Positions 1-64,000 of a stretch of 64,000 nucleotides of DNA are shown piece by piece. Each line of letters starts with the position of its first letter. The stretch's first letter is position 1. Source of the DNA: Sinorhizobium fredii (GTDB taxonomy: Bacteria > Pseudomonadota > Alphaproteobacteria > Rhizobiales > Rhizobiaceae); assembly GCF_002944405.1 (NCBI RefSeq), contig NZ_CP024309.1:310001-374000 (forward strand), read 5' to 3'. The notes below the pieces were generated by a model. That model made no database searches, had not been told where the DNA came from, and saw only the letters and a list, made by a program, of their open reading frames with translations. Both the position numbers and the translations under genes were made by a program.

Positions 1-621
1 GTGCGGCTGGCGCAGACGATCGACTGGCCGGTCTTGGAGCGGCGCTTCGGTGAAGTCTATTGCGATGGCCCCGGCATGCCGCCGCTGCCGACGCGGCTGA
101 TGGCCGGGCTGGCGATCCTCAAGCATACGTTCAACCTGTCGGACGAGGAGCTGTGCGCCCGCTGGGGGGAGAACCCCTATTTCCAGTATCTCTGCGGCGA
201 AGAATTCTTCCGCCACGACCTGCCCTTCGACCGCTCGTCGATGACGCGCTGGCGGGGCCGCATGGGCGAGGAGCGGCTGAGCGCGCTGTTGCAGGAAAGC
301 CTGGCGGTTGCGGTCAAGACCGGGGCGATGCAGCCCTCCGACACGCGCCGGGTGATCGTCGATACCACCGTGCAGCCGAAGAACGTGATGTTCCCGACCG
401 ACGCGAAGCGGCGGCGCTCGGCCGTCGAGCCGGTCATCGGCCATCTCAAGGCCGAGCACCGCATGGGCCGCAACTATCTCGCCGGCGAACACGGCGACGC
501 CATCAACGCCGTGCTGGCTGCCGCCGGCTACAACTTCTCGCTCCTCCTCAACTGGTTGAGGCAGCTTTTGTGGCTGCTGCTCGCCTGGCTGCTCGGGGGA
601 GCGAACCCGCACGCCGCCTAA
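1..621 (+). pseudogene. IS5-family transposase, internally deleted and cut by the window edge
   Basis: The reading frame has the N-terminal region of IS5-group transposases (PTRLMAGLAILKH, ENPYFQYLCGEEFF) and the first catalytic block DTTVQPK. It then jumps directly, in frame, from FPTDAKR to the C-terminal block AVEPVIGHLKAEHRMGRNYL. The central part of about 230 residues with the second catalytic Asp is missing, so the product cannot be an active DDE transposase. The true start lies upstream of the window, because family members carry about 40 more N-terminal residues. The clean in-frame junction at an Arg-rich stretch suggests deletion between short repeats. Confidence 0.85.
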
Positions 622-1023
622 GTCCGCTTATTGTTCACGGCCGACGAAAGCCCTCCGTTGTGAGTTTGTTTCGCCAGTTCGATGACCTCTTGGCACCTGT
701 CTGGATCCGCGGACACTTGCCGCAATGTACGCCGGCATGTTTGCAAGGGCGTAAAAAGCGACTTGCCCAGCTGTAGAATATGGGTGGCCCCTTTGTAAGC
801 CGGTCAGGGCGTCACGGCTATTTCAAACTACCCCGCTTAATGGTCCAGGCGTTTCACGGAAAACATGCGATTGATCCCCAGTTCGCAAGCGGATGCGCAA
901 TTCTCCCGAAACATGATAGGCCAAATTTTTTACTTTCGGCCGATCCTCGGTTTTCGCGAATCGTCTCCTTTGCATTTAATATTAGAGGCGAACGGAGGTT
1001 CGGTTTCAATAAGGGCAACGAGC
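622..1023. other. Intergenic region without a recognised gene
   Basis: This stretch separates the IS5 remnant from the M20 hydrolase. No frame here resembles a known protein. The ribosome-binding site of the next gene (AAGGG before ATG at 1024) lies at its right end. It presumably carries that gene's promoter, but I see no clear sigma-54 or nod box motif. Confidence 0.5.
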
Positions 1024-2190
1024 ATGACCAACATTGCGAATTTCCAGCAGCTGAAACAAGAGGTTACTGAATGGCGCCGCTACCTTCATCAGAACCCCGA
1101 ACTTGATTATCGGCTGCACAATACCGCGAGATTTGTTGCTGAAAAGCTCGCTTCCTTCGGTATCAATCACATCGAAACCGGGATTGCCGAAACTGGCATT
1201 GTCGCATTATTACAAGGGCAAGGAGGGGACGGGCCCACAATTGGATTGAGAGCGGATATGGACGCCCTGCCGATTACTGAGGCTTCTAGTAAGCCATGGT
1301 CGTCCACAGTTGATGGACACATGCATGCCTGCGGTCATGATGGTCACACCGCCATGCTTTTAGGTGCAGCAAAGTACTTGGCCGCCACACGCAACTTCAA
1401 AGGTACCGTCGCGCTTATTTTTCAACCAGCTGAAGAGGTGGAGCTTCCTTCGGGTGGCTTTAGAATGGTTCAAGAAGGAGTGATGGACCGTTTTAGGATA
1501 TCCCAGGTGTACGGGATGCACATTGAGCCGGGTATGGACATCGGCAAGTTTGGTATCCGGTCCGGTCCAGTTATGGGCGCACAAGACGACTTCGATATCG
1601 TCATCAAGGGCAAAGGCGGGCATGCCGCATCTCCTCAAGAGACCGTGGACCCCGTAACGATAGCGGCGCAGATTATTTTAGGTCTCCAGACCCTTATCTC
1701 TCGAAAAACGGACCCCTTGGACTCGATCGTTCTATCAGTCACAAAACTGAAAGCTGCCCAAGCCTACAATATCATTCCAGATCAGGTCGAGATTTCAGGG
1801 ACGGTCAGAACGCTGAAGTCAAGCCTGCAAGATTTTGCCGAACGAGAGATCCCTAAGATCGCCGAGGGAATTGCACGTGGCTTTGGTGCGGAAATAGAAT
1901 TCAAGTATTTGCGGTCAGTGCCGGTTACTTACAACCATTCCGAAGAAACGAGGCATGCCGTTGCAGCGGCGCAGAGTTTGGTGGGCTCAAGTGCCGTGGA
2001 CGAAGCCGTAAGGATTCAAATGGGTGCGGAGGATTTCTCCTACATGCTGCAGGCGAGGCCTGGCTCCTTCATATTTGTCGGCAATGGACCGACGGCTGCG
2101 TGCCATAACCCTGCCTTCGATTTCGATGACGAAGCGTTGCCGTACGGCATAGGGTACTGGGTAAAGTTAGTCGAAACTATCTTGGGGTGA
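1024..2190 (+). CDS. M20-family amidohydrolase (aminoacylase/hippurate-hydrolase type)
   Basis: A 388-residue zinc-dependent peptidase of family M20D, which removes acyl groups from N-acyl amino acids. The metal and catalytic motifs are visible: RADMDALP, HACGHDGHTAML, the catalytic pair in QPAEEV, and a C-terminal GAEDFSYM followed by a His (AACHNP). Length is normal. ATG 1024 is chosen because AAGGG precedes it and homology starts there; the frame is open further upstream without similarity. In ectoine degradation an M20 enzyme (DoeB/EutE) works after the M24 ectoine hydrolase, and an M24 gene lies 1.2 kb downstream, so a role on an N-acylated diamino acid is plausible. The substrate cannot be fixed from sequence; hydrolysis of auxin conjugates or hippurate is an alternative. 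Confidence 0.85.
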   Translation: MTNIANFQQLKQEVTEWRRYLHQNPELDYRLHNTARFVAEKLASFGINHIETGIAETGIVALLQGQGGDGPTIGLRADMDALPITEASSKPWSSTVDGHMHACGHDGHTAMLLGAAKYLAATRNFKGTVALIFQPAEEVELPSGGFRMVQEGVMDRFRISQVYGMHIEPGMDIGKFGIRSGPVMGAQDDFDIVIKGKGGHAASPQETVDPVTIAAQIILGLQTLISRKTDPLDSIVLSVTKLKAAQAYNIIPDQVEISGTVRTLKSSLQDFAEREIPKIAEGIARGFGAEIEFKYLRSVPVTYNHSEETRHAVAAAQSLVGSSAVDEAVRIQMGAEDFSYMLQARPGSFIFVGNGPTAACHNPAFDFDDEALPYGIGYWVKLVETILG

Positions 2191-2297
2191 TAAATATCAC
2201 CGCCGCTTTTCCGTGATGGGGCTGAGTGACCGCGCCAACGGCGCTTTCCCGATCAGACGGTGTCTTCCATACCGAGGCCCAGAGCAGGGTGACCTGA

Positions 2298-3170
2298 ATG
2301 ACCACCACGATCATTCGCAGCGTCGAAGAACTGCGCCGGACCGTCGGACGCTGGCGTCGCACCTATACGTGCGCAGCGGTCGTGCCTACCATGGGTGCAT
2401 TGCATGAGGGGCATTTAAGATTGGTTCGTGCAGCCCTTTCCCAGGCCGAATGGGTCGTCGTTACACTCTTCATTAATCCGCGCCAGTTCAACAATGTCGA
2501 TGATCTTACCGCCTGTCCACGGACCGAAGAGAGCGATTTTTTTAGGCTTCAAACTATCGGGGCACACGTTCTGTACGCCCCAGCCATTGAGGAAGTGTAT
2601 TCGCCAGGCTTTGCCACGACGGTTCAAGTGGACAGTGTCTCGCAGGGGCTTTGCAGCGCATATCGCGCCGGACATTTCGAGGGGGTGGCAACGGTCGTAA
2701 CCAAGCTTTTCCTCAAACGGCTGCCGATATCGCTTTCTTCCGGGAGAAAGACTTCCAGCAGCTTCATATCGTGCGCAGGCTGGTCCACGATCTCGATATT
2801 CCGATCAAGATCGTCGGCTGCCCAACTGTGCGCGACGTAGATGGGCTTGCCATGTCGTCACGCAATATGCGCCTTCCGGCTGTCGAACGCGAGATCGCCT
2901 CGACGCTCCCGGCGGTCCTCTTCGACACCGCCGATCAGCTGTCACGGGGTTTTCTTCCGCACGACGTCATCCCCGAGGCCAGGCGCCGACGTCGAAGCGC
3001 AGGCATTGATTATTTTGAACCGCGCTCGGAGGCCGACCTTTTGCCGCTTGACCACCTTGACAATCCGGCGCGGCTTCTGGTCGCGGCGACGCTTGGCCAA
3101 ACACGCCTGATCGACAACGTCAAGGTTATTCCGTGGACAGAGCCGCCAACTGCAGTGGCCGTGCAGCCCC
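2298..3170 (+). pseudogene. panC: Pantothenate synthetase, frameshifted
   Basis: PanC joins pantoate and beta-alanine using ATP. The first part (2298 to about 2714) has the start TTIIRSVEELR and the nucleotide-binding motif MGALHEGH. The frame then continues in +2 with TAADIAFFREKDFQQLHIVRR and VGCPTVRDVDGLAMSSRN. At about 2714 the sequence reads CTCAAACGG where CTCCAAACGG would keep the frame, so one C appears to be missing. The second part (about 2715 to 3170) runs to the family C-terminus around ARLLVAATLGQTRLIDN. It is either a genuine pseudogene or a sequencing error in an otherwise intact gene. Confidence 0.8.
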
Positions 3171-3347
3171 ACCGGTTTTATGGAGCAGACCTAACCACAA
3201 ATTCTGGCTGGCAGCAATGGATATCGCATTCAAACGCCGGTACCGTTGGTGGCGCCGGACGGCCGTTTCCCGCCAAACTAATCTTACGGACAATAGCTCA
3301 AACCCGTGAGGGCCCGAAAAATCTGGATGTCAACCAAGGAGTTAAAA

Positions 3348-4517
3348 ATGCCCATCAGCAAAGGCCCCCAGGCCTTTCCACGAACAGAGTTCTTGCGCCG
3401 GATTTCCGCCGTAAAAGCAGAACTGGCACGACGGAACGTTGACGCGCTTGTGGTGTTCAACGCACACAACCTCACATATCTGACTGGATACACGACGCCC
3501 TCCGGCTATGTGCCGGAGGGACTCGTCGTGTCAGTTCACGAGGAAGAACCCACATTCATTCTGCGCCAAATGGATGCGCCCGCCGCAATTCACCAGACAT
3601 TCATGTCACGCGAGAATATCATTCCGTATCCGGAAGAACTGATCGGTACTCCCGAAAAGGATGGCTATGATGCCATCATCGCATTCCTTCATGAAAAAGG
3701 GCTCGAAAAACGCGGCATAGCATTGGAGCTAGGGGACTTGCGCTTCCATGAGGTAACGAAATTCAAGACCCGCCTCCCGAACGCAAGGATTGAGGATTGT
3801 TCCAACCTGGTAACCTGGCTCCGAATAGTCAAGTCAGACCTTGAGGTCGCCGTTATGCGAGAGGCTGCAGCTATTACAGATGCGGCGATGATGCGGGCTG
3901 CCGAGGTTATGCGTGCGGGCGTTCGCGAGGCTGATGCTGTCGCCGAGATCGCCGCGACACTCGCGCGGGGAGCTAACGGACGGCCTGGTACCAATATTGC
4001 TGAAATCGCCTTCAACTCCTCTCCGCGAACAGGAACAGCTCACATTCCGTGGAGCGAGGATGTGCTCCGTGAGGGCTCACAGATTAATATCGAATTAGGA
4101 GGTGTCCGGCATAAGTATGCAGTCGGGCTCATGCGAACATTCTCGATTGGCAAGCCGTCGCAGCGTCTTCAACGAGTCCACGACGCGCACATTGCCGGGA
4201 TGGACGCAGCGCTGGAAGCGATCCGGCCTGGAAACACTTGCAGCGACGTCGCAAACGCATTTTATCGCGTTTATGAAAGGCTCGGCTACAGAAAAGAATC
4301 TCGCTGCGGTTACGCTAACGGCATCGGTTGGCTCGAGCCGACCGCAAGTTTCCAAAAAGGCGATATGACGGTATTGAAGCCAAACATGACCTTTCACCTC
4401 ATGCTGGGCAACTGGTTCGACGAGGATTTCGGCTACATGATTAGCGAATCAATTCGCGTAACTGAATCGGGCGTCGAGGTGCTGACCAAAACGCCCCGCA
4501 AACTCTTTGCCCTTTGA
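3348..4517 (+). CDS. M24-family hydrolase, ectoine-hydrolase (DoeA/EutD)-like
   Basis: A 389-residue pita-bread-fold protein with an N-terminal creatinase-type domain (about residues 1-160) and an M24 domain. It resembles ectoine hydrolases and the y4tL/y4tM pair I recall from the NGR234 symbiotic plasmid. Where metal-dependent M24 peptidases have Asp ligands (DxG...DxTRT), this protein reads ELGGVRHKYAVGLMRTF, so the two Asp ligands are replaced, as in the metal-independent ectoine-hydrolase branch. The start at 3348 has AAGGAG 6-7 nt upstream. A paralogue of exactly the same length lies at 22320-23489. Ectoine opening is a fair guess; another cyclic or modified amino acid is possible. Confidence 0.8.
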   Translation: MPISKGPQAFPRTEFLRRISAVKAELARRNVDALVVFNAHNLTYLTGYTTPSGYVPEGLVVSVHEEEPTFILRQMDAPAAIHQTFMSRENIIPYPEELIGTPEKDGYDAIIAFLHEKGLEKRGIALELGDLRFHEVTKFKTRLPNARIEDCSNLVTWLRIVKSDLEVAVMREAAAITDAAMMRAAEVMRAGVREADAVAEIAATLARGANGRPGTNIAEIAFNSSPRTGTAHIPWSEDVLREGSQINIELGGVRHKYAVGLMRTFSIGKPSQRLQRVHDAHIAGMDAALEAIRPGNTCSDVANAFYRVYERLGYRKESRCGYANGIGWLEPTASFQKGDMTVLKPNMTFHLMLGNWFDEDFGYMISESIRVTESGVEVLTKTPRKLFAL

Positions 4518-4617
4518 ACGCCCGTTTATTCGAGGGGCCGCAACGACTGCCGTTCAAGCCGGATAGTTTGAGTTTGGAACAGCCTGGGTAACACTGCCAT
4601 CATCGGCAAAAACAATG

Positions 4618-4840
4618 AGCTTGCGAGCCGGGCGCGAGCGTGTCGGCGATCGCCCATCGGATCGGCATTCGTCCGTCGCAGCTCTTCGCCTGGCGTCGTG
4701 ACGCTCTGGACCATGCCTCCTCGCAGCGTTCGGCTGGCGAAGTCGCCTCGGTGCGCCCGGTTGCCCCGGTGATCGAGGTTGTCATTGGCGACATTGTCGT
4801 ACGCGCCGGCGCAGATGTGTATCCCTCCGGCGGGGGACCG
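4618..4840 (+). pseudogene. IS66-family TnpA fragment
   Basis: The frame contains VSAIAHRIGIRPSQLFAWRR, the helix-turn-helix of IS66 OrfA proteins. The N-terminus is missing and the frame ends in unrelated sequence at 4903. It belongs to a different IS66 subtype from the TnpA that follows at 4911, so two IS66 remnants lie side by side. Confidence 0.65.
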
Positions 4841-4870
4841 CCTTGCGAAGTTCCGCTTATCCGTGAGTCT

Positions 4871-4898
4871 GCGCTCTTAAGAGTGGACTTAAGAGCGC
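4871..4898. repeat. Perfect 11-bp inverted repeat with 6-nt spacer
   Basis: GCGCTCTTAAG at 4871-4881 is mirrored by CTTAAGAGCGC at 4888-4898. It sits between the IS66 TnpA fragment and the next IS66 TnpA gene, just where an element end would be expected. It could be a hairpin terminator or part of an IS terminus. Confidence 0.6.
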
Positions 4899-4910
4899 AC
4901 TGAGCAATTC

Positions 4911-5249
4911 ATGGGACATGCAGTTTTGCTGACCGGACCAGAGCGGCGGCGGCGAGGGTCGTTGGAAGATCGCGCGCAGATACTGGCGGAGGCTTTCGCG
5001 CCAGGCGCGGTGGTTTCTGAAGTCGCACGTCGCTTCGAGGTTTCGACTGGTCTGATCTACACCTGGCGGCGGCAAGCTTTGGTCCAGCAGGCCGAGCCCG
5101 CCTTTGTCCCAGCTAAGCTTGCCGACCCAGTCAGCAGTGACGCGGTCGAACTGGCCATGGCGGTGGACTTCCCGAACGGCGTCAAGGTGAGAATTGGCTC
5201 AGGAGCGCCCTGCGACCTGGCAGCCGCGATCATGCGAGCGCTCAAATGA
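4911..5249 (+). CDS. IS66-family accessory protein TnpA (OrfA)
   Basis: A 112-residue helix-turn-helix protein of the IS66 first-ORF family. The HTH is around RRGSLEDRAQILAEAFAPGA to FEVSTGLIYTWRRQAL, followed by a C-terminal VKVRIGSGAPCDLAAAIMRALK, which is typical of the family's end. It overlaps the following TnpB start by 4 nt (ATGA), the usual IS66 coupling. TnpB is truncated and no TnpC follows, so this is the intact first gene of a broken element. Confidence 0.85.
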   Translation: MGHAVLLTGPERRRRGSLEDRAQILAEAFAPGAVVSEVARRFEVSTGLIYTWRRQALVQQAEPAFVPAKLADPVSSDAVELAMAVDFPNGVKVRIGSGAPCDLAAAIMRALK

Positions 5250-5362
5250 TCCCGATCACTTCCGGGGTGCGGGTGTGGATCGCGAGCGGTCACTGCGACA
5301 TGCGCAAGGGCATGCAGGGTCTGGCTCTGCTGTTGCAGGAGGGCCTCGGCCGCGATCTTTTT
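5246..5362 (+). pseudogene. IS66-family TnpB, truncated after about 39 residues
   Basis: The start MIPITSGVRVWIASGHCDMR and GMQGLALLLQEGLGRD are the conserved N-terminus of the roughly 115-residue IS66 TnpB. Similarity stops at about 5362, where a long inverted repeat begins. The remaining 30 codons up to 5461 are not TnpB. Confidence 0.85.
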
Positions 5363-5363
5363 G

Positions 5364-5459
5364 ATGCGTCGAGCGAGATTATGTGGCGGAGGCCGTCTCG
5401 GCGCCAGCCGAGGCCTGCCAAATCTGGAATTCTCCGTCACATAATCTCGCTCGACGCAT
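5364..5459. repeat. Perfect 22-bp inverted repeat flanking a 52-bp core
   Basis: The 22 bases at 5364-5385 recur as an exact reverse complement at 5438-5459. With one mismatch the arms extend to about 28 bp. The core holds a smaller inverted repeat (CTCGGC/GCCGAG near 5397-5412). The structure starts exactly where TnpB homology ends, so it looks like a small insertion or the junction of two inverted element ends. It contains no gene. Confidence 0.8.
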
Positions 5460-5461
5460 AA

Positions 5462-5493
5462 GAATGGTTATGTAGCGCGCCACATAACCATTC
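5462..5493. repeat. Perfect 12-bp inverted repeat with 8-nt loop
   Basis: GAATGGTTATGT at 5462-5473 pairs with ACATAACCATTC at 5482-5493 across AGCGCGCC. It follows the 22-bp inverted repeat after two bases. The TTATGT motif is shared with the larger repeat (GATTATGTGG), which hints that both are recombinase or transposase recognition sequences. Confidence 0.75.
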
Positions 5494-5679
5494 AACGGTG
5501 CGCTTTACGTCTTCCGGGCCAAACGAGCACAGTGCGTTTCATAATGCATCCCTCTGTTAGAGTCCGGGCAATCGAACAACCTTATCGTATTGATAGTCCT
5601 CGTAAAACTTGGCCGGCGATCAACTACACCCTGCACCCCTATCCGGACGGACTCTGAGGTTAGCGCTTAGACGGGGACC

Positions 5680-6180
5680 ATCCACTGTGAGCCCGGCAAG
5701 ATTGAGTTGCGGGCAATATTCCTTTCTTCGCAAGGCTCTTCGCCGATCCGACACAGATGCCGAGTGTCTCGGCCGCCTTCGTTAGACTAACCATCGGTAC
5801 GTCCACTTTGGCGGCATCATATTCGGGAATTCTCAGGCGCTCGCGCATTTCGCGAACTCGCACAATCGTCCAGCTCTCGCCATCACCAGTCTTGCAAAGC
5901 ATCCGATTGCGAGACACCGCGAGTTCCCGATCTGGCCAATGTCCGCCCAGCTTTCGCAACGCCTCGACGGCCGATGGTGCGAGCTCGGCAGGATATCTGC
6001 CGGTCTTGACGCGCGCCACGCGCACCTCAGTGTGCCAACCGCCGGTCCAATGGATCGAGAGCACCGCCTCGTTCGTCGCATCATCGAGATCGCAAATAAT
6101 CTCCTGAACCAGAATGTGGATGAGCCGCTGCTTTGTTCGCGTATCAGTGGAGGGCGCATTCCATACGGTCGGCAAATTGC
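5680..6180 (-). pseudogene. Large serine recombinase, C-terminal fragment
   Basis: This strand encodes TVWNAPSTDTRTKQRLIHIL to WTGGWHTEVRVARVKTGRYP and PMVSLTKAAETLGICVGSAK, the C-terminal region of large serine (resolvase/invertase) site-specific recombinases. The matching N-terminal and coiled-coil parts lie at 8760-9282 in the same orientation. The two halves are separated by an IS21 element, so the gene was split by insertion. It is non-functional. Confidence 0.8.
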
Positions 6181-6323
6181 GCATTCCGATGAAGCCGGCC
6201 ATTGATTCCGAAACGAAGCCGGCCACCCATTCCGATTTCATTCCGGCCATGATTCCGATCTGAAGCCGGCCAGTCGATGCTCCCCTGGGTCTTTGTGTTG
6301 AATGGCTCTTGATTGCCGCGCGG

Positions 6324-7070
6324 TCAAGCGGCGGATGGGGTCTGGCGCTGCTTTCGCAAGCTCTCGCCTGACAGTTCGATGCGGTAGGCATTGTGGACGA
6401 TGCGGTCGAGGATGGCGTCGGCGAGCGTCGGATTGCCGATCATGTCATACCAGTGATCGACGGGCACCTGGCTGGTGACGATGGTGGATCGCTTCTCGTA
6501 GCGGTCCTCGATGATTTCCAGGAGATCGCGACGCTGCTCGTCGTTGAGCTTCTCGGGACCCCAATCGTCGAGAATGAGCAGGTCGGTTCTGGCGAGTGCC
6601 TTGAGGACTTTCGGGTAGCGGCCGTCGCCGCGCGCGAGCGCAAGGGTGGCGAACAGCCTGGGCAGGCGATGATAGGCCACGGAGAAGTCCTCGCGGCATG
6701 CTTTGTGTCCGAGCGCGCAGGCCAGCCAGCTCTTGCCGACGCCGGCAGGCCCGATCAGCAGAAGACTGTGATGTTGCCTAATCCAGTCGCAGCCGGCGAG
6801 CTTCAGGAACAGATTGCGGTCGAGGCCGCGAGCGGCGCGAAAGTCGATGTTCTCGACCTGGGCGTCATGGCGGAGCCTGGCGGCACGGGCTCTCGCCTCG
6901 AAGCGTTTCTGGCGGCGCGCGGTCGTTTCCCGTTCGAGCAGGATCGTGAGCCATTCACCGTGCTCGAGCTGCCTCGCCTCCGCTTGGGCCTCAAGCTCGT
7001 GATAGGCGCTTGCCATGCCGGAGAGGCCGAGCTCGCGCAGCATGTCGATGGTGGGATCTTGTCTCCTCAA
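6324..7070 (-). CDS. istB: IS21 helper ATPase IstB
   Basis: A 248-residue DnaA-like AAA+ ATPase that helps the IstA transposase select and capture target DNA. The Walker A motif GPAGVGKSW is near residue 105 and Walker B LLILDDWG near 165. The family motifs LGLSGMASAY and SQVPVDHWYDMIGNPTLADA are present. Length is normal and the frame is intact. Its start overlaps the end of istA by 4 nt. It is probably stranded, because the istA copy is broken. Confidence 0.9.
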   Translation of the reverse strand: MRRQDPTIDMLRELGLSGMASAYHELEAQAEARQLEHGEWLTILLERETTARRQKRFEARARAARLRHDAQVENIDFRAARGLDRNLFLKLAGCDWIRQHHSLLLIGPAGVGKSWLACALGHKACREDFSVAYHRLPRLFATLALARGDGRYPKVLKALARTDLLILDDWGPEKLNDEQRRDLLEIIEDRYEKRSTIVTSQVPVDHWYDMIGNPTLADAILDRIVHNAYRIELSGESLRKQRQTPSAA

Positions 7071-8593
7071 TGAAAGTAGCCGGGGCCGCGCAGGTTTGCG
7101 TGTTCCATGACGGCGGCGGGTTCGGTGGAATGCCTGTTGGACTTGTGTGTGGCGATGAGCGCAGTGATGGTCTTGCAGGTCAGGCCGCCGATCTCGACGG
7201 CGCGTGCCGACACGGCCTCGGCGCGATCACGAGGAATCTCGCGATAGAGGCGCAGGATGCCGAGGCATGTTCTGAAGCCCTGTTCGGGATGCGGCCGGCT
7301 GGCGAGGATTGCGGTGATCAGCCCCTCCGATGGACGCAGCCCAACGCCGGAAGCGATCCGGCGTCCACTCGGCGTAGCGCCGATGCGCGCTCGGCATGTG
7401 CACGGGGTCCGTCCCAAAACGCGGGCCCCATAGCGGCGCTGATGCGCGGCGACGCGCTTGCCACGGTGGAATATCTCGATCATCCGGGCAGTGGCGCGGA
7501 TATCGACCTGCTGGCGGATGAGGCCGTGCGGGACGGAATAGAAGAAGCTCTTGAACTCGACATGGTAATCCGTCGAGACCCGTGCCAAGCGCCATTCGGC
7601 GAACTCATAGTCCTCGGCGGGCAGGCTTGCGAGTGCTGGGCGTTCGACCGTTTCGAAGAGATGCCGGCGGCTGACGCCAAGCCGTCGCATGACATGATCG
7701 TTGATGCGCGCGAGCATCTCGGCGATTGCGGCATTGGCCTCGGCGAGCGAGAAGAAGGTCTGCTTGCGCAGGCGGCCGAGAATGCAGCTCTGGGCGAAGC
7801 GCACGGCGTTCTCGACCTTGGCCTTGTCCTTCGGTCGTCGCGGTCGCGCCGGCAGAACGCCGACGCCGTAGTGAGACGCCATCATCCCGTAGCTGCGGTT
7901 GATCTCGGGATCATGGAAGCTGGCCCGGTTGACGCCAGACTTCAGGTTATCGGGCACGATCAGCCGGGGCACGCCGCCGAAGAAGGCGAACATGCGCACA
8001 TGCGAGCCGATCCAGTCCGGGAGCGTCTGGGTCCAGGTGGCCTCGGCGAACGTGTAGCTCGACGCGCCGAGCACACCGACGAACAGTTCCGCCTCGCGAA
8101 CCTCGCCGGTCTTGCGATCGACGATCGGCACCCTTTTGGCGGAATAGTCCACGAAGGCCTTGTCGCCGGCCGCGTGCTCCTGGCGCATCGTTGGCGAAAG
8201 ACGCTGCTCGAAGCCGCGGACAGTTCGCAGAAGCGACTATAGCCGTACCCGTCGGGGTGGACGCTGCGGTATTCCTCCCAGAGGATAAGTAGCGTGACGC
8301 CCGGCTTCTTCAACTCGATGGAGAGCTCGGCCCAAACAGGCTCTTGGCGTCGCCGCTGGCCCTGTTTGACCCCGGCGCGAGCGAAAAGCCGATGCTCGAG
8401 CGCGTCGTCGGTCAGTTCTCCCGGCAGTGGCCAGGTCAGCCCCGCCATGGCCGCCCGCTTCAGATTATCCTGCATGGTGCTGCGCGCAACACCGAGCATC
8501 ACCGCGATCTCGCGGCTGCTTGTTCCACTTCCGGCAAGCCGGAGCATCTGTCGTAATTGTCTCATGGTCAGCCTTCTCTTCGCCGGCATCAAA
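7067..8593 (-). pseudogene. istA: IS21 transposase IstA, multiply frameshifted
   Basis: The N-terminal part (about 8593 to 8218) starts MPAKRRLTMRQLRQMLRLAG and holds an HTH, SSREIAVMLGVARSTMQDNL. The frame shifts at about 8215, after GYGYSRFCEL, and resumes with MRQEHAAGDKAFVDYS, the start of the DDE core. A second disturbance at about 7350-7440 moves the stretch TDPVHMPSAHRRYAEW into another frame before the original frame returns at EGLITAILASRPHPEQGF. The end AVMEHANLRGPGYFH is canonical. At least three indels make it inactive. Confidence 0.85.
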
Positions 8594-8759
8594 CTCTCCT
8601 CGTGTACCGGGAGGCTTGATGCCAAAGTTGCTGACCCAGGGGGTATCGTCAGAGCCGGAAACTGGCCGACAATTGATCGGAATCGTGGCCGGCTTCAAAT
8701 CGGAACGGTGGCCGGTAATTGATCGGAATGCCGGCCGGCTTCACGTCGGAATCCGCAGG

Positions 8760-9282
8760 CATATCCTGGGCAAGCTGCAGGAGCCGGCCATGATCGATGA
8801 CTGGTCGCGCTGCTGACAGCCCGGTCAGTTCCTTGATCTTGCGCTCAAGCACGCCTACACGCTCCAAGGCATCATTCCATCGAGCCTCCAGTTCGCGTGC
8901 AAGATGCCGCTTGGCCGGATCAACAAGCTCATACCTGCGACTGGCCAGCAACGCCTCGCGGCGGGCGCCCTCAAGGTCCCGCTCAACTGCTGCGATGATA
9001 TCTCTTTGAGACCGCTCGACCTGATCCGAGGCGAAGATCGCGGCCTCGACGGCCGGTCCGACACCGCCTCCAAAATCTGCGTTCCATGCTGTCTGAGCCA
9101 GAGCGGCCCAGGTCGTCATCGATTACGGTTACGGATGCAAAGCCGGCTGCTGCGGCGGCTGCAGCCAGATCATACTGCCGGCGCTGGCTCTCGAGATTGC
9201 CTGTCACTTGCGCCATAGTTGACTGACGGACATAGACTACCGCGGCGCGGCCGAGATGGTCAGACGTGATCTTTGTGTTCAT
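8760..9282 (-). pseudogene. Large serine recombinase, N-terminal fragment with internal deletion
   Basis: The start MNTKITSDHLGRAAVVYVRQ and following TMAQVTGNLESQRRQY give the resolvase N-terminus, with the catalytic Ser in YVRQST. After DDDLGRSGSD the sequence jumps to VEAAIFASDQVERSQRDIIA, the late coiled-coil region, so about 350 residues of the catalytic and zinc regions are missing. A frameshift accompanies the junction. The remainder, ending LLQLAQDMPA, abuts the IS21 end. Its C-terminal portion is at 5680-6180. Confidence 0.8.
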
Positions 9283-9309
9283 CTGCGCCTCCCGTCTTCG
9301 CCGTCCTGT

Positions 9310-9534
9310 TCACCTCCAAAGCTTCCAGCAGAAGTTCCGCCAGCGCTTCCACCAACCCTTTGACATTCTTGACCGGAACCTGAGGATTTTGACGCTCCAG
9401 CTGTAGGACGAGCTGGTCGCGCCGCAATAGCTCTCATCGAACATCCAGTTCGGCAACTCACGTGAAAGATCCGGCCGCTCGTCCGTATAGATCGACATCA
9501 GCCTCTTGCCGCGCCGATAAGGCGAGATCTGCAC
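9310..9534 (-). pseudogene. Degenerate small ORF next to the serine recombinase
   Basis: The frame encodes RLMSIYTDERPDLSRELPNW, which resembles a small accessory protein I associate with such recombinases in rhizobial symbiotic regions. After about 45 residues the similarity moves to another frame. It is directly upstream of the recombinase in the same orientation. Function is unknown. Confidence 0.4.
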
Positions 9535-9595
9535 CTTTCTCCCGAACAGGGGATGCCAAGGATATGCGATCGTCGCAAAACGAAAACCGTATGCA

Positions 9596-9862
9596 GAATG
9601 TTGGTAATTGGAACGAAGGGCTTCACGTAGGACGGGTTAATCAGCCTGATCTCATGGCCCAGCTTGCCGATCTCCCGCCCCAATAATGGGCGCTGGCGCA
9701 GGCTTCCATTGCGACGACACAAATGGGAAGGTTGGCAAAGAACGCAAGCAATCTTCCGCGGTTCAACTTCTTGCGCAGAGCAACTCTTCCGTCGGGGCCA
9801 GCGCCGTGAATCTGGAACACGTTCTTTGCCAGATCCAAGCCGATGATGCTAATCTCATTCAT
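9596..9862 (-). pseudogene. IS110-family transposase, N-terminal fragment
   Basis: The start MNEISIIGLDLAKNVFQIHG is the typical N-terminus of IS110 DEDD transposases, with the first catalytic Asp in GLDLAKN, followed by VAMEACASAHYWGREI. The frame shifts within the Gly-rich stretch near 9690 and continues as EIRLINPSYVKPFVPI. The remaining 250 or so residues, including the Ser-containing C-terminal domain, are missing. Confidence 0.8.
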
Positions 9863-9929
9863 GGACGTCCTCCTTGCAGGTCCTAAGCACACCCGCATTC
9901 TGGCACAATTGATGCCGTCGGGGGGCGTC

Positions 9930-10545
9930 CACTCCACCGGCTATGCCGCCTATAACAAGCTGGTCCGCTCCGATGGCGGCAATGACGGCGTCACATTGGC
10001 TGGCTGCTGGTCACACAGTCGGCGCAAGTTCTATGAGCTGCATGTCGCGGAAAGCTCGAAGATCGCAACGGCGACGGCCGAGCGGATGGCGAAGCTCTGG
10101 CAGGTCGAGGAGACCGTGCGCGGGCAAAGCCCTGAGGCGCGTGTCGCGGTGCGTCAGCAAACCTCCGCCGCGATCGTCGCCGAGCTCTTCGGCCTCTGGC
10201 AGAAGACCCTGCCGCGGATCTCCGGCAAATCGAAGCTTGCCGAGGCGATCCGCTATCCCATCTCGCGGCGCGCCATCTTCGAGCGCTTCCTGACCGACGG
10301 CCGCATCGAGCTCGACTCCAACATCGTCGAGCGAGCAATCCGGCCCCAGGCAATCACACGCAAGAACTCGCTCTTTGCCGGCAGCGACGGCGGCGGCAGA
10401 AGCTGGGCGACCATCGCGACACTGCTGCAGACGGCAAAAATGAACAACGTGGATCCGCTCGCCTCGCTCACGCAAGCGCTCGAGCGCATTGGCTGGCCGA
10501 GCAGCGAAATCGAAGCGCTCATGCCGTGGAACTTACGCCGGCTGA
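9930..10545 (+). pseudogene. IS66-family transposase TnpC, C-terminal fragment
   Basis: The stretch STGYAAYNKLVRSDG, CWSHSRRKFYEL, LDSNIVERAIRPQAITRKNS and LFAGSDGGGRSWATIATLLQ is the C-terminal half of the IS66 transposase, with the last catalytic Glu in VERAIRP. The first half is missing. It ends at PWNLRRLN, the normal family end, and the frame then runs into an mlrC-like gene fragment. A closely similar fragment lies at 26715-27086 on the other strand. Confidence 0.85.
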
Positions 10546-11044
10546 ACGGCCTCGGCTTGCCGCTTACCTCACAGGCGGTATTGCTCAAGAATCTCATAGC
10601 TTCAACCCCATCCTCACCGATCGCCAACGCTTTACGATCATCGAAGGTCACGACGCCGTCGAGCGCAATCGAGGTGCAAACTCCACATTCGGAGGCGTAG
10701 TTGATTCTGCGTACGAAGCAGGCGTTGAGCTGATCGTCCCGACGCTATTTCGAGCTCAATCAGGAGGACCTGTCGAGGATGCTGTTTTAACGAAGTTTGC
10801 GACATCATGGTCGCTGCAGCAGAAAGGCGATTTTGACGCCATAATTCTTTCTTCCGTTGCATGGGGGGAATGGTCACCCAGGCCTTTGCCGATCCAGAAG
10901 GGGTATTGATTGAGCAACTGAGAAAGGTTGTTGGCGACGATGCCCCCATATCGGCAGCTTTCGACCTTCATGCTCATGTGAAAGAAAGCACGGTTGAGCA
11001 CCTGGATTTCTTGTCAGGATATCTGACCAACCCCCACGAAGACC
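10546..11044 (+). pseudogene. MlrC-like M81 metallopeptidase, 5' part
   Basis: Frame 1 reads AAYLTGGIAQESHSFNPILT, GANSTFGGVVDSAYEAGVEL and TLFRAQSGGPVEDA, the N-terminal domain of M81 (MlrC, DUF1485) metallopeptidases. A frameshift at about 10850 moves the reading frame to GVLIEQLRKVVGDDAPISAA and FDLHAHV, which holds a family metal motif. The 5' end is fused to an IS66 fragment and the 3' end is cut at 11044 by another IS66 element. The gene resumes at 13466. Confidence 0.75.
11037..11044. repeat. IS66 target-site duplication, left copy
   Basis: CGAAGACC directly precedes the left inverted repeat and recurs directly after the right end at 13458-13465. Eight bases is the usual IS66 target duplication. 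Joining the flanks restores the mlrC frame (NPHEDQSATAKRAF). Confidence 0.9.
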
Positions 11045-11104
11045 GTGAGCGCGACGAACAGCCCACTGCTTTCGGCGTTGACGGAACGGCAATAGCGCTT
11101 TTTC

Positions 11105-11668
11105 TCAGAACTTCTGCTTCGCCCGCTTCGGCATAAAATAGGTTCGGATATTGACGAGTGCTTCGGCGACCTCAGCAGCATCCTGGCGGGTCGCTTTCCG
11201 TTTTGCCTCGCCGAGCTTGCGGATGGGCGCGACGATATCGCCAGTGGCGGCATGACCTCGAAGGACGGGCTGCCAAAGCTTGGGCGCGTACCTTGTGCCG
11301 AGCAGAAAGCACAGGTCCCAATCGAATGGATCAAAGGTCTGATCATCGATCTTGGTGAACCTGGGCCGATGGTCTTTCGGCGTTTCGGCGAGGCTTGCCG
11401 ATATCCGGTTGTATTCCGCAACGATGGTCTGCACGGCCCGATGCTCGGTTGTTTCCATTGGCAGGTTCAGGGCCTCTGGGCCAATCAGCTCCGGGATCCA
11501 CTGACGTGGGTCGATAAATCTCGGGCCGATGACGAGCGCCGTGAGATAGCCATCGAGACCGCTCATCGACCAGATCGGCGACACGGGACGACGCGCCCTG
11601 ATGAAGGCTTCGAACGCCTCGTCATCGAGCTTCGGTCGTGTCGTCGTCGCTTGGCTGTTCTGTGTCAT
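11105..11668 (-). CDS. UPF0149 (YecA/YgfB-like) passenger protein of IS66 element
   Basis: A 187-residue protein starting MTQNSQATTTRPKLDDEAFE. The region PVSPIWSMSGLDGYLTALVI is the UPF0149 signature, also found in proteins carried by some IS66 elements. No C-terminal SEC-C zinc motif is seen. It lies inside the element, downstream of tnpC with a 4-nt overlap, so it is an IS passenger, not a chromosomal gene. Function is unknown. Confidence 0.75.
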   Translation of the reverse strand: MTQNSQATTTRPKLDDEAFEAFIRARRPVSPIWSMSGLDGYLTALVIGPRFIDPRQWIPELIGPEALNLPMETTEHRAVQTIVAEYNRISASLAETPKDHRPRFTKIDDQTFDPFDWDLCFLLGTRYAPKLWQPVLRGHAATGDIVAPIRKLGEAKRKATRQDAAEVAEALVNIRTYFMPKRAKQKF

Positions 11669-12519
11669 GCCGCCCGTCGCTCCCGATCTGCAATGTCCTC
11701 GCGTTCCGCCTTCCAAGTCCACGGCAAGAGGCTTTCCATCCGGTCGGCCTTCACTTTGCCGGAGATGATGCGTTCCAGCACATCGGCAAGCCATTTTTCA
11801 GGATCCACGCCGTTCAGCTTCGCTGTGTTGACGAGCGATGCCAGGACCGCGAAGGACTTGCCGCCGCGTTCGTTGCCCACGAACAACGAGTTCTTCCGCG
11901 TCAGAGCCACCGATTTCATCGAACGCTCGACCACATTGGAGTCCACTTCGATCCGGCCATCCTCCAGGAAGACTGCCAACCCGCTCCAGTGGTTGAGCGC
12001 GTAGGAGACGGCCTTGCCAAGCGCCGATTTCGACGACACCTCTTCGCCCAGTTCGGTGAGTTGGGCCTTGAGTTCGCTCATGACGGGCGCTGCCTCGCGA
12101 CGTCGGACCACCAGCCGGGTATCGGCGCTTTCACCGCGCAGTCTCGCTTCGATACGATAGATCTCGGCAATCCTGGCAAGGATCGACGGGGCCTCAGCAG
12201 ACCCGGTCATCTTGACGACTTCGACGAACTTGCGTCGGGCATGGGCAAGGCAGAAGGCCAGTCGCATCGGGGCGACATTGCTCTTCCCCCGGCGCTTGGC
12301 CAAAGTTTTAGAGGCTTGGTATCCATCGACCTGAAGCACGCCGGCAAACGACGACAATTGCCCCTCGATCTCGCGAGCGCTGCGGCTTTCGGCAAAAAAG
12401 AGCTGCCGCTCCAGGAAGGCAACGCGCGCTTTGAGATCGGCATTCTCTGCATCGAGCGAGAGAATGATCCGGCTCAATTGCGCGGCATCCTGAGGCAAGG
12501 GGGTGGGTCGAAGCGGCAT
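11665..12519 (-). CDS. IS66 transposase TnpC with in-frame deletion
   Basis: The 284-residue product is about half the usual 500-540. Residues 1-60 form the N-terminal coiled coil (LSRIILSLDAENADLKARVA). It then passes directly to VLQVDGYQASKTLAKRRGKS and CLAHARRKF, and ends with VDSNVVERSMKSVALTRKNS. The zinc-binding region and the first catalytic Asp are missing, so it should be unable to cut DNA. The frame is otherwise clean, which suggests a deletion derivative. Confidence 0.85.
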   Translation of the reverse strand: MPLRPTPLPQDAAQLSRIILSLDAENADLKARVAFLERQLFFAESRSAREIEGQLSSFAGVLQVDGYQASKTLAKRRGKSNVAPMRLAFCLAHARRKFVEVVKMTGSAEAPSILARIAEIYRIEARLRGESADTRLVVRRREAAPVMSELKAQLTELGEEVSSKSALGKAVSYALNHWSGLAVFLEDGRIEVDSNVVERSMKSVALTRKNSLFVGNERGGKSFAVLASLVNTAKLNGVDPEKWLADVLERIISGKVKADRMESLLPWTWKAEREDIADRERRAA

Positions 12520-12567
12520 GGCAGACCCTAGCACACAAGCCTGAATCTGCAAGCAAATCCAATAGGA

Positions 12568-12924
12568 TCAGCCTGCTTTTGAGGGCCTCCTCACCGCGTT
12601 TCGTTTGACGCGCGTCCAGTCAATACCGGCCAGCAAAAGCGCGAACTCCTGGCTACTCATCTGCATCGCGCCATCGCGGATCGGCGGCCAAACGAACTTG
12701 CCCGCCTCCAGCCATTTCGTTGCCAGGATCATGCCTGATCCATCCCAATAAATGCAGCGAAGGCGATCGAGACGCTTGGCGCGGAACACGAACACATCGC
12801 CACAGTAGGGATCGGCCGCAAGCGCTGACGCCACCAGGGCCACAAGCCCATTCATCCCACGCCGGAAGTCGACGGGCTGCGTCGCCACCAAGATCTTCAC
12901 GCCATTCGGCGAAAGTCCGATCAC
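12568..12924 (-). CDS. IS66 accessory protein TnpB
   Basis: A 118-residue IS66 Orf2 protein. The markers VDFRRGMNGLVALV, VFVFRAKRLDRLRCIYWDGS and GKFVWPP are family hallmarks. Length is normal and the frame intact. Its start overlaps the tnpA stop by 4 nt. It is required for IS66 transposition, but its biochemical role is not known. Confidence 0.92.
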   Translation of the reverse strand: MIGLSPNGVKILVATQPVDFRRGMNGLVALVASALAADPYCGDVFVFRAKRLDRLRCIYWDGSGMILATKWLEAGKFVWPPIRDGAMQMSSQEFALLLAGIDWTRVKRNAVRRPSKAG

Positions 12925-13352
12925 CGGCGCCCTCGCAAAGCCGCCACGATCGCCTGAGCCAACTCGGGCGCCACTGAGCCGAACACGGTCATCCGCGCGC
13001 CAGCAATCTCGATCTCAATTCGACCGGAATCCGACGACGCGCTCTGGGGAGGCGTTCGTTCTCCAACCACTGTCACCGGCACGAACATGGCCTGCTGTGC
13101 GCCGGCTTGCGCGGATCGTCGAGAGGTCAGCCCGGCTTCGCGGCGCCAGACATTCAGCAAGCCGCGATTGACGCCCCAGCGCCGGGCGACGGCCGAGATG
13201 TTCACATCGGGTTCTGCGCTTTCGGCAAGGATCCGCGCCTTCTCTTCGTCCGTCCAATTCCGCCGCTGGCGCCGACCGGTGATCACCTCGATCCGACGAT
13301 ACTTTCCCTCATGCCTGGCTTCATGCATGCCTTCATCTATGACTTCAAGCAT
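12921..13352 (-). CDS. IS66 accessory protein TnpA
   Basis: A 143-residue HTH protein starting MLEVIDEGMHEARHEGKYRR, with RRNWTDEEKARILAESAEPD and SAVARRWGVNRGLLNVWRRE as the DNA-binding region. The open frame extends upstream to 13421, but homology begins near this Met. The C-terminal APELAQAIVAALRGRR is conserved. First gene of the 11045-13457 element. Confidence 0.88.
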   Translation of the reverse strand: MLEVIDEGMHEARHEGKYRRIEVITGRRQRRNWTDEEKARILAESAEPDVNISAVARRWGVNRGLLNVWRREAGLTSRRSAQAGAQQAMFVPVTVVGERTPPQSASSDSGRIEIEIAGARMTVFGSVAPELAQAIVAALRGRR

Positions 13353-13457
13353 GGCATCAGCGCGATCTCCAACCATCCCGTTCCACTCCCGTCGATGAAG
13401 GAGCTTATCTCGCTGCCGCAATCACAAAAGGAAAGGTGGGGTGTTCGTCGCGCTCAC

Positions 13458-13465
13458 CGAAGACC
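13458..13465. repeat. IS66 target-site duplication, right copy
   Basis: CGAAGACC follows the right inverted repeat and matches 11037-11044 exactly. Confidence 0.9.
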
Positions 13466-13700
13466 AATCGGCCACGGCTAAACGTGCATTCCAAGCAACA
13501 ATGCAGATCTTAGACGGTTTGTTCAACCCTGTTCTCGCCGCGACCTTTCTACCGATGCTGACTCTTGCAACGATACCACGATGGCTGGCCCGCTCCTCGA
13601 AATGCGCACGCGCAGAATGCGATCAGAGGGGGTAAGGTCCGGGACAAGCTTAGGTCGGGTGGCAACAGTGGACGCACCAGGTTTGACTTCTTATCGCTTG
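13466..13700 (+). pseudogene. MlrC-like M81 metallopeptidase, 3' part
   Basis: The frame QSATAKRAFQATMQILDG continues the protein interrupted at 11044. It then reads FNPVLAATFLPMLTLAT, and after a shift near 13580 GPLLEMRTRRMRSEGVRS. Similarity fades after about 13690, so the C-terminal domain is lost. Together with 10546-11044 it covers about half of a roughly 490-residue protein. Confidence 0.65.
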
Positions 13701-13919
13701 GATCAGTTTCCGTGGCAGCAGGCGCGTCCACTGCACCCACTCGATCAAATGAATATGCCCCACGACAGTTCACGCGTCGTCGCAAGTGAGCGGAACGAGG
13801 GGCCGCCCCCTGTGAACGAGTCCGCTAAAGATACTGCTTCTCACTGAATTCGAATTCCTACCCCATATCCGGCATGCGCATCTGACCCGGCGACATGTGC
13901 CCCACGTCAACTAGAATGG

Positions 13920-14735
13920 TCAGTCCGCCTCTTTTACAGCAGACAGAAATTTTTGCGTTCGCTCCCGCTGGGGGTTACCAAAAAAACTTTCTGGAGCGCC
14001 CTGTTCTTCGATCGTTCCGCCAACAAAGAAGCAGACTCGGTCTGAAATATCTCTGGCGAACCCCATTTGGTGAGTCACCATAAGCATCGTAAGCTTGAAA
14101 TCTGCTACGATTTTTTTAATGACGTTAGTGACCTCACCAATCACCTCTGGGTCCAAAGCCGACGTGACCTCGTCGAACAACATCACCTTTGGTCGCATGG
14201 CAAGAGCGCGTGCTATGGCGACGCGTTGCTGTTGACCACCTGATAGTCTCGCCGGATGCTGGTCCTTTTTATCGATCATGCCGACCATACTCAGCAACTC
14301 TTCAGCTCGTTCACGAGCTTCCTTTTTCGGAAGACCCAACACCTGTACCGGACCTTCCATGCAGTTTTGTATTGCAGTCATGTGAGGGAAGAGGTTAAAA
14401 TGCTGAAAGCACATGCCAATGCTTGTACGCATTTTCCTGAGGTATCGTTGATCTGCGGGAACGAGCGAGCCGTTGCGCGGCATATGTGTCAACGGTCGGC
14501 CGTCGACATATATCACGCCACCATTAATTGTCTCCAATGTCATCAGCATCCGAAGGACGGTCGTCTTTCCTGAACCCGACGGCCCGATGATGGAGACGAC
14601 CTCGCCTTCGGCGACGTCAAGATTAAGTTCATCGAGAACGGTGAGCGTACCGTAGCTTTTGTTTACGTGCGCGAAACGCACCATAGGTTTCCCCGGTCCA
14701 TCTAACCTTAACGGATAGTCGGCATACTTCATCAT
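13920..14735 (-). CDS. Amino-acid ABC transporter ATPase (EhuA-like)
   Basis: A 271-residue ATPase of the polar amino acid and ectoine import family. Walker A GPSGSGKTT is near residue 52, the Q-loop in GMCFQHFNLFPHM, the signature LSGGQQQRVAIARAL near 165, Walker B VMLFDEVTSALDPE and the switch His in VTHQMGFARD. All catalytic residues are present. It is the last gene of a four-gene minus-strand operon (binding protein, two permeases, ATPase), and its ATG overlaps the preceding stop. It powers uptake through the two permeases; ectoine or hydroxyectoine is likely given the nearby M24 genes. Confidence 0.9.
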   Translation of the reverse strand: MMKYADYPLRLDGPGKPMVRFAHVNKSYGTLTVLDELNLDVAEGEVVSIIGPSGSGKTTVLRMLMTLETINGGVIYVDGRPLTHMPRNGSLVPADQRYLRKMRTSIGMCFQHFNLFPHMTAIQNCMEGPVQVLGLPKKEARERAEELLSMVGMIDKKDQHPARLSGGQQQRVAIARALAMRPKVMLFDEVTSALDPEVIGEVTNVIKKIVADFKLTMLMVTHQMGFARDISDRVCFFVGGTIEEQGAPESFFGNPQRERTQKFLSAVKEAD

Positions 14736-15406
14736 CAGTAAATCCCCAATTGCCGCCTGGTCCAGCTCTCAATCACTCTTATTAAACCCGCCGTTGGAAG
14801 CGAAATGACCAAGAATATAAGTCCAACAGTTGTGTACGGCTCAAGAAACCGATAGTACTCTGCCCCGATCGCGTTCGCATTGTGCATAAGTTCTGCCACT
14901 CCTATAACGGACAGCATCGGAGTATCTTTGAATATACCCAAAAGCAAGTTACCCATTCCAGCTAGAGCTGGCGGTATGGCTTGAGGAATGATTATTCGCA
15001 CATAAGTGTCGCGCGTAGAAAAACTGAGGGCGGTGCATGCTTCCCACTGTCCGGCCGGCACTGCTTCGAGCCCCCCACGATAAACTTCCGACATGTATGA
15101 GGAGTAGTAGATCCCTAAAGTGATCATACCCGACATCCACGGCGACAGTTCTATGCCAATTTGTGGCGCGACGAAGTATACAAAGAAGATCTGCAGCAGA
15201 AGAGGCGTTGAACGAATAAACTCGATGCCCTCCCGAACCATGAAAGTCAGAAGTTTGATGTTTGTTCTCTGAAGTAACGCCAAAACTAGCCCGAGGACAA
15301 TGGCCACTGCGTAGCCTGCCGCGGCCGCAGCAAGCGTGTACAGTGTGCCCTCTATCAGAGACGGGAAAACTTTCCAAAAGAAGTCCCAGCGCCAGTAAAG
15401 TTCCAT
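14735..15406 (-). CDS. Amino-acid ABC transporter permease (EhuD-like)
   Basis: A 223-residue HisM/GlnP-type inner-membrane permease with about five hydrophobic segments, starting with LAAAAAGYAVAIVLGLVLAL. The EAA loop that docks the ATPase is visible as EAVPAGQWEACTALSFSTRD. The start at 15406 follows the upstream permease stop by one base. A pair of different permeases with one ATPase is the Ehu arrangement. Confidence 0.88.
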   Translation of the reverse strand: MELYWRWDFFWKVFPSLIEGTLYTLAAAAAGYAVAIVLGLVLALLQRTNIKLLTFMVREGIEFIRSTPLLLQIFFVYFVAPQIGIELSPWMSGMITLGIYYSSYMSEVYRGGLEAVPAGQWEACTALSFSTRDTYVRIIIPQAIPPALAGMGNLLLGIFKDTPMLSVIGVAELMHNANAIGAEYYRFLEPYTTVGLIFLVISLPTAGLIRVIESWTRRQLGIY

Positions 15407-15407
15407 G

Positions 15408-16073
15408 TTAAGTCCTCGAGAGCTTTCTGCGAACCCTCGCCTCGATGCATCTGAGACCCGGCGTAAGCAGGAGGCGCGCCAGCGCGTAGTATATGAGGAG
15501 AGCGGTGCCGAACGCCTGCGCGGATAGATACCTCATCTGGTTGATGTTATTCACTTGAAACATCAAATCGGCTACGCCAAGGAGCGAGGCCAGGGCAGTT
15601 CCTTTCAACGTGTCTATAAACATGTTGCCCCATGCCGGAAGCATGATCACCATTGCTTGCGGCAAAATGATGCGACACATGCGTTTGGCTGACGACATCG
15701 AAAGGGCATATGCTGCTTCCCACTGACCGCGTGGCACAGACAAGATGCCACCGCGCACCAATTCAGCGCCATAAGCGCCAACATTCATCGCTACTGCGAT
15801 ATAGCCCGCGGTGAATTTGTCGAGTGGTAATCCGAAAACCGGTAAAACAAAGTACATCCAGTACAGTTGCACCAGCAGTGAAGTTCCACGGAAAAGCTCG
15901 ATGTAAGCGCTGGCCAGCCCTCTTACTAGCAAAGAGCTAGAGAGCCTCATGAGTCCGAACAATATGGAAATCATTATCATAAGGAGGGAGGCGATCAGGA
16001 ACTGCTCTATGGTGACGGTAGTCCCTGCAAGCAGGTTCGGCCAATATTGTTCGAGGAATTCCCAATAGGTCAT
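15408..16073 (-). CDS. Amino-acid ABC transporter permease (EhuC-like)
   Basis: A 221-residue HisQ-type permease. Its hydrophobic segments include LIASLLMIMISILFGLM, and the EAA loop reads GGILSVPRGQWEAAYALSMS. It pairs with the permease at 14735-15406 to form the channel. It lies 68 nt downstream of the binding protein gene. Confidence 0.88.
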   Translation of the reverse strand: MTYWEFLEQYWPNLLAGTTVTIEQFLIASLLMIMISILFGLMRLSSSLLVRGLASAYIELFRGTSLLVQLYWMYFVLPVFGLPLDKFTAGYIAVAMNVGAYGAELVRGGILSVPRGQWEAAYALSMSSAKRMCRIILPQAMVIMLPAWGNMFIDTLKGTALASLLGVADLMFQVNNINQMRYLSAQAFGTALLIYYALARLLLTPGLRCIEARVRRKLSRT

Positions 16074-16141
16074 GGTAGCTCAGCACATATGAGAAACTGA
16101 AGCGGGCGCCAACCCCCGCTTTCGTGAACAGGCGGACTGCT

Positions 16142-16981
16142 TCAAGACTGTTTGCAAATCTCTTTCGAAGTTATCTTGCCGGGGAGCATCCTATCTTCAT
16201 ACCCATATGCCTTGGCGTCTTTCAGCATTTCAGGCGTCCCGATGTAATCCGCACTTGCACGATTGAACGCGGCGATGAAGTCTTCATCGTTTTGACGGAA
16301 GCCAAAGGCGACATAATTCCTATCTGGCATGCTTGCTGGATTAGTAGCCTCGAGTTCGCCGTTGGACTCCTTGGCCATTTGGTTGACGCCATCTTCGGCA
16401 TCGACATAAGCATCCACACGCCCGGCCTTTAGTGCTGCGATCGCCTGGGTTGGACCAGGGAATACCATCAAGCGCTGTTCAGGAATTCCTGCGCGCTTCG
16501 CTTGCTCGATCGTAGCGTAACCGGAAATGACCGCGAGGATAGCGTCCTTCTTGGCAATGTCTTGATAATTCTCCAGTCCCTTGGGATTTCCTTTTTTCAC
16601 CAGCACGGAATTGTATATTACGGTAGTTGGATCGGAAAATCCGATGGTTTCACACCGCTTGCTCGTCACATACATACCGGCAGTGATTATATCTACGCGG
16701 CCTGCCTGTAGTGCGGGGACCAGACTACCCCAATCCATCGTCTCGGACTCGATGTTTGTGTAACCCATTTTCTTTAGAATTCCGAGCGCGATGACGTTGT
16801 TTGTGCCAACCGGCTTCCCGTCGTCCGAAAGGTAGGATCCAGGTTGGGCAACGTAGAAGCCAAGTCGTATAGGTTTTCCTTCTTTGATACGATCCTTAAG
16901 AGGACCGGCAAAGGCGGAAGACGCAGACATTACAAGCAAAACACTTGCAGCGATAAGCCACCGAGCTAGGTTCTTCTTCAC
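16142..16981 (-). CDS. Periplasmic binding protein of amino-acid/ectoine ABC transporter (EhuB-like)
   Basis: A 279-residue family 3 solute-binding protein. The signal peptide LIAASVLLVMSASSAFA ends at about residue 26. The motif DWGSLVPALQAGRVDIITAG followed by MYVTSKRC is the EhuB-like version of the ligand-contact region. Its similarity to ectoine binders and its place in the operon suggest ectoine, hydroxyectoine or a related zwitterion as ligand. It resembles the y4tE product I recall from NGR234. First gene of the operon, so the promoter lies in 16982-17300. Confidence 0.85.
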   Translation of the reverse strand: MKKNLARWLIAASVLLVMSASSAFAGPLKDRIKEGKPIRLGFYVAQPGSYLSDDGKPVGTNNVIALGILKKMGYTNIESETMDWGSLVPALQAGRVDIITAGMYVTSKRCETIGFSDPTTVIYNSVLVKKGNPKGLENYQDIAKKDAILAVISGYATIEQAKRAGIPEQRLMVFPGPTQAIAALKAGRVDAYVDAEDGVNQMAKESNGELEATNPASMPDRNYVAFGFRQNDEDFIAAFNRASADYIGTPEMLKDAKAYGYEDRMLPGKITSKEICKQS

Positions 16982-17769
16982 AATAGTTCCTCTCTGTTGC
17001 TAGCCTTCGCAGGCTTTTCTAGTTGATGTACCTTCCGTACGGGCGAACCCCGCGCACGTGACCACTCCTTCTAGGTCGGATTGCTGTCTTATCCCCATAG
17101 CAACCGGTTGCCCCTTTTTCTGCGGCCGAGATACGGCCGCTGCGCCATCGAAAACTTGCTCGAATTCGCCGCGGAGGTAATCTAGATGGTTCCCGACAGG
17201 CGTTTCTTTCAAAACGACTTAGCTTTTGAAACATGTGCCGCAAAAACCCATTGTGATGAAATTCCAATGACAATCGCAACTTTAATATGTAATGCCTGCT
17301 GCAACGGAGTTGGGAGGCGTTCGGGCGGGTCCTATCGTAACCGCGCGGGCGTCGGAGCCAGCACCCGCTCGACACGGCGCGAAGAAATTTTCGCATCGCA
17401 CCGTTTTGTGCAAACGGAGATGTCACGCAGTTAGGCGATGCACGCTGTGGAGTTGATGGTTTAAAAACAGCCGCGCGAGATAGCAGCCCTGCAGTGCAGA
17501 ACACGTGGCGGCACAGCCGAGACATCTTGCTCGACAAGCTCCCATTGATGAAGAACAGTTTGGCCGGTTCGCGGCTAGGCGGTAACTGAAAGGGCCGAAT
17601 TGTAGGATTTGGGCGGACCGCCAGGATAATGATCGCCATGGCCGAACGGAAGGGGTTCGCCCATTGTGGCCAGGGCTCCCGCTAGCAGGGACCAGAAGGC
17701 ATCACGTTGCGCCGAGCGCGGGTGACCGCGTTCAAAGTTGGCGAACATTGCAACGCGCAAATCATAACT
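16982..17769. other. Intergenic region, no recognised gene
   Basis: About 790 bp between the divergent Ehu operon and a racemase fragment. Long frames here lack similarity and ribosome-binding sites. It should contain the promoter of the transporter operon, but I see no convincing -24/-12 motif. Confidence 0.5.
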
Positions 17770-18141
17770 TGAAGTTCGGCCGCCGCGGTTAACGTTCCCG
17801 TCGCGATGTCATGTCTGCTTTTGGTGCCGACCTTACTAAGTCTTATACCCGCCAACGGGAAACTTGCGGTCGTCACTGCCGATTCGAAGCATTGCACCCA
17901 CGATCTCCTAGGCATCCATGCTGATTTTAATCGATCTAGAGTTGTAGTCGGTGGTGTAGAGGGGGGCATAATGTGGCAGAACGAAATGCGCCGTCCTGCG
18001 CGGCCGACCACCGTTGCCGAGATTGAGGCTGATGTAACCAACTGTGTAAGCCGCCTCCTGAATTCTAACCCAGAGATTGCTGCGGTTCTTCTCGAATGCA
18101 CATTGTTAGCCCATGCGCCGGCTTTTGTGGCCGCCGTTTGA
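17770..18141 (+). pseudogene. Asp/Glu racemase-family protein, C-terminal fragment
   Basis: The frame reads AVNVPVAMSCLLLVPTLLSL, LAVVTADSKHC, SRVVVGGVEGG and AAVLLECT. It matches the intact protein at 21427-22149 almost motif for motif (AVNVPVAMSSLLLIPTLLRQ, AVITADSRHC, ARVVVGGIEGG, LLFECT). The N-terminal half and the last 40 residues are missing. It keeps the second active-site Cys (ECT) but not the first. Confidence 0.85.
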
Positions 18142-18779
18142 CCAGCCGCCAGACCCGCCACACTTCGCGGTGGAAGCGGTTGAGCACCGGAAAGTGTGAG
18201 CAGAGGAGTAATTGATGATCCGAACGCGGACCGCTCACTGAGCTCGAAACCGTACTGACCAGCCAACGATGTAGTCCGGTTGTGATCAGAAATTACTGCG
18301 CGTATACATGAATTCGTCGACTATCCTAGTGAGCGAGGAATTCCGGTCGCAGATGTGATCGAAGCCCAGGCAGAGCTATCTCTGTGCTATGCGATTGCGC
18401 GTTTCTGGAAGTGCCGTGGTCGACCTCCCGGCAAGCTTTGGCGCGGACCAAGAAAACCACTAGAAGGGCCACGGAAATTGAGCCCCCGGGAACCCTTTCC
18501 CGCACCCTCCGATAAGTCGTGCCCCTGGGATTCCTGAAAACAAAGCACTTTCCGATTTTTGAGGCGAACCACCTGCAAGACGCTATTCAGCCTACGTGAG
18601 ACATTGAAGGCGCTTGACATGGCAGGAGGCTTTCAGGGGCCACGTGTAGATCGTCAACTACCAGCCAGCGTAGTATCCGTGCCGGCCGGGGAACTGTAGA
18701 AAACTTGTATGCCCGAATGAGAGAAGCTGATGCCGTATTACGCTCGAACGACCGCAACGCAAGGAAAGGTCAACAGCCA
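18142..18779. other. Intergenic region upstream of the ATP-grasp operon
   Basis: No gene is recognised in these 638 bp. A weak match to a sigma-54 element (TGGCAGGAGGCTTTCA, about 18628-18643) has the -24 GG but lacks the -12 GC. The ribosome-binding site AAGGAAAGG of the next gene is at the right end. Confidence 0.4.
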
Positions 18780-20045
18780 ATGGCAAGAAGAGCACTTATC
18801 TTGGTTGAAGGTTCAAGGACTAACGGTCTGCTATACGTTCAAGCGGCCCAGCGTCTTGGACTTCACCCAATCACCCTGGCGGCTGATCCAACTCAGTACG
18901 ACTATCTTGCGGCGGAAAGCATTGAGGCCATCCAGGTCGACACCCACAACTTCGATGCACTGGTGCGCGTATGCTGTCGGCTGCTTGCGACGTATGATAT
19001 TGCTGGCATCACTGGTTTTACGGCCCTCGATGAGTCGCTCTATTTGAAAGTTGCCAAGCTCTGCCGGCATTTCTATTTGCCGGGGCCGGACCCGACGTCG
19101 ATTGAAAGATGCAGCGACAAATTTACCCAACGTCAGTCCCTCGCGCAGGCCGGCGTTCCAGTGCCCGCTTACCAACTGGCAGAAAATGCGATGGAGGTGG
19201 AAAGCTCCGCCGCGCAGATCGGACTGCCGGTGATTCTTAAGCCAGTTGAGGGCAGCGGCAGCAGCGGCGTCCGGTTGTGCCGCGATGTAGATGAGTTAGC
19301 CGAGCATACAACATATCTGTTGGGAGGGGCGTACGAATGGCGGTCTTCGCCGAAGATACTGGTCGAAGAGTTTGTACAAGGCCCATTCTATGAAGCTACT
19401 ACTATCGGATATGCGGTCATTGCCTTCGGTGCTGCCGACTTTAACCGCCCACCGCATTTCATCCCTTGCATGAGCATGTTTCCCGCCCCCCTAACTGAAG
19501 AGGAGCAAGGGCGTATTGCTGATGTTTCGCTGAGTTGCTTGCGAGCTCTAGGTCTCGGCTGGGGGCCAGCGAATATTGAATTCCGCTGGACGAACCGTGG
19601 CCCAGTCGTAGTGGAAGTCAATGCGCGTCTTCCGGGTTGGACCACTCCTCAGTTGGTTCAGCTCGCTTACGGCGTCGATATCATCAACGAGCACATCAAG
19701 CTTGTCATTGGCGACGAAAGCAACCTGCGCCCAAAGTGTTTGAGCATATCGGCCGCCCGATTCTTAGTTGCTGATCGCGATGGCATGCTTGGTCGGATCG
19801 AAGGCGACGGGCGGGCGGCAACCGTACCGAGTGTCGTCGAAGTCAAATTTTACGTTGAACCCGGCACTCCGATTGTGCGGAAAGGTGATTACCGAGACAT
19901 GATCGGACATGTCATCGCCGCGTCGCCCGACCGCACTCAGACCGAGACCATACTTCAACGTGCCATCGACCTAATCGATTGGTCGATCACACCACTTCCC
20001 CGCAAGGGGTCATCGCCGCCTGAACCTTCGTCGGATATGGAATAG
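18780..20045 (+). CDS. ATP-grasp carboxylate-amine ligase
   Basis: A 421-residue ATP-grasp enzyme of the carnosine-synthase/BacD/carbamoyl-phosphate-synthase-like group, which joins a carboxylate to an amine through an acyl phosphate. The glycine-rich loop is [19 protein letters not shown] (about residue 148), with the metal and ATP residues in NIEFRWTNRGPVVVEVNARL. ATG 18780 is chosen because AAGGAAAGG precedes it and homology starts at RRALILVEGS. It is followed after 175 bp by a glutamyl-tRNA-reductase-like gene on the same strand. Its grasp domain resembles that of the fusion protein at 27183-29882, so the two may act in one pathway making a small peptide. The substrate is unknown. Confidence 0.85.
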   Translation: MARRALILVEGSRTNGLLYVQAAQRLGLHPITLAADPTQYDYLAAESIEAIQVDTHNFDALVRVCCRLLATYDIAGITGFTALDESLYLKVAKLCRHFYLPGPDPTSIERCSDKFTQRQSLAQAGVPVPAYQLAENAMEVESSAAQIGLPVILKPVEGSGSSGVRLCRDVDELAEHTTYLLGGAYEWRSSPKILVEEFVQGPFYEATTIGYAVIAFGAADFNRPPHFIPCMSMFPAPLTEEEQGRIADVSLSCLRALGLGWGPANIEFRWTNRGPVVVEVNARLPGWTTPQLVQLAYGVDIINEHIKLVIGDESNLRPKCLSISAARFLVADRDGMLGRIEGDGRAATVPSVVEVKFYVEPGTPIVRKGDYRDMIGHVIAASPDRTQTETILQRAIDLIDWSITPLPRKGSSPPEPSSDME

Positions 20046-20220
20046 ATATGGAAGGGACACTAGCGCGGCGTGCGGATGGTTGCGTATGCAATCTGATTAT
20101 CAATCTGAGCAGGCGACGCGGGACATCCTCCGCATCTGAACGAACTCTCGATGAAGTGTGAGATCTCAAGGGCGCTCCGCGTCAAAGACTGCTTAGGTTC
20201 ATTGAGTTTAGGAGGGAACA

Positions 20221-21180
20221 TTGAACAAGCTTCTTGGCAAATATGTTGATTACCAAATGACCTCGCCTTTGGAAATGGCGCATCATTCGGCGAAGATTAA
20301 GCCACTTGCGGCCGACCTCACTAAAAGGGGAATTCTGCTTATCGCAACTTGCTTACGAGTTGAGGCATATAGTGAGGAGTCCGCGCTTAGAAGTCTTAAT
20401 AGCCCGGTGTTTGCGGATTTTTCATGCAAATTCGTCAAAGGTACTGTCGCTATTGCGCAGCGCCTCGCAGAAATTGCGTCCGGCGCTCATTCCCAGATCC
20501 TTGGTGAGAATTACATCAGCGAGCAACTCACGAAAGCTATTGAACTTCTTGATCCAACACTTGCGATTTATCAGATCGCACGATTGGCAATTGACGTAGG
20601 TCGCGCCTCGCGCGAGCGGCAGCGGTTCGTTGCATCGTTCAACTACGATCAAATCGTTCGAGAAATCATAGCTGACCGATTTCAGTCTGGAGAGGCACCC
20701 GACTGCTTTTACATGATCGGGGCGGGTATGCTGGGTCGCGAGTTTCTCAGGAGTGGTGTGGGAGAGAGGTTCCGTTCAACGATAGTCGTAACGCGAAATC
20801 CCAAAAACCTACGCAAGCGTCTCCGCTCCTACACAGACAGAAAAATCTCGTTCATGCGTCCAGCGGAGATTGGATCCGTACCTGAGCCTCGGTCGATGGT
20901 AGTAATAGCGACCGCCGATGTCAATGATGACTACAAAAACACTCTTCAAAACGCACTGGTTCGGTTGGGGCCACGCATCATAGTGGATTTATCGTCAATT
21001 CCGGTGCTTTCAGAAACGATTGCCAGCCAGTTCAGGTACGTAAGTATGTATGACGCAGAGTTTTTGCATTTCATCGACAAGAACAATGAGCATTTAGCAC
21101 AGCAACGGTCGGCCCTGTGTTCCGACATAGATGCCTCCCTCCGGATGGAACAAACCCATCTTTCCGCGCGGGCTACATAG
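20221..21180 (+). CDS. Short glutamyl-tRNA reductase-like protein (HemA paralogue)
   Basis: A 319-residue protein with the N-terminal catalytic and NAD(P)-binding domains of glutamyl-tRNA reductase. The catalytic Cys lies in LIATCLRVEAYS (family STCNRTE). The specificity loop is GAHSQILGENYISEQL (family GLDSMVLGE). The dinucleotide motif is MIGAGMLGREF. Housekeeping HemA is about 420-490 residues; the C-terminal dimerisation helix seems absent. Start is TTG 20221 with a strong AGGAGG 6 nt upstream. It probably is not the haem enzyme, because its motifs diverge and it sits beside an ATP-grasp gene. It may reduce or divert an aminoacyl-tRNA for a specialised metabolite. Confidence 0.8.
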   Translation: MNKLLGKYVDYQMTSPLEMAHHSAKIKPLAADLTKRGILLIATCLRVEAYSEESALRSLNSPVFADFSCKFVKGTVAIAQRLAEIASGAHSQILGENYISEQLTKAIELLDPTLAIYQIARLAIDVGRASRERQRFVASFNYDQIVREIIADRFQSGEAPDCFYMIGAGMLGREFLRSGVGERFRSTIVVTRNPKNLRKRLRSYTDRKISFMRPAEIGSVPEPRSMVVIATADVNDDYKNTLQNALVRLGPRIIVDLSSIPVLSETIASQFRYVSMYDAEFLHFIDKNNEHLAQQRSALCSDIDASLRMEQTHLSARAT

Positions 21181-21426
21181 CGCTCCGATATGCATTGCAT
21201 TCGTTGGCCGATATCGATCGCGCAGTTGAGACTTTTGTGGAGGTTGGCAGAGACCTGGGAGTAATCTAATAGCTTGAGGCGGATCGCGACGGACGCATTT
21301 CCAAGATCTCCTCAGATGAAATCGTTTGACGACAAACACGATGTAGGGGCATCAAGCAGCGCAATGGCTGCGTGACATTTCGCCTCCATTGCTCCATTGG
21401 TAGCGGTCTAATAGTAAGATCGTGCC

Positions 21427-22149
21427 CTACTGCAAAGCAAGGCTGCCAGTGGAGGCAAGAGTCAGTCGGCAAAGATCTGTGATGTCGTAGATGGGTAAAC
21501 CTGTTTTGTGGCGGAGAGCCTTCGTAACACATGGGAACCCTGTGCATTCGAAGAGCAACATCCCTATCTCAGGATGCTTGGCGCGTAGTTGCGCGACGCA
21601 AGCTCCGACCTCCTGCTCAATCTGATCAATGCTGGTTAGAACCAGCGGACGTGACAACGCGTCGCGTACGTATTTGCCGCCTTCGATCCCGCCGACAACT
21701 ACTCTCGCTCGGTCCGCTGGATTTTCGATACCAAACAAATCTTCACTGCAATGCCTTGAGTCTGCCGTAATCACCGCAAGCTTTTGAGCTGGTGATAGCT
21801 GACGGAGCAAAGTCGGAATAAGGAGAAGGCTTGACATCGCCACGGGCACATTGACTGCTGCGGAGACCGCTGCCTGATGCCGAATGAAGAAGCCACAGTC
21901 GGCGGAAATCACATTGGCGCCTCGGGCTACTAAGCGCTGAGCCGCTGCAACGCAAGCGCCCTCAAGTGACGGATCACCGCGAATGACAGTATCCGCTAGT
22001 GCGCCATCCACAAGCTCGGTTAAGATTGGTACGCTAAAAGTCTCTGGATTTTGAAGTGCGCCTTCCCGCTGAACATTGAACGGGCTATCCGGCATCAGAC
22101 CTTCATCAAGCTCAAGAATTCCAAGCACAAGTCTGGCATGCGACGTCAT
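21427..22149 (-). CDS. Asp/Glu/hydantoin racemase-family protein
   Basis: A 240-residue protein of the Asp/Glu racemase superfamily. The paired active-site cysteines are visible in ISADCGFF (near residue 80) and LLFECTGFP (near 200), so both halves of the two-base mechanism are present. ATG 22149 is preceded by AAAGGAG; the longer open frame up to 22308 lacks similarity. It follows the M24 gene (22320-23489) on the same strand and is likely co-transcribed. A related protein (EutA) occurs in ectoine-utilisation loci. Racemase or arylmalonate-decarboxylase-like activity is possible. A truncated paralogue is at 17770-18141. Confidence 0.82.
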   Translation of the reverse strand: MTSHARLVLGILELDEGLMPDSPFNVQREGALQNPETFSVPILTELVDGALADTVIRGDPSLEGACVAAAQRLVARGANVISADCGFFIRHQAAVSAAVNVPVAMSSLLLIPTLLRQLSPAQKLAVITADSRHCSEDLFGIENPADRARVVVGGIEGGKYVRDALSRPLVLTSIDQIEQEVGACVAQLRAKHPEIGMLLFECTGFPCVTKALRHKTGLPIYDITDLCRLTLASTGSLALQ

Positions 22150-22319
22150 CGATGACGCTCCTTTGTTACGAATGTTGTTAAGGAATGATTTCGGCTCATC
22201 GGTCATGATATGCGTTACTGATGAGTAGGTTCGCATTTCGATGCGTTCTTGTTTCAGCTTTTTTTGAGCCCCTGTGATGTTATTTTGGTCGCCCGGTCTC
22301 CAGCGCATCCTCGCTGGGA

Positions 22320-23489
22320 TTAGATCTCGAATATCTCCCGAGGAAGAGCACTGAATGTTTCAACGCCGGTTTTGGTAACACGAAAAATCTCGCTGATTAC
22401 ATAGCCGAGATCTTCATTGATCCAGTTGCCGAGCATCAAATCGAAAGTCATATTCGGCTGCAAGATGGTAGCATCGCCCACCTTGAGACTGGCCGTCGGC
22501 TCGACCCATTCAATTCCCACCGCGTAGCCACATCGCGACTCCTTCTCGATGCCGTACTTGTGAAGGGTGGTGCTGAAGGCGGCAGCGACATCACCGCAGG
22601 TCACACCTGGACGGATTGCGCTTAGTGCGGCGTCCATTCCTGCGATGTGCGCATCATGCACACGGCGTAGACGCGCGGACGGCTTGCCGATCGAGAATGT
22701 GCGCGCCAGGGGCGAAACATAGCCATGACGAACCCCGCCGATCGTAAGGTTGATCTGCGAACCTTGCCGGAAGACGTCCTCGGCCCACTGGATGTGGCAG
22801 GTGGACGTTCTCGGGCTGGCGCACAGAAAGAAGTGGGTTAGATCCGTGCCCGCCTTCCCGTTCGCGCCACGTATCAGCGTCGAGGTGATTTCCGCCGCAG
22901 CTTCAGCCTCGGCAACGCCCGGACGGATCAATTCTTTGGCACGCAGCATGCCTGCGTCAGTTATGGCCGCAGATTCACGCATGTAGGAAATCTCTAGATC
23001 CGATTTGACGCCTCTGATCCAATCAACCCTGTTGCGAAAATCTACGATCTTGGCTTCCGGCAACCTTGCCTTTAATTTCTCGAGAGTTTGGGCGGGGAAC
23101 AGCCTTGCCTCGATTCCAATGCATTTCCGTCCGAAGCCACTGTCCAAAAGGAGATCGATCACCGTATCCCAGCCATCCTTGTCAGGATCGGCAAGGAGAG
23201 CTTCCGGGTAGGCGAAAATGCGACCGCGTTCGATAAACATCTGATGGATCGCTGCAGGGGCATCTTTACGGCAAGTGATGAAGCTCGGCTCTTCGTCTAT
23301 TGAAGAAACAATAAGGGCTTGCGGCTGCCAGCCAGTCTTGGATGTGTAGCCGGACAGATAAGTTATGTTAGCGGTTGAATTGACCACAAGAGCGTCAACG
23401 TCATGCCGCTCCATTTCCACCTTGACGGCGGACAGACGCTTCAAATATTCACTCCGCGGGAACGCCTGCGGCCCTCTTGGCATTGCCAT
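22320..23489 (-). CDS. M24-family hydrolase, ectoine-hydrolase-like (second copy)
   Basis: A 389-residue paralogue of the protein at 3348-4517, with shared stretches GPQAFPR, ARTFSIGKPSARLRRVHDAH and IAGMDAALSAIRPG. The canonical Asp metal ligands are again absent: the region reads TIGGVRHGYVSPLARTF. The start at 23489 has AAGGAGG 8-9 nt upstream. It is the first gene of a two-gene unit with the racemase. Two diverged, intact copies suggest two related substrates or a heteromeric enzyme, as I recall for y4tL/y4tM. Confidence 0.82.
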   Translation of the reverse strand: MAMPRGPQAFPRSEYLKRLSAVKVEMERHDVDALVVNSTANITYLSGYTSKTGWQPQALIVSSIDEEPSFITCRKDAPAAIHQMFIERGRIFAYPEALLADPDKDGWDTVIDLLLDSGFGRKCIGIEARLFPAQTLEKLKARLPEAKIVDFRNRVDWIRGVKSDLEISYMRESAAITDAGMLRAKELIRPGVAEAEAAAEITSTLIRGANGKAGTDLTHFFLCASPRTSTCHIQWAEDVFRQGSQINLTIGGVRHGYVSPLARTFSIGKPSARLRRVHDAHIAGMDAALSAIRPGVTCGDVAAAFSTTLHKYGIEKESRCGYAVGIEWVEPTASLKVGDATILQPNMTFDLMLGNWINEDLGYVISEIFRVTKTGVETFSALPREIFEI

Positions 23490-24224
23490 TTTTCACTCCT
23501 CCTTAGTGACAACATCTAGCTGCGCGCACTGGGAAACCGGCACGATAGTGCGCAGCCCTCTTCGCCATTCGTTGCAACAACTATCTCTCTCGGACTGTTG
23601 TACGGTCCAACAGGAACTTGCTGCCGATGAAAGCCCATCCAACGACAATTAAAGAATAACGCATGTGAGAAAGGAATTTTCGTCGGACGGTAGCCGCCGC
23701 TGAAATGTACATGACACCAAAGGATGCGATTTGAAACGCAACAATTGTCGAGGAAAGCTTTTGAAAATCGCGAAAGGCAGACCCGCTCTCGGGTAGTTGA
23801 CGTCTGGGCAGCTCTGATCCTACCCGCGTTCGAACGCAGGACTGATGCTGTCGTTGAGGAACATCATGATCGCTTCGCCGCACGAGCAGAGCGCCCGTTT
23901 GCGCTCGACCCGGCGTCACAAGGGGCACGTCCTCGTTTACATCAGCGGGCGCCAATTCGCCGACGGACACTGCCGCTTCTGGGCACCTTGCCAATGGCTG
24001 GACAACGAAGTTCAACCCATACAATCGGCGGCTGACGATCGTGCCTCTCTCCCCGATCGATTCAGTGAATGCCCGCGATGAGGTCGACGGCCTTTTCTAA
24101 AGCCGCCACGCCAAGACCATCGTCAATGAAGCACTGCACCCAGGAAGTCATTCGATCATTCGATGTAACCTCAGCAGCAATAACCGAGTAGAAACGCCTC
24201 AGCTCCAATGTCTAATGGAGTTGC
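23490..24224. other. Intergenic region, no recognised gene
   Basis: About 735 bp between the M24 operon start and IS66 debris. The frames on both strands show no family motif. The left end should contain the M24 promoter. Confidence 0.45.
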
Positions 24225-24420
24225 GCCTACCGGCACTTGGAGGTCCTGACAGACGAAATCGACCAAGCTTTCCATCACGCAAGCCTTTCCCCGAGCATCT
24301 GCCGCGCGAACGCGTCGTCATTGCCGCGCCAGCGAACTGCCCGTGCTGCGGATCGGCCAAACTGGCGAAGCTGGGTAACACGTCACCGAGACGCTGGAAG
24401 TGATCCCGCGTCAGTGTGTA
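24225..24420 (+). pseudogene. IS66 transposase TnpC fragment (zinc region)
   Basis: The frame encodes EHLPRERVVIAAPANCPCCG and SAKLAKLG, the zinc-binding start of IS66 TnpC with its CxxC motif. After a frameshift near 24380 it continues VTETLEVIPRQ. The rest is missing, and the fragment abuts a relaxase pseudogene. This region is precisely what the deleted TnpC at 11665-12519 lacks, although the copies are of different subtypes. Confidence 0.75.
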
Positions 24421-25262
24421 TAGCCCCGGGGACTTAACTGACGGGTGTTCGGAGAGATGGCTGACATCGATCCCGAAACCTCCACCGAGCTCGACCGGGT
24501 CGCGGGCAATGAGCTTGCGATCGAGCCAAGTCGCGCCATCAGCCTTGATCTGCGCCTCAAGCGAGAGAGCGGAACGAACGGCCAAGGCGACACGGCGGGC
24601 GCCCTTCGCGTCCTCGAAGGAACGCAGTTCGACAATCGAGCCCGGCGCGCTGTCGCCCGCCGCCTCGATATCGGGAACACGAAAACCGGACCGGATATAG
24701 TCTCGGTCGATGACGAGGTCCTGGCCGTCGTCGGCGCGCCCACGCCAATGACATGGACATGCGGATTGTCGGTGTTCCAAGTGATCGACGCCGACCCAGT
24801 CGAGCCTCATCCCGAGATCCTTCTCCGCCTGCGCCATCAGCTCGCGGTTCAAGCGTTGGAGGTCCTCCATATCGGCTGCATCTTCCGGCGAGACGATGAA
24901 GCGGAACTGGTGTGGCGGTCGTCGTCTGAGCGGCCGGCGAACGCCTTGGCATCAACATCATCACTCTCGGGCCCGAACAGGCGCGCCTTTTCGCCATCAC
25001 GGGTAATCGAGGTGTCGCGCGAGAGGCGCGCACTGTCCCTTGTTGCGCACGACGCGCGCCTTAACCATGCAAAGCCGCGTGCGACTGGTGATCAGCCGAT
25101 TGGCGCGGACGCTGGCAACAAGGCCCCTGCTGAGGAGCGGGAGACACGCCCGCCGACCTTATCCACGGCAGCGAGCGCCTGGGCGGTGTAGGGCCGCGCC
25201 CTCTGACTCCGGGAGGATCGGATGCATCCGGGCCGGACTTGGAAATCATCGTCGCCGCGCAT
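24421..25262 (-). pseudogene. RlxS-type conjugative relaxase, degenerate
   Basis: The minus strand from 25262 reads MRGDDDFQVRPGCIRSSRSQ, then AQALAAVDKVGGRVSRSSAG, then at about 25055 VKARVVRNKGQCAPLARHLD, the opening of rhizobial RlxS (DUF3363) relaxases. Further on come DLQRLNRELMAQAEKDLGMR, LDWVGVDH and GRADDGQDLVIDRDYI, the HUH-like nuclease region. At least four frame changes and deletions separate these pieces, and the C-terminal half is missing. It is a relic of an integrative conjugative element, as found in Mesorhizobium symbiosis islands. Confidence 0.78.
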
Positions 25263-25519
25263 CAGCATATCCGGCGCGATGTCTGATCTTCGTTGAACGA
25301 CAACAAAAATTTGGATGCCTGCACATCGTGGTTCGCGCGGACGATGTGCGCAATTGACCTAAAAGGCCATTCAAAACAACCGACCGTCCGAGTCGCGATG
25401 TGCGAGGCTTTTATCTTGCCACACCCGGTTGCCTCGTCGGCTCCCTCACCCTCTGCCGCACGAGTTACGATCCGGACCGCCGCAGCACCAAGAGCAACAC
25501 TACTCATCGCTGCCGCTCC

Positions 25520-26229
25520 TCATCGGGTACTCGGCGGACGAAGAGGCCTTCGGAAGCCGGTGCGAGAGCCGAGATCGACGATCGCTGTCGTGTTCCCCGA
25601 GCGTTTCGACCGCCTGCCCGCCGACGCGTCTTTCGCTTGATGCACATCGGGTCGCTGCACAAAAAACAACGGCGCATCGGTCCGTTCATTGCGCCGAGAG
25701 CGCGCGACTGGCGCAGCTTCCGCGTCAATCATCGGCACGAGTTTTGCCATGTAGTCGATCGTCTCACGGGCAGCGGATTGCCCGTGACGAGGTGCTTTTC
25801 GGAGCGGCCTGGTCCGGCATTGTAAGCGGCGAGAAAACCCGGCGAGCCGTAAAGGTCGTGCAGTTCGGCAAGGTGGGCAGCGCCGGCCAGAATGTTGTCG
25901 GGGGGATCAATAGCGTCATCGCCAAGCTGATGGCGAATGCACAACTCGGCCCACGTCGCCGGCATGATCTGCATCAGGCCCATCACGCCTTTCGATAAAA
26001 TCGCGGACGGATCATTGCGGCTTTCGACCCGCATGACGGCGCGTATCCAATGCTCCGGAATGGCGAAGCGTTTGGCGGCTGCGGCGATGAACTCGGCATA
26101 CGGATCGTACGCGACCGAGATGAATGCGTGGTCCGCGAGCCCATCACTCGACGGCGGATCGGCCGGCACTGGACCACCAAAAGAGAAAGTCAGCACGAGC
26201 GTGATCGGCAACGCCATGATCGCTCGCAT
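25520..26229 (-). pseudogene. Lytic transglycosylase of a conjugation system, frameshifted
   Basis: From ATG 26229 the frame encodes a signal-like start MRAIMALPITLVLTFSFGGP and the transglycosylase core AVMRVESRNDPSAILSKGVM, GLMQIMPATW and AAYNAGPGR, with the catalytic Glu in VESRND. At about 25755 the frame shifts and MAKLVPMIDAEAAPVARSRR continues the C-terminal tail in another frame. Such enzymes open peptidoglycan for mating-channel assembly (VirB1 type). It lies beside a relaxase relic in the same orientation, consistent with a dead ICE module. Confidence 0.75.
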
Positions 26230-26714
26230 TACGCAATGGCGGCCCGTCTCTCGAACCGCAGCGAGCCTGCCATCGTGCTCGCTGCGGTCCAGGGCAAGGC
26301 TTCGCCGCCGGCCGGAGTTTTCCGGATGGGCAGCGCCCGGAAGGCATGATCGCCATCCGAACAACCGGCCGCCGCCCTTGACCTTCGCTCCGCGCGCCGG
26401 CCATCCGGAAGGTGATTGGGTCGAGGGGATTGATCAGCGTGCAATCGATCACGTGGATTGGGCTTGAAGCGCTGCGGGAACGATTGTTTCGCATGGCTCA
26501 CCCTGTTCGTCGCGCCGGCCTTTGCGCATCCAGTGGAGGTTCCAGATATCCATCTTGGTGTCGGATTCGAACATGCGGGCGCGGATCGGCTCGACGAAGG
26601 AGGGATCGTCGATCGGTGCGGTCCCATGCCGCCGACTTCCTGACCCGGCGGCAAAGACGCGGGTGGTTCGGCGCGTTCTCGACGTCGGTCTTTTCGGCCG
26701 GCAGGATCGGGACT
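26230..26714. other. Region without a recognised gene
   Basis: About 485 bp between transglycosylase and IS66 debris. Several overlapping frames exist but none shows a known motif. It is probably further decayed conjugation-module DNA. Confidence 0.4.
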
Positions 26715-27086
26715 TCATGTCAAGGTCGTCGAGAGACAGTCTAGCGGATCGACGCCATTCATTTTGCAGGGTTGCAGTAAGGGTGGCCACCGTCGCCCGG
26801 GTTCGTCCACCGCCCTCGCTGCCGCCGAATAGACTGTTTTTTCTCGTAATTGTTTGGGGCCTGATCGCCCGTTCGACGATGTTGGAGTCGATCTCGATGC
26901 TCCGTCAGTCGGAAAGCGCTCCAGCCCCTCTCGCCGGGTGAGCGAGTAGCGGATCGCCTCGGCCGTTTTGGATTTTCCCGAGACCTTGCCCAGCTCCTTT
27001 TCCCAGAGCTCGAAGAGGCTGGTGACGAATTCATCTTCTGTCGTTTGCGTCCCCATGCCAACCCTCAAAATTGGTCGGCCCACCAC
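26715..27086 (-). pseudogene. IS66 transposase TnpC C-terminal fragment
   Basis: The frame gives ELGKVSGKSKTAEAIRYSLT and, at the other end, CKMNGVDPLDCLSTTL, with frameshifts in the middle where LDSNIVERAIRP would be. It matches the same part of TnpC as the fragment at 9930-10545. Only about 110 residues remain. Confidence 0.78.
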
Positions 27087-27182
27087 GAATCAGACGACGC
27101 TCAACTCAGGGATCCAAACACGCAAAATGCGGCACTTCGTTCACACAGACCCGTACGAAATCCCAACACCTATCCCACATCG

Positions 27183-29882
27183 TCAACAAGCAGAATATTC
27201 ATTTATGAGCTCTTTCACCCTCTGTCTGCGCTGCATCTCGGCACGTGCCCAGCCCTCCCGCATGTTTACGCATTTCAGTTGCGCATCCCTAAAGAGCGTT
27301 CTTGCCAAAGATACCTGGACATCGATCGACCGATTGCTGGGTCCGCCTCCGAACTCCAAAGAGTCCCTGCACTCCTCAAGAGTCGCCGGCAACACATCAG
27401 CTAGGTGGCTGGCAAGCTCGCTTCGGCAGTTTGCTGAGCAGCCATCTTGAGAAAGGCGCGTTGCGATCTCCCCCACTTGTGTGTGGGCATCCCTAAATGG
27501 AACCCCTCGCGAGGACATTCGTTCGGCGGCGACGGTTGTCATTGCCAAGCCGTCTTCCAGGTTTTCCCGCATTGATGGCGCATTGAAGGACATGAACTTC
27601 AATATCAGCGATGTAAGCGTGATGGCCCGTTTGAGGGCATCCTCCGCAAGGTCGAGCGGGGAGCAGCCGTAATTGCTTGCTTCGATCGAGTTACTGAAAG
27701 GCGCTTTGCAGCTAGCCGCTGCCGCGGAAACGTAGGCGCCGAGCACTGTGCTTGCTGATCCCTTAATGTGTTCAAGCAGAAATGGGTTCCTCTTTTGAGG
27801 CAACATGGAAGAACCGCCGGCAAGATTGCGAGGAACGTCGATGAAGGCGAACTCACGCGTCGTCCAAACCTGCAGGTCCTGAGCCAAACGACTGAGCAAG
27901 ATTGACACGCCAACAAAGAGTGAAAGGCCCTGTAGATGTAGATCTCGGCTCGCAACCGCATCAAGAGAGTTGAACGACGCCTGTTCGAATCCCAGAAGCG
28001 TAGCGGTTTTCATTGGATCTATCGGCATGCTGGTGCCACCGCCGGCTCCGGCCCCCATGGGGCAACTCCTGACCTCTTGAAGAAGTTTATGAAGCCGCTG
28101 GCGTTCGCGCCCGAGAGCGAAGAAGACCCCGAGCAGGTAGTGTCCCGGCGATCCTGGAAGTGCAATTTGGTATTGACTGTACAGTGGAGCTATAAGTCCC
28201 GACGCTTCTTCGACTCGCTGAAGCAGGACATCTTGTGCAATTCCTATTTGTTCCGACATGGAACACGCCGCTTCCCGAAGAGCCAGGATAGAAATGGTCG
28301 CGTTTAAGTCGTTTCGAGACCTCGCAAGGTGTAGCCAACCGGCCTTCTCCGGGCCTGCTCTGGCGGCAAGTTCGGCCTCATAGGCCAGATAGAGACCACG
28401 CGGAGCACTGCGGCCGTCCAAAGATTGAAAGCCCTCGTCCTGGAGGTTCAAGATGTGCTTGAGTAGACCGGCTGCGGCGGCTTGGCTGATCAAGCCCTGG
28501 TCTGCGAGCATCACCAGATGTGCCTCGTCTACGATAGACTGGTACCGCAGAAGGCGACCGTCACGCGAGATTTCGATAGCCGGAGCAAGCAACTTCATCG
28601 CTTCGGGATGTAGGTTCCACTTGCCCTGACTTGATCCGGCGACTTGCTTGTTGTCTGCTTCGCCAGCAGTCGTTTCGATATTAATCATCATGGAATCGAT
28701 CATCAGTTCAGCTGCCGTGACAGCGGTATCGAGTTCATCGCCAACGCCTACTGCGTAGGCTACTCGGTCTCTGAAGTCGCCGTTGATCTGTAATTCCTCC
28801 CCCTCAGATTTCAGAAGACCCGCTTCGGGCACAGTTGCCTCTGGAGTTCGAGAAAAACCCAAGCGTTTTAGGTTCCCGGACTTGTGAGCAACTCGGAAAC
28901 GGATAGCTCCCGCCCTTTTACTCGGTCGTGGGGGTGCAAACGCTTCACCGCCATAAAGCTCGATCACCATGTCCGGGATTGATGTGCCCAAGGCGTGCGA
29001 GAGCATAACTGGAATCATCCCTCCAGCCAGCCTGGGATTGACCTCAATAACGACGGGGCCGGAGTCCGATATCACGAACTCAACATGAGCCGGTCCGAAG
29101 TCCAATCCTAGAGCCGATACCGCGCCTGCGGCAAAAGAAGCCAGTTCATCCAAGGACGACTGCGGAAGAGGGGCCGGGAAGTCGTGCCCCACCTCTACAA
29201 AACAGGGAGGCGGCCCCTTGTGCTTGGCGATAATTCCAAGGCAATGTAGCGTCCCATCGTATGCAATCATTTCTGCAGAGTATTCCTTACCCTCTACGAA
29301 TTGCTGAATGAGGATCTCGGGGCTGCGCAAATCCACTTGATCAAGCAGCACGTCGTGTGCACTTTCAAACGCCTTGACAACGGCTGCGGCACTGTCGCAA
29401 AGCCTTACACCGCTACTGCCGCTTCCGGAGACCGGCTTCACGACGACAGGGAAGATAGCTTGGGCAAGAATGTTCTCGACGTCTCTGAGGGAAGTGGCCA
29501 GCCGAGTTTCGGGAACCGAAATTGCTTGTCGCTGCAACTCGGTCACTTGCTTCCATTTGTTCCGGCACGTAGCTATGGCGTCCGGACGCGCTGCTGGTAA
29601 CCCGATCGCCTTCGCGACTCTTGACGCTGTTTCCACAAAGTAGTCCGACGTCGAATACGTCCCTGCCAAACGTGTTAGCTTTGCGGCGACCCCAATGATT
29701 TCATCCGGATAACGCGTCTCAGCTTCTATTATTCTTGCGACGGATCCCTCAAGAAAGGGATAGCGGGCAGGATTACGCGTCACGAGATAAGGTTCAAAGC
29801 CTAGGACTCTTGCCCGTTTCATCAATAGCTCGCCAGTCCCTGTCGTGTTGCTTTCCACGAAGAGGAAACTACCTCGGTTCAT
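27183..29882 (-). CDS. ATP-grasp ligase / argininosuccinate-lyase-like fusion protein
   Basis: An 899-residue two-domain enzyme. Residues 1 to about 400 are an ATP-grasp ligase with the loop [19 protein letters not shown] and metal residues in [14 protein letters not shown]. Residues from about 420 are an argininosuccinate lyase/fumarase superfamily domain with [16 protein letters not shown] and the signature [20 protein letters not shown] (about 690-705), which carries the catalytic Ser loop. Its start overlaps the upstream PLP-enzyme stop by 14 nt. In diaminobutyrate pathways an ASL-like enzyme removes fumarate from an aspartate adduct to leave an amine; the fused ligase could then couple that amino acid to another. 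ASL-type arginine synthesis is less likely because ASL alone is about 470 residues and not fused to ATP-grasp. Confidence 0.88.
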
Positions 29883-30963
29883 CGAAACTCTCCAACTCGT
29901 TTAGGACAGCTTCCCGACTTCTCCGGTTCCAAAAATATCTGTTCCATGGCGGGAAAGCAGTCACGGGATGCTCCTCGCTAGCCGGAGCGTCCAGAAGAAT
30001 ACCCTGATCCGAAGATCCGTTCTGCTTGAGCCCCTCGTGATCGTAGACAGCTTCAACATAGCGATGGCCTTCATCAGGACATATGACGACCACGGTCTCC
30101 TTTGGAAACTGTCGAGCGCGCCAGTGCCCAACGACGTAGCTCGCCCCGGAGGTTGGACCGGCGAAAATGGCGTGCCGCTGGTGGAGGGCACGCGTTGCAG
30201 CAAATGCCAGCGATGCCGATATGAAATGCACCTCGTCATATAGTTCATGCTTGACATTCTTGGGGACAAGACTATTGCCTAATCCTCGCAGTTTTCTTTC
30301 GCCGTCCGGTTGGCAAAAAATGACGCTATTGAACGTGTCCACTCCGATCAGGCGGGCGGCCGGGGATTTTTGGCGGAGGCGCTCTATTGTTCCGCAAGTA
30401 GAGCCGCCTGATCCAACAGACCCCACTAACGTCACGGCGGCGCCGAGCATCTCCGAAATCTGGTCGGCGAAATCCTTGTAGGCTGCCGGATTGTCAGGTG
30501 TTTCATATTGACGAGGCCAGAAACATGAGTGGCCGAACTGTGTCATTCTAGCGTGCAATGCGTCGAGACGGCTCCTTTGATATCCACCCTCCCTCGCTTT
30601 TTCAGTCACTACGAAAACTTCCGCGCCCAGGGATCTCAACCTGGTTTCCAGTGCCCTATCCATCACTGGGTCTGTAAAAATCTCGAGCTGTAATCCGATT
30701 TCCCGGCAGACTACAGCCAATCCCAGGGCGAAGGTCCCGCTCGACGTCTCCAAAACTTTCGCGTCGGGCTTCAACGTCCTCCGATTCAACGCTTGTTCGA
30801 GAATATACTTCGCAGGCAGAAGCTTCATGAATGCGAATTGCGCAAGATAAAGATTTGTCCCACACCGAATAATGCGCGGTAGCGAATAGGCATCAGAATA
30901 GCTGGAGAATGGCAGGTGTTCTCGGTGCAAGTGTTCTCGGACGGTTCTCATACGACTGGTCAT
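29869..30963 (-). CDS. Cysteine-synthase-like PLP enzyme (fold type II, beta-replacement)
   Basis: A 364-residue protein of the tryptophan-synthase-beta/cysteine-synthase fold. The likely PLP lysine is in [12 protein letters not shown] (near residue 52). The substrate loop is [12 protein letters not shown], the phosphate cup [16 protein letters not shown] and the ring-contact GPTSGAS. Relatives such as SbnA replace the O-phospho group of phosphoserine with an amino acid amine. It follows the kinase by 5 nt and overlaps the lyase fusion, so the operon order kinase, PLP enzyme, lyase matches diaminobutyrate or diaminopropionate synthesis from a phosphorylated Thr or Ser. A C-terminal tail of about 50 residues is unassigned. 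Confidence 0.85.
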
Positions 30964-30968
30964 CAGTG

Positions 30969-32024
30969 TTAACTCATAGTCAGATATATTTTCGGCGAGT
31001 TATCAAAAGGCCTTACGTGGTCCACTACGGACCGAAGCTTCCGTGGGAAATCAGGTGCCATCCGATCAAGCATTATTCCGATCATCGTACCGCTGTGCGC
31101 CACTATAACTCCGAGCGCGCCGGTCTCCTCGGATGCTTTTAGAGTCGAAACTAGATGCTTCTTCGGAACCCGTTTCTGATGCAGGAGCGCACTTGCGGTA
31201 GCTATTTCGCCTACTGCAGCCACGTCGCCCTGCGGAATTGCAACCCGCGCTCGCTCGAGCAATTCGTGATACTGCGTTCTCTGATAAGCGGAGACTTCCC
31301 CTCGCCGTTGATCATAGTCGACTGTCTCGACCGTTCCTCCTTCATCGATACCGACGATAGCAAGGGGCGGCATTTGCCCGAGGAAGGAGAGAAGGCTGCA
31401 TGATCGCTGTTGATATGCGACCGTGCCGGGGTACATCACTCCATCGGATGGCTCGATCTCCGCCATTAGCTTCTCGATCAACGATGTCCGGACCCTACGC
31501 TTGAAGCAGGAGGCGATTGACCGTGCAGTCGCAACAAGATCTGCGGACGAACTCGCCAGGCCTTTTCCTTCAGGGAGCTCAGATTGCAAAAGGAGGGTTC
31601 CTCCCGGGACACTGAGCGCAGTCACAAGGTTCTCAGCCAGTCGTTTTGCTTTGAACTTATGTTGCGGATAAACGGTTACAGATCGTGTGCCTGCAATCGG
31701 CATGAAGTGGGCCCGCGCAAACACCGCGATGGGCATCGTGATCAAGAAATGAGATTCACGGGAAAGATAGCCGATCGGCAATTGGCCTTGCAGCAACTCG
31801 CCGAATGTGCCGCAACAAAGAGCTTCACCCTCGCCAGAAGCAATACCAGGCTGCTGCCCATCCTCAACCACGAATTCGGCCGTATCTTCAGCGTCGAACG
31901 TCTGATGTTCCGTGTAGGGCCTCCAGACCTTGTCAGCGGCCGCTTTCACAAGTACTGTGGCGGTGGTGACGCTGGCCACGCTTCCTAGAGGGTCGATGGA
32001 ACGGGTGGGATTCTCGATCGACAT
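30969..32024 (-). CDS. GHMP-family kinase, L-threonine-kinase (PduX)-like
   Basis: A 351-residue GHMP kinase. The PduX-like opening motif CCGTFGELLQGQLP is near residues 70-83 and the ATP loop PEGKGLASSSAD at 151-162. A non-conserved N-terminal 60 residues precede it. PduX makes O-phospho-L-threonine for cobalamin synthesis, but here the gene leads an operon with a cysteine-synthase-like enzyme and an ASL fusion, as in friulimicin-type diaminobutyrate clusters, where a threonine kinase activates the side-chain hydroxyl. GAGGAAG lies just upstream of ATG 32024. Homoserine or serine are other possible substrates. Confidence 0.82.
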   Translation of the reverse strand: MSIENPTRSIDPLGSVASVTTATVLVKAAADKVWRPYTEHQTFDAEDTAEFVVEDGQQPGIASGEGEALCCGTFGELLQGQLPIGYLSRESHFLITMPIAVFARAHFMPIAGTRSVTVYPQHKFKAKRLAENLVTALSVPGGTLLLQSELPEGKGLASSSADLVATARSIASCFKRRVRTSLIEKLMAEIEPSDGVMYPGTVAYQQRSCSLLSFLGQMPPLAIVGIDEGGTVETVDYDQRRGEVSAYQRTQYHELLERARVAIPQGDVAAVGEIATASALLHQKRVPKKHLVSTLKASEETGALGVIVAHSGTMIGIMLDRMAPDFPRKLRSVVDHVRPFDNSPKIYLTMS

Positions 32025-32835
32025 ATCACTTCCTCACCGGGCTCATTGACATCTGAACTGCTGTGGGGAACGACACCCGGACGCCGAACCAGAATCGCGT
32101 TCCCGTGTACCGGGCCCAACTCCGCGACCGATATTCTTAGGATGGCCGATGAGGCTTTTTCGGTCTAGCTACCAGTTCGGGTAGGGCGTCGCAGATGCGA
32201 TCCTAAAGCAGAATTCGCTAAGACTTACAACGCTTATAGCAACCGCCTCCTGACATGCATCCTTAATCATATGTTTTGGACTTGGATCACTGAACATAGC
32301 CAAAGCAAAAGCGCCGTTGTAATGAACTGGCACAGACACTCGAGCGGATCAACGTCAGTGGAGCTCCCTTGGAATCAGAATGAGATCATGAATGTCGGAC
32401 CAAGCGTCAGGCGAGGTGCATAACTGGCGGTGTGGAGCACGTTCTGGCGCCCTCCAGTTTGCCAATTTTCAGCTGCGACGGATTCAAACCTGCCCGCATT
32501 CGCGTGCTCGCAACGCCCCCCGCGGCCTGAACGATCGCTTGCTCGCCTAGCCGCTCTGTCGATCGCTGGTAGCCAAAAAACTCATCGAGAGTTTCCACGC
32601 TGACGCGAAGACGAGCGATGACGAAATGCGGGCCAGCATACCCGGAGCCTTATGCCAAGACCGGTGGGCAGCTCTTTAAGCGCCTTCAGACGCTCAATCC
32701 GAGGAGGTGAGAAACCTCGCAGCAGACATTATTGTCAGGTTTGTCCAGCAACGGCATAGCGGTACCCGCCTGACTTGCTGCTGCATCCGGATTTAAATGA
32801 CTGGCAGACAAGAAAAGATCTCCTTCCTTTAAAAT
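32025..32835. other. Intergenic region upstream of the kinase operon
   Basis: About 810 bp between the divergent kinase operon and the LuxR-type gene. No frame has a recognised domain. It should contain the promoter of the kinase-lyase operon; no clear nod box or sigma-54 element facing that operon was found. Confidence 0.45.
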
Positions 32836-32851
32836 TGGCACAACTTTTGAA
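32836..32851 (+). promoter_or_regulatory. Sigma-54 (RpoN) promoter upstream of LuxR-type gene
   Basis: TGGCACAACTTTTGAA has the -24 TGGCAC and a -12 TTGAA with exact spacing. The same -12 variant occurs at nifH (TGGCACGACTTTTGAA) in this window. The predicted start of transcription is near 32862, about 46 nt before the LuxR-type start codon. No complete TGT-N10-ACA site was seen upstream, only a TGTCAGG half-site near 32736. Confidence 0.65.
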
Positions 32852-32907
32852 CTGCTCGCAGGAGTGACGACGATCCGCAGCCCTTGAAACGAAGGAAGGA
32901 AAGCAGG

Positions 32908-33147
32908 ATGTCAGCTCTGCGTAGACCCACTAATGTCATCGAGAAAAATCTTGATCTCTCTCTAAGAGAAAAAGAGTGTATTTTGTGGGTGGCACGAGGA
33001 AAATCGTCCTGGGACATAGGAGTTATTATGAGCATATCTGAAAACACTGTAAACTTTCATATAAAAAACGTAATGCGAAAGTTAGATGCTGCCAGCAGAA
33101 CCGTTGCCGCTATCAAGGCAATAAACCTCGGACTCATCGAGTTGTAA
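32908..33147 (+). CDS. LuxR-type HTH-only regulator
   Basis: A 79-residue protein that is almost entirely a GerE/LuxR DNA-binding domain: LSLREKECILWVARGKSSWD, then the recognition helix SENTVNFHIKNVMRKL. No acyl-homoserine-lactone or receiver domain is encoded, and the sequence upstream in frame shows none. The start at 32908 has GGAAGGAAAG before it. A sigma-54 promoter just upstream suggests nodule expression. It could act as a stand-alone regulator or as an inhibitor of a full-length LuxR-type partner. The alternative is a 5'-truncated remnant that gained a promoter. Confidence 0.75.
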   Translation: MSALRRPTNVIEKNLDLSLREKECILWVARGKSSWDIGVIMSISENTVNFHIKNVMRKLDAASRTVAAIKAINLGLIEL

Positions 33148-33493
33148 GATCCGCGATCTTCGAGCTTAGCCACGATCCGCCTTTTCGGCGTGCCACATTT
33201 GCGCACTTGCGGGGTGCAATTCATGTGATTCGAACGCACGTGTGGTGCGATCTTCTTGAAATCCGGCATTTCAAAGCGGTGCTGCATTTATTGCACTTGC
33301 GTTTTAATGTAAGGGCGACGAGCTCCGACCTTTCCTTCCCTGCCCGAGGTCGCGAGATATGCTCCTCCCTCGGCAGGAGCGGAACGGATTGATCAGAGAT
33401 CGCGCTGAAGCCGTGCTCGGAAGTCCCTTTTAATGCCTGATGGTCTCTTTCATCACGGCCACGATCGCGGAGGACTCCTCTCTGCTAACGAGA

Positions 33494-33509
33494 TGTATGT
33501 CAACCAACA
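33494..33509 (+). promoter_or_regulatory. NifA upstream activator site (TGT-N10-ACA)
   Basis: TGTATGTCAACCAACA fits the NifA site TGT-N10-ACA. It lies 90 bp upstream of the perfect sigma-54 promoter at 33599, the normal distance. Confidence 0.7.
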
Positions 33510-33598
33510 CTGTATTTGTCGGACCCGCTTCACTATTGCACTCTCATGTAACATGTCGACAATTATGAATATATTTTCTGCGATCCGTTCTGCATCGT

Positions 33599-33614
33599 TG
33601 GCACCCGCGTTGCA
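33599..33614 (+). promoter_or_regulatory. Perfect sigma-54 -24/-12 promoter
   Basis: TGGCACCCGCGTTGCA matches the consensus TGGCAC-N5-TTGCA at every fixed position. With the TGT-N10-ACA site 90 bp upstream it forms a complete NifA-dependent promoter reading rightward. The start of transcription is expected near 33625. No recognised gene follows. Confidence 0.82.
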
Positions 33615-33673
33615 TTGAACATGAGTCGTTCCGATCGGTTTGCGCCGAGGCTCAGGGCGACTCAGAAGGGACC

Positions 33674-33751
33674 ATGCCACATGCTTGCAATGTATGGGAC
33701 CTTGTGATGGGCTGTGCGATCTCAACCGAAAACAAATCCTACTCTCGGTAG
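33674..33751 (+). CDS. Possible 25-residue peptide downstream of NifA promoter
   Basis: The first ATG after the predicted transcription start with a Shine-Dalgarno-like AGAAGGG (33664-33670) opens a 25-codon frame containing ACNVWDLVMGCAIS with two Cys. No family is recognised. The only support is position and the ribosome-binding site. It may equally be the remnant of a lost gene or part of a non-coding transcript. Confidence 0.25.
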   Translation: MPHACNVWDLVMGCAISTENKSYSR

Positions 33752-33766
33752 CAATACAATGGTTCG

Positions 33767-34015
33767 ATGGCCAAGCAAGCCCCGCGCCCGAGGCATCCGC
33801 AGTATTCGCGTTTCAAGAAGGGGGCCGATAATCATTGGCTTAGACGATATCTCAAATTCGGTGCTTCAACCGGACCGGAGCCAAATTGCATCTGCACGGA
33901 GGCGCACGTCCTCACGCCGACACAGTGTTTGAAAGACGGCAGGTTCCTCGGGAAGGAGGACGCGCATTACTGGATTTTGCGAGTGCTCAAAAAGCCAGCG
34001 GAACAGCGACTATGA
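33767..34015 (+). CDS. Hypothetical protein downstream of NifA promoter
   Basis: An 82-residue basic open frame (start MAKQAPRPRHPQYSRFKKGA, later LGKEDAHYWILRVLKKPAEQ). No domain is recognised and no good ribosome-binding site precedes the ATG. It is the longest frame within 400 bp of the perfect sigma-54 promoter and in the right orientation, which is why it is listed. Confidence 0.3.
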   Translation: MAKQAPRPRHPQYSRFKKGADNHWLRRYLKFGASTGPEPNCICTEAHVLTPTQCLKDGRFLGKEDAHYWILRVLKKPAEQRL

Positions 34016-34422
34016 CCTGCTCGCTTCAGCCGGCAGCTTGAGCGTGTTCAGCACTTCTATCCATAGATCGATAAAGCGGGTGGTTTCCGAGGCCCCCGGA
34101 AGGCGCCACGATCAGCCCCCACAGCGCCCTGCGCAGCTCTCGGGCCATTCCGCGGTATCTACCCACGAGATTCGACTCATTATCTGCAGCAGATCGGAGA
34201 CTTCGGCGAGCCGCAGCGCACCGGGCGGCGGTACGCGCAGGGTGGTGAGCGCGCCGCGGCCTCGCATTGGCCAGTGCAGTTATGACTGGGCTGCAAGGTC
34301 GGTGGCCATGCGAATAACTCCTGAGGAGGTTGCCTCCGTTGGCTGGACTTAAGTGGACCGGGGCCCATGGAAGGCGGTCAAACACGAAATGGGACTGTGT
34401 TATTAGTCACATGTGCCGAGCG
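34016..34422. other. Region without a recognised gene
   Basis: About 400 bp between the NifA-promoter transcript and the 3' end of acdS. Frames on both strands are Arg/Pro-rich and look like non-coding readings of GC-rich DNA. No clear terminator was found. Confidence 0.4.
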
Positions 34423-35436
34423 TCAGCCATTTAAGAATGTATTGCTATAACTGTTGACCGCCGGCGCGCCGCCGAGATGCACGTAGAGGACCTTCGATCC
34501 CTCCGCAAAGAAGCCTTTCTGGACGAGGTCGATTATTGCGTGCATGGATTTGCCCTCATAGACCGGGTCCGTAATTATCCCTTCGAGCCGGGCACACAGG
34601 CGAATGGCGTCTTTCGTACCGTCGGACGGAATGCCATAACATGGGTACGCGTACTGCTCGAACAATCTCACATCATCGTCCGCGATTTCCATGCCGAGAT
34701 CGATGAGTTTTGCCGTGTGGCGAGCAATCTGGAGCACCTGCGCCTTGGTCTGGTTGGGGGTAGCGGAGGCATCGATACCAATCACGTTTCGCTGTCGCCC
34801 GTCCTTGGCGAAGCCAACGACCATGCCCGCGTGCGTTGAACCCGTCACCGTGCAAACCACGACATAGTTGAAGGCAAATCCAAGTCGCTTCTCCTGTGCG
34901 CGCACTTCCTCCGCGAACCCGACGTAACCCAGCCCACCATACTTGTGAACAGATGCCCCGGCCGGAATCGCATAGGGTCTGTCTCCCCTTTGCTTCACCT
35001 CGGCGAACGCCTGTTCCCAACTGCGGCGGATGCCGATGTCAAAGCCCTCATCGACCAAGCGTACCTCTGCTCCCATGATCCGGCTCAATAGAATGTTGCC
35101 GATGCGGTCATATAGGGCATCCTCATGTGGTACCCAGCTCTCCTGCACCAGGACGCATTTCATGCCGATCTTAGCCGCGACCGCGGCGACCATACGCGTA
35201 TGGTTCGACTGCACGCCGCCGATCGAGACAAGCGTATCGGACTTCGACGCAATCGCGTCGGGGATGATGTATTCGAGTTTGCGGAGCTTGTTCCCGCCTA
35301 ACGCGAGTCCGGAGTTGCAGTCTTCGCGTTTGGCGTAGATTTCCACCTTTCCGCCTAAATGCTTGCCAAGGCGGTCGAGCTTCTCGATCGGTGTAGGCCC
35401 AAAGGTAAGCGGGTAGCGTTCGAATTTTTCCAGCAT
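34423..35436 (-). CDS. acdS: 1-aminocyclopropane-1-carboxylate deaminase
   Basis: A 337-residue PLP enzyme that splits ACC, the plant ethylene precursor, into 2-oxobutyrate and ammonia, lowering ethylene and so favouring nodulation. The PLP Lys is in [14 protein letters not shown] (residue 50). The nucleophile-side Ser is in GGVQSNHTR. The Tyr-Glu pair that separates true ACC deaminases from D-cysteine desulfhydrases is present in [10 protein letters not shown]. Length is normal and the frame intact. In Mesorhizobium, acdS is often on the symbiosis island and NifA-controlled; here no clear -24/-12 element is visible in the 320 bp upstream. Confidence 0.93.
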
Positions 35437-35760
35437 GTTCTCTCCAATGAGACGTAATTGAGCTGAAGCCAGCTATGCACGACGCCCGCTAAGACGCGTC
35501 TTTCTAATTTTAAGTCGACTGCTCTCTTTCGCCCCTGCTGGTTAGTTTCCAACGAAGTCTATGTCATCGAGACAATAACCACATCCTCGCGTTCTCCGTT
35601 GAAACAAGCGCCTACGGACCTGCATCCCCCTCGGTTGGAACGACCTGAAACTGGTCGCCTCGTGGAATATCGATGTCCGCCCGAGGAGTGGCGACGTGCT
35701 ATGCGTGGGACCCAAGCGCGGAAGGGTTCATTCATCATTCTCATGAGACTCGTGCAATCA
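35437..35760. other. Intergenic region between acdS and syrA-like gene
   Basis: A 324-bp stretch with no recognised gene. It contains the upstream region of acdS (minus strand) and the end of the nif-fdxB-syrA transcript. Confidence 0.45.
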
Positions 35761-36006
35761 TTAGCGAAACTTCTTGCGAGGCTTCTCGGTTTGGCAAACT
35801 CTCTGAATGCGGCAAGACCGCCAGATTAGAAAGAGGACACCTCCGAAATAACTTATCTGAAGAAGCAGCCAACCAGCCAACGTTGCGACGATTACCTGGC
35901 GAATGGAATGCGAGAAGAAATAGGCCGTCAGAGCATTACTGCAAAGGAACAGTGCCAGGACAATACAGAAGAGTCTAAGGGGCAACGCCGTTCTCCTGGT
36001 TGCCAT
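35761..36006 (-). CDS. SyrA-like small inner-membrane protein (exopolysaccharide regulator family)
   Basis: An 81-residue protein with two hydrophobic segments (LRLFCIVLALFLCSNALTAY and VIVATLAGWLLLQISYFGGV) and a basic C-terminus. Size and layout fit the SyrA/exopolysaccharide production repressor family of rhizobia. Its ATG shares one base with the fdxB stop (TGATG), so it should be translated with the nif transcript. In S. meliloti SyrA alters exopolysaccharide synthesis through a sensor pathway. Identity is by size, topology and partial motif recall, not by a catalytic motif. Confidence 0.6.
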   Translation of the reverse strand: MATRRTALPLRLFCIVLALFLCSNALTAYFFSHSIRQVIVATLAGWLLLQISYFGGVLFLIWRSCRIQRVCQTEKPRKKFR

Positions 36007-36326
36007 CAGGCAGCAATCTTGTCAGCCGCAACATGGGTCTGACAGTTCTTCGGGCAGACGCGGGCGCAGGCTCCACATCCGATGCAACGGCCGGCCTGGT
36101 CGACGACCATGATCATGCGATTGAGCTCGCCATCGAAGTCATCGTCCTCGTCGTCGCAGATGCCAAGGACTTCACCCGCGTCATCGACGCCGTAAAGGTG
36201 CATGACCTCGCGCGAGCAGACCTTGAAGCAGCGGCCGCAGCCGATGCAGGTCGTGCCATCGATAGCAGTCAGATATTCGGGCATCCAGTTCGAGCCGTCG
36301 CGGGTAAGGAAAGGGCTCGTCATCAT
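36006..36326 (-). CDS. fdxB: Ferredoxin III, nif-specific (2[4Fe-4S])
   Basis: A 106-residue ferredoxin with two cluster motifs: CIGCGRCFKVC near residue 27 and CIGCGACARVCPKNC near residue 81. An acidic insert (GICDDEDDDFDGEL) between them is typical of FdxB. It supplies electrons for nitrogenase or cofactor assembly. Its start overlaps the stop of the upstream small gene by 4 nt, and it closes the nifENX block. Confidence 0.93.
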   Translation of the reverse strand: MMTSPFLTRDGSNWMPEYLTAIDGTTCIGCGRCFKVCSREVMHLYGVDDAGEVLGICDDEDDDFDGELNRMIMVVDQAGRCIGCGACARVCPKNCQTHVAADKIAA

Positions 36327-36523
36327 GAGTCCTCCAGCGCACTGAGCTCTCTTTTCGCTGAGTCCAGGTGGGCAAAAGCATCGAACGTCTTCTCGGCGAC
36401 CACCTTGATCTCGCGCCAGTTGACTGGGAGGTCCTCGGCAAGATCGTGTAGTTCCATCTTCGCAGTTCCGGCTCGCGACTGCAGTTTGCGAACTTTTTTC
36501 CTGAGTTCCTCAACATCCGACAT
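36323..36523 (-). CDS. Small nif-associated helical protein (DUF683/CCE_0567 family)
   Basis: A 66-residue protein (start MSDVEELRKKVRKLQSRAGT) with two predicted helices and the conserved LAEDLPVNW motif. The family is found between nifX-linked genes and fdxB in many diazotrophs; a cyanobacterial member forms a helical metal-binding dimer. The role in nitrogenase assembly is unknown. Confidence 0.88.
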   Translation of the reverse strand: MSDVEELRKKVRKLQSRAGTAKMELHDLAEDLPVNWREIKVVAEKTFDAFAHLDSAKRELSALEDS

Positions 36524-36539
36524 GATCTTCTTCCTCGGG

Positions 36540-37028
36540 TCAGGCCCGTGCCGCGTCGGGATAGGCTTCGATGGTCGCTATGGCATCATCGACCAGTTTC
36601 GAACCCGCCTTTGCGAGTTTGCCGAGTGTGTCGAAGCCGAACCGATGGACATCGCGCAGGGTCTTCGAAAGAACCACCAATCGCCCGGTCGTGAGAACAA
36701 CGCGACCGAAGCCCTCAGGGCTCATCATCATGGTCGACGATGCAAGCAGCCCGGAGCGCTCCTCGATCGCAAGAGCCGCGCAGGTGTAGAAAATCTGGAG
36801 CCTCCACAGCACGTCTGGATCGGGATCGCCGATGATCGGGATCTCACGGCGCTGCTCCTTCGTGACGATGAAGTCTGCGAGCAGGTCGGCGTCGGATTTA
36901 TCCTCCCACATTCCGTAGGTGTCCTGGGCGCGGATCAGGCGTATGAGGCTTTTGAGGAAAGGCGTGGCAAGGGCCTTCTCGTCCGCCTCGACGGCATGGA
37001 TGACCGGGGTAACCGACGGTGATCTCAT
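36540..37028 (-). CDS. NifX-associated protein (DUF269)
   Basis: A 162-residue protein with the family core FLKSLIRLIRAQDTYGMWED, IPIIGDPDPD and FGRVVLTTGRLVVLSKTLRD. It is nearly always found next to nifX and is thought to help iron-molybdenum cofactor synthesis. It begins 3 nt after nifX. Confidence 0.92.
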   Translation of the reverse strand: MRSPSVTPVIHAVEADEKALATPFLKSLIRLIRAQDTYGMWEDKSDADLLADFIVTKEQRREIPIIGDPDPDVLWRLQIFYTCAALAIEERSGLLASSTMMMSPEGFGRVVLTTGRLVVLSKTLRDVHRFGFDTLGKLAKAGSKLVDDAIATIEAYPDAARA

Positions 37029-37031
37029 CGT

Positions 37032-37526
37032 TCAGTCCTCGTCCTCGAAGGATTGCTTTTTGGCGGCGCCCGCTTCCATCAGCACCCTGCGCAGCCAGGG
37101 TGGAGGACCCGTCCTGAGCATGGTCTGGGTGCGGGTTAATACGTCTTCAATGGACTGGTTTTGCGGCACTTTGATCGGATGGATTCTTGCCGAAACAAGC
37201 TTTGCTGCGGAGGGCCCGCCGATTGCCAGACAGAATAGGAGATGACACCCCTTCAAGGCCTCCACCTTCGGAGTGATGCGGTCATCGCCCTCGCTCCGGT
37301 GCTTGCCGCTCTCGTCCGAAACATCTTCAAAGGCGACAGCTTCCACGAAATTCCAACCATCGGACGTCACCTCGTAGACGGCGAAGCACTTCGCCGATCC
37401 GAAATGGGCATTGAGGCTCTTCATATCCTGCGTGGCAATCGCTACCCGCAAGGAACCTGTTTCCCCTTTTGGCCCCTGTGGGCGAACCGCGTCAGTGACG
37501 AGAGAAAGTCGGCGGGCGGCTGTCAT
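37032..37526 (-). CDS. nifX: Nitrogenase cofactor carrier NifX
   Basis: A 164-residue protein of the NifX/NafY cofactor-binding family. The core LRVAIATQDMKSLNAHFGSA and the later CHLLFCLAIGGPSAAKLV match NifX. It binds NifB-co or the precursor during iron-molybdenum cofactor assembly on NifEN. ATG 37526 is chosen, overlapping the nifN end by 35 nt; a start further upstream lacks similarity. It sits in the usual nifENX order. Confidence 0.92.
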   Translation of the reverse strand: MTAARRLSLVTDAVRPQGPKGETGSLRVAIATQDMKSLNAHFGSAKCFAVYEVTSDGWNFVEAVAFEDVSDESGKHRSEGDDRITPKVEALKGCHLLFCLAIGGPSAAKLVSARIHPIKVPQNQSIEDVLTRTQTMLRTGPPPWLRRVLMEAGAAKKQSFEDED

Positions 37527-38877
37527 CTGGCATTTCCCGGTTGCGGAACGGATCGAGTGATCGAGGCGTCGGCATGTGCTGATTCGCCTGGAAGATGTTG
37601 GCGACATCGAAGATCAGGTCGCGTGTCCCCTGATAGAGGGTCGTGAGCTTGTGCTGGCTGCCCAGTCGGTCGAAGATCGGGAACCCCACGCGCATAATCG
37701 GAATGCCCAGGCGCTCGGCCGCCTGGCGTCCGTGCGAATGGGTGACAAGCAGATCAGCGCCTCCGGCAAGACCTTCCAGATCGCCAAGATCACCGACCTG
37801 GACCTGTTTGGCAGGCACTTTCTCAAGAATGTTCGAGGTGCCGGTTGTCGTGACGGCCGCTGAAATTTCTGCGCCCATGCCGGTAAAGAAGATGGCAAGC
37901 TGGTAAAGCTGGTCGGGCTCGGCGGCGATGGCAATTTTCTTGCCGCCGAAATGAAAATGCCCGTCGAGCAAGGCGTCCTGCAGCTGTGCGCGGCGACGAC
38001 GGATTTTCGCTGGCGCCGGCGCACCGGAAAGGGCAGAAAGCAGGGAGACGAAACGGTCTGTGTCCTTCAATCCTGTGAGCGACTGGAACAATGCGTAAGG
38101 CACTCCGGTCAGTCTCTCCAGCACCTCCGCCGGACGGCGCATATGCTCGCCGATTGCGATGCATTGCACAGCCGTGCCAAGCTCCTGAATATCCTTGACG
38201 GCCGTGCCGCCATAGGTGGTCGGCACCCAACGGTCGTCAGGTACCGTACCGTCGAGCGAGCCGGAAAGGTCGGGCAAAATCACCGCCTTGAGCCCGAAGC
38301 TTTCCACCGTCTCGCGCACATGCTCGATGTCAGCGACCGTGAGGTTCCAGCCTGGCAGAATCGCGATCTTCTTGCCCTGCCTTGCCTGCTCACCGCGCAG
38401 CGTAATCCTTTGGATCATGGCGGTGACAGCCTTGGCCCAGCCCTCCTCGATCGCTCCCTCGAAATCCGGCGTGTTTGCCAGCACGATCTCGGTGCCTGCG
38501 AGTTCTTTCGCGCGCATCATCTTGATGTTTGCGAGATCCCTTGCAAAATCCTCGCCACGTGTTTCCACCAACGCAGTGGTACAAACCCCGATTAGTTCCG
38601 GGTTCGTGCGCGTCTTCAGATTGAGGATCGCCTCTTCCAGATGGTCCATGCCGCCTAGGATCGTCGCCACCTCGTCCATCGCCGTCGTCTGCAACGGGAC
38701 GGCTTCCTTGAAGTGCCTCACGAGGAGGACCAGGGCGAAGCTGGTGCAGCCCTGGCTGCCATGGAACAAGGGCACCGCATCATTGACTCCCAGAAAGGCG
38801 AGCGCGGCACCCAGCGGCTGCGAGGACTTTAGCGGATTGACCGCCACCGATTTGGTTTGGGGAAGGATGCGGGTCAT
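37492..38877 (-). CDS. nifN: Nitrogenase cofactor scaffold subunit NifN
   Basis: A 461-residue homologue of NifK. KSSQPLGAALAFLGVNDAVP and LFHGSQGCTSFALVLLVRHF contain the cluster-binding Cys residues, and VCTTALVETRGEDF lies where NifK has its next motif. With NifE it forms the scaffold on which the iron-molybdenum cofactor matures. Its start overlaps the nifE stop by 4 nt. Length is normal. Confidence 0.95.
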   Translation of the reverse strand: MTRILPQTKSVAVNPLKSSQPLGAALAFLGVNDAVPLFHGSQGCTSFALVLLVRHFKEAVPLQTTAMDEVATILGGMDHLEEAILNLKTRTNPELIGVCTTALVETRGEDFARDLANIKMMRAKELAGTEIVLANTPDFEGAIEEGWAKAVTAMIQRITLRGEQARQGKKIAILPGWNLTVADIEHVRETVESFGLKAVILPDLSGSLDGTVPDDRWVPTTYGGTAVKDIQELGTAVQCIAIGEHMRRPAEVLERLTGVPYALFQSLTGLKDTDRFVSLLSALSGAPAPAKIRRRRAQLQDALLDGHFHFGGKKIAIAAEPDQLYQLAIFFTGMGAEISAAVTTTGTSNILEKVPAKQVQVGDLGDLEGLAGGADLLVTHSHGRQAAERLGIPIMRVGFPIFDRLGSQHKLTTLYQGTRDLIFDVANIFQANQHMPTPRSLDPFRNREMPDDSRPPTFSRH

Positions 38878-40376
38878 CGGCTCACCTCAGCGCTTGCCGA
38901 AGCCGTCGGCTGTTGTAGGGATGCTCTTTCACAGTCGTGGAGTGGCTCGGGTCCGCTCTGTGTGCTAGGCAGTTCTTCCTCCAGGGCAGGTTGGTATTCC
39001 CATGGTGCCGGCTCCAGCACCTGGCGCCAGATCGGATTGTGAATGGCAAGGTCGATCTGACGTACGAGTTCCACCATGCCGTCATAGCCGGCATAGGGGT
39101 GGTGACGTTCCTGGTTGATATCGAGCCAAGGAGTCTTCGCCTTCAGCGCGATGAATTGCGTACGCCCGCCCGAGAGCATGATGTCGGCCTTGCCTTCTGA
39201 AAGCAGGTCGTAAAGCTCGCGCGCAGACATCGACTCGAACATGTGGTTCTCGTCCTCAAGGATCTGCTTGATGCGCTCCTTGTCCTCGATGGTCGATTTC
39301 TTGACGGAGGTGCCGACGATCTCGACGCCGATCTCCGTCAGCGCATGGACGACCGACCAGGACTTTACCCCGCCGGTATTGAGCAGCACGCGCTTGCCTT
39401 CAAGCCTCGGCCGATACGCCTCAAGCTTCCTCCACGCAATCGCCTCCTCCTTCTCGATCAGGGTTTCCGTGCGCTGGATCAGCTCCGGATCGGCCCCCTT
39501 GTTCACAAGCAGCTTGGCGATTTGCCGGAGTGCTTCCGATGTGTCGGTGATGCCGTAGAACGAGCCCTCGAAGAAAGGGATGTCCCAGCGCTCCTCCATC
39601 TTGCGGGCAAGATTGATGAGCGCCGTCGAGCACACCAACATGGCCGCCCGGGCACGGTGCGCGGAGGCCACGTCGAGGTAGCGCGCGTCACCCGGAATGC
39701 AGGCGCGCACGCGAATGCCGAGACGGTCAAGGAGCGGCTTCACCAGCCAGAACTCGCCGGAAAGGTTGAACTCACCCAGGATATTGATGTCGTGAGGCCC
39801 TATATCGTCGGGCTCGACCGTGCCGATGACATGATCAAGCAAGGCCTCGCCGGCAAGCTTGTTGCCGAGGTTTTTGGAGCCGACGAAGCCTGGCGCGTTG
39901 ACTGGCACCACCGGCAAGCCGAACTTTTCCGCCGCGCGCTTGCAGACCGCCTCGATGTCGTCACCGATCAGTGCCGTCACGCAAGTCGAATAGACGAAGA
40001 TCGCCGGCGGAGCATACTTTTCCTTGATCTCGCGGATCGCCTTGAAAAGCTTCCGCTCCCCCTGCCCCATCACCACGTCGAGCTCGGTGAGGTCTGTCGT
40101 GAAGCTGGTGCGCCATAGCGTTTGCCCCGACGACGCCGCGCCGCGGTTGTCCCAGGAATTGCCCTCGCAGGCAAGCGGTGCATGGATCAGGTGCGCCACG
40201 TCGGTGATCGGCTGCAGCACGATCTTGGCCCCGTCGAAAGCGCAGCCGCCGGCTGCCGCCCCGGGGGTCAGCGGCTTCGAGCAGCCTTTCTGGCGCGCCT
40301 TTGCATCCTTGCTGCGGTTCTTCTCGCAGGCGGGCTCGTCGAAGACATCATTGATTTTAACGGTGAGCGGTGACAT
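38874..40376 (-). CDS. nifE: Nitrogenase cofactor scaffold subunit NifE
   Basis: A 500-residue homologue of NifD. The motifs GAAAGGCAFDGAKIVLQPIT, PLACEGNSWDNRG and VYSTCVTALIGDDI carry the P-cluster-type Cys ligands of NifEN. The C-terminal ILSGGRTQFIALK and HHPYAGYDGMVELV are conserved. It starts 64 nt after nifK, in one transcription unit with nifHDK. Confidence 0.95.
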   Translation of the reverse strand: MSPLTVKINDVFDEPACEKNRSKDAKARQKGCSKPLTPGAAAGGCAFDGAKIVLQPITDVAHLIHAPLACEGNSWDNRGAASSGQTLWRTSFTTDLTELDVVMGQGERKLFKAIREIKEKYAPPAIFVYSTCVTALIGDDIEAVCKRAAEKFGLPVVPVNAPGFVGSKNLGNKLAGEALLDHVIGTVEPDDIGPHDINILGEFNLSGEFWLVKPLLDRLGIRVRACIPGDARYLDVASAHRARAAMLVCSTALINLARKMEERWDIPFFEGSFYGITDTSEALRQIAKLLVNKGADPELIQRTETLIEKEEAIAWRKLEAYRPRLEGKRVLLNTGGVKSWSVVHALTEIGVEIVGTSVKKSTIEDKERIKQILEDENHMFESMSARELYDLLSEGKADIMLSGGRTQFIALKAKTPWLDINQERHHPYAGYDGMVELVRQIDLAIHNPIWRQVLEPAPWEYQPALEEELPSTQSGPEPLHDCERASLQQPTASASAEVSR

Positions 40377-40440
40377 TGCGCCGGTTTCTTAACTCCATTG
40401 GGGAAGACGGCCGGCCTTGAGCGAAGGCCAGCCGCCGCTG

Positions 40441-41982
40441 TTAGCGGGTCAGGTCGAAAGAATAGTCCGTCACACCCGTCTCGCTCGTCTCGCGATCGAG
40501 CTTGTCGAAGATCTTGTCGAGGATTGCCGTCAAGACGCGTAGGCCCCCTTGGTAGCCCATGAGAGGGAAGCGATGATGATGGTGCCGGTCGAAGATCGGG
40601 AACATCAGCCGGATCAGCGGCGTGCCGGTGTCACGCTCCAGGTATTTGCCGTAGGAATTGCCGATCAGCAGGTCCACCGGCTCTGTAAAGAGCAGCGAGC
40701 GCATCGCCCAGAGGTCCTTGCCCGCCCAGACCTGCGCATCCTTGCCGAAGGGCGAGGATTGAAGCAGTTCCTTCATTTCGGTTTCCCAGGCCGTGGTGCC
40801 ATTTGTGGCGAGGCAGTGGGTCGGCTCGCCGCCGGTCTCCATGACGAACCGGGCGATGGCGTAGACGAAGTCGGGATCTCCGTAGATTGCGTATTTCTTG
40901 CCATGCAGCCAGGCCTGGCTGTCCGCCATGGCGTCGACCAGGCGGCCGCGCTCCATACCGATTGCCCCAGGGATATCCTTGCCGGAAATCTCCGAGACCT
41001 TCATCAGGAATTCGTCGGTCGCCTTCACCCCGAGAGGATAGTGGAACGAGACCGTCGCCTGCCCGACCTCTTTGCAGTATTCCAGCGTCTTGCGGGTGTT
41101 GTAGTGCTGCAGCGACAGTGTCGCTTCGGCATTGAGTGCCGCCTTCACGTCCTTGATCATCGTGCCGCCGTCATACATGCGATACATTCCGTCCGACGGC
41201 GTGTCGAACTGGTCGGAGGCGTCCTGGAGGAACGTGTAGGACACCTCCATCAGGTCGAGCAGGCGCTTGAGCTCACGGTTGTTGCCGACGCAGAAGCCGT
41301 CGAAACCCGGAATGATGTTGATCGCCCCGCAGGTTTCCTTGCGCTCCTGGCCTTTCCAGAAGTGCTCTAGAATGCCCTTGACCATGACGTCGTAGCCATC
41401 GACATGGCTGCCGACGAAGGCGGGCGTGTGTGCGAAAGGAACATCGAAGTCTGGCGGGACCGAGCCTTCGTTCCTGGCGTTTTCGATGAAGCCGTGCAGG
41501 TCGTCGCCGATGACCTCCGCCATACAGGTGGTCGAGACGGCAATCATCTTCGGATCATAGAGCGTATAGGTGTTGGCGAGCCCGTCGACCATGTTCTTCA
41601 GGCCGCCGAACACCGCAGCGTCCTCCGTCATCGAGGACGAGACCGCTGATGACGGCTCCTTGAAATGCCGCGACAGGTGCGAACGGTAATAGGCAACGCA
41701 GCCCTGGCTGCCATGCACGAAGGACATGGTCCGCTCGAAGCCAGCGGCAGCAAACACCGCGCCGAGCGGCTGGCATGCTTTGGCGGGGTTCACGACGAGC
41801 GCTTCGCGGGCGAGGTTCTTTTCGCGGTACTCCCAGGTCTTGGTGTATTCCCGCTGATCGGTAACGATCTGGTCCGGGTGCGGGCATTCAAAATTCAGCC
41901 TCTTCTCGGCAAGCATCTCCCTATATTCCGGCTCGCGGAACAGCGGAGCGTGGTCGAGAACTTTTTCGGCCGACTGCGGCAT
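40441..41982 (-). CDS. nifK: Nitrogenase molybdenum-iron protein beta chain
   Basis: A 513-residue NifK. The P-cluster Cys residues lie in [34 protein letters not shown] and [13 protein letters not shown]. The Ser-rich stretch [17 protein letters not shown] is canonical. With NifD it forms the catalytic tetramer that reduces dinitrogen. Length and frame are intact. Confidence 0.97.
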
Positions 41983-42104
41983 GGTGGTTACCTCTTTTCA
42001 TCTGGCGCACCAGGACGGCGGCACAGGGATGTCGAGATGTTTCAGATTCCCCCGAATGGGGTCGGGGACATGAAGGGCCCCCTGCTCCTCGGAGGCCCTG
42101 GTCT

Positions 42105-43607
42105 TCATTCGGCAGCCAGCGCCATCGGCGGCCCGGCCTTTTTCTTCCAAGGGGCGTCGTAGAGGTCCCAGACCGGGCTGTTGATCGCCAGATCCATGTC
42201 ACGGGCGAAAATCGCGAAGCCGTCGTAGCCGTGATACGGCCCGGAATAATCCCAGGAATGCATCTGACGGAACGGAATGCCCATCTTCTGCACCGGATAC
42301 TTTTCCTTGATACCGGAGCCAACGAGATCAGGGCGGATCCCTTCGATGAACCTTTCCAGCTCGTAACCGGTCACGTCGTCATAGATTAGCGTGCCCTCTT
42401 TTACGTAATGCCCGGTGCGCTGATAGTCGTCGTTGTGGGCGAACTCGTAGCCTGTACCGACGATCTCCATGCCGAGGTCCTCATAGGCTGTGATGACGTG
42501 GCGAGGACGCAAGCCGCCGACATAGAGCATCACTGTCTTGCCTTTGAGGCGCGGCCAGTACTTGTCGATGACGGCGTCGACCAAGGGGCGGTACTTGGCA
42601 ATGACCGCCTCGGTCTTGTCCTCGATCGTCGGTCCGAAATGCTTGGCTATCTTGCGGAGCGACGCTTCGATCTGGGAGGGACCGAAGAAATTGTATTCCA
42701 TCCAGGGAATGCCGTACTTTTCCTCCATGTGCCGGCAGATGTAGTTCATCGACCGGTAGCAGTGGATCAGGTTGAGCTTGGCCTTCGGCGCCCGCTCTAC
42801 CTCAGCGAGGGTCGCGTCCCCCGACCAGTTGCCGACCACGCGCAGCCCCACTTCCTCAAGGAGAATGCGCGAGGCCCACGCGTCGCCGCCGATATTGTAG
42901 TCGCCGATGATGTTGACATCGAAAGGGCCGGCCTCGAACTCTACTTCCTTCTTGTCGAGGACCCAGTCGCGTATAGCGTCATTGGCAATGTGGTGGCCAA
43001 GCGATTGCGAGACGCCTCGGAAGCCCTCGCAGCGCACCGGCACGATCGCCTTGTCGTGCTCGTCGGCCTTTTTGCGCGAGACCGCCTCAATGTCGTCACC
43101 AATCAGGCCGATCGGGCATTCCGATTGAATGCTGATGCCATTGTTCAACGGGAACAGCTCTTCGATCTCGTCGATGATCTTTTCGAGCTTCTTGTCGCCG
43201 CCGAATACGATGTCCTTCTCCTGGAAATCGGAGGTGAACTGCAAGGTCACAAACGTATCGATGCCAGTCGTGCCGACATAGTAATTGCGGCGCTGCGACC
43301 AGGAATACTGGCCGCAACCGACCGGCCCGTGTGAGATATGGACCATATCCTTGACCGGACCCCACACGACACCCTTGGAGCCGGCATAGGCGCAGCCGCG
43401 GATCGTCATTACGCCGGGAACGGACTTGATGTTCGACTTGACGTCGCATTCGGAAAGGATCTCTCCCTCCTTGCCGGCCTCGTCTCCGCTCTTCGCGACG
43501 CTCAGGTGCTTCTTGCGGCGCTTCGCCGCCTTGTCTGGATAACGCGACAGCACCTGCTCGATAAGCTTCTCATTGAGAGCGCCGTCATTCTCATGGTCGA
43601 GGCTCAT
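42105..43607 (-). CDS. nifD: Nitrogenase molybdenum-iron protein alpha chain
   Basis: A 500-residue NifD. P-cluster Cys residues lie in [29 protein letters not shown] and [11 protein letters not shown]. The cofactor Cys is in [20 protein letters not shown] and the cofactor His in [20 protein letters not shown]. It is the catalytic subunit holding the iron-molybdenum cofactor. It lies 109 nt downstream of nifH. Confidence 0.97.
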
Positions 43608-43716
43608 GGGCCCTGGTCCCTTTCAGGTTCGGTGACGCCTCGCCGACGAGGCGTTGTTCTTTAGGAAGAGCGCGCCGGGGTCGATGCCGGCGCGCTCCTG
43701 CCGGCGGCGGGGGAGG

Positions 43717-45360
<1,644 letters not shown>

Positions 45361-45732
45361 ATGACGAAAGCTACGGAAACAACCCGCTCAGCGGTGACAG
45401 GCAAGTTTGTGACGCAGCCCATCGGCGGCAAAAAGGCTGCCAAATTCGCCCAGGTCGAAGGATTGGAGATGAATGCCGCTTCAAAGGCGCTTTCAAAGAA
45501 GCTGGCCGCAAGTGGGCTTAAGGGTGAGGCGTACCGTAGCGAGATCGTCAAAGCCTTCAAAAAAGGCTGGCAGGTGGTCCGCTACAATGCCGTCGAAGAC
45601 CCGCTGTGCTATCCCGGCAGCCATGTGCTGCGCAACAAGGCGGATATCAAGGACCAGGACCACGAATTCCGCCATCAAGAACTTTTTCGGGACCGAAGAC
45701 GAAGAGACCTCACAGGGCAACCAGATAGGTAA
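45361..45732 (+). pseudogene. Antitoxin-Fic toxin remnant, fused and truncated
   Basis: The first 62 residues (TRSAVTGKFVTQPIG to SGLKGEAYRSEIVKAFKKG) match the small antitoxin that precedes rhizobial Fic toxins. The frame runs on without a stop into VVRYNAVEDPLCYPGSHVLR and NKADIKDQD, the start of a Fic AMP-transferase. Fic homology ends after about 40 residues, before the catalytic HPFxxGN motif, and the tail is unrelated. The end overlaps the 3' end of the cytochrome gene on the other strand. Confidence 0.65.
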
Positions 45733-47125
45733 CCAGCGCATCCTTTTCTTGCTGTGCAAGCTTTGTTCCCAGAACCAGGTTGAAGAACTCGACCGTGTCG
45801 GCGAGTGTCAGCAGCCGCCCATCGTGCAAATAGGGCGGAGAGTCCTTTATGCCGCGCAGTGTGAAAGTCTTGATCGGACCATCCGATGACATTACGAGAT
45901 CATTGACCTTTTGGCCGACCTTATAGAAGCGCTCAAGCTTCAGGTCGTGCAAGTTGTTGTCCATGAAAGCGGTCCCCGGGAAATGGCAAAGGGCGCAGCG
46001 ACCCTTGCCCATAAATACCCGTTCGCCCTCCAATTCCTGCTCACTCGCAAGGCTTGGATCGAGGCGTCCGAACGCGTCCAGCTTGAGCGCTGGCGGGAAG
46101 TCGATCATATTCTGCATCTGCGCCATCAGCGAGGCCTGGCTCGCGCGATCGAGCAGGTTCACCCCCTTTCGCGCCGCGCTCACATGATCGCCGTTGAAAT
46201 AGGCCGTGCGCTGCTCGAACTCAGTAAAGTCTTCAACCGACCGAAGAGACCGTTTGGAGCCATGGATCTGCTGATTGAACAGTCCGCGCAGGCTGGTAGT
46301 GTCGAGACGAAACCGCTGCGCCTGTGGCCGGACGTCAGGGGTCAGGTGGAAGGCGGCATTCGTATGGAAGTTGGAATGGCAGTCCAGACAGGCAACGCCC
46401 AGGCTCTCTTCGGCAACCTTGCGATCCTCGGTCTCATTAAACTCTTCTTGCGGAAACGGCGTTAGCAGCAGCCGAAGCCCTTCCATCTGCACCGGCGTAA
46501 TGATGCCGCTCATGATCTCATAGAAGTTCCTGGTCGTCAGAAGCTCGCCACGCGACACGTCACCAAGTTCCGGATGCGTGGTCAGGAAGATCGGCGGCGG
46601 GAACTCCGGCGTCAGGTGATCGGGGAGGTCGAAGCCGACATCGAAGCGCCTGAGATCCCTGCCTTCCCGGCGGCCGATCTCATTAATCTGCACCTCGGGA
46701 AAGACTTGGCCGCCCGTCGCCTGCTTTACATGTGGCAGCGGCAGAAAGCCGCGCGGCAATAGCGCCTGGTCTCTGATCTCGTCTGGGCTCTTGGCGGCCA
46801 ATGTGTCCCAGCTTACGCCCTTCGGGAGTTTGACGCGAACGCCTGCCTGAACCGCCTTACGGCGACCTGACATCATCACACCTTTTATCGGACGGTCGGA
46901 AAGATCGTATCGCTCCTCAAGCAAGCTGCTCTGACGTTTCATGACGCGCGGCTTCGTACGTTCGTCGAGTTCCTTCGCCTCGGAAAACGGGATAGTCGGA
47001 AAACTCCTATAGATCAGATCAGCAGGCAGCGGATAAGTCGCGGTCGCAAGGGCATGCGCGGAAACTGAGAATGCGATAGTTATAGCGATCAGAATAAAAG
47101 CTATGATCTCACGCAGACCTGACAT
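45710..47125 (-). CDS. Di-haem cytochrome c peroxidase/MauG-family protein under NifA control
   Basis: A 471-residue exported protein with a hydrophobic leader (IIAFILIAITIAFSVSAHAL) and two c-type haem sites, CLDCH near residue 270 and CALCH near residue 385. The later haem-ligand region GIKDSPPYLHDGRLLTLADT is typical of di-haem peroxidases. It probably reduces peroxide or oxidises a partner in the periplasm of bacteroids. ATG 47125 is chosen for AAGG upstream and the signal peptide. A sigma-54 element and a perfectly palindromic NifA site are upstream, so it should be induced with nitrogenase. Confidence 0.87.
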   Translation of the reverse strand: MSGLREIIAFILIAITIAFSVSAHALATATYPLPADLIYRSFPTIPFSEAKELDERTKPRVMKRQSSLLEERYDLSDRPIKGVMMSGRRKAVQAGVRVKLPKGVSWDTLAAKSPDEIRDQALLPRGFLPLPHVKQATGGQVFPEVQINEIGRREGRDLRRFDVGFDLPDHLTPEFPPPIFLTTHPELGDVSRGELLTTRNFYEIMSGIITPVQMEGLRLLLTPFPQEEFNETEDRKVAEESLGVACLDCHSNFHTNAAFHLTPDVRPQAQRFRLDTTSLRGLFNQQIHGSKRSLRSVEDFTEFEQRTAYFNGDHVSAARKGVNLLDRASQASLMAQMQNMIDFPPALKLDAFGRLDPSLASEQELEGERVFMGKGRCALCHFPGTAFMDNNLHDLKLERFYKVGQKVNDLVMSSDGPIKTFTLRGIKDSPPYLHDGRLLTLADTVEFFNLVLGTKLAQQEKDALVTYLVAL

Positions 47126-47189
47126 GTTGCTTTCGCCTTTTCCACTACAATGCCGGACGGCAGGCTTCGTTTGCCGGTGTTCAGTCACC

Positions 47190-47205
47190 TTCAAAATTTG
47201 TGCCA
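47190..47205 (-). promoter_or_regulatory. Sigma-54 promoter of di-haem cytochrome gene
   Basis: The minus strand reads TGGCACAAATTTTGAA: a perfect -24 and the same TTGAA -12 variant as nifH. It lies 65 nt before the start codon. Confidence 0.82.
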
Positions 47206-47288
47206 ACAGATCAGGGACATTGTTTTGCGATGTGCTCAGCTGCTTGAACGAGAGCGCGGCCGGACGGACGGTGGGCGAACATCAACGT

Positions 47289-47304
47289 GTCAGGTACCTG
47301 ACAC
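47289..47304 (-). promoter_or_regulatory. NifA upstream activator site, perfect palindrome
   Basis: TGTCAGGTACCTGACA is a complete TGT-N10-ACA site and a perfect 16-bp palindrome, extended on both sides by AACG/CGTT. It is 84 bp upstream of the -24 element at 47200-47205. Confidence 0.88.
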
Positions 47305-47503
47305 GTTGATTCGGCGGCTGCAGTCTGCATTGCTCTTCCAGCCAGTGACGAAGCGGATTACATTCTCCTGGCTGCCTGGGTGGGGTGAGATATTCGTCGC
47401 GCGCGGCAAAAGCAGTGGAGCTGGTGCATACACTCCCCCGCGAAAAGACATTACCCACTGACTGATAGAGCTCTCACAGCAGCGAGTTTGGACAGCGCGG
47501 CGG

Positions 47504-48730
47504 TTAGCGGTCTTTCACAACACGGCCGCCTTTGATGATCGTGCGAATGCGCTTGGAGTCGGCAAGGATCGACAGGTCCTTCAGAGGATCGCCGTCGATA
47601 ACGATCACGTCTGCGAAAGCCCCCGGTCCGATGATCCCGACCCTCCCCTCCAGCTGGAGGACCCGGGCCGCATCCACGGTGGCGGAGCGGATCACTTCGT
47701 GTGCCGGTAGGACTCGGCCGCGTAACTCGAATTCTTGCGCTTGATACTCGTGCATCCCGCCGAGTAGATCCGAGCCGTAGCCCATCGTTACTCTGGCTTC
47801 TCGCAAGGTCTCCAATGCCATCAGACCCGCGGTTAGGACGAAATCGCTCTTTTCGAGCGAAGCCGCCGGCATCCCATGTTCGGCGCCCTCGCGTGCCAAA
47901 GCGGCATATGTGATGTTCGTAGGAACCACTACGGCGCCGGACTTCCGTACCCGCTTGGCGGTCGCGGGGGTGATATGATTTCCATGCTCAATCGACCGCA
48001 CCCCTGCCTCAAGCGCCTTGGAAATCGCTTCATCCGTGTAGAGGTGGGCGGCAACATAAGTGTGCCGGTGCGCCGCTTCCTCGACCACCGCCTGCAGTTC
48101 TGGAAGGCTGAACGCGACCGCATCTATGGGGTCGGTTGGCGAAGAAACACCTCCGCTGCCCATGACCTTGACGAAGCGCGCTCCCGCCTTCAGCTCCTCC
48201 CTGGCCGCCCGTCGCACTTCCGGTTCACCGTCGCAAATGCGGCCAAGCGCACCGAGCTGGTCGACGTAATAATCTGAAGGGCGCCGATTGTGCCTATCGC
48301 GAAAATCGGTGTGGCCGCCTGTCTGAGACAATGCCTTGCCGCAAATCACAAGACGCGGTCCCTCGATTAGCCCGTGCTCGACGGCGTCCACCAGGCCTTG
48401 ATCGGCGCCGCCCATGTCGCGGACCGTCGTGAAGCCACGGCTCAGCATTCCGCGCATGGTATTTGCGGCATGGAGCGCGACGAGCGTGTTGGGCAGCTCT
48501 GCGTTCGCGGCGAGGTTTCCTTTCACGGCAACCACATGCACGTGACAATCAATCAGCCCCGGCATGACGAAGCGCCCCGCCGCGTCTAAAATGCGAGCGT
48601 CGGACGGGGCCTTCAAGCGCTCTCCGACTTCGGCGACGAATCCATCCGCGAGCAGAACATCGACCCGATCCGCAGCACGGTCGGCGGTGCCATCCACGAT
48701 GGCAGCATTGCGAATAACGATTGTTTTCAT
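47504..48730 (-). CDS. Metal-dependent amidohydrolase (imidazolonepropionase/prolidase-like)
   Basis: A 408-residue amidohydrolase-superfamily protein. The first metal motif is VMPGLIDCHVHV. The bridging Lys is likely in AGARFVKVMGSGG. The metal His residues are in YVAAHLYTD and SIEHGNHI, and the final Asp in TMGYGSDLLGG. Relatives cleave Xaa-Pro/Xaa-Arg dipeptides or cyclic imides; the substrate here is unknown. ATG 48730 is chosen where homology starts, although the ribosome-binding site is weak and a start 45 nt upstream is possible. It stands alone. Confidence 0.82.
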   Translation of the reverse strand: MKTIVIRNAAIVDGTADRAADRVDVLLADGFVAEVGERLKAPSDARILDAAGRFVMPGLIDCHVHVVAVKGNLAANAELPNTLVALHAANTMRGMLSRGFTTVRDMGGADQGLVDAVEHGLIEGPRLVICGKALSQTGGHTDFRDRHNRRPSDYYVDQLGALGRICDGEPEVRRAAREELKAGARFVKVMGSGGVSSPTDPIDAVAFSLPELQAVVEEAAHRHTYVAAHLYTDEAISKALEAGVRSIEHGNHITPATAKRVRKSGAVVVPTNITYAALAREGAEHGMPAASLEKSDFVLTAGLMALETLREARVTMGYGSDLLGGMHEYQAQEFELRGRVLPAHEVIRSATVDAARVLQLEGRVGIIGPGAFADVIVIDGDPLKDLSILADSKRIRTIIKGGRVVKDR

Positions 48731-49713
48731 CCGTGTGCCCCGTGGTTTTCGCGAAAAATCCACCACATACGCCATCACTTCCAGAAATGACGTGCGGCGC
48801 TCCGATCTTGTCTCGATAGGTTGGCCAAAGCACTGATCGTCAGCCTTCACGGAGACTCAGCTAAAATCGATTGCGTCGCGGAGGAGAGTAGCCGCGGGCG
48901 AAGAAGGCGGCGCGCTCACCGTTGTCTATGCCGAAACCATGACCGCCGACGTCGAGTTCGTTGAGGTAGGCCGATAGCCGGTCGTCCCGTTTCGTGGTGG
49001 CGAGCAGGATCGGCGGGTAGAATCGCCCTGGTTTGAATAGGCCGAGATTTCTTCTCCGGGTTTTCAGTATCGCCGCATTCGTCGCTCCAGCTCGCGCTAC
49101 GAGTAGCTTCGTAACGGCGCATATCGATAGCGGAAAAAAGCTGCAACGCCCAGAAGTGCCAATGTTCTCGGCGATTGCTTCCCGACCCAGACGAGGCTCC
49201 GAGGGCCGGAATTCCCAATCGGGGATTGCGCATTCTTTCCCTCGCTTCCCTGATAATCAAAAGTTATGCCAACTGCACATGACCTTCTTCCCGGATGGGT
49301 TCACGAGCTAAAGTGGGAGCAATCAACAGCTGGCCGAACACTCCCGTGTCGCGGACGCGACATCCCGACAGCCGCCGGCTGCTGCTCAAGGTCTCAATGC
49401 GCTCCGGCGCTAAGCCAGAGGTGGGACGCTCAGGTGTGGCATCATGATCGCGGAGCCCGAGCGCATGCTGCCTGCCCATACGCACGACGCTCGTGCGGAT
49501 TAAACCGATCAGACGTAGACGGATCACGCCCCGGGACGCCGCAGCGTTCGAGCTTCCCCGGCCGATCCGGACAGCTAGCCCTTTTTTGATCGAGGCGGCC
49601 GCTCCCCGAACTGCACTGGGAGCGGGGAAAGCGTGTGGTGATTGCCGCCGGCAGCCTTGGCGCGCTTCGCCGCTAAGGGGTGACATGCCGCCTACGCGTG
49701 TGAAGGCCGCGGA
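48731..49713. other. Region without a recognised gene
   Basis: About 980 bp between the amidohydrolase and nodD. One frame near 49266-49330 has LLPGWVHELKW, faintly like the adenylation domain of ATP-dependent DNA ligases, but it is too short to call. The rest shows nothing. Confidence 0.4.
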
Positions 49714-50691
49714 TCAGAGCTGAGCCGGACAATATTCGTGCTGGTCCGGACTGTTGAGGAGCTCGGACGCAACAAGCGGAGAGGCCAGTCGGGACCCCTC
49801 CTCTACCAGCATCTCGCGCAGCCAACGACTGGCAGGATCACTATCGTGAAGCGCAGGCCATTGAACGGCCTCGGTGAACGGAAGGTGTTGTGGCAGCGGA
49901 AGCTCGACGACTTGGAGGGGAAGGATTTGCGCGAAATGTTGCGCCAGGCGCAACGGCATGGTTCCTATACGATCGGTGTCCGACAGCATGGGCGGAATCA
50001 TGCTGTAGCCGTGCACGACGACGTCGATCCGTCTCTTTTGATCGTACTCCAGCAAGAACCGTTCCTCCAGGCCTAGCCTCAGGGTGTCCCCGAACCCAAC
50101 GACAACGTGCCCCATCGACATGTATCTTTCGAATGTGAGCGGCTCTGACAGCTGCTTGTTCGAACGACAGCCGACACACACGTGTACATCGTCGAACAAT
50201 TTCGTTCGAGGATGAGCGTTAGACATGAATATCTCCGGCAGAATCAGAAGATCGACGTCGCCCCGCTGGAGAAGGTCCCCATAGTCGTCGGTGGGAGGCC
50301 GAAAATCAAAGCTGACGCCGGGAGCTTCACGCGTCGCACGCTCCACAACCCTTTCGAAAAACACGAGCGTCACGTAGTCGGAAAGGATGATCCTGAAGCG
50401 ACGATCCGATCGGGCCGGATTAAACGGCTCCCAGGATATGATGGAGAGCTGAATGTGCTGCAGAGCCTCCCGAGCCGCGGCCGCCAGCCCTTGCGCACGA
50501 GGTGTGGGGATAAATTCGCGCCCCGCCATTGTAAACAACTCATCACGGAAATAGCTGCGCAATCGCGCGACGGCTGCGCTCATCGCCGGCTGACTGAGAT
50601 TGATGCTGCGTGCCGCCGCCGTGACGTTACGCTCGGTCATCAGGGCGTCGAGCGCGACGAGGAGATTCAGATCAAGGCCTTTAAAACGCAT
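49714..50691 (-). CDS. nodD: Nodulation regulator NodD (LysR family)
   Basis: A 325-residue LysR activator that binds nod boxes and responds to plant flavonoids. The start [20 protein letters not shown] and the [23 protein letters not shown] are diagnostic of NodD, as are [27 protein letters not shown] and [20 protein letters not shown]. Length and frame look intact. Downstream residues diverge from well-known NodD1 sequences (for example [13 protein letters not shown]), so it may be a NodD2/NodD3-like copy. A degenerate nod box lies just upstream, divergent, at 50700-50746. Confidence 0.93.
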
Positions 50692-50699
50692 GTCTCTTT

Positions 50700-50746
50700 A
50701 TCCATAACGTGGATGTATATCGCATCCCTTATTAGTAATATAAATT
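50700..50746 (+). promoter_or_regulatory. Degenerate nod box divergent from nodD
   Basis: The first 16 bases ATCCATAACGTGGATG match the nod box left half (ATCCATNNTGTGGATG) with one difference. The right half (after 50716) keeps only scattered matches. It points rightward, away from nodD, where nodA would normally stand. No nod gene follows for over 2 kb. Confidence 0.6.
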
Positions 50747-51208
50747 GACGTTTTCACAGCACAGAGACCCGGTACGGAAACTTTAATTCGCGAATTGGAC
50801 ATTAAACGCGAATTTGAACATTGCGGTGATTTGTGGACGCGTGTTCGGGAAAGTCGAGCGATCCAGCCTCGCCCCGCGGCAATTTTCAGCGGGTAAACGG
50901 TCGGCCCTGCCATATGTTCTGACTTCGGTCGACACGTTTTGGCGGTCGTCGACAGCGAGTACGGGTGTCAAACAACGCGGAGCGAGTTCCTCCTGCGTCG
51001 CTTGCGAAGTTCATCTTTGATGCGGACTGCGAATTGCCGACTAAATTAGATGAAGCGGTTGGACGTGACGGATGTGGTGAGGAGAACGTCGGCGACACCG
51101 ACGGCGATCATCCGACGGCGCAGAGGTTTATCTGCGGCATCCCCGTCTTTCGATTTTCGCGCGGACCGTCATGCTATTATCGCGTGAGCGCCTTCGCCAT
51201 GCGCCTTG
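50747..51208. other. Region without a recognised gene downstream of the nod box
   Basis: About 460 bp between the nod box and the 3' end of the AraC-type gene. Frames such as 50965-51240 (+) lack similarity and ribosome-binding sites. Confidence 0.45.
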
Positions 51209-52225
51209 TCAGGGGGACCTACGAGAATGCGACCCGCTAACGCGCCTCCTCGTTGCGGACGGATTTTCTCCATAGTGTGCCCTATAAAGTGCCGAGAACC
51301 TCCCGAATTGAAAGAATCCCCATTTCAGGCAGATTTCCTTCAAGAGCATATGGTTCTCTGGATCGAGGAGGTCCTCCCGCGCTGCCCGCAATCGAAGCAT
51401 CTGTAGATAGGCTGCAGGCGTTGTGTCCTTGAAAGCTCGAAATCCCGCTTCGAGTGCTCTGGTGGAAACACCCGCTGCATCTGCCACCATTGGCATCGTA
51501 ATCGGCTTGTTGATATTGGCGTACATGAACTCGATCCCGCGGCGCACATGTCCGGGAGCAATCATGCAAGGCTTCTTATTCAATAGATGCGACAACCGAT
51601 GAGGCACCATCCTTATTACCATGTCGGCGAGTGCCTGCGTAATATGGGCCATCGCTACAGGGGACTGAATGAGGGGGCCATTATCGCGGATGCCTTGGAT
51701 TATCGCTTCCGTGACGTTGCCGATTGTCCTGCCGACCGGCGTTGACAGATCCACTTCGGGCAACAGGTCGAGCGAGCCATTGAACGGCACATCGAAAGTT
51801 TCGCCAATGGTCCGCTGAATCAACGACCAATTAAGCACCAACTCGTCTATCAGATTGGATTGCCCGTGCATTGAGATGCCGTCAGGCTCAAAGTTCCTGT
51901 AAAGAAGCAGTTTCCCGGGTTCGGCCCCGGCCATGCGAGAACCGTACGTGACCCCCATGCCACCTCTGCGCGGCACCACGATCGATAGGTGCTCTGTTGC
52001 ACCGGCACACCACTGAGCACGGAACTGAAACCCTGTCTGATGGTGACCAGTAATCAATACTGCGCTCTCAGAGGCCGAAAGATCGATCCCCCAATGGAAG
52101 TCTTGAGCACGGCCGACGAGCTCGGCGTCGAATGTGCCGAAAACCCCTCCCAGGGTTTCGATCATGCTGTCGAACGTGGAACCACGATATCGAAAAACGG
52201 CATCACCGGCGCTATTTTCCATCAT
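51209..52225 (-). CDS. AraC-family transcriptional regulator
   Basis: A 338-residue regulator. The C-terminal 110 residues form the double-HTH AraC domain: PITMPMVADAAGVSTRALEA and FRAFKDTTPAAYLQMLRLRA, then CLKWGFFQFGRFSALYRAHY. The N-terminal 200 residues form an AraC-binding-like domain (FDAELVGRAQDFHWGIDLSA). ATG 52225 or 52222 both follow CTGGAG. It stands alone between nodD and nodA, and its effector is unknown. Similar AraC genes occur on rhizobial symbiotic plasmids. Confidence 0.85.
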   Translation of the reverse strand: MMENSAGDAVFRYRGSTFDSMIETLGGVFGTFDAELVGRAQDFHWGIDLSASESAVLITGHHQTGFQFRAQWCAGATEHLSIVVPRRGGMGVTYGSRMAGAEPGKLLLYRNFEPDGISMHGQSNLIDELVLNWSLIQRTIGETFDVPFNGSLDLLPEVDLSTPVGRTIGNVTEAIIQGIRDNGPLIQSPVAMAHITQALADMVIRMVPHRLSHLLNKKPCMIAPGHVRRGIEFMYANINKPITMPMVADAAGVSTRALEAGFRAFKDTTPAAYLQMLRLRAAREDLLDPENHMLLKEICLKWGFFQFGRFSALYRAHYGENPSATRRRVSGSHSRRSP

Positions 52226-52519
52226 GCATTCTCCAGGTTCAGTATTGCTGCTTTTATCGTTCCTGCTGGCTTCAATTTCCAAGGACCTGACGAGAGATGT
52301 GCATGCATTCCAATTGCGGCGCGATAGTGCCGGATGTCCGCGCTGCGCCTTGTTACCGCCGAAGACTTGCTTGACAGGAGGTCCTTGAAGCCGAGAAAAT
52401 CGTCCCCTAATTGCGTTGAAGCGCGGCTCGGACTGACCATGATTTCCGCCGAATTCGCACTGAGCGATTTATAGCAACTGCTCGTCTTGGGAATAGGCCA
52501 GTGGCTGGGCGGCGGCCGC
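52226..52519. other. Region without a recognised gene
   Basis: Nearly 300 bp upstream of the AraC-type gene, with no protein similarity seen; it should include that gene's promoter. Confidence 0.4.
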
Positions 52520-52612
52520 ACTCAAGGCCGGCTGGCTGAGACTGCGTGCCGCGGCCCGTGACGTTAGGCTCGGTCATCAGGGCGTCTGCGCGACGAGGAG
52601 ATTTAAGTCAAG
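52520..52612 (-). pseudogene. nodD N-terminal fragment
   Basis: The plus strand here (GTGACGTTAGGCTCGGTCAT and CAGGGCGTC, then GCGACGAGGAGATT) is nearly identical to the part of nodD that encodes residues about 8-38 (50570-50670). One or two small deletions break the frame. It is a relic of a second nodD in the same orientation as the intact one, close to nodA. Confidence 0.75.
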
Positions 52613-52765
52613 AAAGGTCACTGCCAGAACTCCAACGGACGCACGCCAGATCCGCCGACCGGGGCATGCGCCATCGGTCCCGCCGGGCACCGGCTTTGGA
52701 CTGCGGGCGAGATCGCGTGAGCTCGCCAATGAGCGTCGGCACTTGGGACAAGCAGTCAAGGCGGC

Positions 52766-53356
52766 TCATAGTTCAGGTCCGTTCCGGTCGATCATCTTGG
52801 CGGCGGGCCAGTCGGAGAGCGGCCGACTAACAGGCAGGACGATGACCAGTGGGTCCTCGACGCGCGTCGGCGGCAGGTCGACACGCGCGTGTGGCAGCGT
52901 GGATCGTACGCTGATCCCAGACATAACAGTCACCAGGCCGTGTCGGCCGAACCGCTCAATGTGTTTCCGCAGCTGGTTGCGGACGGTACCGAAAGCGAAT
53001 GGAACTTGAAACTCGTGCAGTGTCGGAAGCATGACATGTATCGAATGGGCGATTCCGAGTCCTTCGAGATCCGGACGCACTCCATACAGGCCGAGTTCAG
53101 CCACGAGCAGGTCGACTCCGTCAACCTTGATGAAACGGCGCAGCAAGCCCATGTGAGCCGCTACACCGCTGGAATCGTAGGCGATGGCACGAAGCTCAGG
53201 TCTTGCCCCAGCCCAGCTTTGACTGCCTTCGAACGGCTTCGCATTAAAGGCCCCTGTCGGTCCATAGGTCCTTCGAAAGAAGTCCGTGAGTTCGACATGG
53301 TCGGAGAGTTGCAACTCGTTTTCCCAACACAATTTCCACTGCACGTTAGAACGCAT
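52766..53356 (-). CDS. nodA: Nodulation N-acyltransferase NodA
   Basis: A 196-residue acyltransferase that attaches the fatty acyl chain to the chitooligosaccharide backbone of Nod factors. The family blocks are present: [75 protein letters not shown] and the C-terminal MIDRNGPEL. Length is exactly standard. Unusually it is not followed by nodB or nodC, and no nod box is visible in the 250 bp upstream. In M. loti nodB is also separate from nodA. Whether this copy is expressed is unclear. Confidence 0.95.
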
Positions 53357-54588
53357 GCAAAGACCTTTTTTTGCTGTTGAATGAAGTTCGGAAGCGTCGA
53401 CCTTACGTCCAAGTTTCCTGCTCGCATCGTCAAGGCGCAGTCGGATCACAGCGCGGGCTCCACCGGTTTAACAGGACCTCATGATCGCCGAGGATCTGGC
53501 GGATCAGAACGTGCATTAACCCGCAGGAATAGCTGGCGACCGATCTCACGGAGCCGCAACAGGCGATGTTCAGGAAGCTGGAGACGCTGGGCGCGGAAGC
53601 GGCCGGCGCATTGCCAGCTATAGCATCCGCCAGAGCCGTCGCGGACGAGTTCATTGGACAGGAGGTCAAACGGCGCATCCCAATTCAGCGGAACACATTC
53701 TTCAAGTCCATGCTGTTCGTCCGGACCCCGGCCGTTCTCCAGCCACCCCTTGCGCACCATAGTGTGCGCGACGCGCGCGCTTTGATGCAAAGCAGCGGAA
53801 AAGTTTTGGACGACATAGATCGGATCCGGGGCGCCGGCATGCGACAGCTGTCTATCGTCCCTTCGTACCGAAAACGCGCCCCAATGCGAGGTGCAGGGGC
53901 GGCTGGGCTTGTTCGTTTCCGGAAGGCTGCGAAGTCCAGCATGAAAGGATCCTGTTCCGACGCTTAGGCCCGCCTGGGCCTGGTGTCGCGACGACGGCAA
54001 GGGCATTAAGCTCGCCAAGCCCTTTTAGCGCATCCTAAATTGGGCGTATTTCGATGAACTGACAATCTATATAGAATATCTGCCAGGCCGCTGTTCAGGC
54101 ATGGCCAGGCACGTGACGAGCGAATGGAGGGTGTCCGGCGCCAAGCAGCCTATCAAGCGGATATCGGCAGGCACGCGATCCGAGGCCGGTGTTGCCCCCA
54201 TGAGCGCTGGTCGGCCTGAACAATTCTGGTGGAGGTGAAAACCACCAGCAGGCCTATCCGCGGCTGAAGGGGTGGTGCGGTCCTGCGTTCTCGCAGCGGA
54301 CATGGCCGCGTCCCCACATGAGACCTTGAAAGCCATCGCCTCCTTGAACCCGCGATTGATTTCCCAGGCGGATGCCTCCAAGCGAATGATCACGGATCTA
54401 ACTGCGGGCAGCTACGCCGAACATATGCGTCGGTCTCCTCAACCGTGACGCATTCGAGATCAACTCGCTTGGATTACCATGCCTCTTTGCTCACACCACC
54501 GACGACGTCGCTGCCAGGGGCCGCACCACGAGCTCCGCCGAGCCGAGATCAAGATCTGTAAAGGCAGGGCGTCATTTAAGCTCCATCT
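53357..54588. other. Region without a recognised gene between nodA and the nodN nod box
   Basis: About 1.2 kb. Frames on both strands (for example 53479-54018 minus and 53566-53967 plus) show no motif I can assign. It is probably decayed insertion-sequence or nod DNA. Confidence 0.45.
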
Positions 54589-54635
54589 ATTGAGGATGTG
54601 GATCGATGCCATCTACACAATCAATTTATCAAACC
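54589..54635 (+). promoter_or_regulatory. nod box upstream of nodN
   Basis: TGTGGATC at 54597-54604 and, six bases later, ATCTACACAATCAATTTATC align with the consensus TGTGGATG-N6-ATCNAAACAATCGATTTT at nearly all positions, followed by AAACC where the consensus has ACCAATC. The first half-site (ATTGAG for ATCCAT) is weak. It faces nodN, about 310 bp downstream. Confidence 0.75.
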
Positions 54636-54945
54636 TGTCAAATGCTATTAGATGAAGTAAAGAACAAAGGCAGGAGGTTTTGCATAGGTACGATGGCGTC
54701 CGTCTCCATAATGGCTATTTGGTCAGGATCACTATCTCAGCCATTCATAAAAATAGGCTGAGGGAGATCCAGGCGACTCCTGTCGTGATCAACCGCAGCG
54801 CGACGCACAAGCGGCGCGGTCCCCACCACCGTGATCGTTGGGCTACAGGCAACTCGCCGATAGCTTCCTACAATGGTACCGCCGCTCTTCCGGAGCCTCG
54901 CCTAACAACTACAGTTCGGCTCGAGGCACTTATCAGGATAACTAC
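54636..54945 (+). other. Leader between nod box and nodN
   Basis: A good ribosome-binding site (AGGCAGGAGG, 54669-54678) precedes ATG 54690, but only a 22-codon frame follows (MASVSIMAIWSGSLSQPFIK). No family is recognised. A nod gene may once have stood here and been lost. Confidence 0.35.
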
Positions 54946-55487
54946 ATGCCGCAAGAAATCTCAATCTCCGATGTCAAGGATCTGATCGGCAAGGAGATAG
55001 GCGTCTCCGACTGGATCACCGTACACAAGAGACCATTGACAACTTCGCGGGGGCAACCGGAGACTTCCAGTTCATTCACACCGATCCGGTTCGCGCAGCA
55101 ATGGAGACACCGTTCGGCGGCACGATCGCGCATGGTTTCCTGTCTCTCTCGCTGCTCTCGGCGATGAATTACAATTGCCTGCCGAAGATCCGCGAGCTCA
55201 CGATGGGGATAAATTACGGCTTCGATAAAGTTCGCTTCATGGCACCGGTCAAGTGTGGCGCACGCGTGCGCGGCCGCTTCACCCTGGCCGACGCTCGCTT
55301 CTGTGCCGCCAGCATGCTGATGATTGCCTATGACGCTACAGTTGAGATCCAGGGGGAAAGAAAGCCGGCTCTGAATGCAATGTGGCAGACAATGATCCAA
55401 TTCGATGCAAAGCTCATGTCTGAGCAGGCCCGGCGGGCGACTTTTGGCGGCACGCGCAGGCGCACTATTCCGGCCGCCGCACAATAG
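54946..55487 (+). pseudogene. nodN: Nodulation protein NodN (MaoC-like hydratase), frameshifted
   Basis: The start MPQEISISDVKDLIGKEIGV then SDWITV is the NodN/MaoC N-terminus. At about 55020-55030 the reading frame changes, and the second frame gives TQETIDNFAGATGDFQFIHT, DPVRAAMETPFGGTIAHGFL and INYGFDKVRFMAPVKCGARV. The hot-dog active-site motif (D..H region, FIHTDP) is kept. One missing base near ACCGTACACAAGAG explains the break. NodN affects Nod-factor production in other rhizobia. It is either a pseudogene or a sequencing error. Confidence 0.85.
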
Positions 55488-55844
55488 AGGTCGGCTTTCC
55501 CTCAACGGGCAGCGTTTCCCTGGAGGGGAGCGATCGACATCGCCTCGACTTGCGAGGGTAGCTGAGCCTCCTCTTCGGCCTCTTCGGCCCGAGCTTGCAA
55601 TTCTTACATGCTCGGCCTTGCACAAGAAGATCGCAAGGTGGCAGCTCCGATCTCGCTCTTGAGAGCCAGCTTCGCGCATTCGGCAATGCCGCGGTCAAAG
55701 GTTCTAGGTCTCAAAGTGGTCACCATCATGCGACGCCTGCCTTGCAATTGTCATACTTAAGGAATTATGCTGCACTGCACCATAATCGGTTTGTCCTGCC
55801 CTGTGGTTGCCGTCTCCCTGTGGTGCATGATCGAAGGAGTTACC
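55488..55844. other. Intergenic region, no recognised gene
   Basis: About 355 bp between nodN and the small HTH gene. Nothing recognised apart from the strong GAAGGAG ribosome-binding site at its end. Confidence 0.45.
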
Positions 55845-56087
55845 ATGCCAAATTCAGCGAACAATACAGGTGCGCCTGTGGCGAAGCGAGGCCACGTTGA
55901 TGTCGGTGATACTGTTCGGCGATGTCGAGAAGCGGTTGGATACAGCATTGAGGATCTTGCATTGACCTGCGGACTGACTGGCGCAGAAATCACCAGGATT
56001 GAACTGGGTGATGATGTCGACCCGGACAAGCTCAGGCGCATCGCGGCGGCACTTCGAGTGCCAACCTCCACCTTCCTGCTGGACTAA
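55845..56087 (+). CDS. Small XRE-type HTH regulator
   Basis: An 80-residue protein. VGDTVRRCREAVGYSIEDLA, LTCGLTGAEITRIELGDDVD and LRRIAAALRVPTSTFLLD form a Cro/XRE helix-turn-helix. ATG 55845 has GAAGGAG 5 nt upstream. The target is unknown. Such single-domain regulators are common around rhizobial nod regions and also in mobile elements. Confidence 0.8.
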   Translation: MPNSANNTGAPVAKRGHVDVGDTVRRCREAVGYSIEDLALTCGLTGAEITRIELGDDVDPDKLRRIAAALRVPTSTFLLD

Positions 56088-56392
56088 CGGAACGGGCGTC
56101 ACGCTGGCAGCGATACCAGACGCCTCTTGTTTGCACCGCTACGGCTTTGATGGAACTCACCATGATCGGCGACCACCAAATGACCTTATAGCCATTGTCC
56201 ACGGACGTACTGGCTTTTGGCGGCAGCAAGGTCGGGTTCAGCCCGGCCTTTTTGTGTACGCTACCTGACTGAACCGGCCCACTCTGTTGTGCCGCTGCCA
56301 ATAGGGCGTACACTGCTCTCATCAGCGGCTGGTTACACGGGCGCCGCTGGCTGGAAGATCTGCGCTTTCGCCCCAACCGAGCGAGATGCGCA
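56088..56392. other. Intergenic region, no recognised gene
   Basis: About 305 bp between two small genes; nothing assigned. Confidence 0.4.
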
Positions 56393-56599
56393 ATGTATTC
56401 TGGCAACGATTCCTATAGCCCTGCTCTCTCACCTGACGACCTCGACTTGCTCCAGAGCATCCTTGATGAGGAAATCAGGGTCCGACGCATTCCGATCACA
56501 AGCGACCGAGCCGATGAGCTTGCCGGAAAGCTCATCAGGCTGTTTCAGTCGGGAGTGAGACAGCCTGATGTCCTTCGTTTAATGATCAGGACCGGGTGA
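56393..56599 (+). CDS. Small conserved hypothetical protein
   Basis: A 68-residue frame: ALSPDDLDLLQSILDEEIRV and ADELAGKLIRLFQSGVRQPD. This acidic helical pattern occurs in small rhizobial proteins of unknown function that I recall from symbiotic regions. No domain with a known role is seen and no strong ribosome-binding site precedes it. Confidence 0.55.
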   Translation: MYSGNDSYSPALSPDDLDLLQSILDEEIRVRRIPITSDRADELAGKLIRLFQSGVRQPDVLRLMIRTG

Positions 56600-56869
56600 A
56601 AGCTCGTCGCCAAGCACGGCCGCCTTGACGGCGGTTGGGGCGACTTCGCCATCAATCGAACAAAGGTCGCTCGTCCAATCGTGGCGGGTGATGACACGCG
56701 CGTGTGGATAAACCATCGCCATCTCGCCCATTTCACCCGAAAGTTTCAGCCTGACTCTTTGTCGGTTTTGACGAGGAGCGAGGCAAGACAGGGATGACCC
56801 ACGCCGGCATTGAGGCTTGAGTAGGTTTGTCGACCGGCGCTCCTTAATGTCGTTCTTGGCGGGCCTAAC

Positions 56870-57007
56870 CGAAAGGCCACCTGTACGCCAGGAAATGAGG
56901 TCTGGAAGAGTGAAGCCATCAGATGCACCCACCGCGAGCGCAGCGATCACCAGCCCGGGCGCTCGAAACGGCAGGGATCGTTGTGCGCGCCTATGGCGAT
57001 AGTGCAT
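56870..57007 (-). pseudogene. Degenerate copy of a sunset-domain membrane protein, N-terminal part
   Basis: From ATG 57007 the frame reads HYRHRRAQRSLPFRAPGLVI and AALAVGASDGF, then LISWRTGG. It parallels the intact protein at 63468-63782 (RPQRRSVLSYPGLLIAALAV, GAAGGM, LLASLTGG). The C-terminal domain is not preserved; the open frame continues to 56579 without similarity. The untranslated flanks also resemble each other, so a larger segment was duplicated. Confidence 0.6.
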
Positions 57008-57461
57008 GCCCTCTCCCCACCTGTCGTTCTGAGGAAATCGTACTGCAGCGCGTCCGTCGGCAATAGCTGTACAAACGGGTTGGGCATCCTTTTCGTCAGC
57101 GGCAACAACCCCGCTGCCGGCCGAGTGTGGAGGGCCGCCCGGATCGTCTCATTCTGATCTCCCGCTCAATGCCGAAGCCGCTTCTATAGAGGTCTCGGGT
57201 TACGAAGGTCGACTTTAGAACTGTGCGATTTCGCCGCGCCTAACTCGGTCCAGATCGGTTCGGCATCAGGCGTGCCGATCACCATGTCGAACACTTCCAA
57301 AAATGGTGTAAGAAGACTCACGCGAGCCGTCGGCTGCAGCGCGACAACCAAGATGAGACGAAGCGTCAATCAAGATGAGACTCGGCAGCAGCGGTGGAAC
57401 GCAGAGAGGGCGTAGCCCGAACGGAGTTCTACCGCTGCTGCCGCGCCGATTCATCTGGTGA
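57008..57461. other. Region between sunset-domain remnant and IS21 element
   Basis: About 450 bp. The first 60 bp resemble the 5' flank of the gene at 63468-63782. The right part should contain the left IS21 end, but I could not find the partner of the right terminal repeat. Confidence 0.4.
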
Positions 57462-59935
<2,474 letters not shown>

Positions 59936-60056
59936 TCTCAGCCAGATTGTCGCTTTACAGTCGGCGCTACCAATGCATCTGCAGTATTTCAAAGAGATAG
60001 GAGAACGGCATTCTTCGGCCACTCACGGACCAACTTTCATGACAGGAAGCCTCGCG

Positions 60057-60950
60057 TCATCGCGGGACGGAAAGCCTCAGAAGCATGCTGCCGGAGACAA
60101 GAGCGATGCCGAGAACCTGCCGGGGGCCAAGTTCATCTCCGAAAAAAGTTGAAGCGAAAACGCTTCCTGCTACTGGCACGAGCAGCGTCAAGTACGCGGC
60201 CCTGCCGACGCCGATGCCGGCAATTGCGTAGTACCAAAGCCAAAACGCTACAGCACCGTTCAACACACCCGAATAGAGAATAGCTAGCACATCGTTCCAG
60301 CTTGGAAGCGGAATTGATCCGTTAGGCACCACCGTGAAAATGAAGAAGAAAGGAAGGTTCAGGACGAAAGCCAATATGCATTGCAACGCTACTCTACTGA
60401 TCCCGGAAATTGAGTGGGAAGGCTTTCCCGCCAAGATTGTTGCAAAAGCCCAGGCACTCGCGTTGATGATCACCAGTATGGCACCCGCCCCGAAGCTGCT
60501 GCCACCGATGTACAACAATACGCCGACGACGGCTACGATGGGTGCAAGCATTGCGAACGGATGGAGGCGCTTTCCCGACACAATCTCGATCAGGCTTGTG
60601 ATGGCGGGCATCGTGTACATCAACGTCAGAACCGCCGACGCTGGAAAGAATGCAAGAGCGATCACATTGACCGTCGACACGACGAACCCGTTGATGACTG
60701 CAACGATGAGCGTGTTGTGTCGTTCTTCGATTGACGCTGTTCGAAGCTCCCGCATGCTCTTAGGAAGGAATACAGCTATTGGAAGAAGGCCCGCCAGTAG
60801 ACTGTAAAAGCGAAAGGGCCAAACACCCAAGTCTTTGATTGCCTCGCGAGAAAGGGAGAACGCTGTGCTCCAAATCAACACCACGGCTCCCCCGGCCAGC
60901 AGGGCCAGCAAGGACCTCATATCAAAGGCCGCCCTATTATTCCGCGTCAT
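60057..60950 (-). CDS. EamA/DMT-family exporter of the pantocin-like cluster
   Basis: A 297-residue membrane protein with ten predicted hydrophobic segments in two EamA repeats (for example LLALLAGGAVVLIWSTAFSL and ILYSGVLNGAVAFWLWYYAI). Drug/metabolite transporters of this type export small molecules. It is the last of four minus-strand genes and overlaps the oxygenase stop by 14 nt, so it probably exports the modified peptide product and gives self-protection. Pantocin A clusters also end with a transporter gene. Confidence 0.82.
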   Translation of the reverse strand: MTRNNRAAFDMRSLLALLAGGAVVLIWSTAFSLSREAIKDLGVWPFRFYSLLAGLLPIAVFLPKSMRELRTASIEERHNTLIVAVINGFVVSTVNVIALAFFPASAVLTLMYTMPAITSLIEIVSGKRLHPFAMLAPIVAVVGVLLYIGGSSFGAGAILVIINASAWAFATILAGKPSHSISGISRVALQCILAFVLNLPFFFIFTVVPNGSIPLPSWNDVLAILYSGVLNGAVAFWLWYYAIAGIGVGRAAYLTLLVPVAGSVFASTFFGDELGPRQVLGIALVSGSMLLRLSVPR

Positions 60951-61620
60951 ACCTGACGACTACTGCTATTCGTTTTGCCTTCGGCCGAGCAGTCACCATC
61001 GACACAAAATGCGGAATCAAGCGGGCGCTGGTATCAAAGATCAGCGCCTGAAACTCGGTCGGGACCAAACACGCTCTAATCGCCTTGCGATCATCGGTCT
61101 GCACCATCGTGAGGCCGCCATGGTTCGGTTCCCACCCCTTCGTCAGATTTAGAACGAGACCGAAACTCTGGCCCGGGTCTGTATGCGTATATAGAAACTC
61201 CCCTTCGTCAAACCGGTTGAAGTAGAAGCGCCGGATGGCCGTGGCTTGTCTTCCGGTGATCTGCTTCAAGAGCTCAAACATGGGTTCCGAAGACAAGAGT
61301 GTCTTCACACCCCAAAATACGAAGTTCCGGTTGCTGGTTGGGGTGTCTTCCAAACGCTTGAACGAATAGGAGAATTCGCCAGCTGTATAATCGGCGATTG
61401 CCATTTCGTGAGCAGCGGCTGCCCGGCTGTCCTGATAGTAATCCGCCACACCATCTCGATTTTTGATGATTGCTGACCAGAAGCGATCCTCGATCCTCTC
61501 GACGCCCTCGGCGATCCGCGGCAAGCCGGGCAGGAATTCGGATAGGTCGAAATAGACGAACCCTTCGACGTCAAACGTCTCGCGCAGCGATTCAATCTTG
61601 CTCAAAAAGCACCTCTTCAC
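60937..61620 (-). CDS. 2-oxoglutarate/Fe(II)-dependent oxygenase (PaaB-like)
   Basis: A 227-residue prolyl-hydroxylase-like dioxygenase. The iron ligands are His146 and Asp148 (FLYTHTDPG) and His204 (IPHFVSMV); Arg217 (KAKRIAVVVRY) should bind 2-oxoglutarate. Its start overlaps the E1-like gene by 29 nt, indicating coupled translation. In the pantocin A pathway an oxygenase of this type (PaaB) acts with the E1-like PaaA; here it may hydroxylate or oxidatively trim the modified peptide. Substrate is inferred from context. Confidence 0.85.
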   Translation of the reverse strand: MKRCFLSKIESLRETFDVEGFVYFDLSEFLPGLPRIAEGVERIEDRFWSAIIKNRDGVADYYQDSRAAAAHEMAIADYTAGEFSYSFKRLEDTPTSNRNFVFWGVKTLLSSEPMFELLKQITGRQATAIRRFYFNRFDEGEFLYTHTDPGQSFGLVLNLTKGWEPNHGGLTMVQTDDRKAIRACLVPTEFQALIFDTSARLIPHFVSMVTARPKAKRIAVVVRYDAE

Positions 61621-62716
61621 GCGTCGCGTATGTCCTTAACGACATGTGGAATCGCGTCCCCACGAGGTTGCAGTTGTCGTACTTTGTAATAAGTTTCAGG
61701 ACCTGATCGGCTACAAGACCCGCCATTACCGCCAACGATGGTGAGCTTTGCCACGCGTTGACGCTGCGATTGCCGTTGGCGAACTCATTTTTCAGCCGGG
61801 CTTCCTGGAAGCTTCTAACCAGTGCGTCATCACTATAGAATCGGTCTTGAGAAATGCGCCGCAGGTCTTCGAATGAGGGGTGGCTGCCGTCATTGAGATA
61901 AATTGGACCGACCGATATATCGAGCGGGTCACCGCCAAGTTCGATCACCGGAATCTGCCGATCGCGAGCGATCTCGTGGACTATCCTCTCGACGCTGTCC
62001 TTGCGATAGTACCCCAAGCTCGCCCAAGCCAGAATTGCAACGGTAACTCCTTTCAGCAGCTCTCCCAAGCGAACACGATCCGGTAGGGCAAACTCGTAAA
62101 AGGGTTCGACGCGAACATGCGGATTATGCTTCCGAACGTTTGCGGCCGCGGCATCTACTTTTCGTGCCCCAAGATCAGTGGTGTTGTAGAGAACCTGGCG
62201 ATTGAGATTGGAAAGCTCGACATCGTCCCCATCCACGATCCGCAATGTGCCGATTCCGGAACGTGCAAGGAGGAGGGAGCACCACGTTCCCCAACCCCCC
62301 ATTCCCAGCACGAGCACACGGGCCTGCTTTAACCGCTCCTGATAGGCTGTCGCATTATCCACCCGATCTTCGTCGATGAGTGAGAATTGCAGCACCTGCC
62401 TGTCGTAGCGCTCGATCTCCTCTGAGCTCAACAAGCTGGAAAATCGGGAGCTCTCTTCAATAAGTCCGAAGCCAGCAAGAGCTGAGACAAAATCGTGCAC
62501 GTCACCGTCCGTGACGTCGTAATGTTCTGCCTTAAGCTCCTTCAGTATCCTCGGCATTGTATGCTCGCCGTCTAGTCTCGAAAGCACAAGTGCAACCCAA
62601 GGCGGAGGAGACTGGATGATCTTTGATTTTCCGGGTATTTCACCGATGCAAATGCTCCCGTCCTCTGCTACGAGAACATGGTGGGACCGCTTTAATAAGG
62701 GTTTTGCATACTCCAC
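61592..62716 (-). CDS. E1/ThiF-like peptide-modifying enzyme with RiPP recognition domain (PaaA/MccB-like)
   Basis: A 374-residue protein. Residues 1-90 have the pattern of a winged-helix RiPP recognition element (SPPPWVALVLSRLDGEHTMP, VHDFVSALAGFGLIEES). Residues about 95-340 are an E1-like adenylation domain with the nucleotide loop VLVLGMGGWGT (138-144), the ribose Asp in VDGDDVELSNLNRQVLY and NPHVRVEPF. No CxxC zinc pair is seen. Such enzymes adenylate a side-chain or C-terminal carboxylate of a precursor peptide. PaaA uses this to condense two adjacent Glu residues in the pantocin precursor; the small gene upstream encodes a peptide with Glu-Glu. Confidence 0.87.
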   Translation of the reverse strand: MEYAKPLLKRSHHVLVAEDGSICIGEIPGKSKIIQSPPPWVALVLSRLDGEHTMPRILKELKAEHYDVTDGDVHDFVSALAGFGLIEESSRFSSLLSSEEIERYDRQVLQFSLIDEDRVDNATAYQERLKQARVLVLGMGGWGTWCSLLLARSGIGTLRIVDGDDVELSNLNRQVLYNTTDLGARKVDAAAANVRKHNPHVRVEPFYEFALPDRVRLGELLKGVTVAILAWASLGYYRKDSVERIVHEIARDRQIPVIELGGDPLDISVGPIYLNDGSHPSFEDLRRISQDRFYSDDALVRSFQEARLKNEFANGNRSVNAWQSSPSLAVMAGLVADQVLKLITKYDNCNLVGTRFHMSLRTYATREEVLFEQD

Positions 62717-62740
62717 GAGATGCCTCGCTCAAAAGGAAGG

Positions 62741-62767
62741 GCGAAGTCGCGCATTGACTTCGCCCCC
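62741..62767 (-). terminator. Hairpin with T-rich tail between precursor and E1 gene (attenuator)
   Basis: GGGCGAAGTC at 62758-62767 (minus strand) pairs perfectly with GACTTCGCCC across a 7-nt loop, followed by TTCCTTTTG. It lies between the stop of the peptide gene (62779) and the E1-like start (62716). It would stop most transcripts after the precursor gene, keeping precursor in excess over enzymes. Confidence 0.75.
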
Positions 62768-62778
62768 GGATCTACAGC

Positions 62779-62874
62779 CTAGACGAGGATAATCTTGCCT
62801 TTGCTGTACGTTGCGTCTTCTTCGCTGATAGCGGAGATGCGCTTTTCAAGGTCAGAAAATACAAGCTTCTTCAT
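62779..62874 (-). CDS. Putative pantocin-like RiPP precursor peptide, 31 residues
   Basis: The start MKK and the C-terminal part RISAISEEDATYSKGKIILV form a 31-codon gene with AAAGGAA 8 nt before the ATG. From memory, the pantocin A precursor PaaP is about 30 residues with a similar RISAITEEN...YTKGQ stretch, and its adjacent Glu residues become the bicyclic core. Here Glu18-Glu19 are followed by Asp20 instead of Asn. The gene is 62 nt upstream of an E1-like enzyme in the same orientation, separated by a hairpin. It has no Cys, so lanthionine or thiazole chemistry is unlikely. Confidence 0.82.
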   Translation of the reverse strand: MKKLVFSDLEKRISAISEEDATYSKGKIILV

Positions 62875-63280
62875 ACTCGTTCCTTTCTTTCGAAAACGCG
62901 CCACAATCGGCGCAACCCACCGTCGGTGACCTTTCGAGCACGTCAAGACGTGACATCGCGAGGCGCAGACAATTGTGATGGAGCCTTACTCCACCGATTG
63001 CGCTCGGCCGTTTTCGGCAGAGCACTTGCGGTCACCAGGTCGCCAGCGCCCCGCTCGAAGGAGACTCAAATATCGTGCCAGTCGGGCCGGGAGCGTGGCA
63101 GATCTTTTTTCCCGTGTCGTTCAAAGGCTTGAGTGGATGTGCTTCGAGGTGGCTCGCCGAACAAGACCGTCGCAAAGCGGACAAATCCGACGCGACGCGT
63201 CCTCCTGCTCCAATCACGACGTCCCGATCTGTTATCGGGGACAAGCCACAGTTGCGGCCGGGTGCCTGAAAACCGTTCTA
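62875..63280. other. Region upstream of the RiPP precursor
   Basis: About 400 bp that should contain the promoter of the peptide operon. A sigma-54-like element is noted at 63065-63080. No gene is recognised. Confidence 0.45.
63065..63080 (-). promoter_or_regulatory. Possible sigma-54 promoter facing the pantocin-like cluster
   Basis: The minus strand reads TGGCACGATATTTGAG: a perfect -24 element and a TTGAG -12 element like the TTGAA variants at nifH. It is about 190 nt upstream of the precursor start. No NifA site TGT-N10-ACA was found in the 180 bp above it, so the call is weak. Confidence 0.35.
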
Positions 63281-63307
63281 GGAAGCGTGGCCGAGTGGTT
63301 TAGGCAC
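63281..63307 (+). other. 5' fragment of a tRNA-Ser-like sequence
   Basis: GGAAGCGTGGCCGAGTGGTT followed by TAGGC matches the acceptor arm and D-arm start of bacterial tRNA-Ser genes. The anticodon arm, long variable arm and 3' end are not recognisable after 63307. It may be a scar of an integration or recombination event at a tRNA-Ser gene. Confidence 0.5.
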
Positions 63308-63467
63308 TGGCCGCGACGCGCAAGGGACGGTGTCGGGATTCACTTGACTGGCCTATGTCGCTGTCTACGCGGTCGAGGACGTTAGTTTTGATCCGAGTAC
63401 CGGGCTCAAGTTCACGATCACCAGCAGATTGTCCGATCTGCGATAGTCATCAATGGACGGCAGCGCG

Positions 63468-63782
63468 TCACACCTTCGACTTCCGCCACCCCGCGGCCCA
63501 AGCCTCGAACTCCGAACAGAACCAACGCTCCCCATATTGCGGGCTGATCTTTGTCTGCGAGTAAAATCTCTGACCAGGCACGTGGAATATCCGCTCGCCG
63601 GTGTCGATGCTGATATTGCCTTTGATATCGCAGGGTCCAGCAGAACCGCCAGTAAGTGAGGCAAGAAGGTCGCCCGCAGTCATGCCCCCGGCTGCACCGA
63701 CGGCAAGCGCGGCGATCAGCAGGCCAGGATAGGACAGTACAGACCGTCTCTGCGGACGGCCCAGGTGTGGGCGGTAACGCAT
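63468..63782 (-). CDS. Membrane-anchored sunset-domain protein of unknown function
   Basis: A 104-residue protein with one N-terminal hydrophobic helix (SVLSYPGLLIAALAVGAAGG) and a C-terminal sunset domain: CDIKGNISIDTGERIFHVPG, then YGERWFCSEFEAWAAGWRKS, with the conserved paired Cys. It is common in rhizobia, often duplicated. A degenerate paralogue lies at 56870-57007. Confidence 0.78.
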   Translation of the reverse strand: MRYRPHLGRPQRRSVLSYPGLLIAALAVGAAGGMTAGDLLASLTGGSAGPCDIKGNISIDTGERIFHVPGQRFYSQTKISPQYGERWFCSEFEAWAAGWRKSKV

Positions 63783-63914
63783 GCCCCTCTCCGCCAGATC
63801 TTCGCGTCATGAGGGTAGATGGCATCTCGCGCCGGCAAAAGCTGCCCAAATGGGTTAGTGCGTAGCGAGGCGGAAAAAACCCTCCTTAATGGAAGATGCA
63901 ACCGCCAGCAGTCG

Positions 63915-64000
63915 CTAGAAATTCAAGTAAATATTGACGCCCGGGCGACGGTTGTAGCGGTAATCGTCGCGGTAGCCGTAACTCTGGCTGTAGTCGTAGC
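63915..64000 (-). CDS. C-terminus of a Tyr/Arg-rich small protein (cut by window edge)
   Basis: The last 27 codons before a TAG at 63915 encode a repeat-like tail YDYSQSYGYRDDYRYNRRPG ending in VNIYLNF. This Tyr-Gly/Asp-Tyr-Arg pattern with a hydrophobic end is typical of small exported rhizobial proteins of unknown function. The start lies beyond the window. Confidence 0.55.
   Translation of the reverse strand, partial: YDYSQSYGYRDDYRYNRRPGVNIYLNF

Follow-up and report, generated by a model that had tools for sequence, protein, structure and literature searches.

The window, which is the whole 64,000-nucleotide stretch of the Sinorhizobium fredii contig NZ_CP024309.1 that was analysed, carries at 62874-60057 four minus-strand genes in the order paaP-paaA-paaB-paaC, all with intact frames (Table 1). 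The original prediction had placed a pantocin-type gene set here, within a rhizobial symbiosis region, and both statements were confirmed: all four genes were found, about 15 kb separates the cluster from the nitrogenase genes, and window positions 37391-56606 match, at 94.9% identity, the segment between MaoC and nifHDKENX on plasmid B of S. americanum CCGM7, with the nif cluster led by nifH at 44610. An IS21-type element lies directly behind paaC in the studied strain.

Table 1. Features of the paa locus and of the nifH comparator (window positions).
Feature	Position	Strand	Description or basis
paaP	62779..62874	-	31-aa precursor; TIGR04310 above cut-off
paaA	61592..62716	-	374-residue adenylating enzyme of RRE (PaaA-like_N) and ThiF/E1-like type; GTG start
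paaB	60937..61605	-	2OG-Fe(II) oxygenase-like; starts at TTG, like the RefSeq orthologue (alternative GTG start at 61620)
paaC	60057..60950	-	EamA/DMT exporter family; RefSeq orthologue starts 13 codons later
12-bp hairpin, paaP/paaA gap	62737..62767	-	folding energy
Conserved 15-bp block GTCTGCGCCTCGCGA	62956..62970	-	within the predicted leader
Sigma-54 -24/-12 promoter-like element CTGGCACGATATTTGA	63066..63081	-	pattern scan
NifA upstream-activator-like site TGT-N10-ACG TGTCCGCTTTGCGACG	63168..63183	-	103 bp ahead of the TGG at -24
nifH	43717..44610	-	comparator; 95.9% identity to CCGM7 nifH
nifH -24/-12 element TTGGCACGACTTTTGA	44684..44699	-	comparator

The PaaP peptide, MKKLVFSDLEKRISAISEEDATYSKGKIILV, is encoded by codons 62782-62874, with the stop extending to 62779, and a ribosome-binding-like AAGGA was seen by eye ahead of the gene. 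The expected similarity of this small open reading frame to PaaP was found: it matched the NCBIfam model TIGR04310, 'pantocin A family RiPP', with an E-value of 1.7e-10 and a score of 40 bits (the cut-off is 35). Because this score exceeds the cut-off, PaaP is more than a chance open reading frame, and that reading was rejected. A scan of the genome with the same model returned paaP as the sole match (38 bits), and the only match among 398 in a phylum sample was the genome itself, such samples being too sparse to show how the family is distributed; the 31-residue peptide was too short a query for a homologue search to give any result. The leader motif F-x-x-L-x-x-R-I, taken from excerpts of a review of the pantocin family, is present as F6, L9, R12 and I13. 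As predicted, the core reads Glu18-Glu19-Asp20, and it is followed by the follower ATYSKGKIILV; the Asn that stands after Glu-Glu in pantocin A is absent, with Asp20 in its place. Across 15 loci this residue is D, K, I, S or N, and its variation within the family means that it sets the product apart, not the family. The claim that Glu-Glu-Asp is a new core did not stand, since the review excerpts already give Asp, together with Lys and Ile, as variants of Asn. The gap between paaP and paaA can fold into a hairpin (-29.3 kcal/mol over 71 nt; z -2.15, with an equally good fold in 5 of 200 shuffles) that a terminator scan did not call and that could possibly act as an attenuator giving more precursor than enzyme.

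In PaaA, the predicted combination of a recognition domain with an E1-like enzyme was borne out by matches to PaaA-like_N (E 1.7e-33) and ThiF (E 1e-37). The proposed alignment with the known enzyme was run, and residues 4-372 align with crystallised PaaA (PDB 5FF5) at E 9.6e-145. Counted along this alignment, Arg173 and Lys186 of the studied protein correspond to Arg174 and Lys187, active-site residues mutated in PaaA according to the review excerpts. In a family sample, PaaA-like_N was detected in 3 of 394 at E <= 0.001; two of them, the genome itself and a truncated copy, exceeded the cut-off. The two predicted partners were likewise recovered, the 2-oxoglutarate oxygenase by alignment and its HxD...H motif and the exporter by its EamA match (E 6.5e-31). 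PaaB scored below the cut-off of the Pfam 2OG-Fe(II) oxygenase models (23.1 vs 27 bits); it can nevertheless be aligned with oxygenases from other paa clusters, HxD...H being kept in 10 of 10 aligned rows, and shares 35% identity with its Pantoea counterpart across 235 positions (E 8.6e-39). Identity of PaaC to the Pantoea exporter is only about 30%. As the review excerpts describe, Escherichia coli becomes resistant to pantocin A through a paaC-type EamA exporter.

The locus resembles the Pantoea pantocin A cluster paaPABC in gene order, protein families, precursor model, leader motif, Glu-Glu pair and PaaA active-site residues. It differs in having Asp rather than Asn after Glu-Glu, two more precursor residues before the leader motif, and a nif-type promoter and symbiosis-region setting that the Pantoea cluster does not have. 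Identity to the Pantoea brenneri locus is 57% for PaaA, 35% for PaaB and 30% for PaaC. An orthologous cluster occupies the same place on S. americanum CCGM7 plasmid B (NZ_CP013053) at 97.3% DNA identity, without the IS21-type insertion behind paaC and with about 400 bp extra upstream of paaP; RefSeq annotates it as 'pantocin A family RiPP', and the annotation is silent on regulation. Because the orthologue is so annotated and the review excerpts contain Asn-to-Asp cores, the pantocin-type chemistry is of a known kind. A Stenotrophomonas cluster (L002) shares the Glu-Glu-Asp core and falls in the clade nearest the Sinorhizobium PaaA, whereas its PaaA is 64% identical and it has no nif-type element.

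Conservation of the small open reading frame in related clusters, on which the original prediction also depended, was observed: the paaABC order is identical in all four other Sinorhizobium/Ensifer loci (L001, L007, L019 and L020), with the same paaP region upstream. The dN/dS ratios of paaA, paaB and paaC were about 0.12, 0.13 and 0.07 against BR816 and about 0.06, 0.07 and 0.14 against CFNEI73; the value of 0.6 for paaA against CCGM7 is based on 3 differences and is uninformative. Judged from these ratios, paaABC is under purifying selection.

Relative to known pantocin chemistry, what appears new is the wiring of the paa operon to a nif-type promoter. The pattern TGGCACG-N4-TTG occurs upstream of paaP at 63067-63080 and at one other site in the window, that of nifH; 0.15 sites were expected, and two were found in 2 of 100 shuffles. 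The -12 base of the paa element is A, not C, as it also is in the nifH promoter of the same window and in nifH of all four loci where the nifH start was read. According to PMC3538637, this base is rare, standing at -12 in 9 of the 186 RpoN promoters predicted for Rhizobiales, but nifH carries it in R. etli, R. leguminosarum and M. loti. All 5 Sinorhizobium copies and all 3 R. gallicum remnants have the -24/-12 element, and none of 13 non-rhizobial paa clusters does. The element is among the most conserved 16-mers upstream of paaP (14 of 16 invariant, mean 6.9), tied for first place with the 15-bp block; the predicted leader gave no match in an Rfam search. Transcription would be expected to begin near 63054; the resulting paaP leader of about 180 nt is a point against the proposed wiring.

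The consensus of the NifA upstream activator site is TGT-N10-ACA, from which the TGT-N10-ACG upstream of paaP departs by one base, and nifH of the window has a NifA-type site, TGTCGAAACCGCGACA, at -106. The excerpt of PMC3538637 gives the NifA site as TGT-N10-AGA. Combined as TGT-N10-ACR-N60..110-TGGCACG-N4-TTG[AC], the two elements were found only at nifH and paa in the window and in none of 300 shuffles. Three other S. americanum copies share the ACG ending, which is thus seen in 4 of 5 Sinorhizobium, and NifA may activate such a site less well or not at all; a perfect TGT-N10-ACA lies at -101 to -104 in Ensifer BR816 and three R. gallicum.

On the sequence itself, the genes, leader motif, core, E1-like catalytic residues, -24/-12 element and a near-consensus NifA-like site are all in place. 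We consider it probable that this is a complete paaPABC RiPP operon whose core is Glu-Glu-Asp and whose promoter is of nif type, specifying a predicted pantocin congener and likely driven by NifA and sigma-54 in nitrogen-fixing nodule cells; a full pantocin-A-type set behind a nitrogenase-style promoter predicts antibiotic synthesis during nodule nitrogen fixation. By analogy with PaaA biochemistry, the RRE of PaaA would bind the PaaP leader, its ThiF domain would use ATP to activate Glu18 and Glu19 and form a decarboxylated bicycle, PaaB would dehydrogenate the bicycle, proteases encoded outside the cluster would trim leader and follower, and PaaC would export the product and protect the producer. 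The PaaA step would be expected to remove two waters and CO2 from PaaP, and if the product retained Glu-Glu-Asp in the way that pantocin A retains its tripeptide, its formula would be C13H15N3O6, with a neutral mass of 309.096 Da. A further step would be that low oxygen in the nodule renders NifA active and the paa operon is transcribed together with nifH, the product then starving competitors in or near the nodule of histidine to the gain of the producer's kin. HisC as the antibiotic target is carried over from pantocin A, which has Asn where the core here has Asp.

This kin benefit would follow the logic of rhizopines, made by bacteroids and used by free-living kin. The rhizopine (mos) genes of S. 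meliloti L5-30, themselves under nif-type control, are unrelated in chemistry and genes and provide a nutrient, not a toxin. To our knowledge, trifolitoxin and phazolicin belong to other RiPP classes and lack a ThiF/PaaA enzyme. As rhizobial peptide antibiotics acting in competition, these two resemble the predicted product.

The less likely but strongest alternative is that free-living cells express a normal pantocin-type operon from a promoter that went unrecognised, the nif-type element being an inherited relic now dead in this strain. No nif control is known for pantocin A in Pantoea, the element is missing from all 13 non-rhizobial clusters, and the one-base departure in the NifA-like site of this strain and three relatives would suit a dead promoter. 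However, no sigma-70-like site was found within 62650-63400, the -24/-12 core stays constant across all 5 Sinorhizobium copies against a background of changing bases around it, and BR816 retains a perfect NifA site. That the nodule-made product instead serves for signalling, or adjusts amino-acid metabolism in bacteroid or plant, seems improbable: the nif-region location and nif-type promoter would suit it, and the review excerpts give no activity for an Asp core, whereas purifying selection on an exporter of the type those excerpts link to resistance argues against it. Four intact frames and dN/dS values of 0.07-0.13 against BR816 speak strongly against decaying, horizontally acquired cargo with no present function, a reading that the IS21-type element behind paaC and the presence of remnants only in 18 Rhizobium plasmid records might have encouraged; decay of the window's cluster was rejected. 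A microcin-C-type pathway yielding an adenylated peptide can be dismissed, since MccB, likewise an RRE joined to ThiF, was matched in the PDB search at E 2.8e-15, some 130 orders of magnitude behind PaaA, and the TIGR04310 precursor and the oxygenase and EamA partners are as in paaBC.

If the NifA-driven pantocin reading is true, making the antibiotic is coupled to the act of fixing nitrogen, and the weapon would be paid for and released by nitrogen-fixing nodule cells alone. Whether bacteroids defend their kin, which is what rhizopines and nodule competitiveness ultimately raise, could then be tested directly, and a plant symbiont would be the source of a predicted Glu-Glu-Asp pantocin congener. 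Among the matches listed from open-licence PMC, no title names a NifA-controlled antibiotic or a rhizobial pantocin, and the words pantocin and Sinorhizobium occur together in two open-licence PMC papers, each with a single mention of pantocin. PMC5011921, on the CCGM7 and CFNEI73 genomes, has no mention of pantocin, ThiF, bacteriocin or antibiotic, and PMC4999443, on NifA regulons of Alphaproteobacteria, none of ThiF, EamA, peptide or antibiotic.

The 18 Rhizobium plasmid records hold the PaaA recognition domain only, 9 of them beside nifH. The -12 base is G in 10 of the 18, and the element was not found in 3. An intact 90-codon RRE frame with coding constraint is kept in 15. Missing stops alone are weak evidence for coding, because both lineages stay stop-free 21% of the time in a neutral simulation; the claim of constraint is made on a third-position excess and absent indels, with a statistic that takes changes as independent. 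In R. etli CFN42, where the RRE gene is annotated at p42d 227253-227588, and in other studied bean strains the RRE is free-standing, and neither a precursor nor an enzyme can be recognised next to it. These patterns suggest that the frame is a repurposed stand-alone RRE. More tentatively, a bacteroid pantocin congener under NifA and sigma-54 could be the toxin counterpart of rhizopines, while in bean and mimosa Rhizobium the locus, reduced to a 90-residue RRE that has shed precursor and enzyme but is still under coding selection, could have been turned into a peptide-binding protein of the symbiosis plasmid. The original prediction had overlooked the Rhizobium remnants and the nif-type promoter, which we rate more interesting than the rest. 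Bean strains such as R. etli CFN42 offer a naturally free-standing RRE.

The four genes paaP, paaA, paaB and paaC, which follow one another head to tail and either overlap or lie only a short distance apart, very probably direct pantocin-type biosynthesis. The 31-residue peptide, proposed earlier as a pantocin-type precursor, passed the NCBIfam precursor model TIGR04310 (E 1.7e-10, 40 bits vs a cut-off of 35), and is the single match to this model in its genome. The original prediction of an E1/ThiF-like enzyme with a recognition domain (RRE) was also borne out: both PaaA-like_N and ThiF were found in the 374-residue protein, and its alignment with PaaA (PDB entry 5FF5) spanned residues 4 to 372. 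A passage of the review PMC12250964 states that mutation of PaaA Arg174 or Lys187 lowers or abolishes activity, and names the pantocin leader residues F4, L7, R10 and I11. Counted along the 5FF5 alignment, the former are Arg173 and Lys186 of window PaaA, and the counterparts of the latter in window PaaP are F6, L9, R12 and I13. Window PaaB and PaaC were alignable with loci of Pantoea brenneri, Enterobacter and others. All features of pantocin A family membership testable here were found, except the core Asn, a residue that varies within the family.

Features of the window and of related loci
Feature	Position	Strand	Remark
paaP	62874-62779	minus	encodes MKKLVFSDLEKRISAISEEDATYSKGKIILV
paaA	62716-61592	minus	PaaA-like_N + ThiF
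paaB	61605-60937	minus	
paaC	60950-60057	minus	
nifH	start 44610		
Hairpin	62737-62767		between paaP and paaA
15-bp block	62956-62970		GTCTGCGCCTCGCGA, predicted paaP leader
nif-type element, A at -12	47191-47206	minus	TTGGCACAAATTTTGA; TGTCAGGTACCTGACA 97 bp upstream
nif-type element, A at -12	32835-32850	plus	TTGGCACAACTTTTGA
IS21-type gene pair	57330-59962		521-aa and 303-aa ORFs
Small ORF	63468-63782	minus	
Small ORF	about 56579-57007	minus	
CCGM7-like stretch	37391-56606		
Stand-alone RRE frame (example)	L049:3001-3270		remnant records: L021, L022, L024, L048-L062
Rhizobium sp. NXC14 locus	L061:2501-5264		
S. chiapasense plasmid piece	L063:4001-4118		CTGGCACAATTTTTGA

By analogy with PaaA and its system, the RRE would bind the leader, PaaA would carry out ATP-dependent double dehydration and decarboxylation of the core Glu-Glu, PaaB would perform a dehydrogenation step, and PaaC would export the product, which we predict with fairly good confidence to be antibacterial. 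The hairpin is the same in five aligned Sinorhizobium sequences except for two loop bases in BR816, and could perhaps limit read-through from the precursor into the enzyme genes.

A single scan of species genomes, with a reach limited to close relatives, supplied fourteen paa loci. Their precursors carry EED cores in Ensifer BR816, S. americanum CFNEI 156 and Stenotrophomonas; EEN in Enterobacter, Pantoea, Edwardsiella and Shewanella (and also on a Vibrio plasmid); EEK in three Photorhabdus, Providencia burhodogranariea and Pseudomonas; EEI in Providencia rettgeri; and EES in Aquabacterium. Among 72,556 plasmid records, full-length PaaA was found on two S. americanum plasmids and one Vibrio plasmid (55% identical). 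Because the Sinorhizobium copies are nested with Stenotrophomonas in a 16-row group of the 82-row PaaA tree (support 100/99; several rows of the group flagged for odd composition), the tree suggests transfer from a gammaproteobacterial donor. Low dN/dS values for paaA, paaB and paaC against BR816 (about 0.12, 0.13 and 0.07) and CFNEI73 (about 0.06, 0.07 and 0.14) mark the operon as retained; the three paaA differences from S. americanum CCGM7 (dN/dS 0.6) are too few to inform.

The new part of the finding is regulation. We consider nif-type control of paa reasonably likely, because of a -24/-12 element, a NifA-like site, their conservation and their joint pattern. The 64 kb contain two copies of TGGCACG-N4-TTG against 0.15 expected (2/100 shuffles had two): one precedes nifH, the other lies 193 bp ahead of paaP, and both have A at -12. 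The NifA site was taken here as TGT-N10-ACA, which stands upstream of window nifH. TTGA and this perfect site accompany nifH in each of the four loci for which the nifH start was determined (window, CCGM7 and two R. gallicum); R. etli IE4803 also matched and is not part of this count. At paa, the site is TGT-N10-ACG at -103 from the -24 TGG, with ACG also in CCGM7, CFNEI73 and CFNEI156; this ACG is the main point against the proposed control in this strain. Perfect sites precede paa in BR816 (TGTCCGCTCCGCGACA) and in three R. gallicum remnants (TGTCGAATCCGCGACA). Within the window, a NifA site with ACR joined to a -24/-12 element was confined to nifH and paa (0/300 shuffles). Genome-wide, 23 -24/-12 sites were found (backward control 15), and a perfect NifA site lay within 220 bp upstream of 7 of the 12 on the window's contig vs none of the 11 elsewhere; on the contig, five lack one, the paa site included. 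The -24/-12 element was found upstream of none of 13 non-rhizobial paa clusters (800 bp searched; 501 bp for one). Passages of PMC3538637 give the RpoN consensus as TGGCACG-N4-TTGCW and the NifA site as TGT-N10-AGA; according to them, M. loti, R. etli and R. leguminosarum have A at -12 before nifH, a base seen there in just 9/186 predicted RpoN promoters of Rhizobiales.

Across seven rhizobial sequences, 14 of 16 positions of the paa -24/-12 block are invariant (mean 6.9), a tie with the 15-bp leader block, whose Sinorhizobium-R. gallicum conservation equals that of the element and for which no known match was found. Two other nif-type elements also have A at -12 (see table); the one on the plus strand precedes what looks by eye like a LuxR-like ORF.

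NifA and sigma-54 would likely drive paa, and the product would therefore be made in nitrogen-fixing cells. The whole picture of pantocin-type biosynthesis, nif-type control and an antibacterial product is held with moderate confidence. As to purpose, kin-directed defence is the favoured reading by analogy with rhizopines, which an excerpt of PMC8416774 describes as made by bacteroids and used by free-living cells of the same strain.

The CCGM7-like stretch, which includes nifHDKENX and a NodA-type gene, is 94.9% identical to CCGM7 plasmid B. Matches at 96-99% underlie the description of the organism as Sinorhizobium-like. Directly behind paaC lies the IS21-type pair, absent from CCGM7 (the sole comparison), where a 4 bp overlap at the insertion site suggests target duplication. 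The two small ORFs flank the paa cluster and look related by eye, and DNA upstream of paaP resembles the site behind paaC in CCGM7 (71% over 164 bp).

A distant DNA search returned 18 Rhizobium plasmid records, and a protein search returned exactly these again; bean is the source of 14, and all 18 contain just the start of the locus. The reading frame ends identically in all 18, immediately behind the RRE, and nothing of the remaining paaA, paaB or paaC was found in the 8 loci tested. The 90-codon RRE frame is intact in 15/18 (a frameshift common to IE4803 and Kim5 and a lost start in 8C-3 account for the other three), and the four stand-alone RREs tested all matched PaaA-like_N (E 2.8e-23 or better). 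Eleven distinct intact sequences differ at codon positions 1, 2 and 3 by 29, 18 and 61 changes (third-position excess p 7e-7); identity is 88% vs 76% and 67% in the flanks, and the frame has no indels vs 9-10 per pair in flanks of equal length. Since the truncation is common to all remnants, these patterns imply constraint on the RRE after enzyme and exporter loss, unless plasmid recombination misleads. Pairwise dN/dS (about 0.2-0.4 between deeper lineages, up to 0.58 in shallow pairs) indicates that the RRE is less constrained than the complete operon. Of the three R. gallicum remnants, two have a paaP with a frameshift behind the core and one has a paaP with no core; in the other 15 records paaP was unrecognisable by its leader pattern. 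The -24/-12 core is kept in 15/18 (-12 A in 5, G in 10), and a perfect NifA site in four (three R. gallicum and Mim1).

Within the stretches fetched, nifH lies downstream on the same strand in 9/18. Upstream of most remnants are parts of a P450-ferredoxin-NTF2-SDR-LLM gene set, complete in R. gallicum IE4872; none was found in the stretches of TAL182, Kim5 and R. acidisoli. On the S. chiapasense plasmid, a paa promoter/leader-like piece directly precedes a methyltransferase-domain gene; no TGT-N10-ACR was found in it, nor paa genes in the annotation there. In NXC14, the annotation places two genes some 1.6 kb past the stand-alone RRE gene, one for a Nif11-like leader RiPP precursor and one for a radical SAM epimerase.
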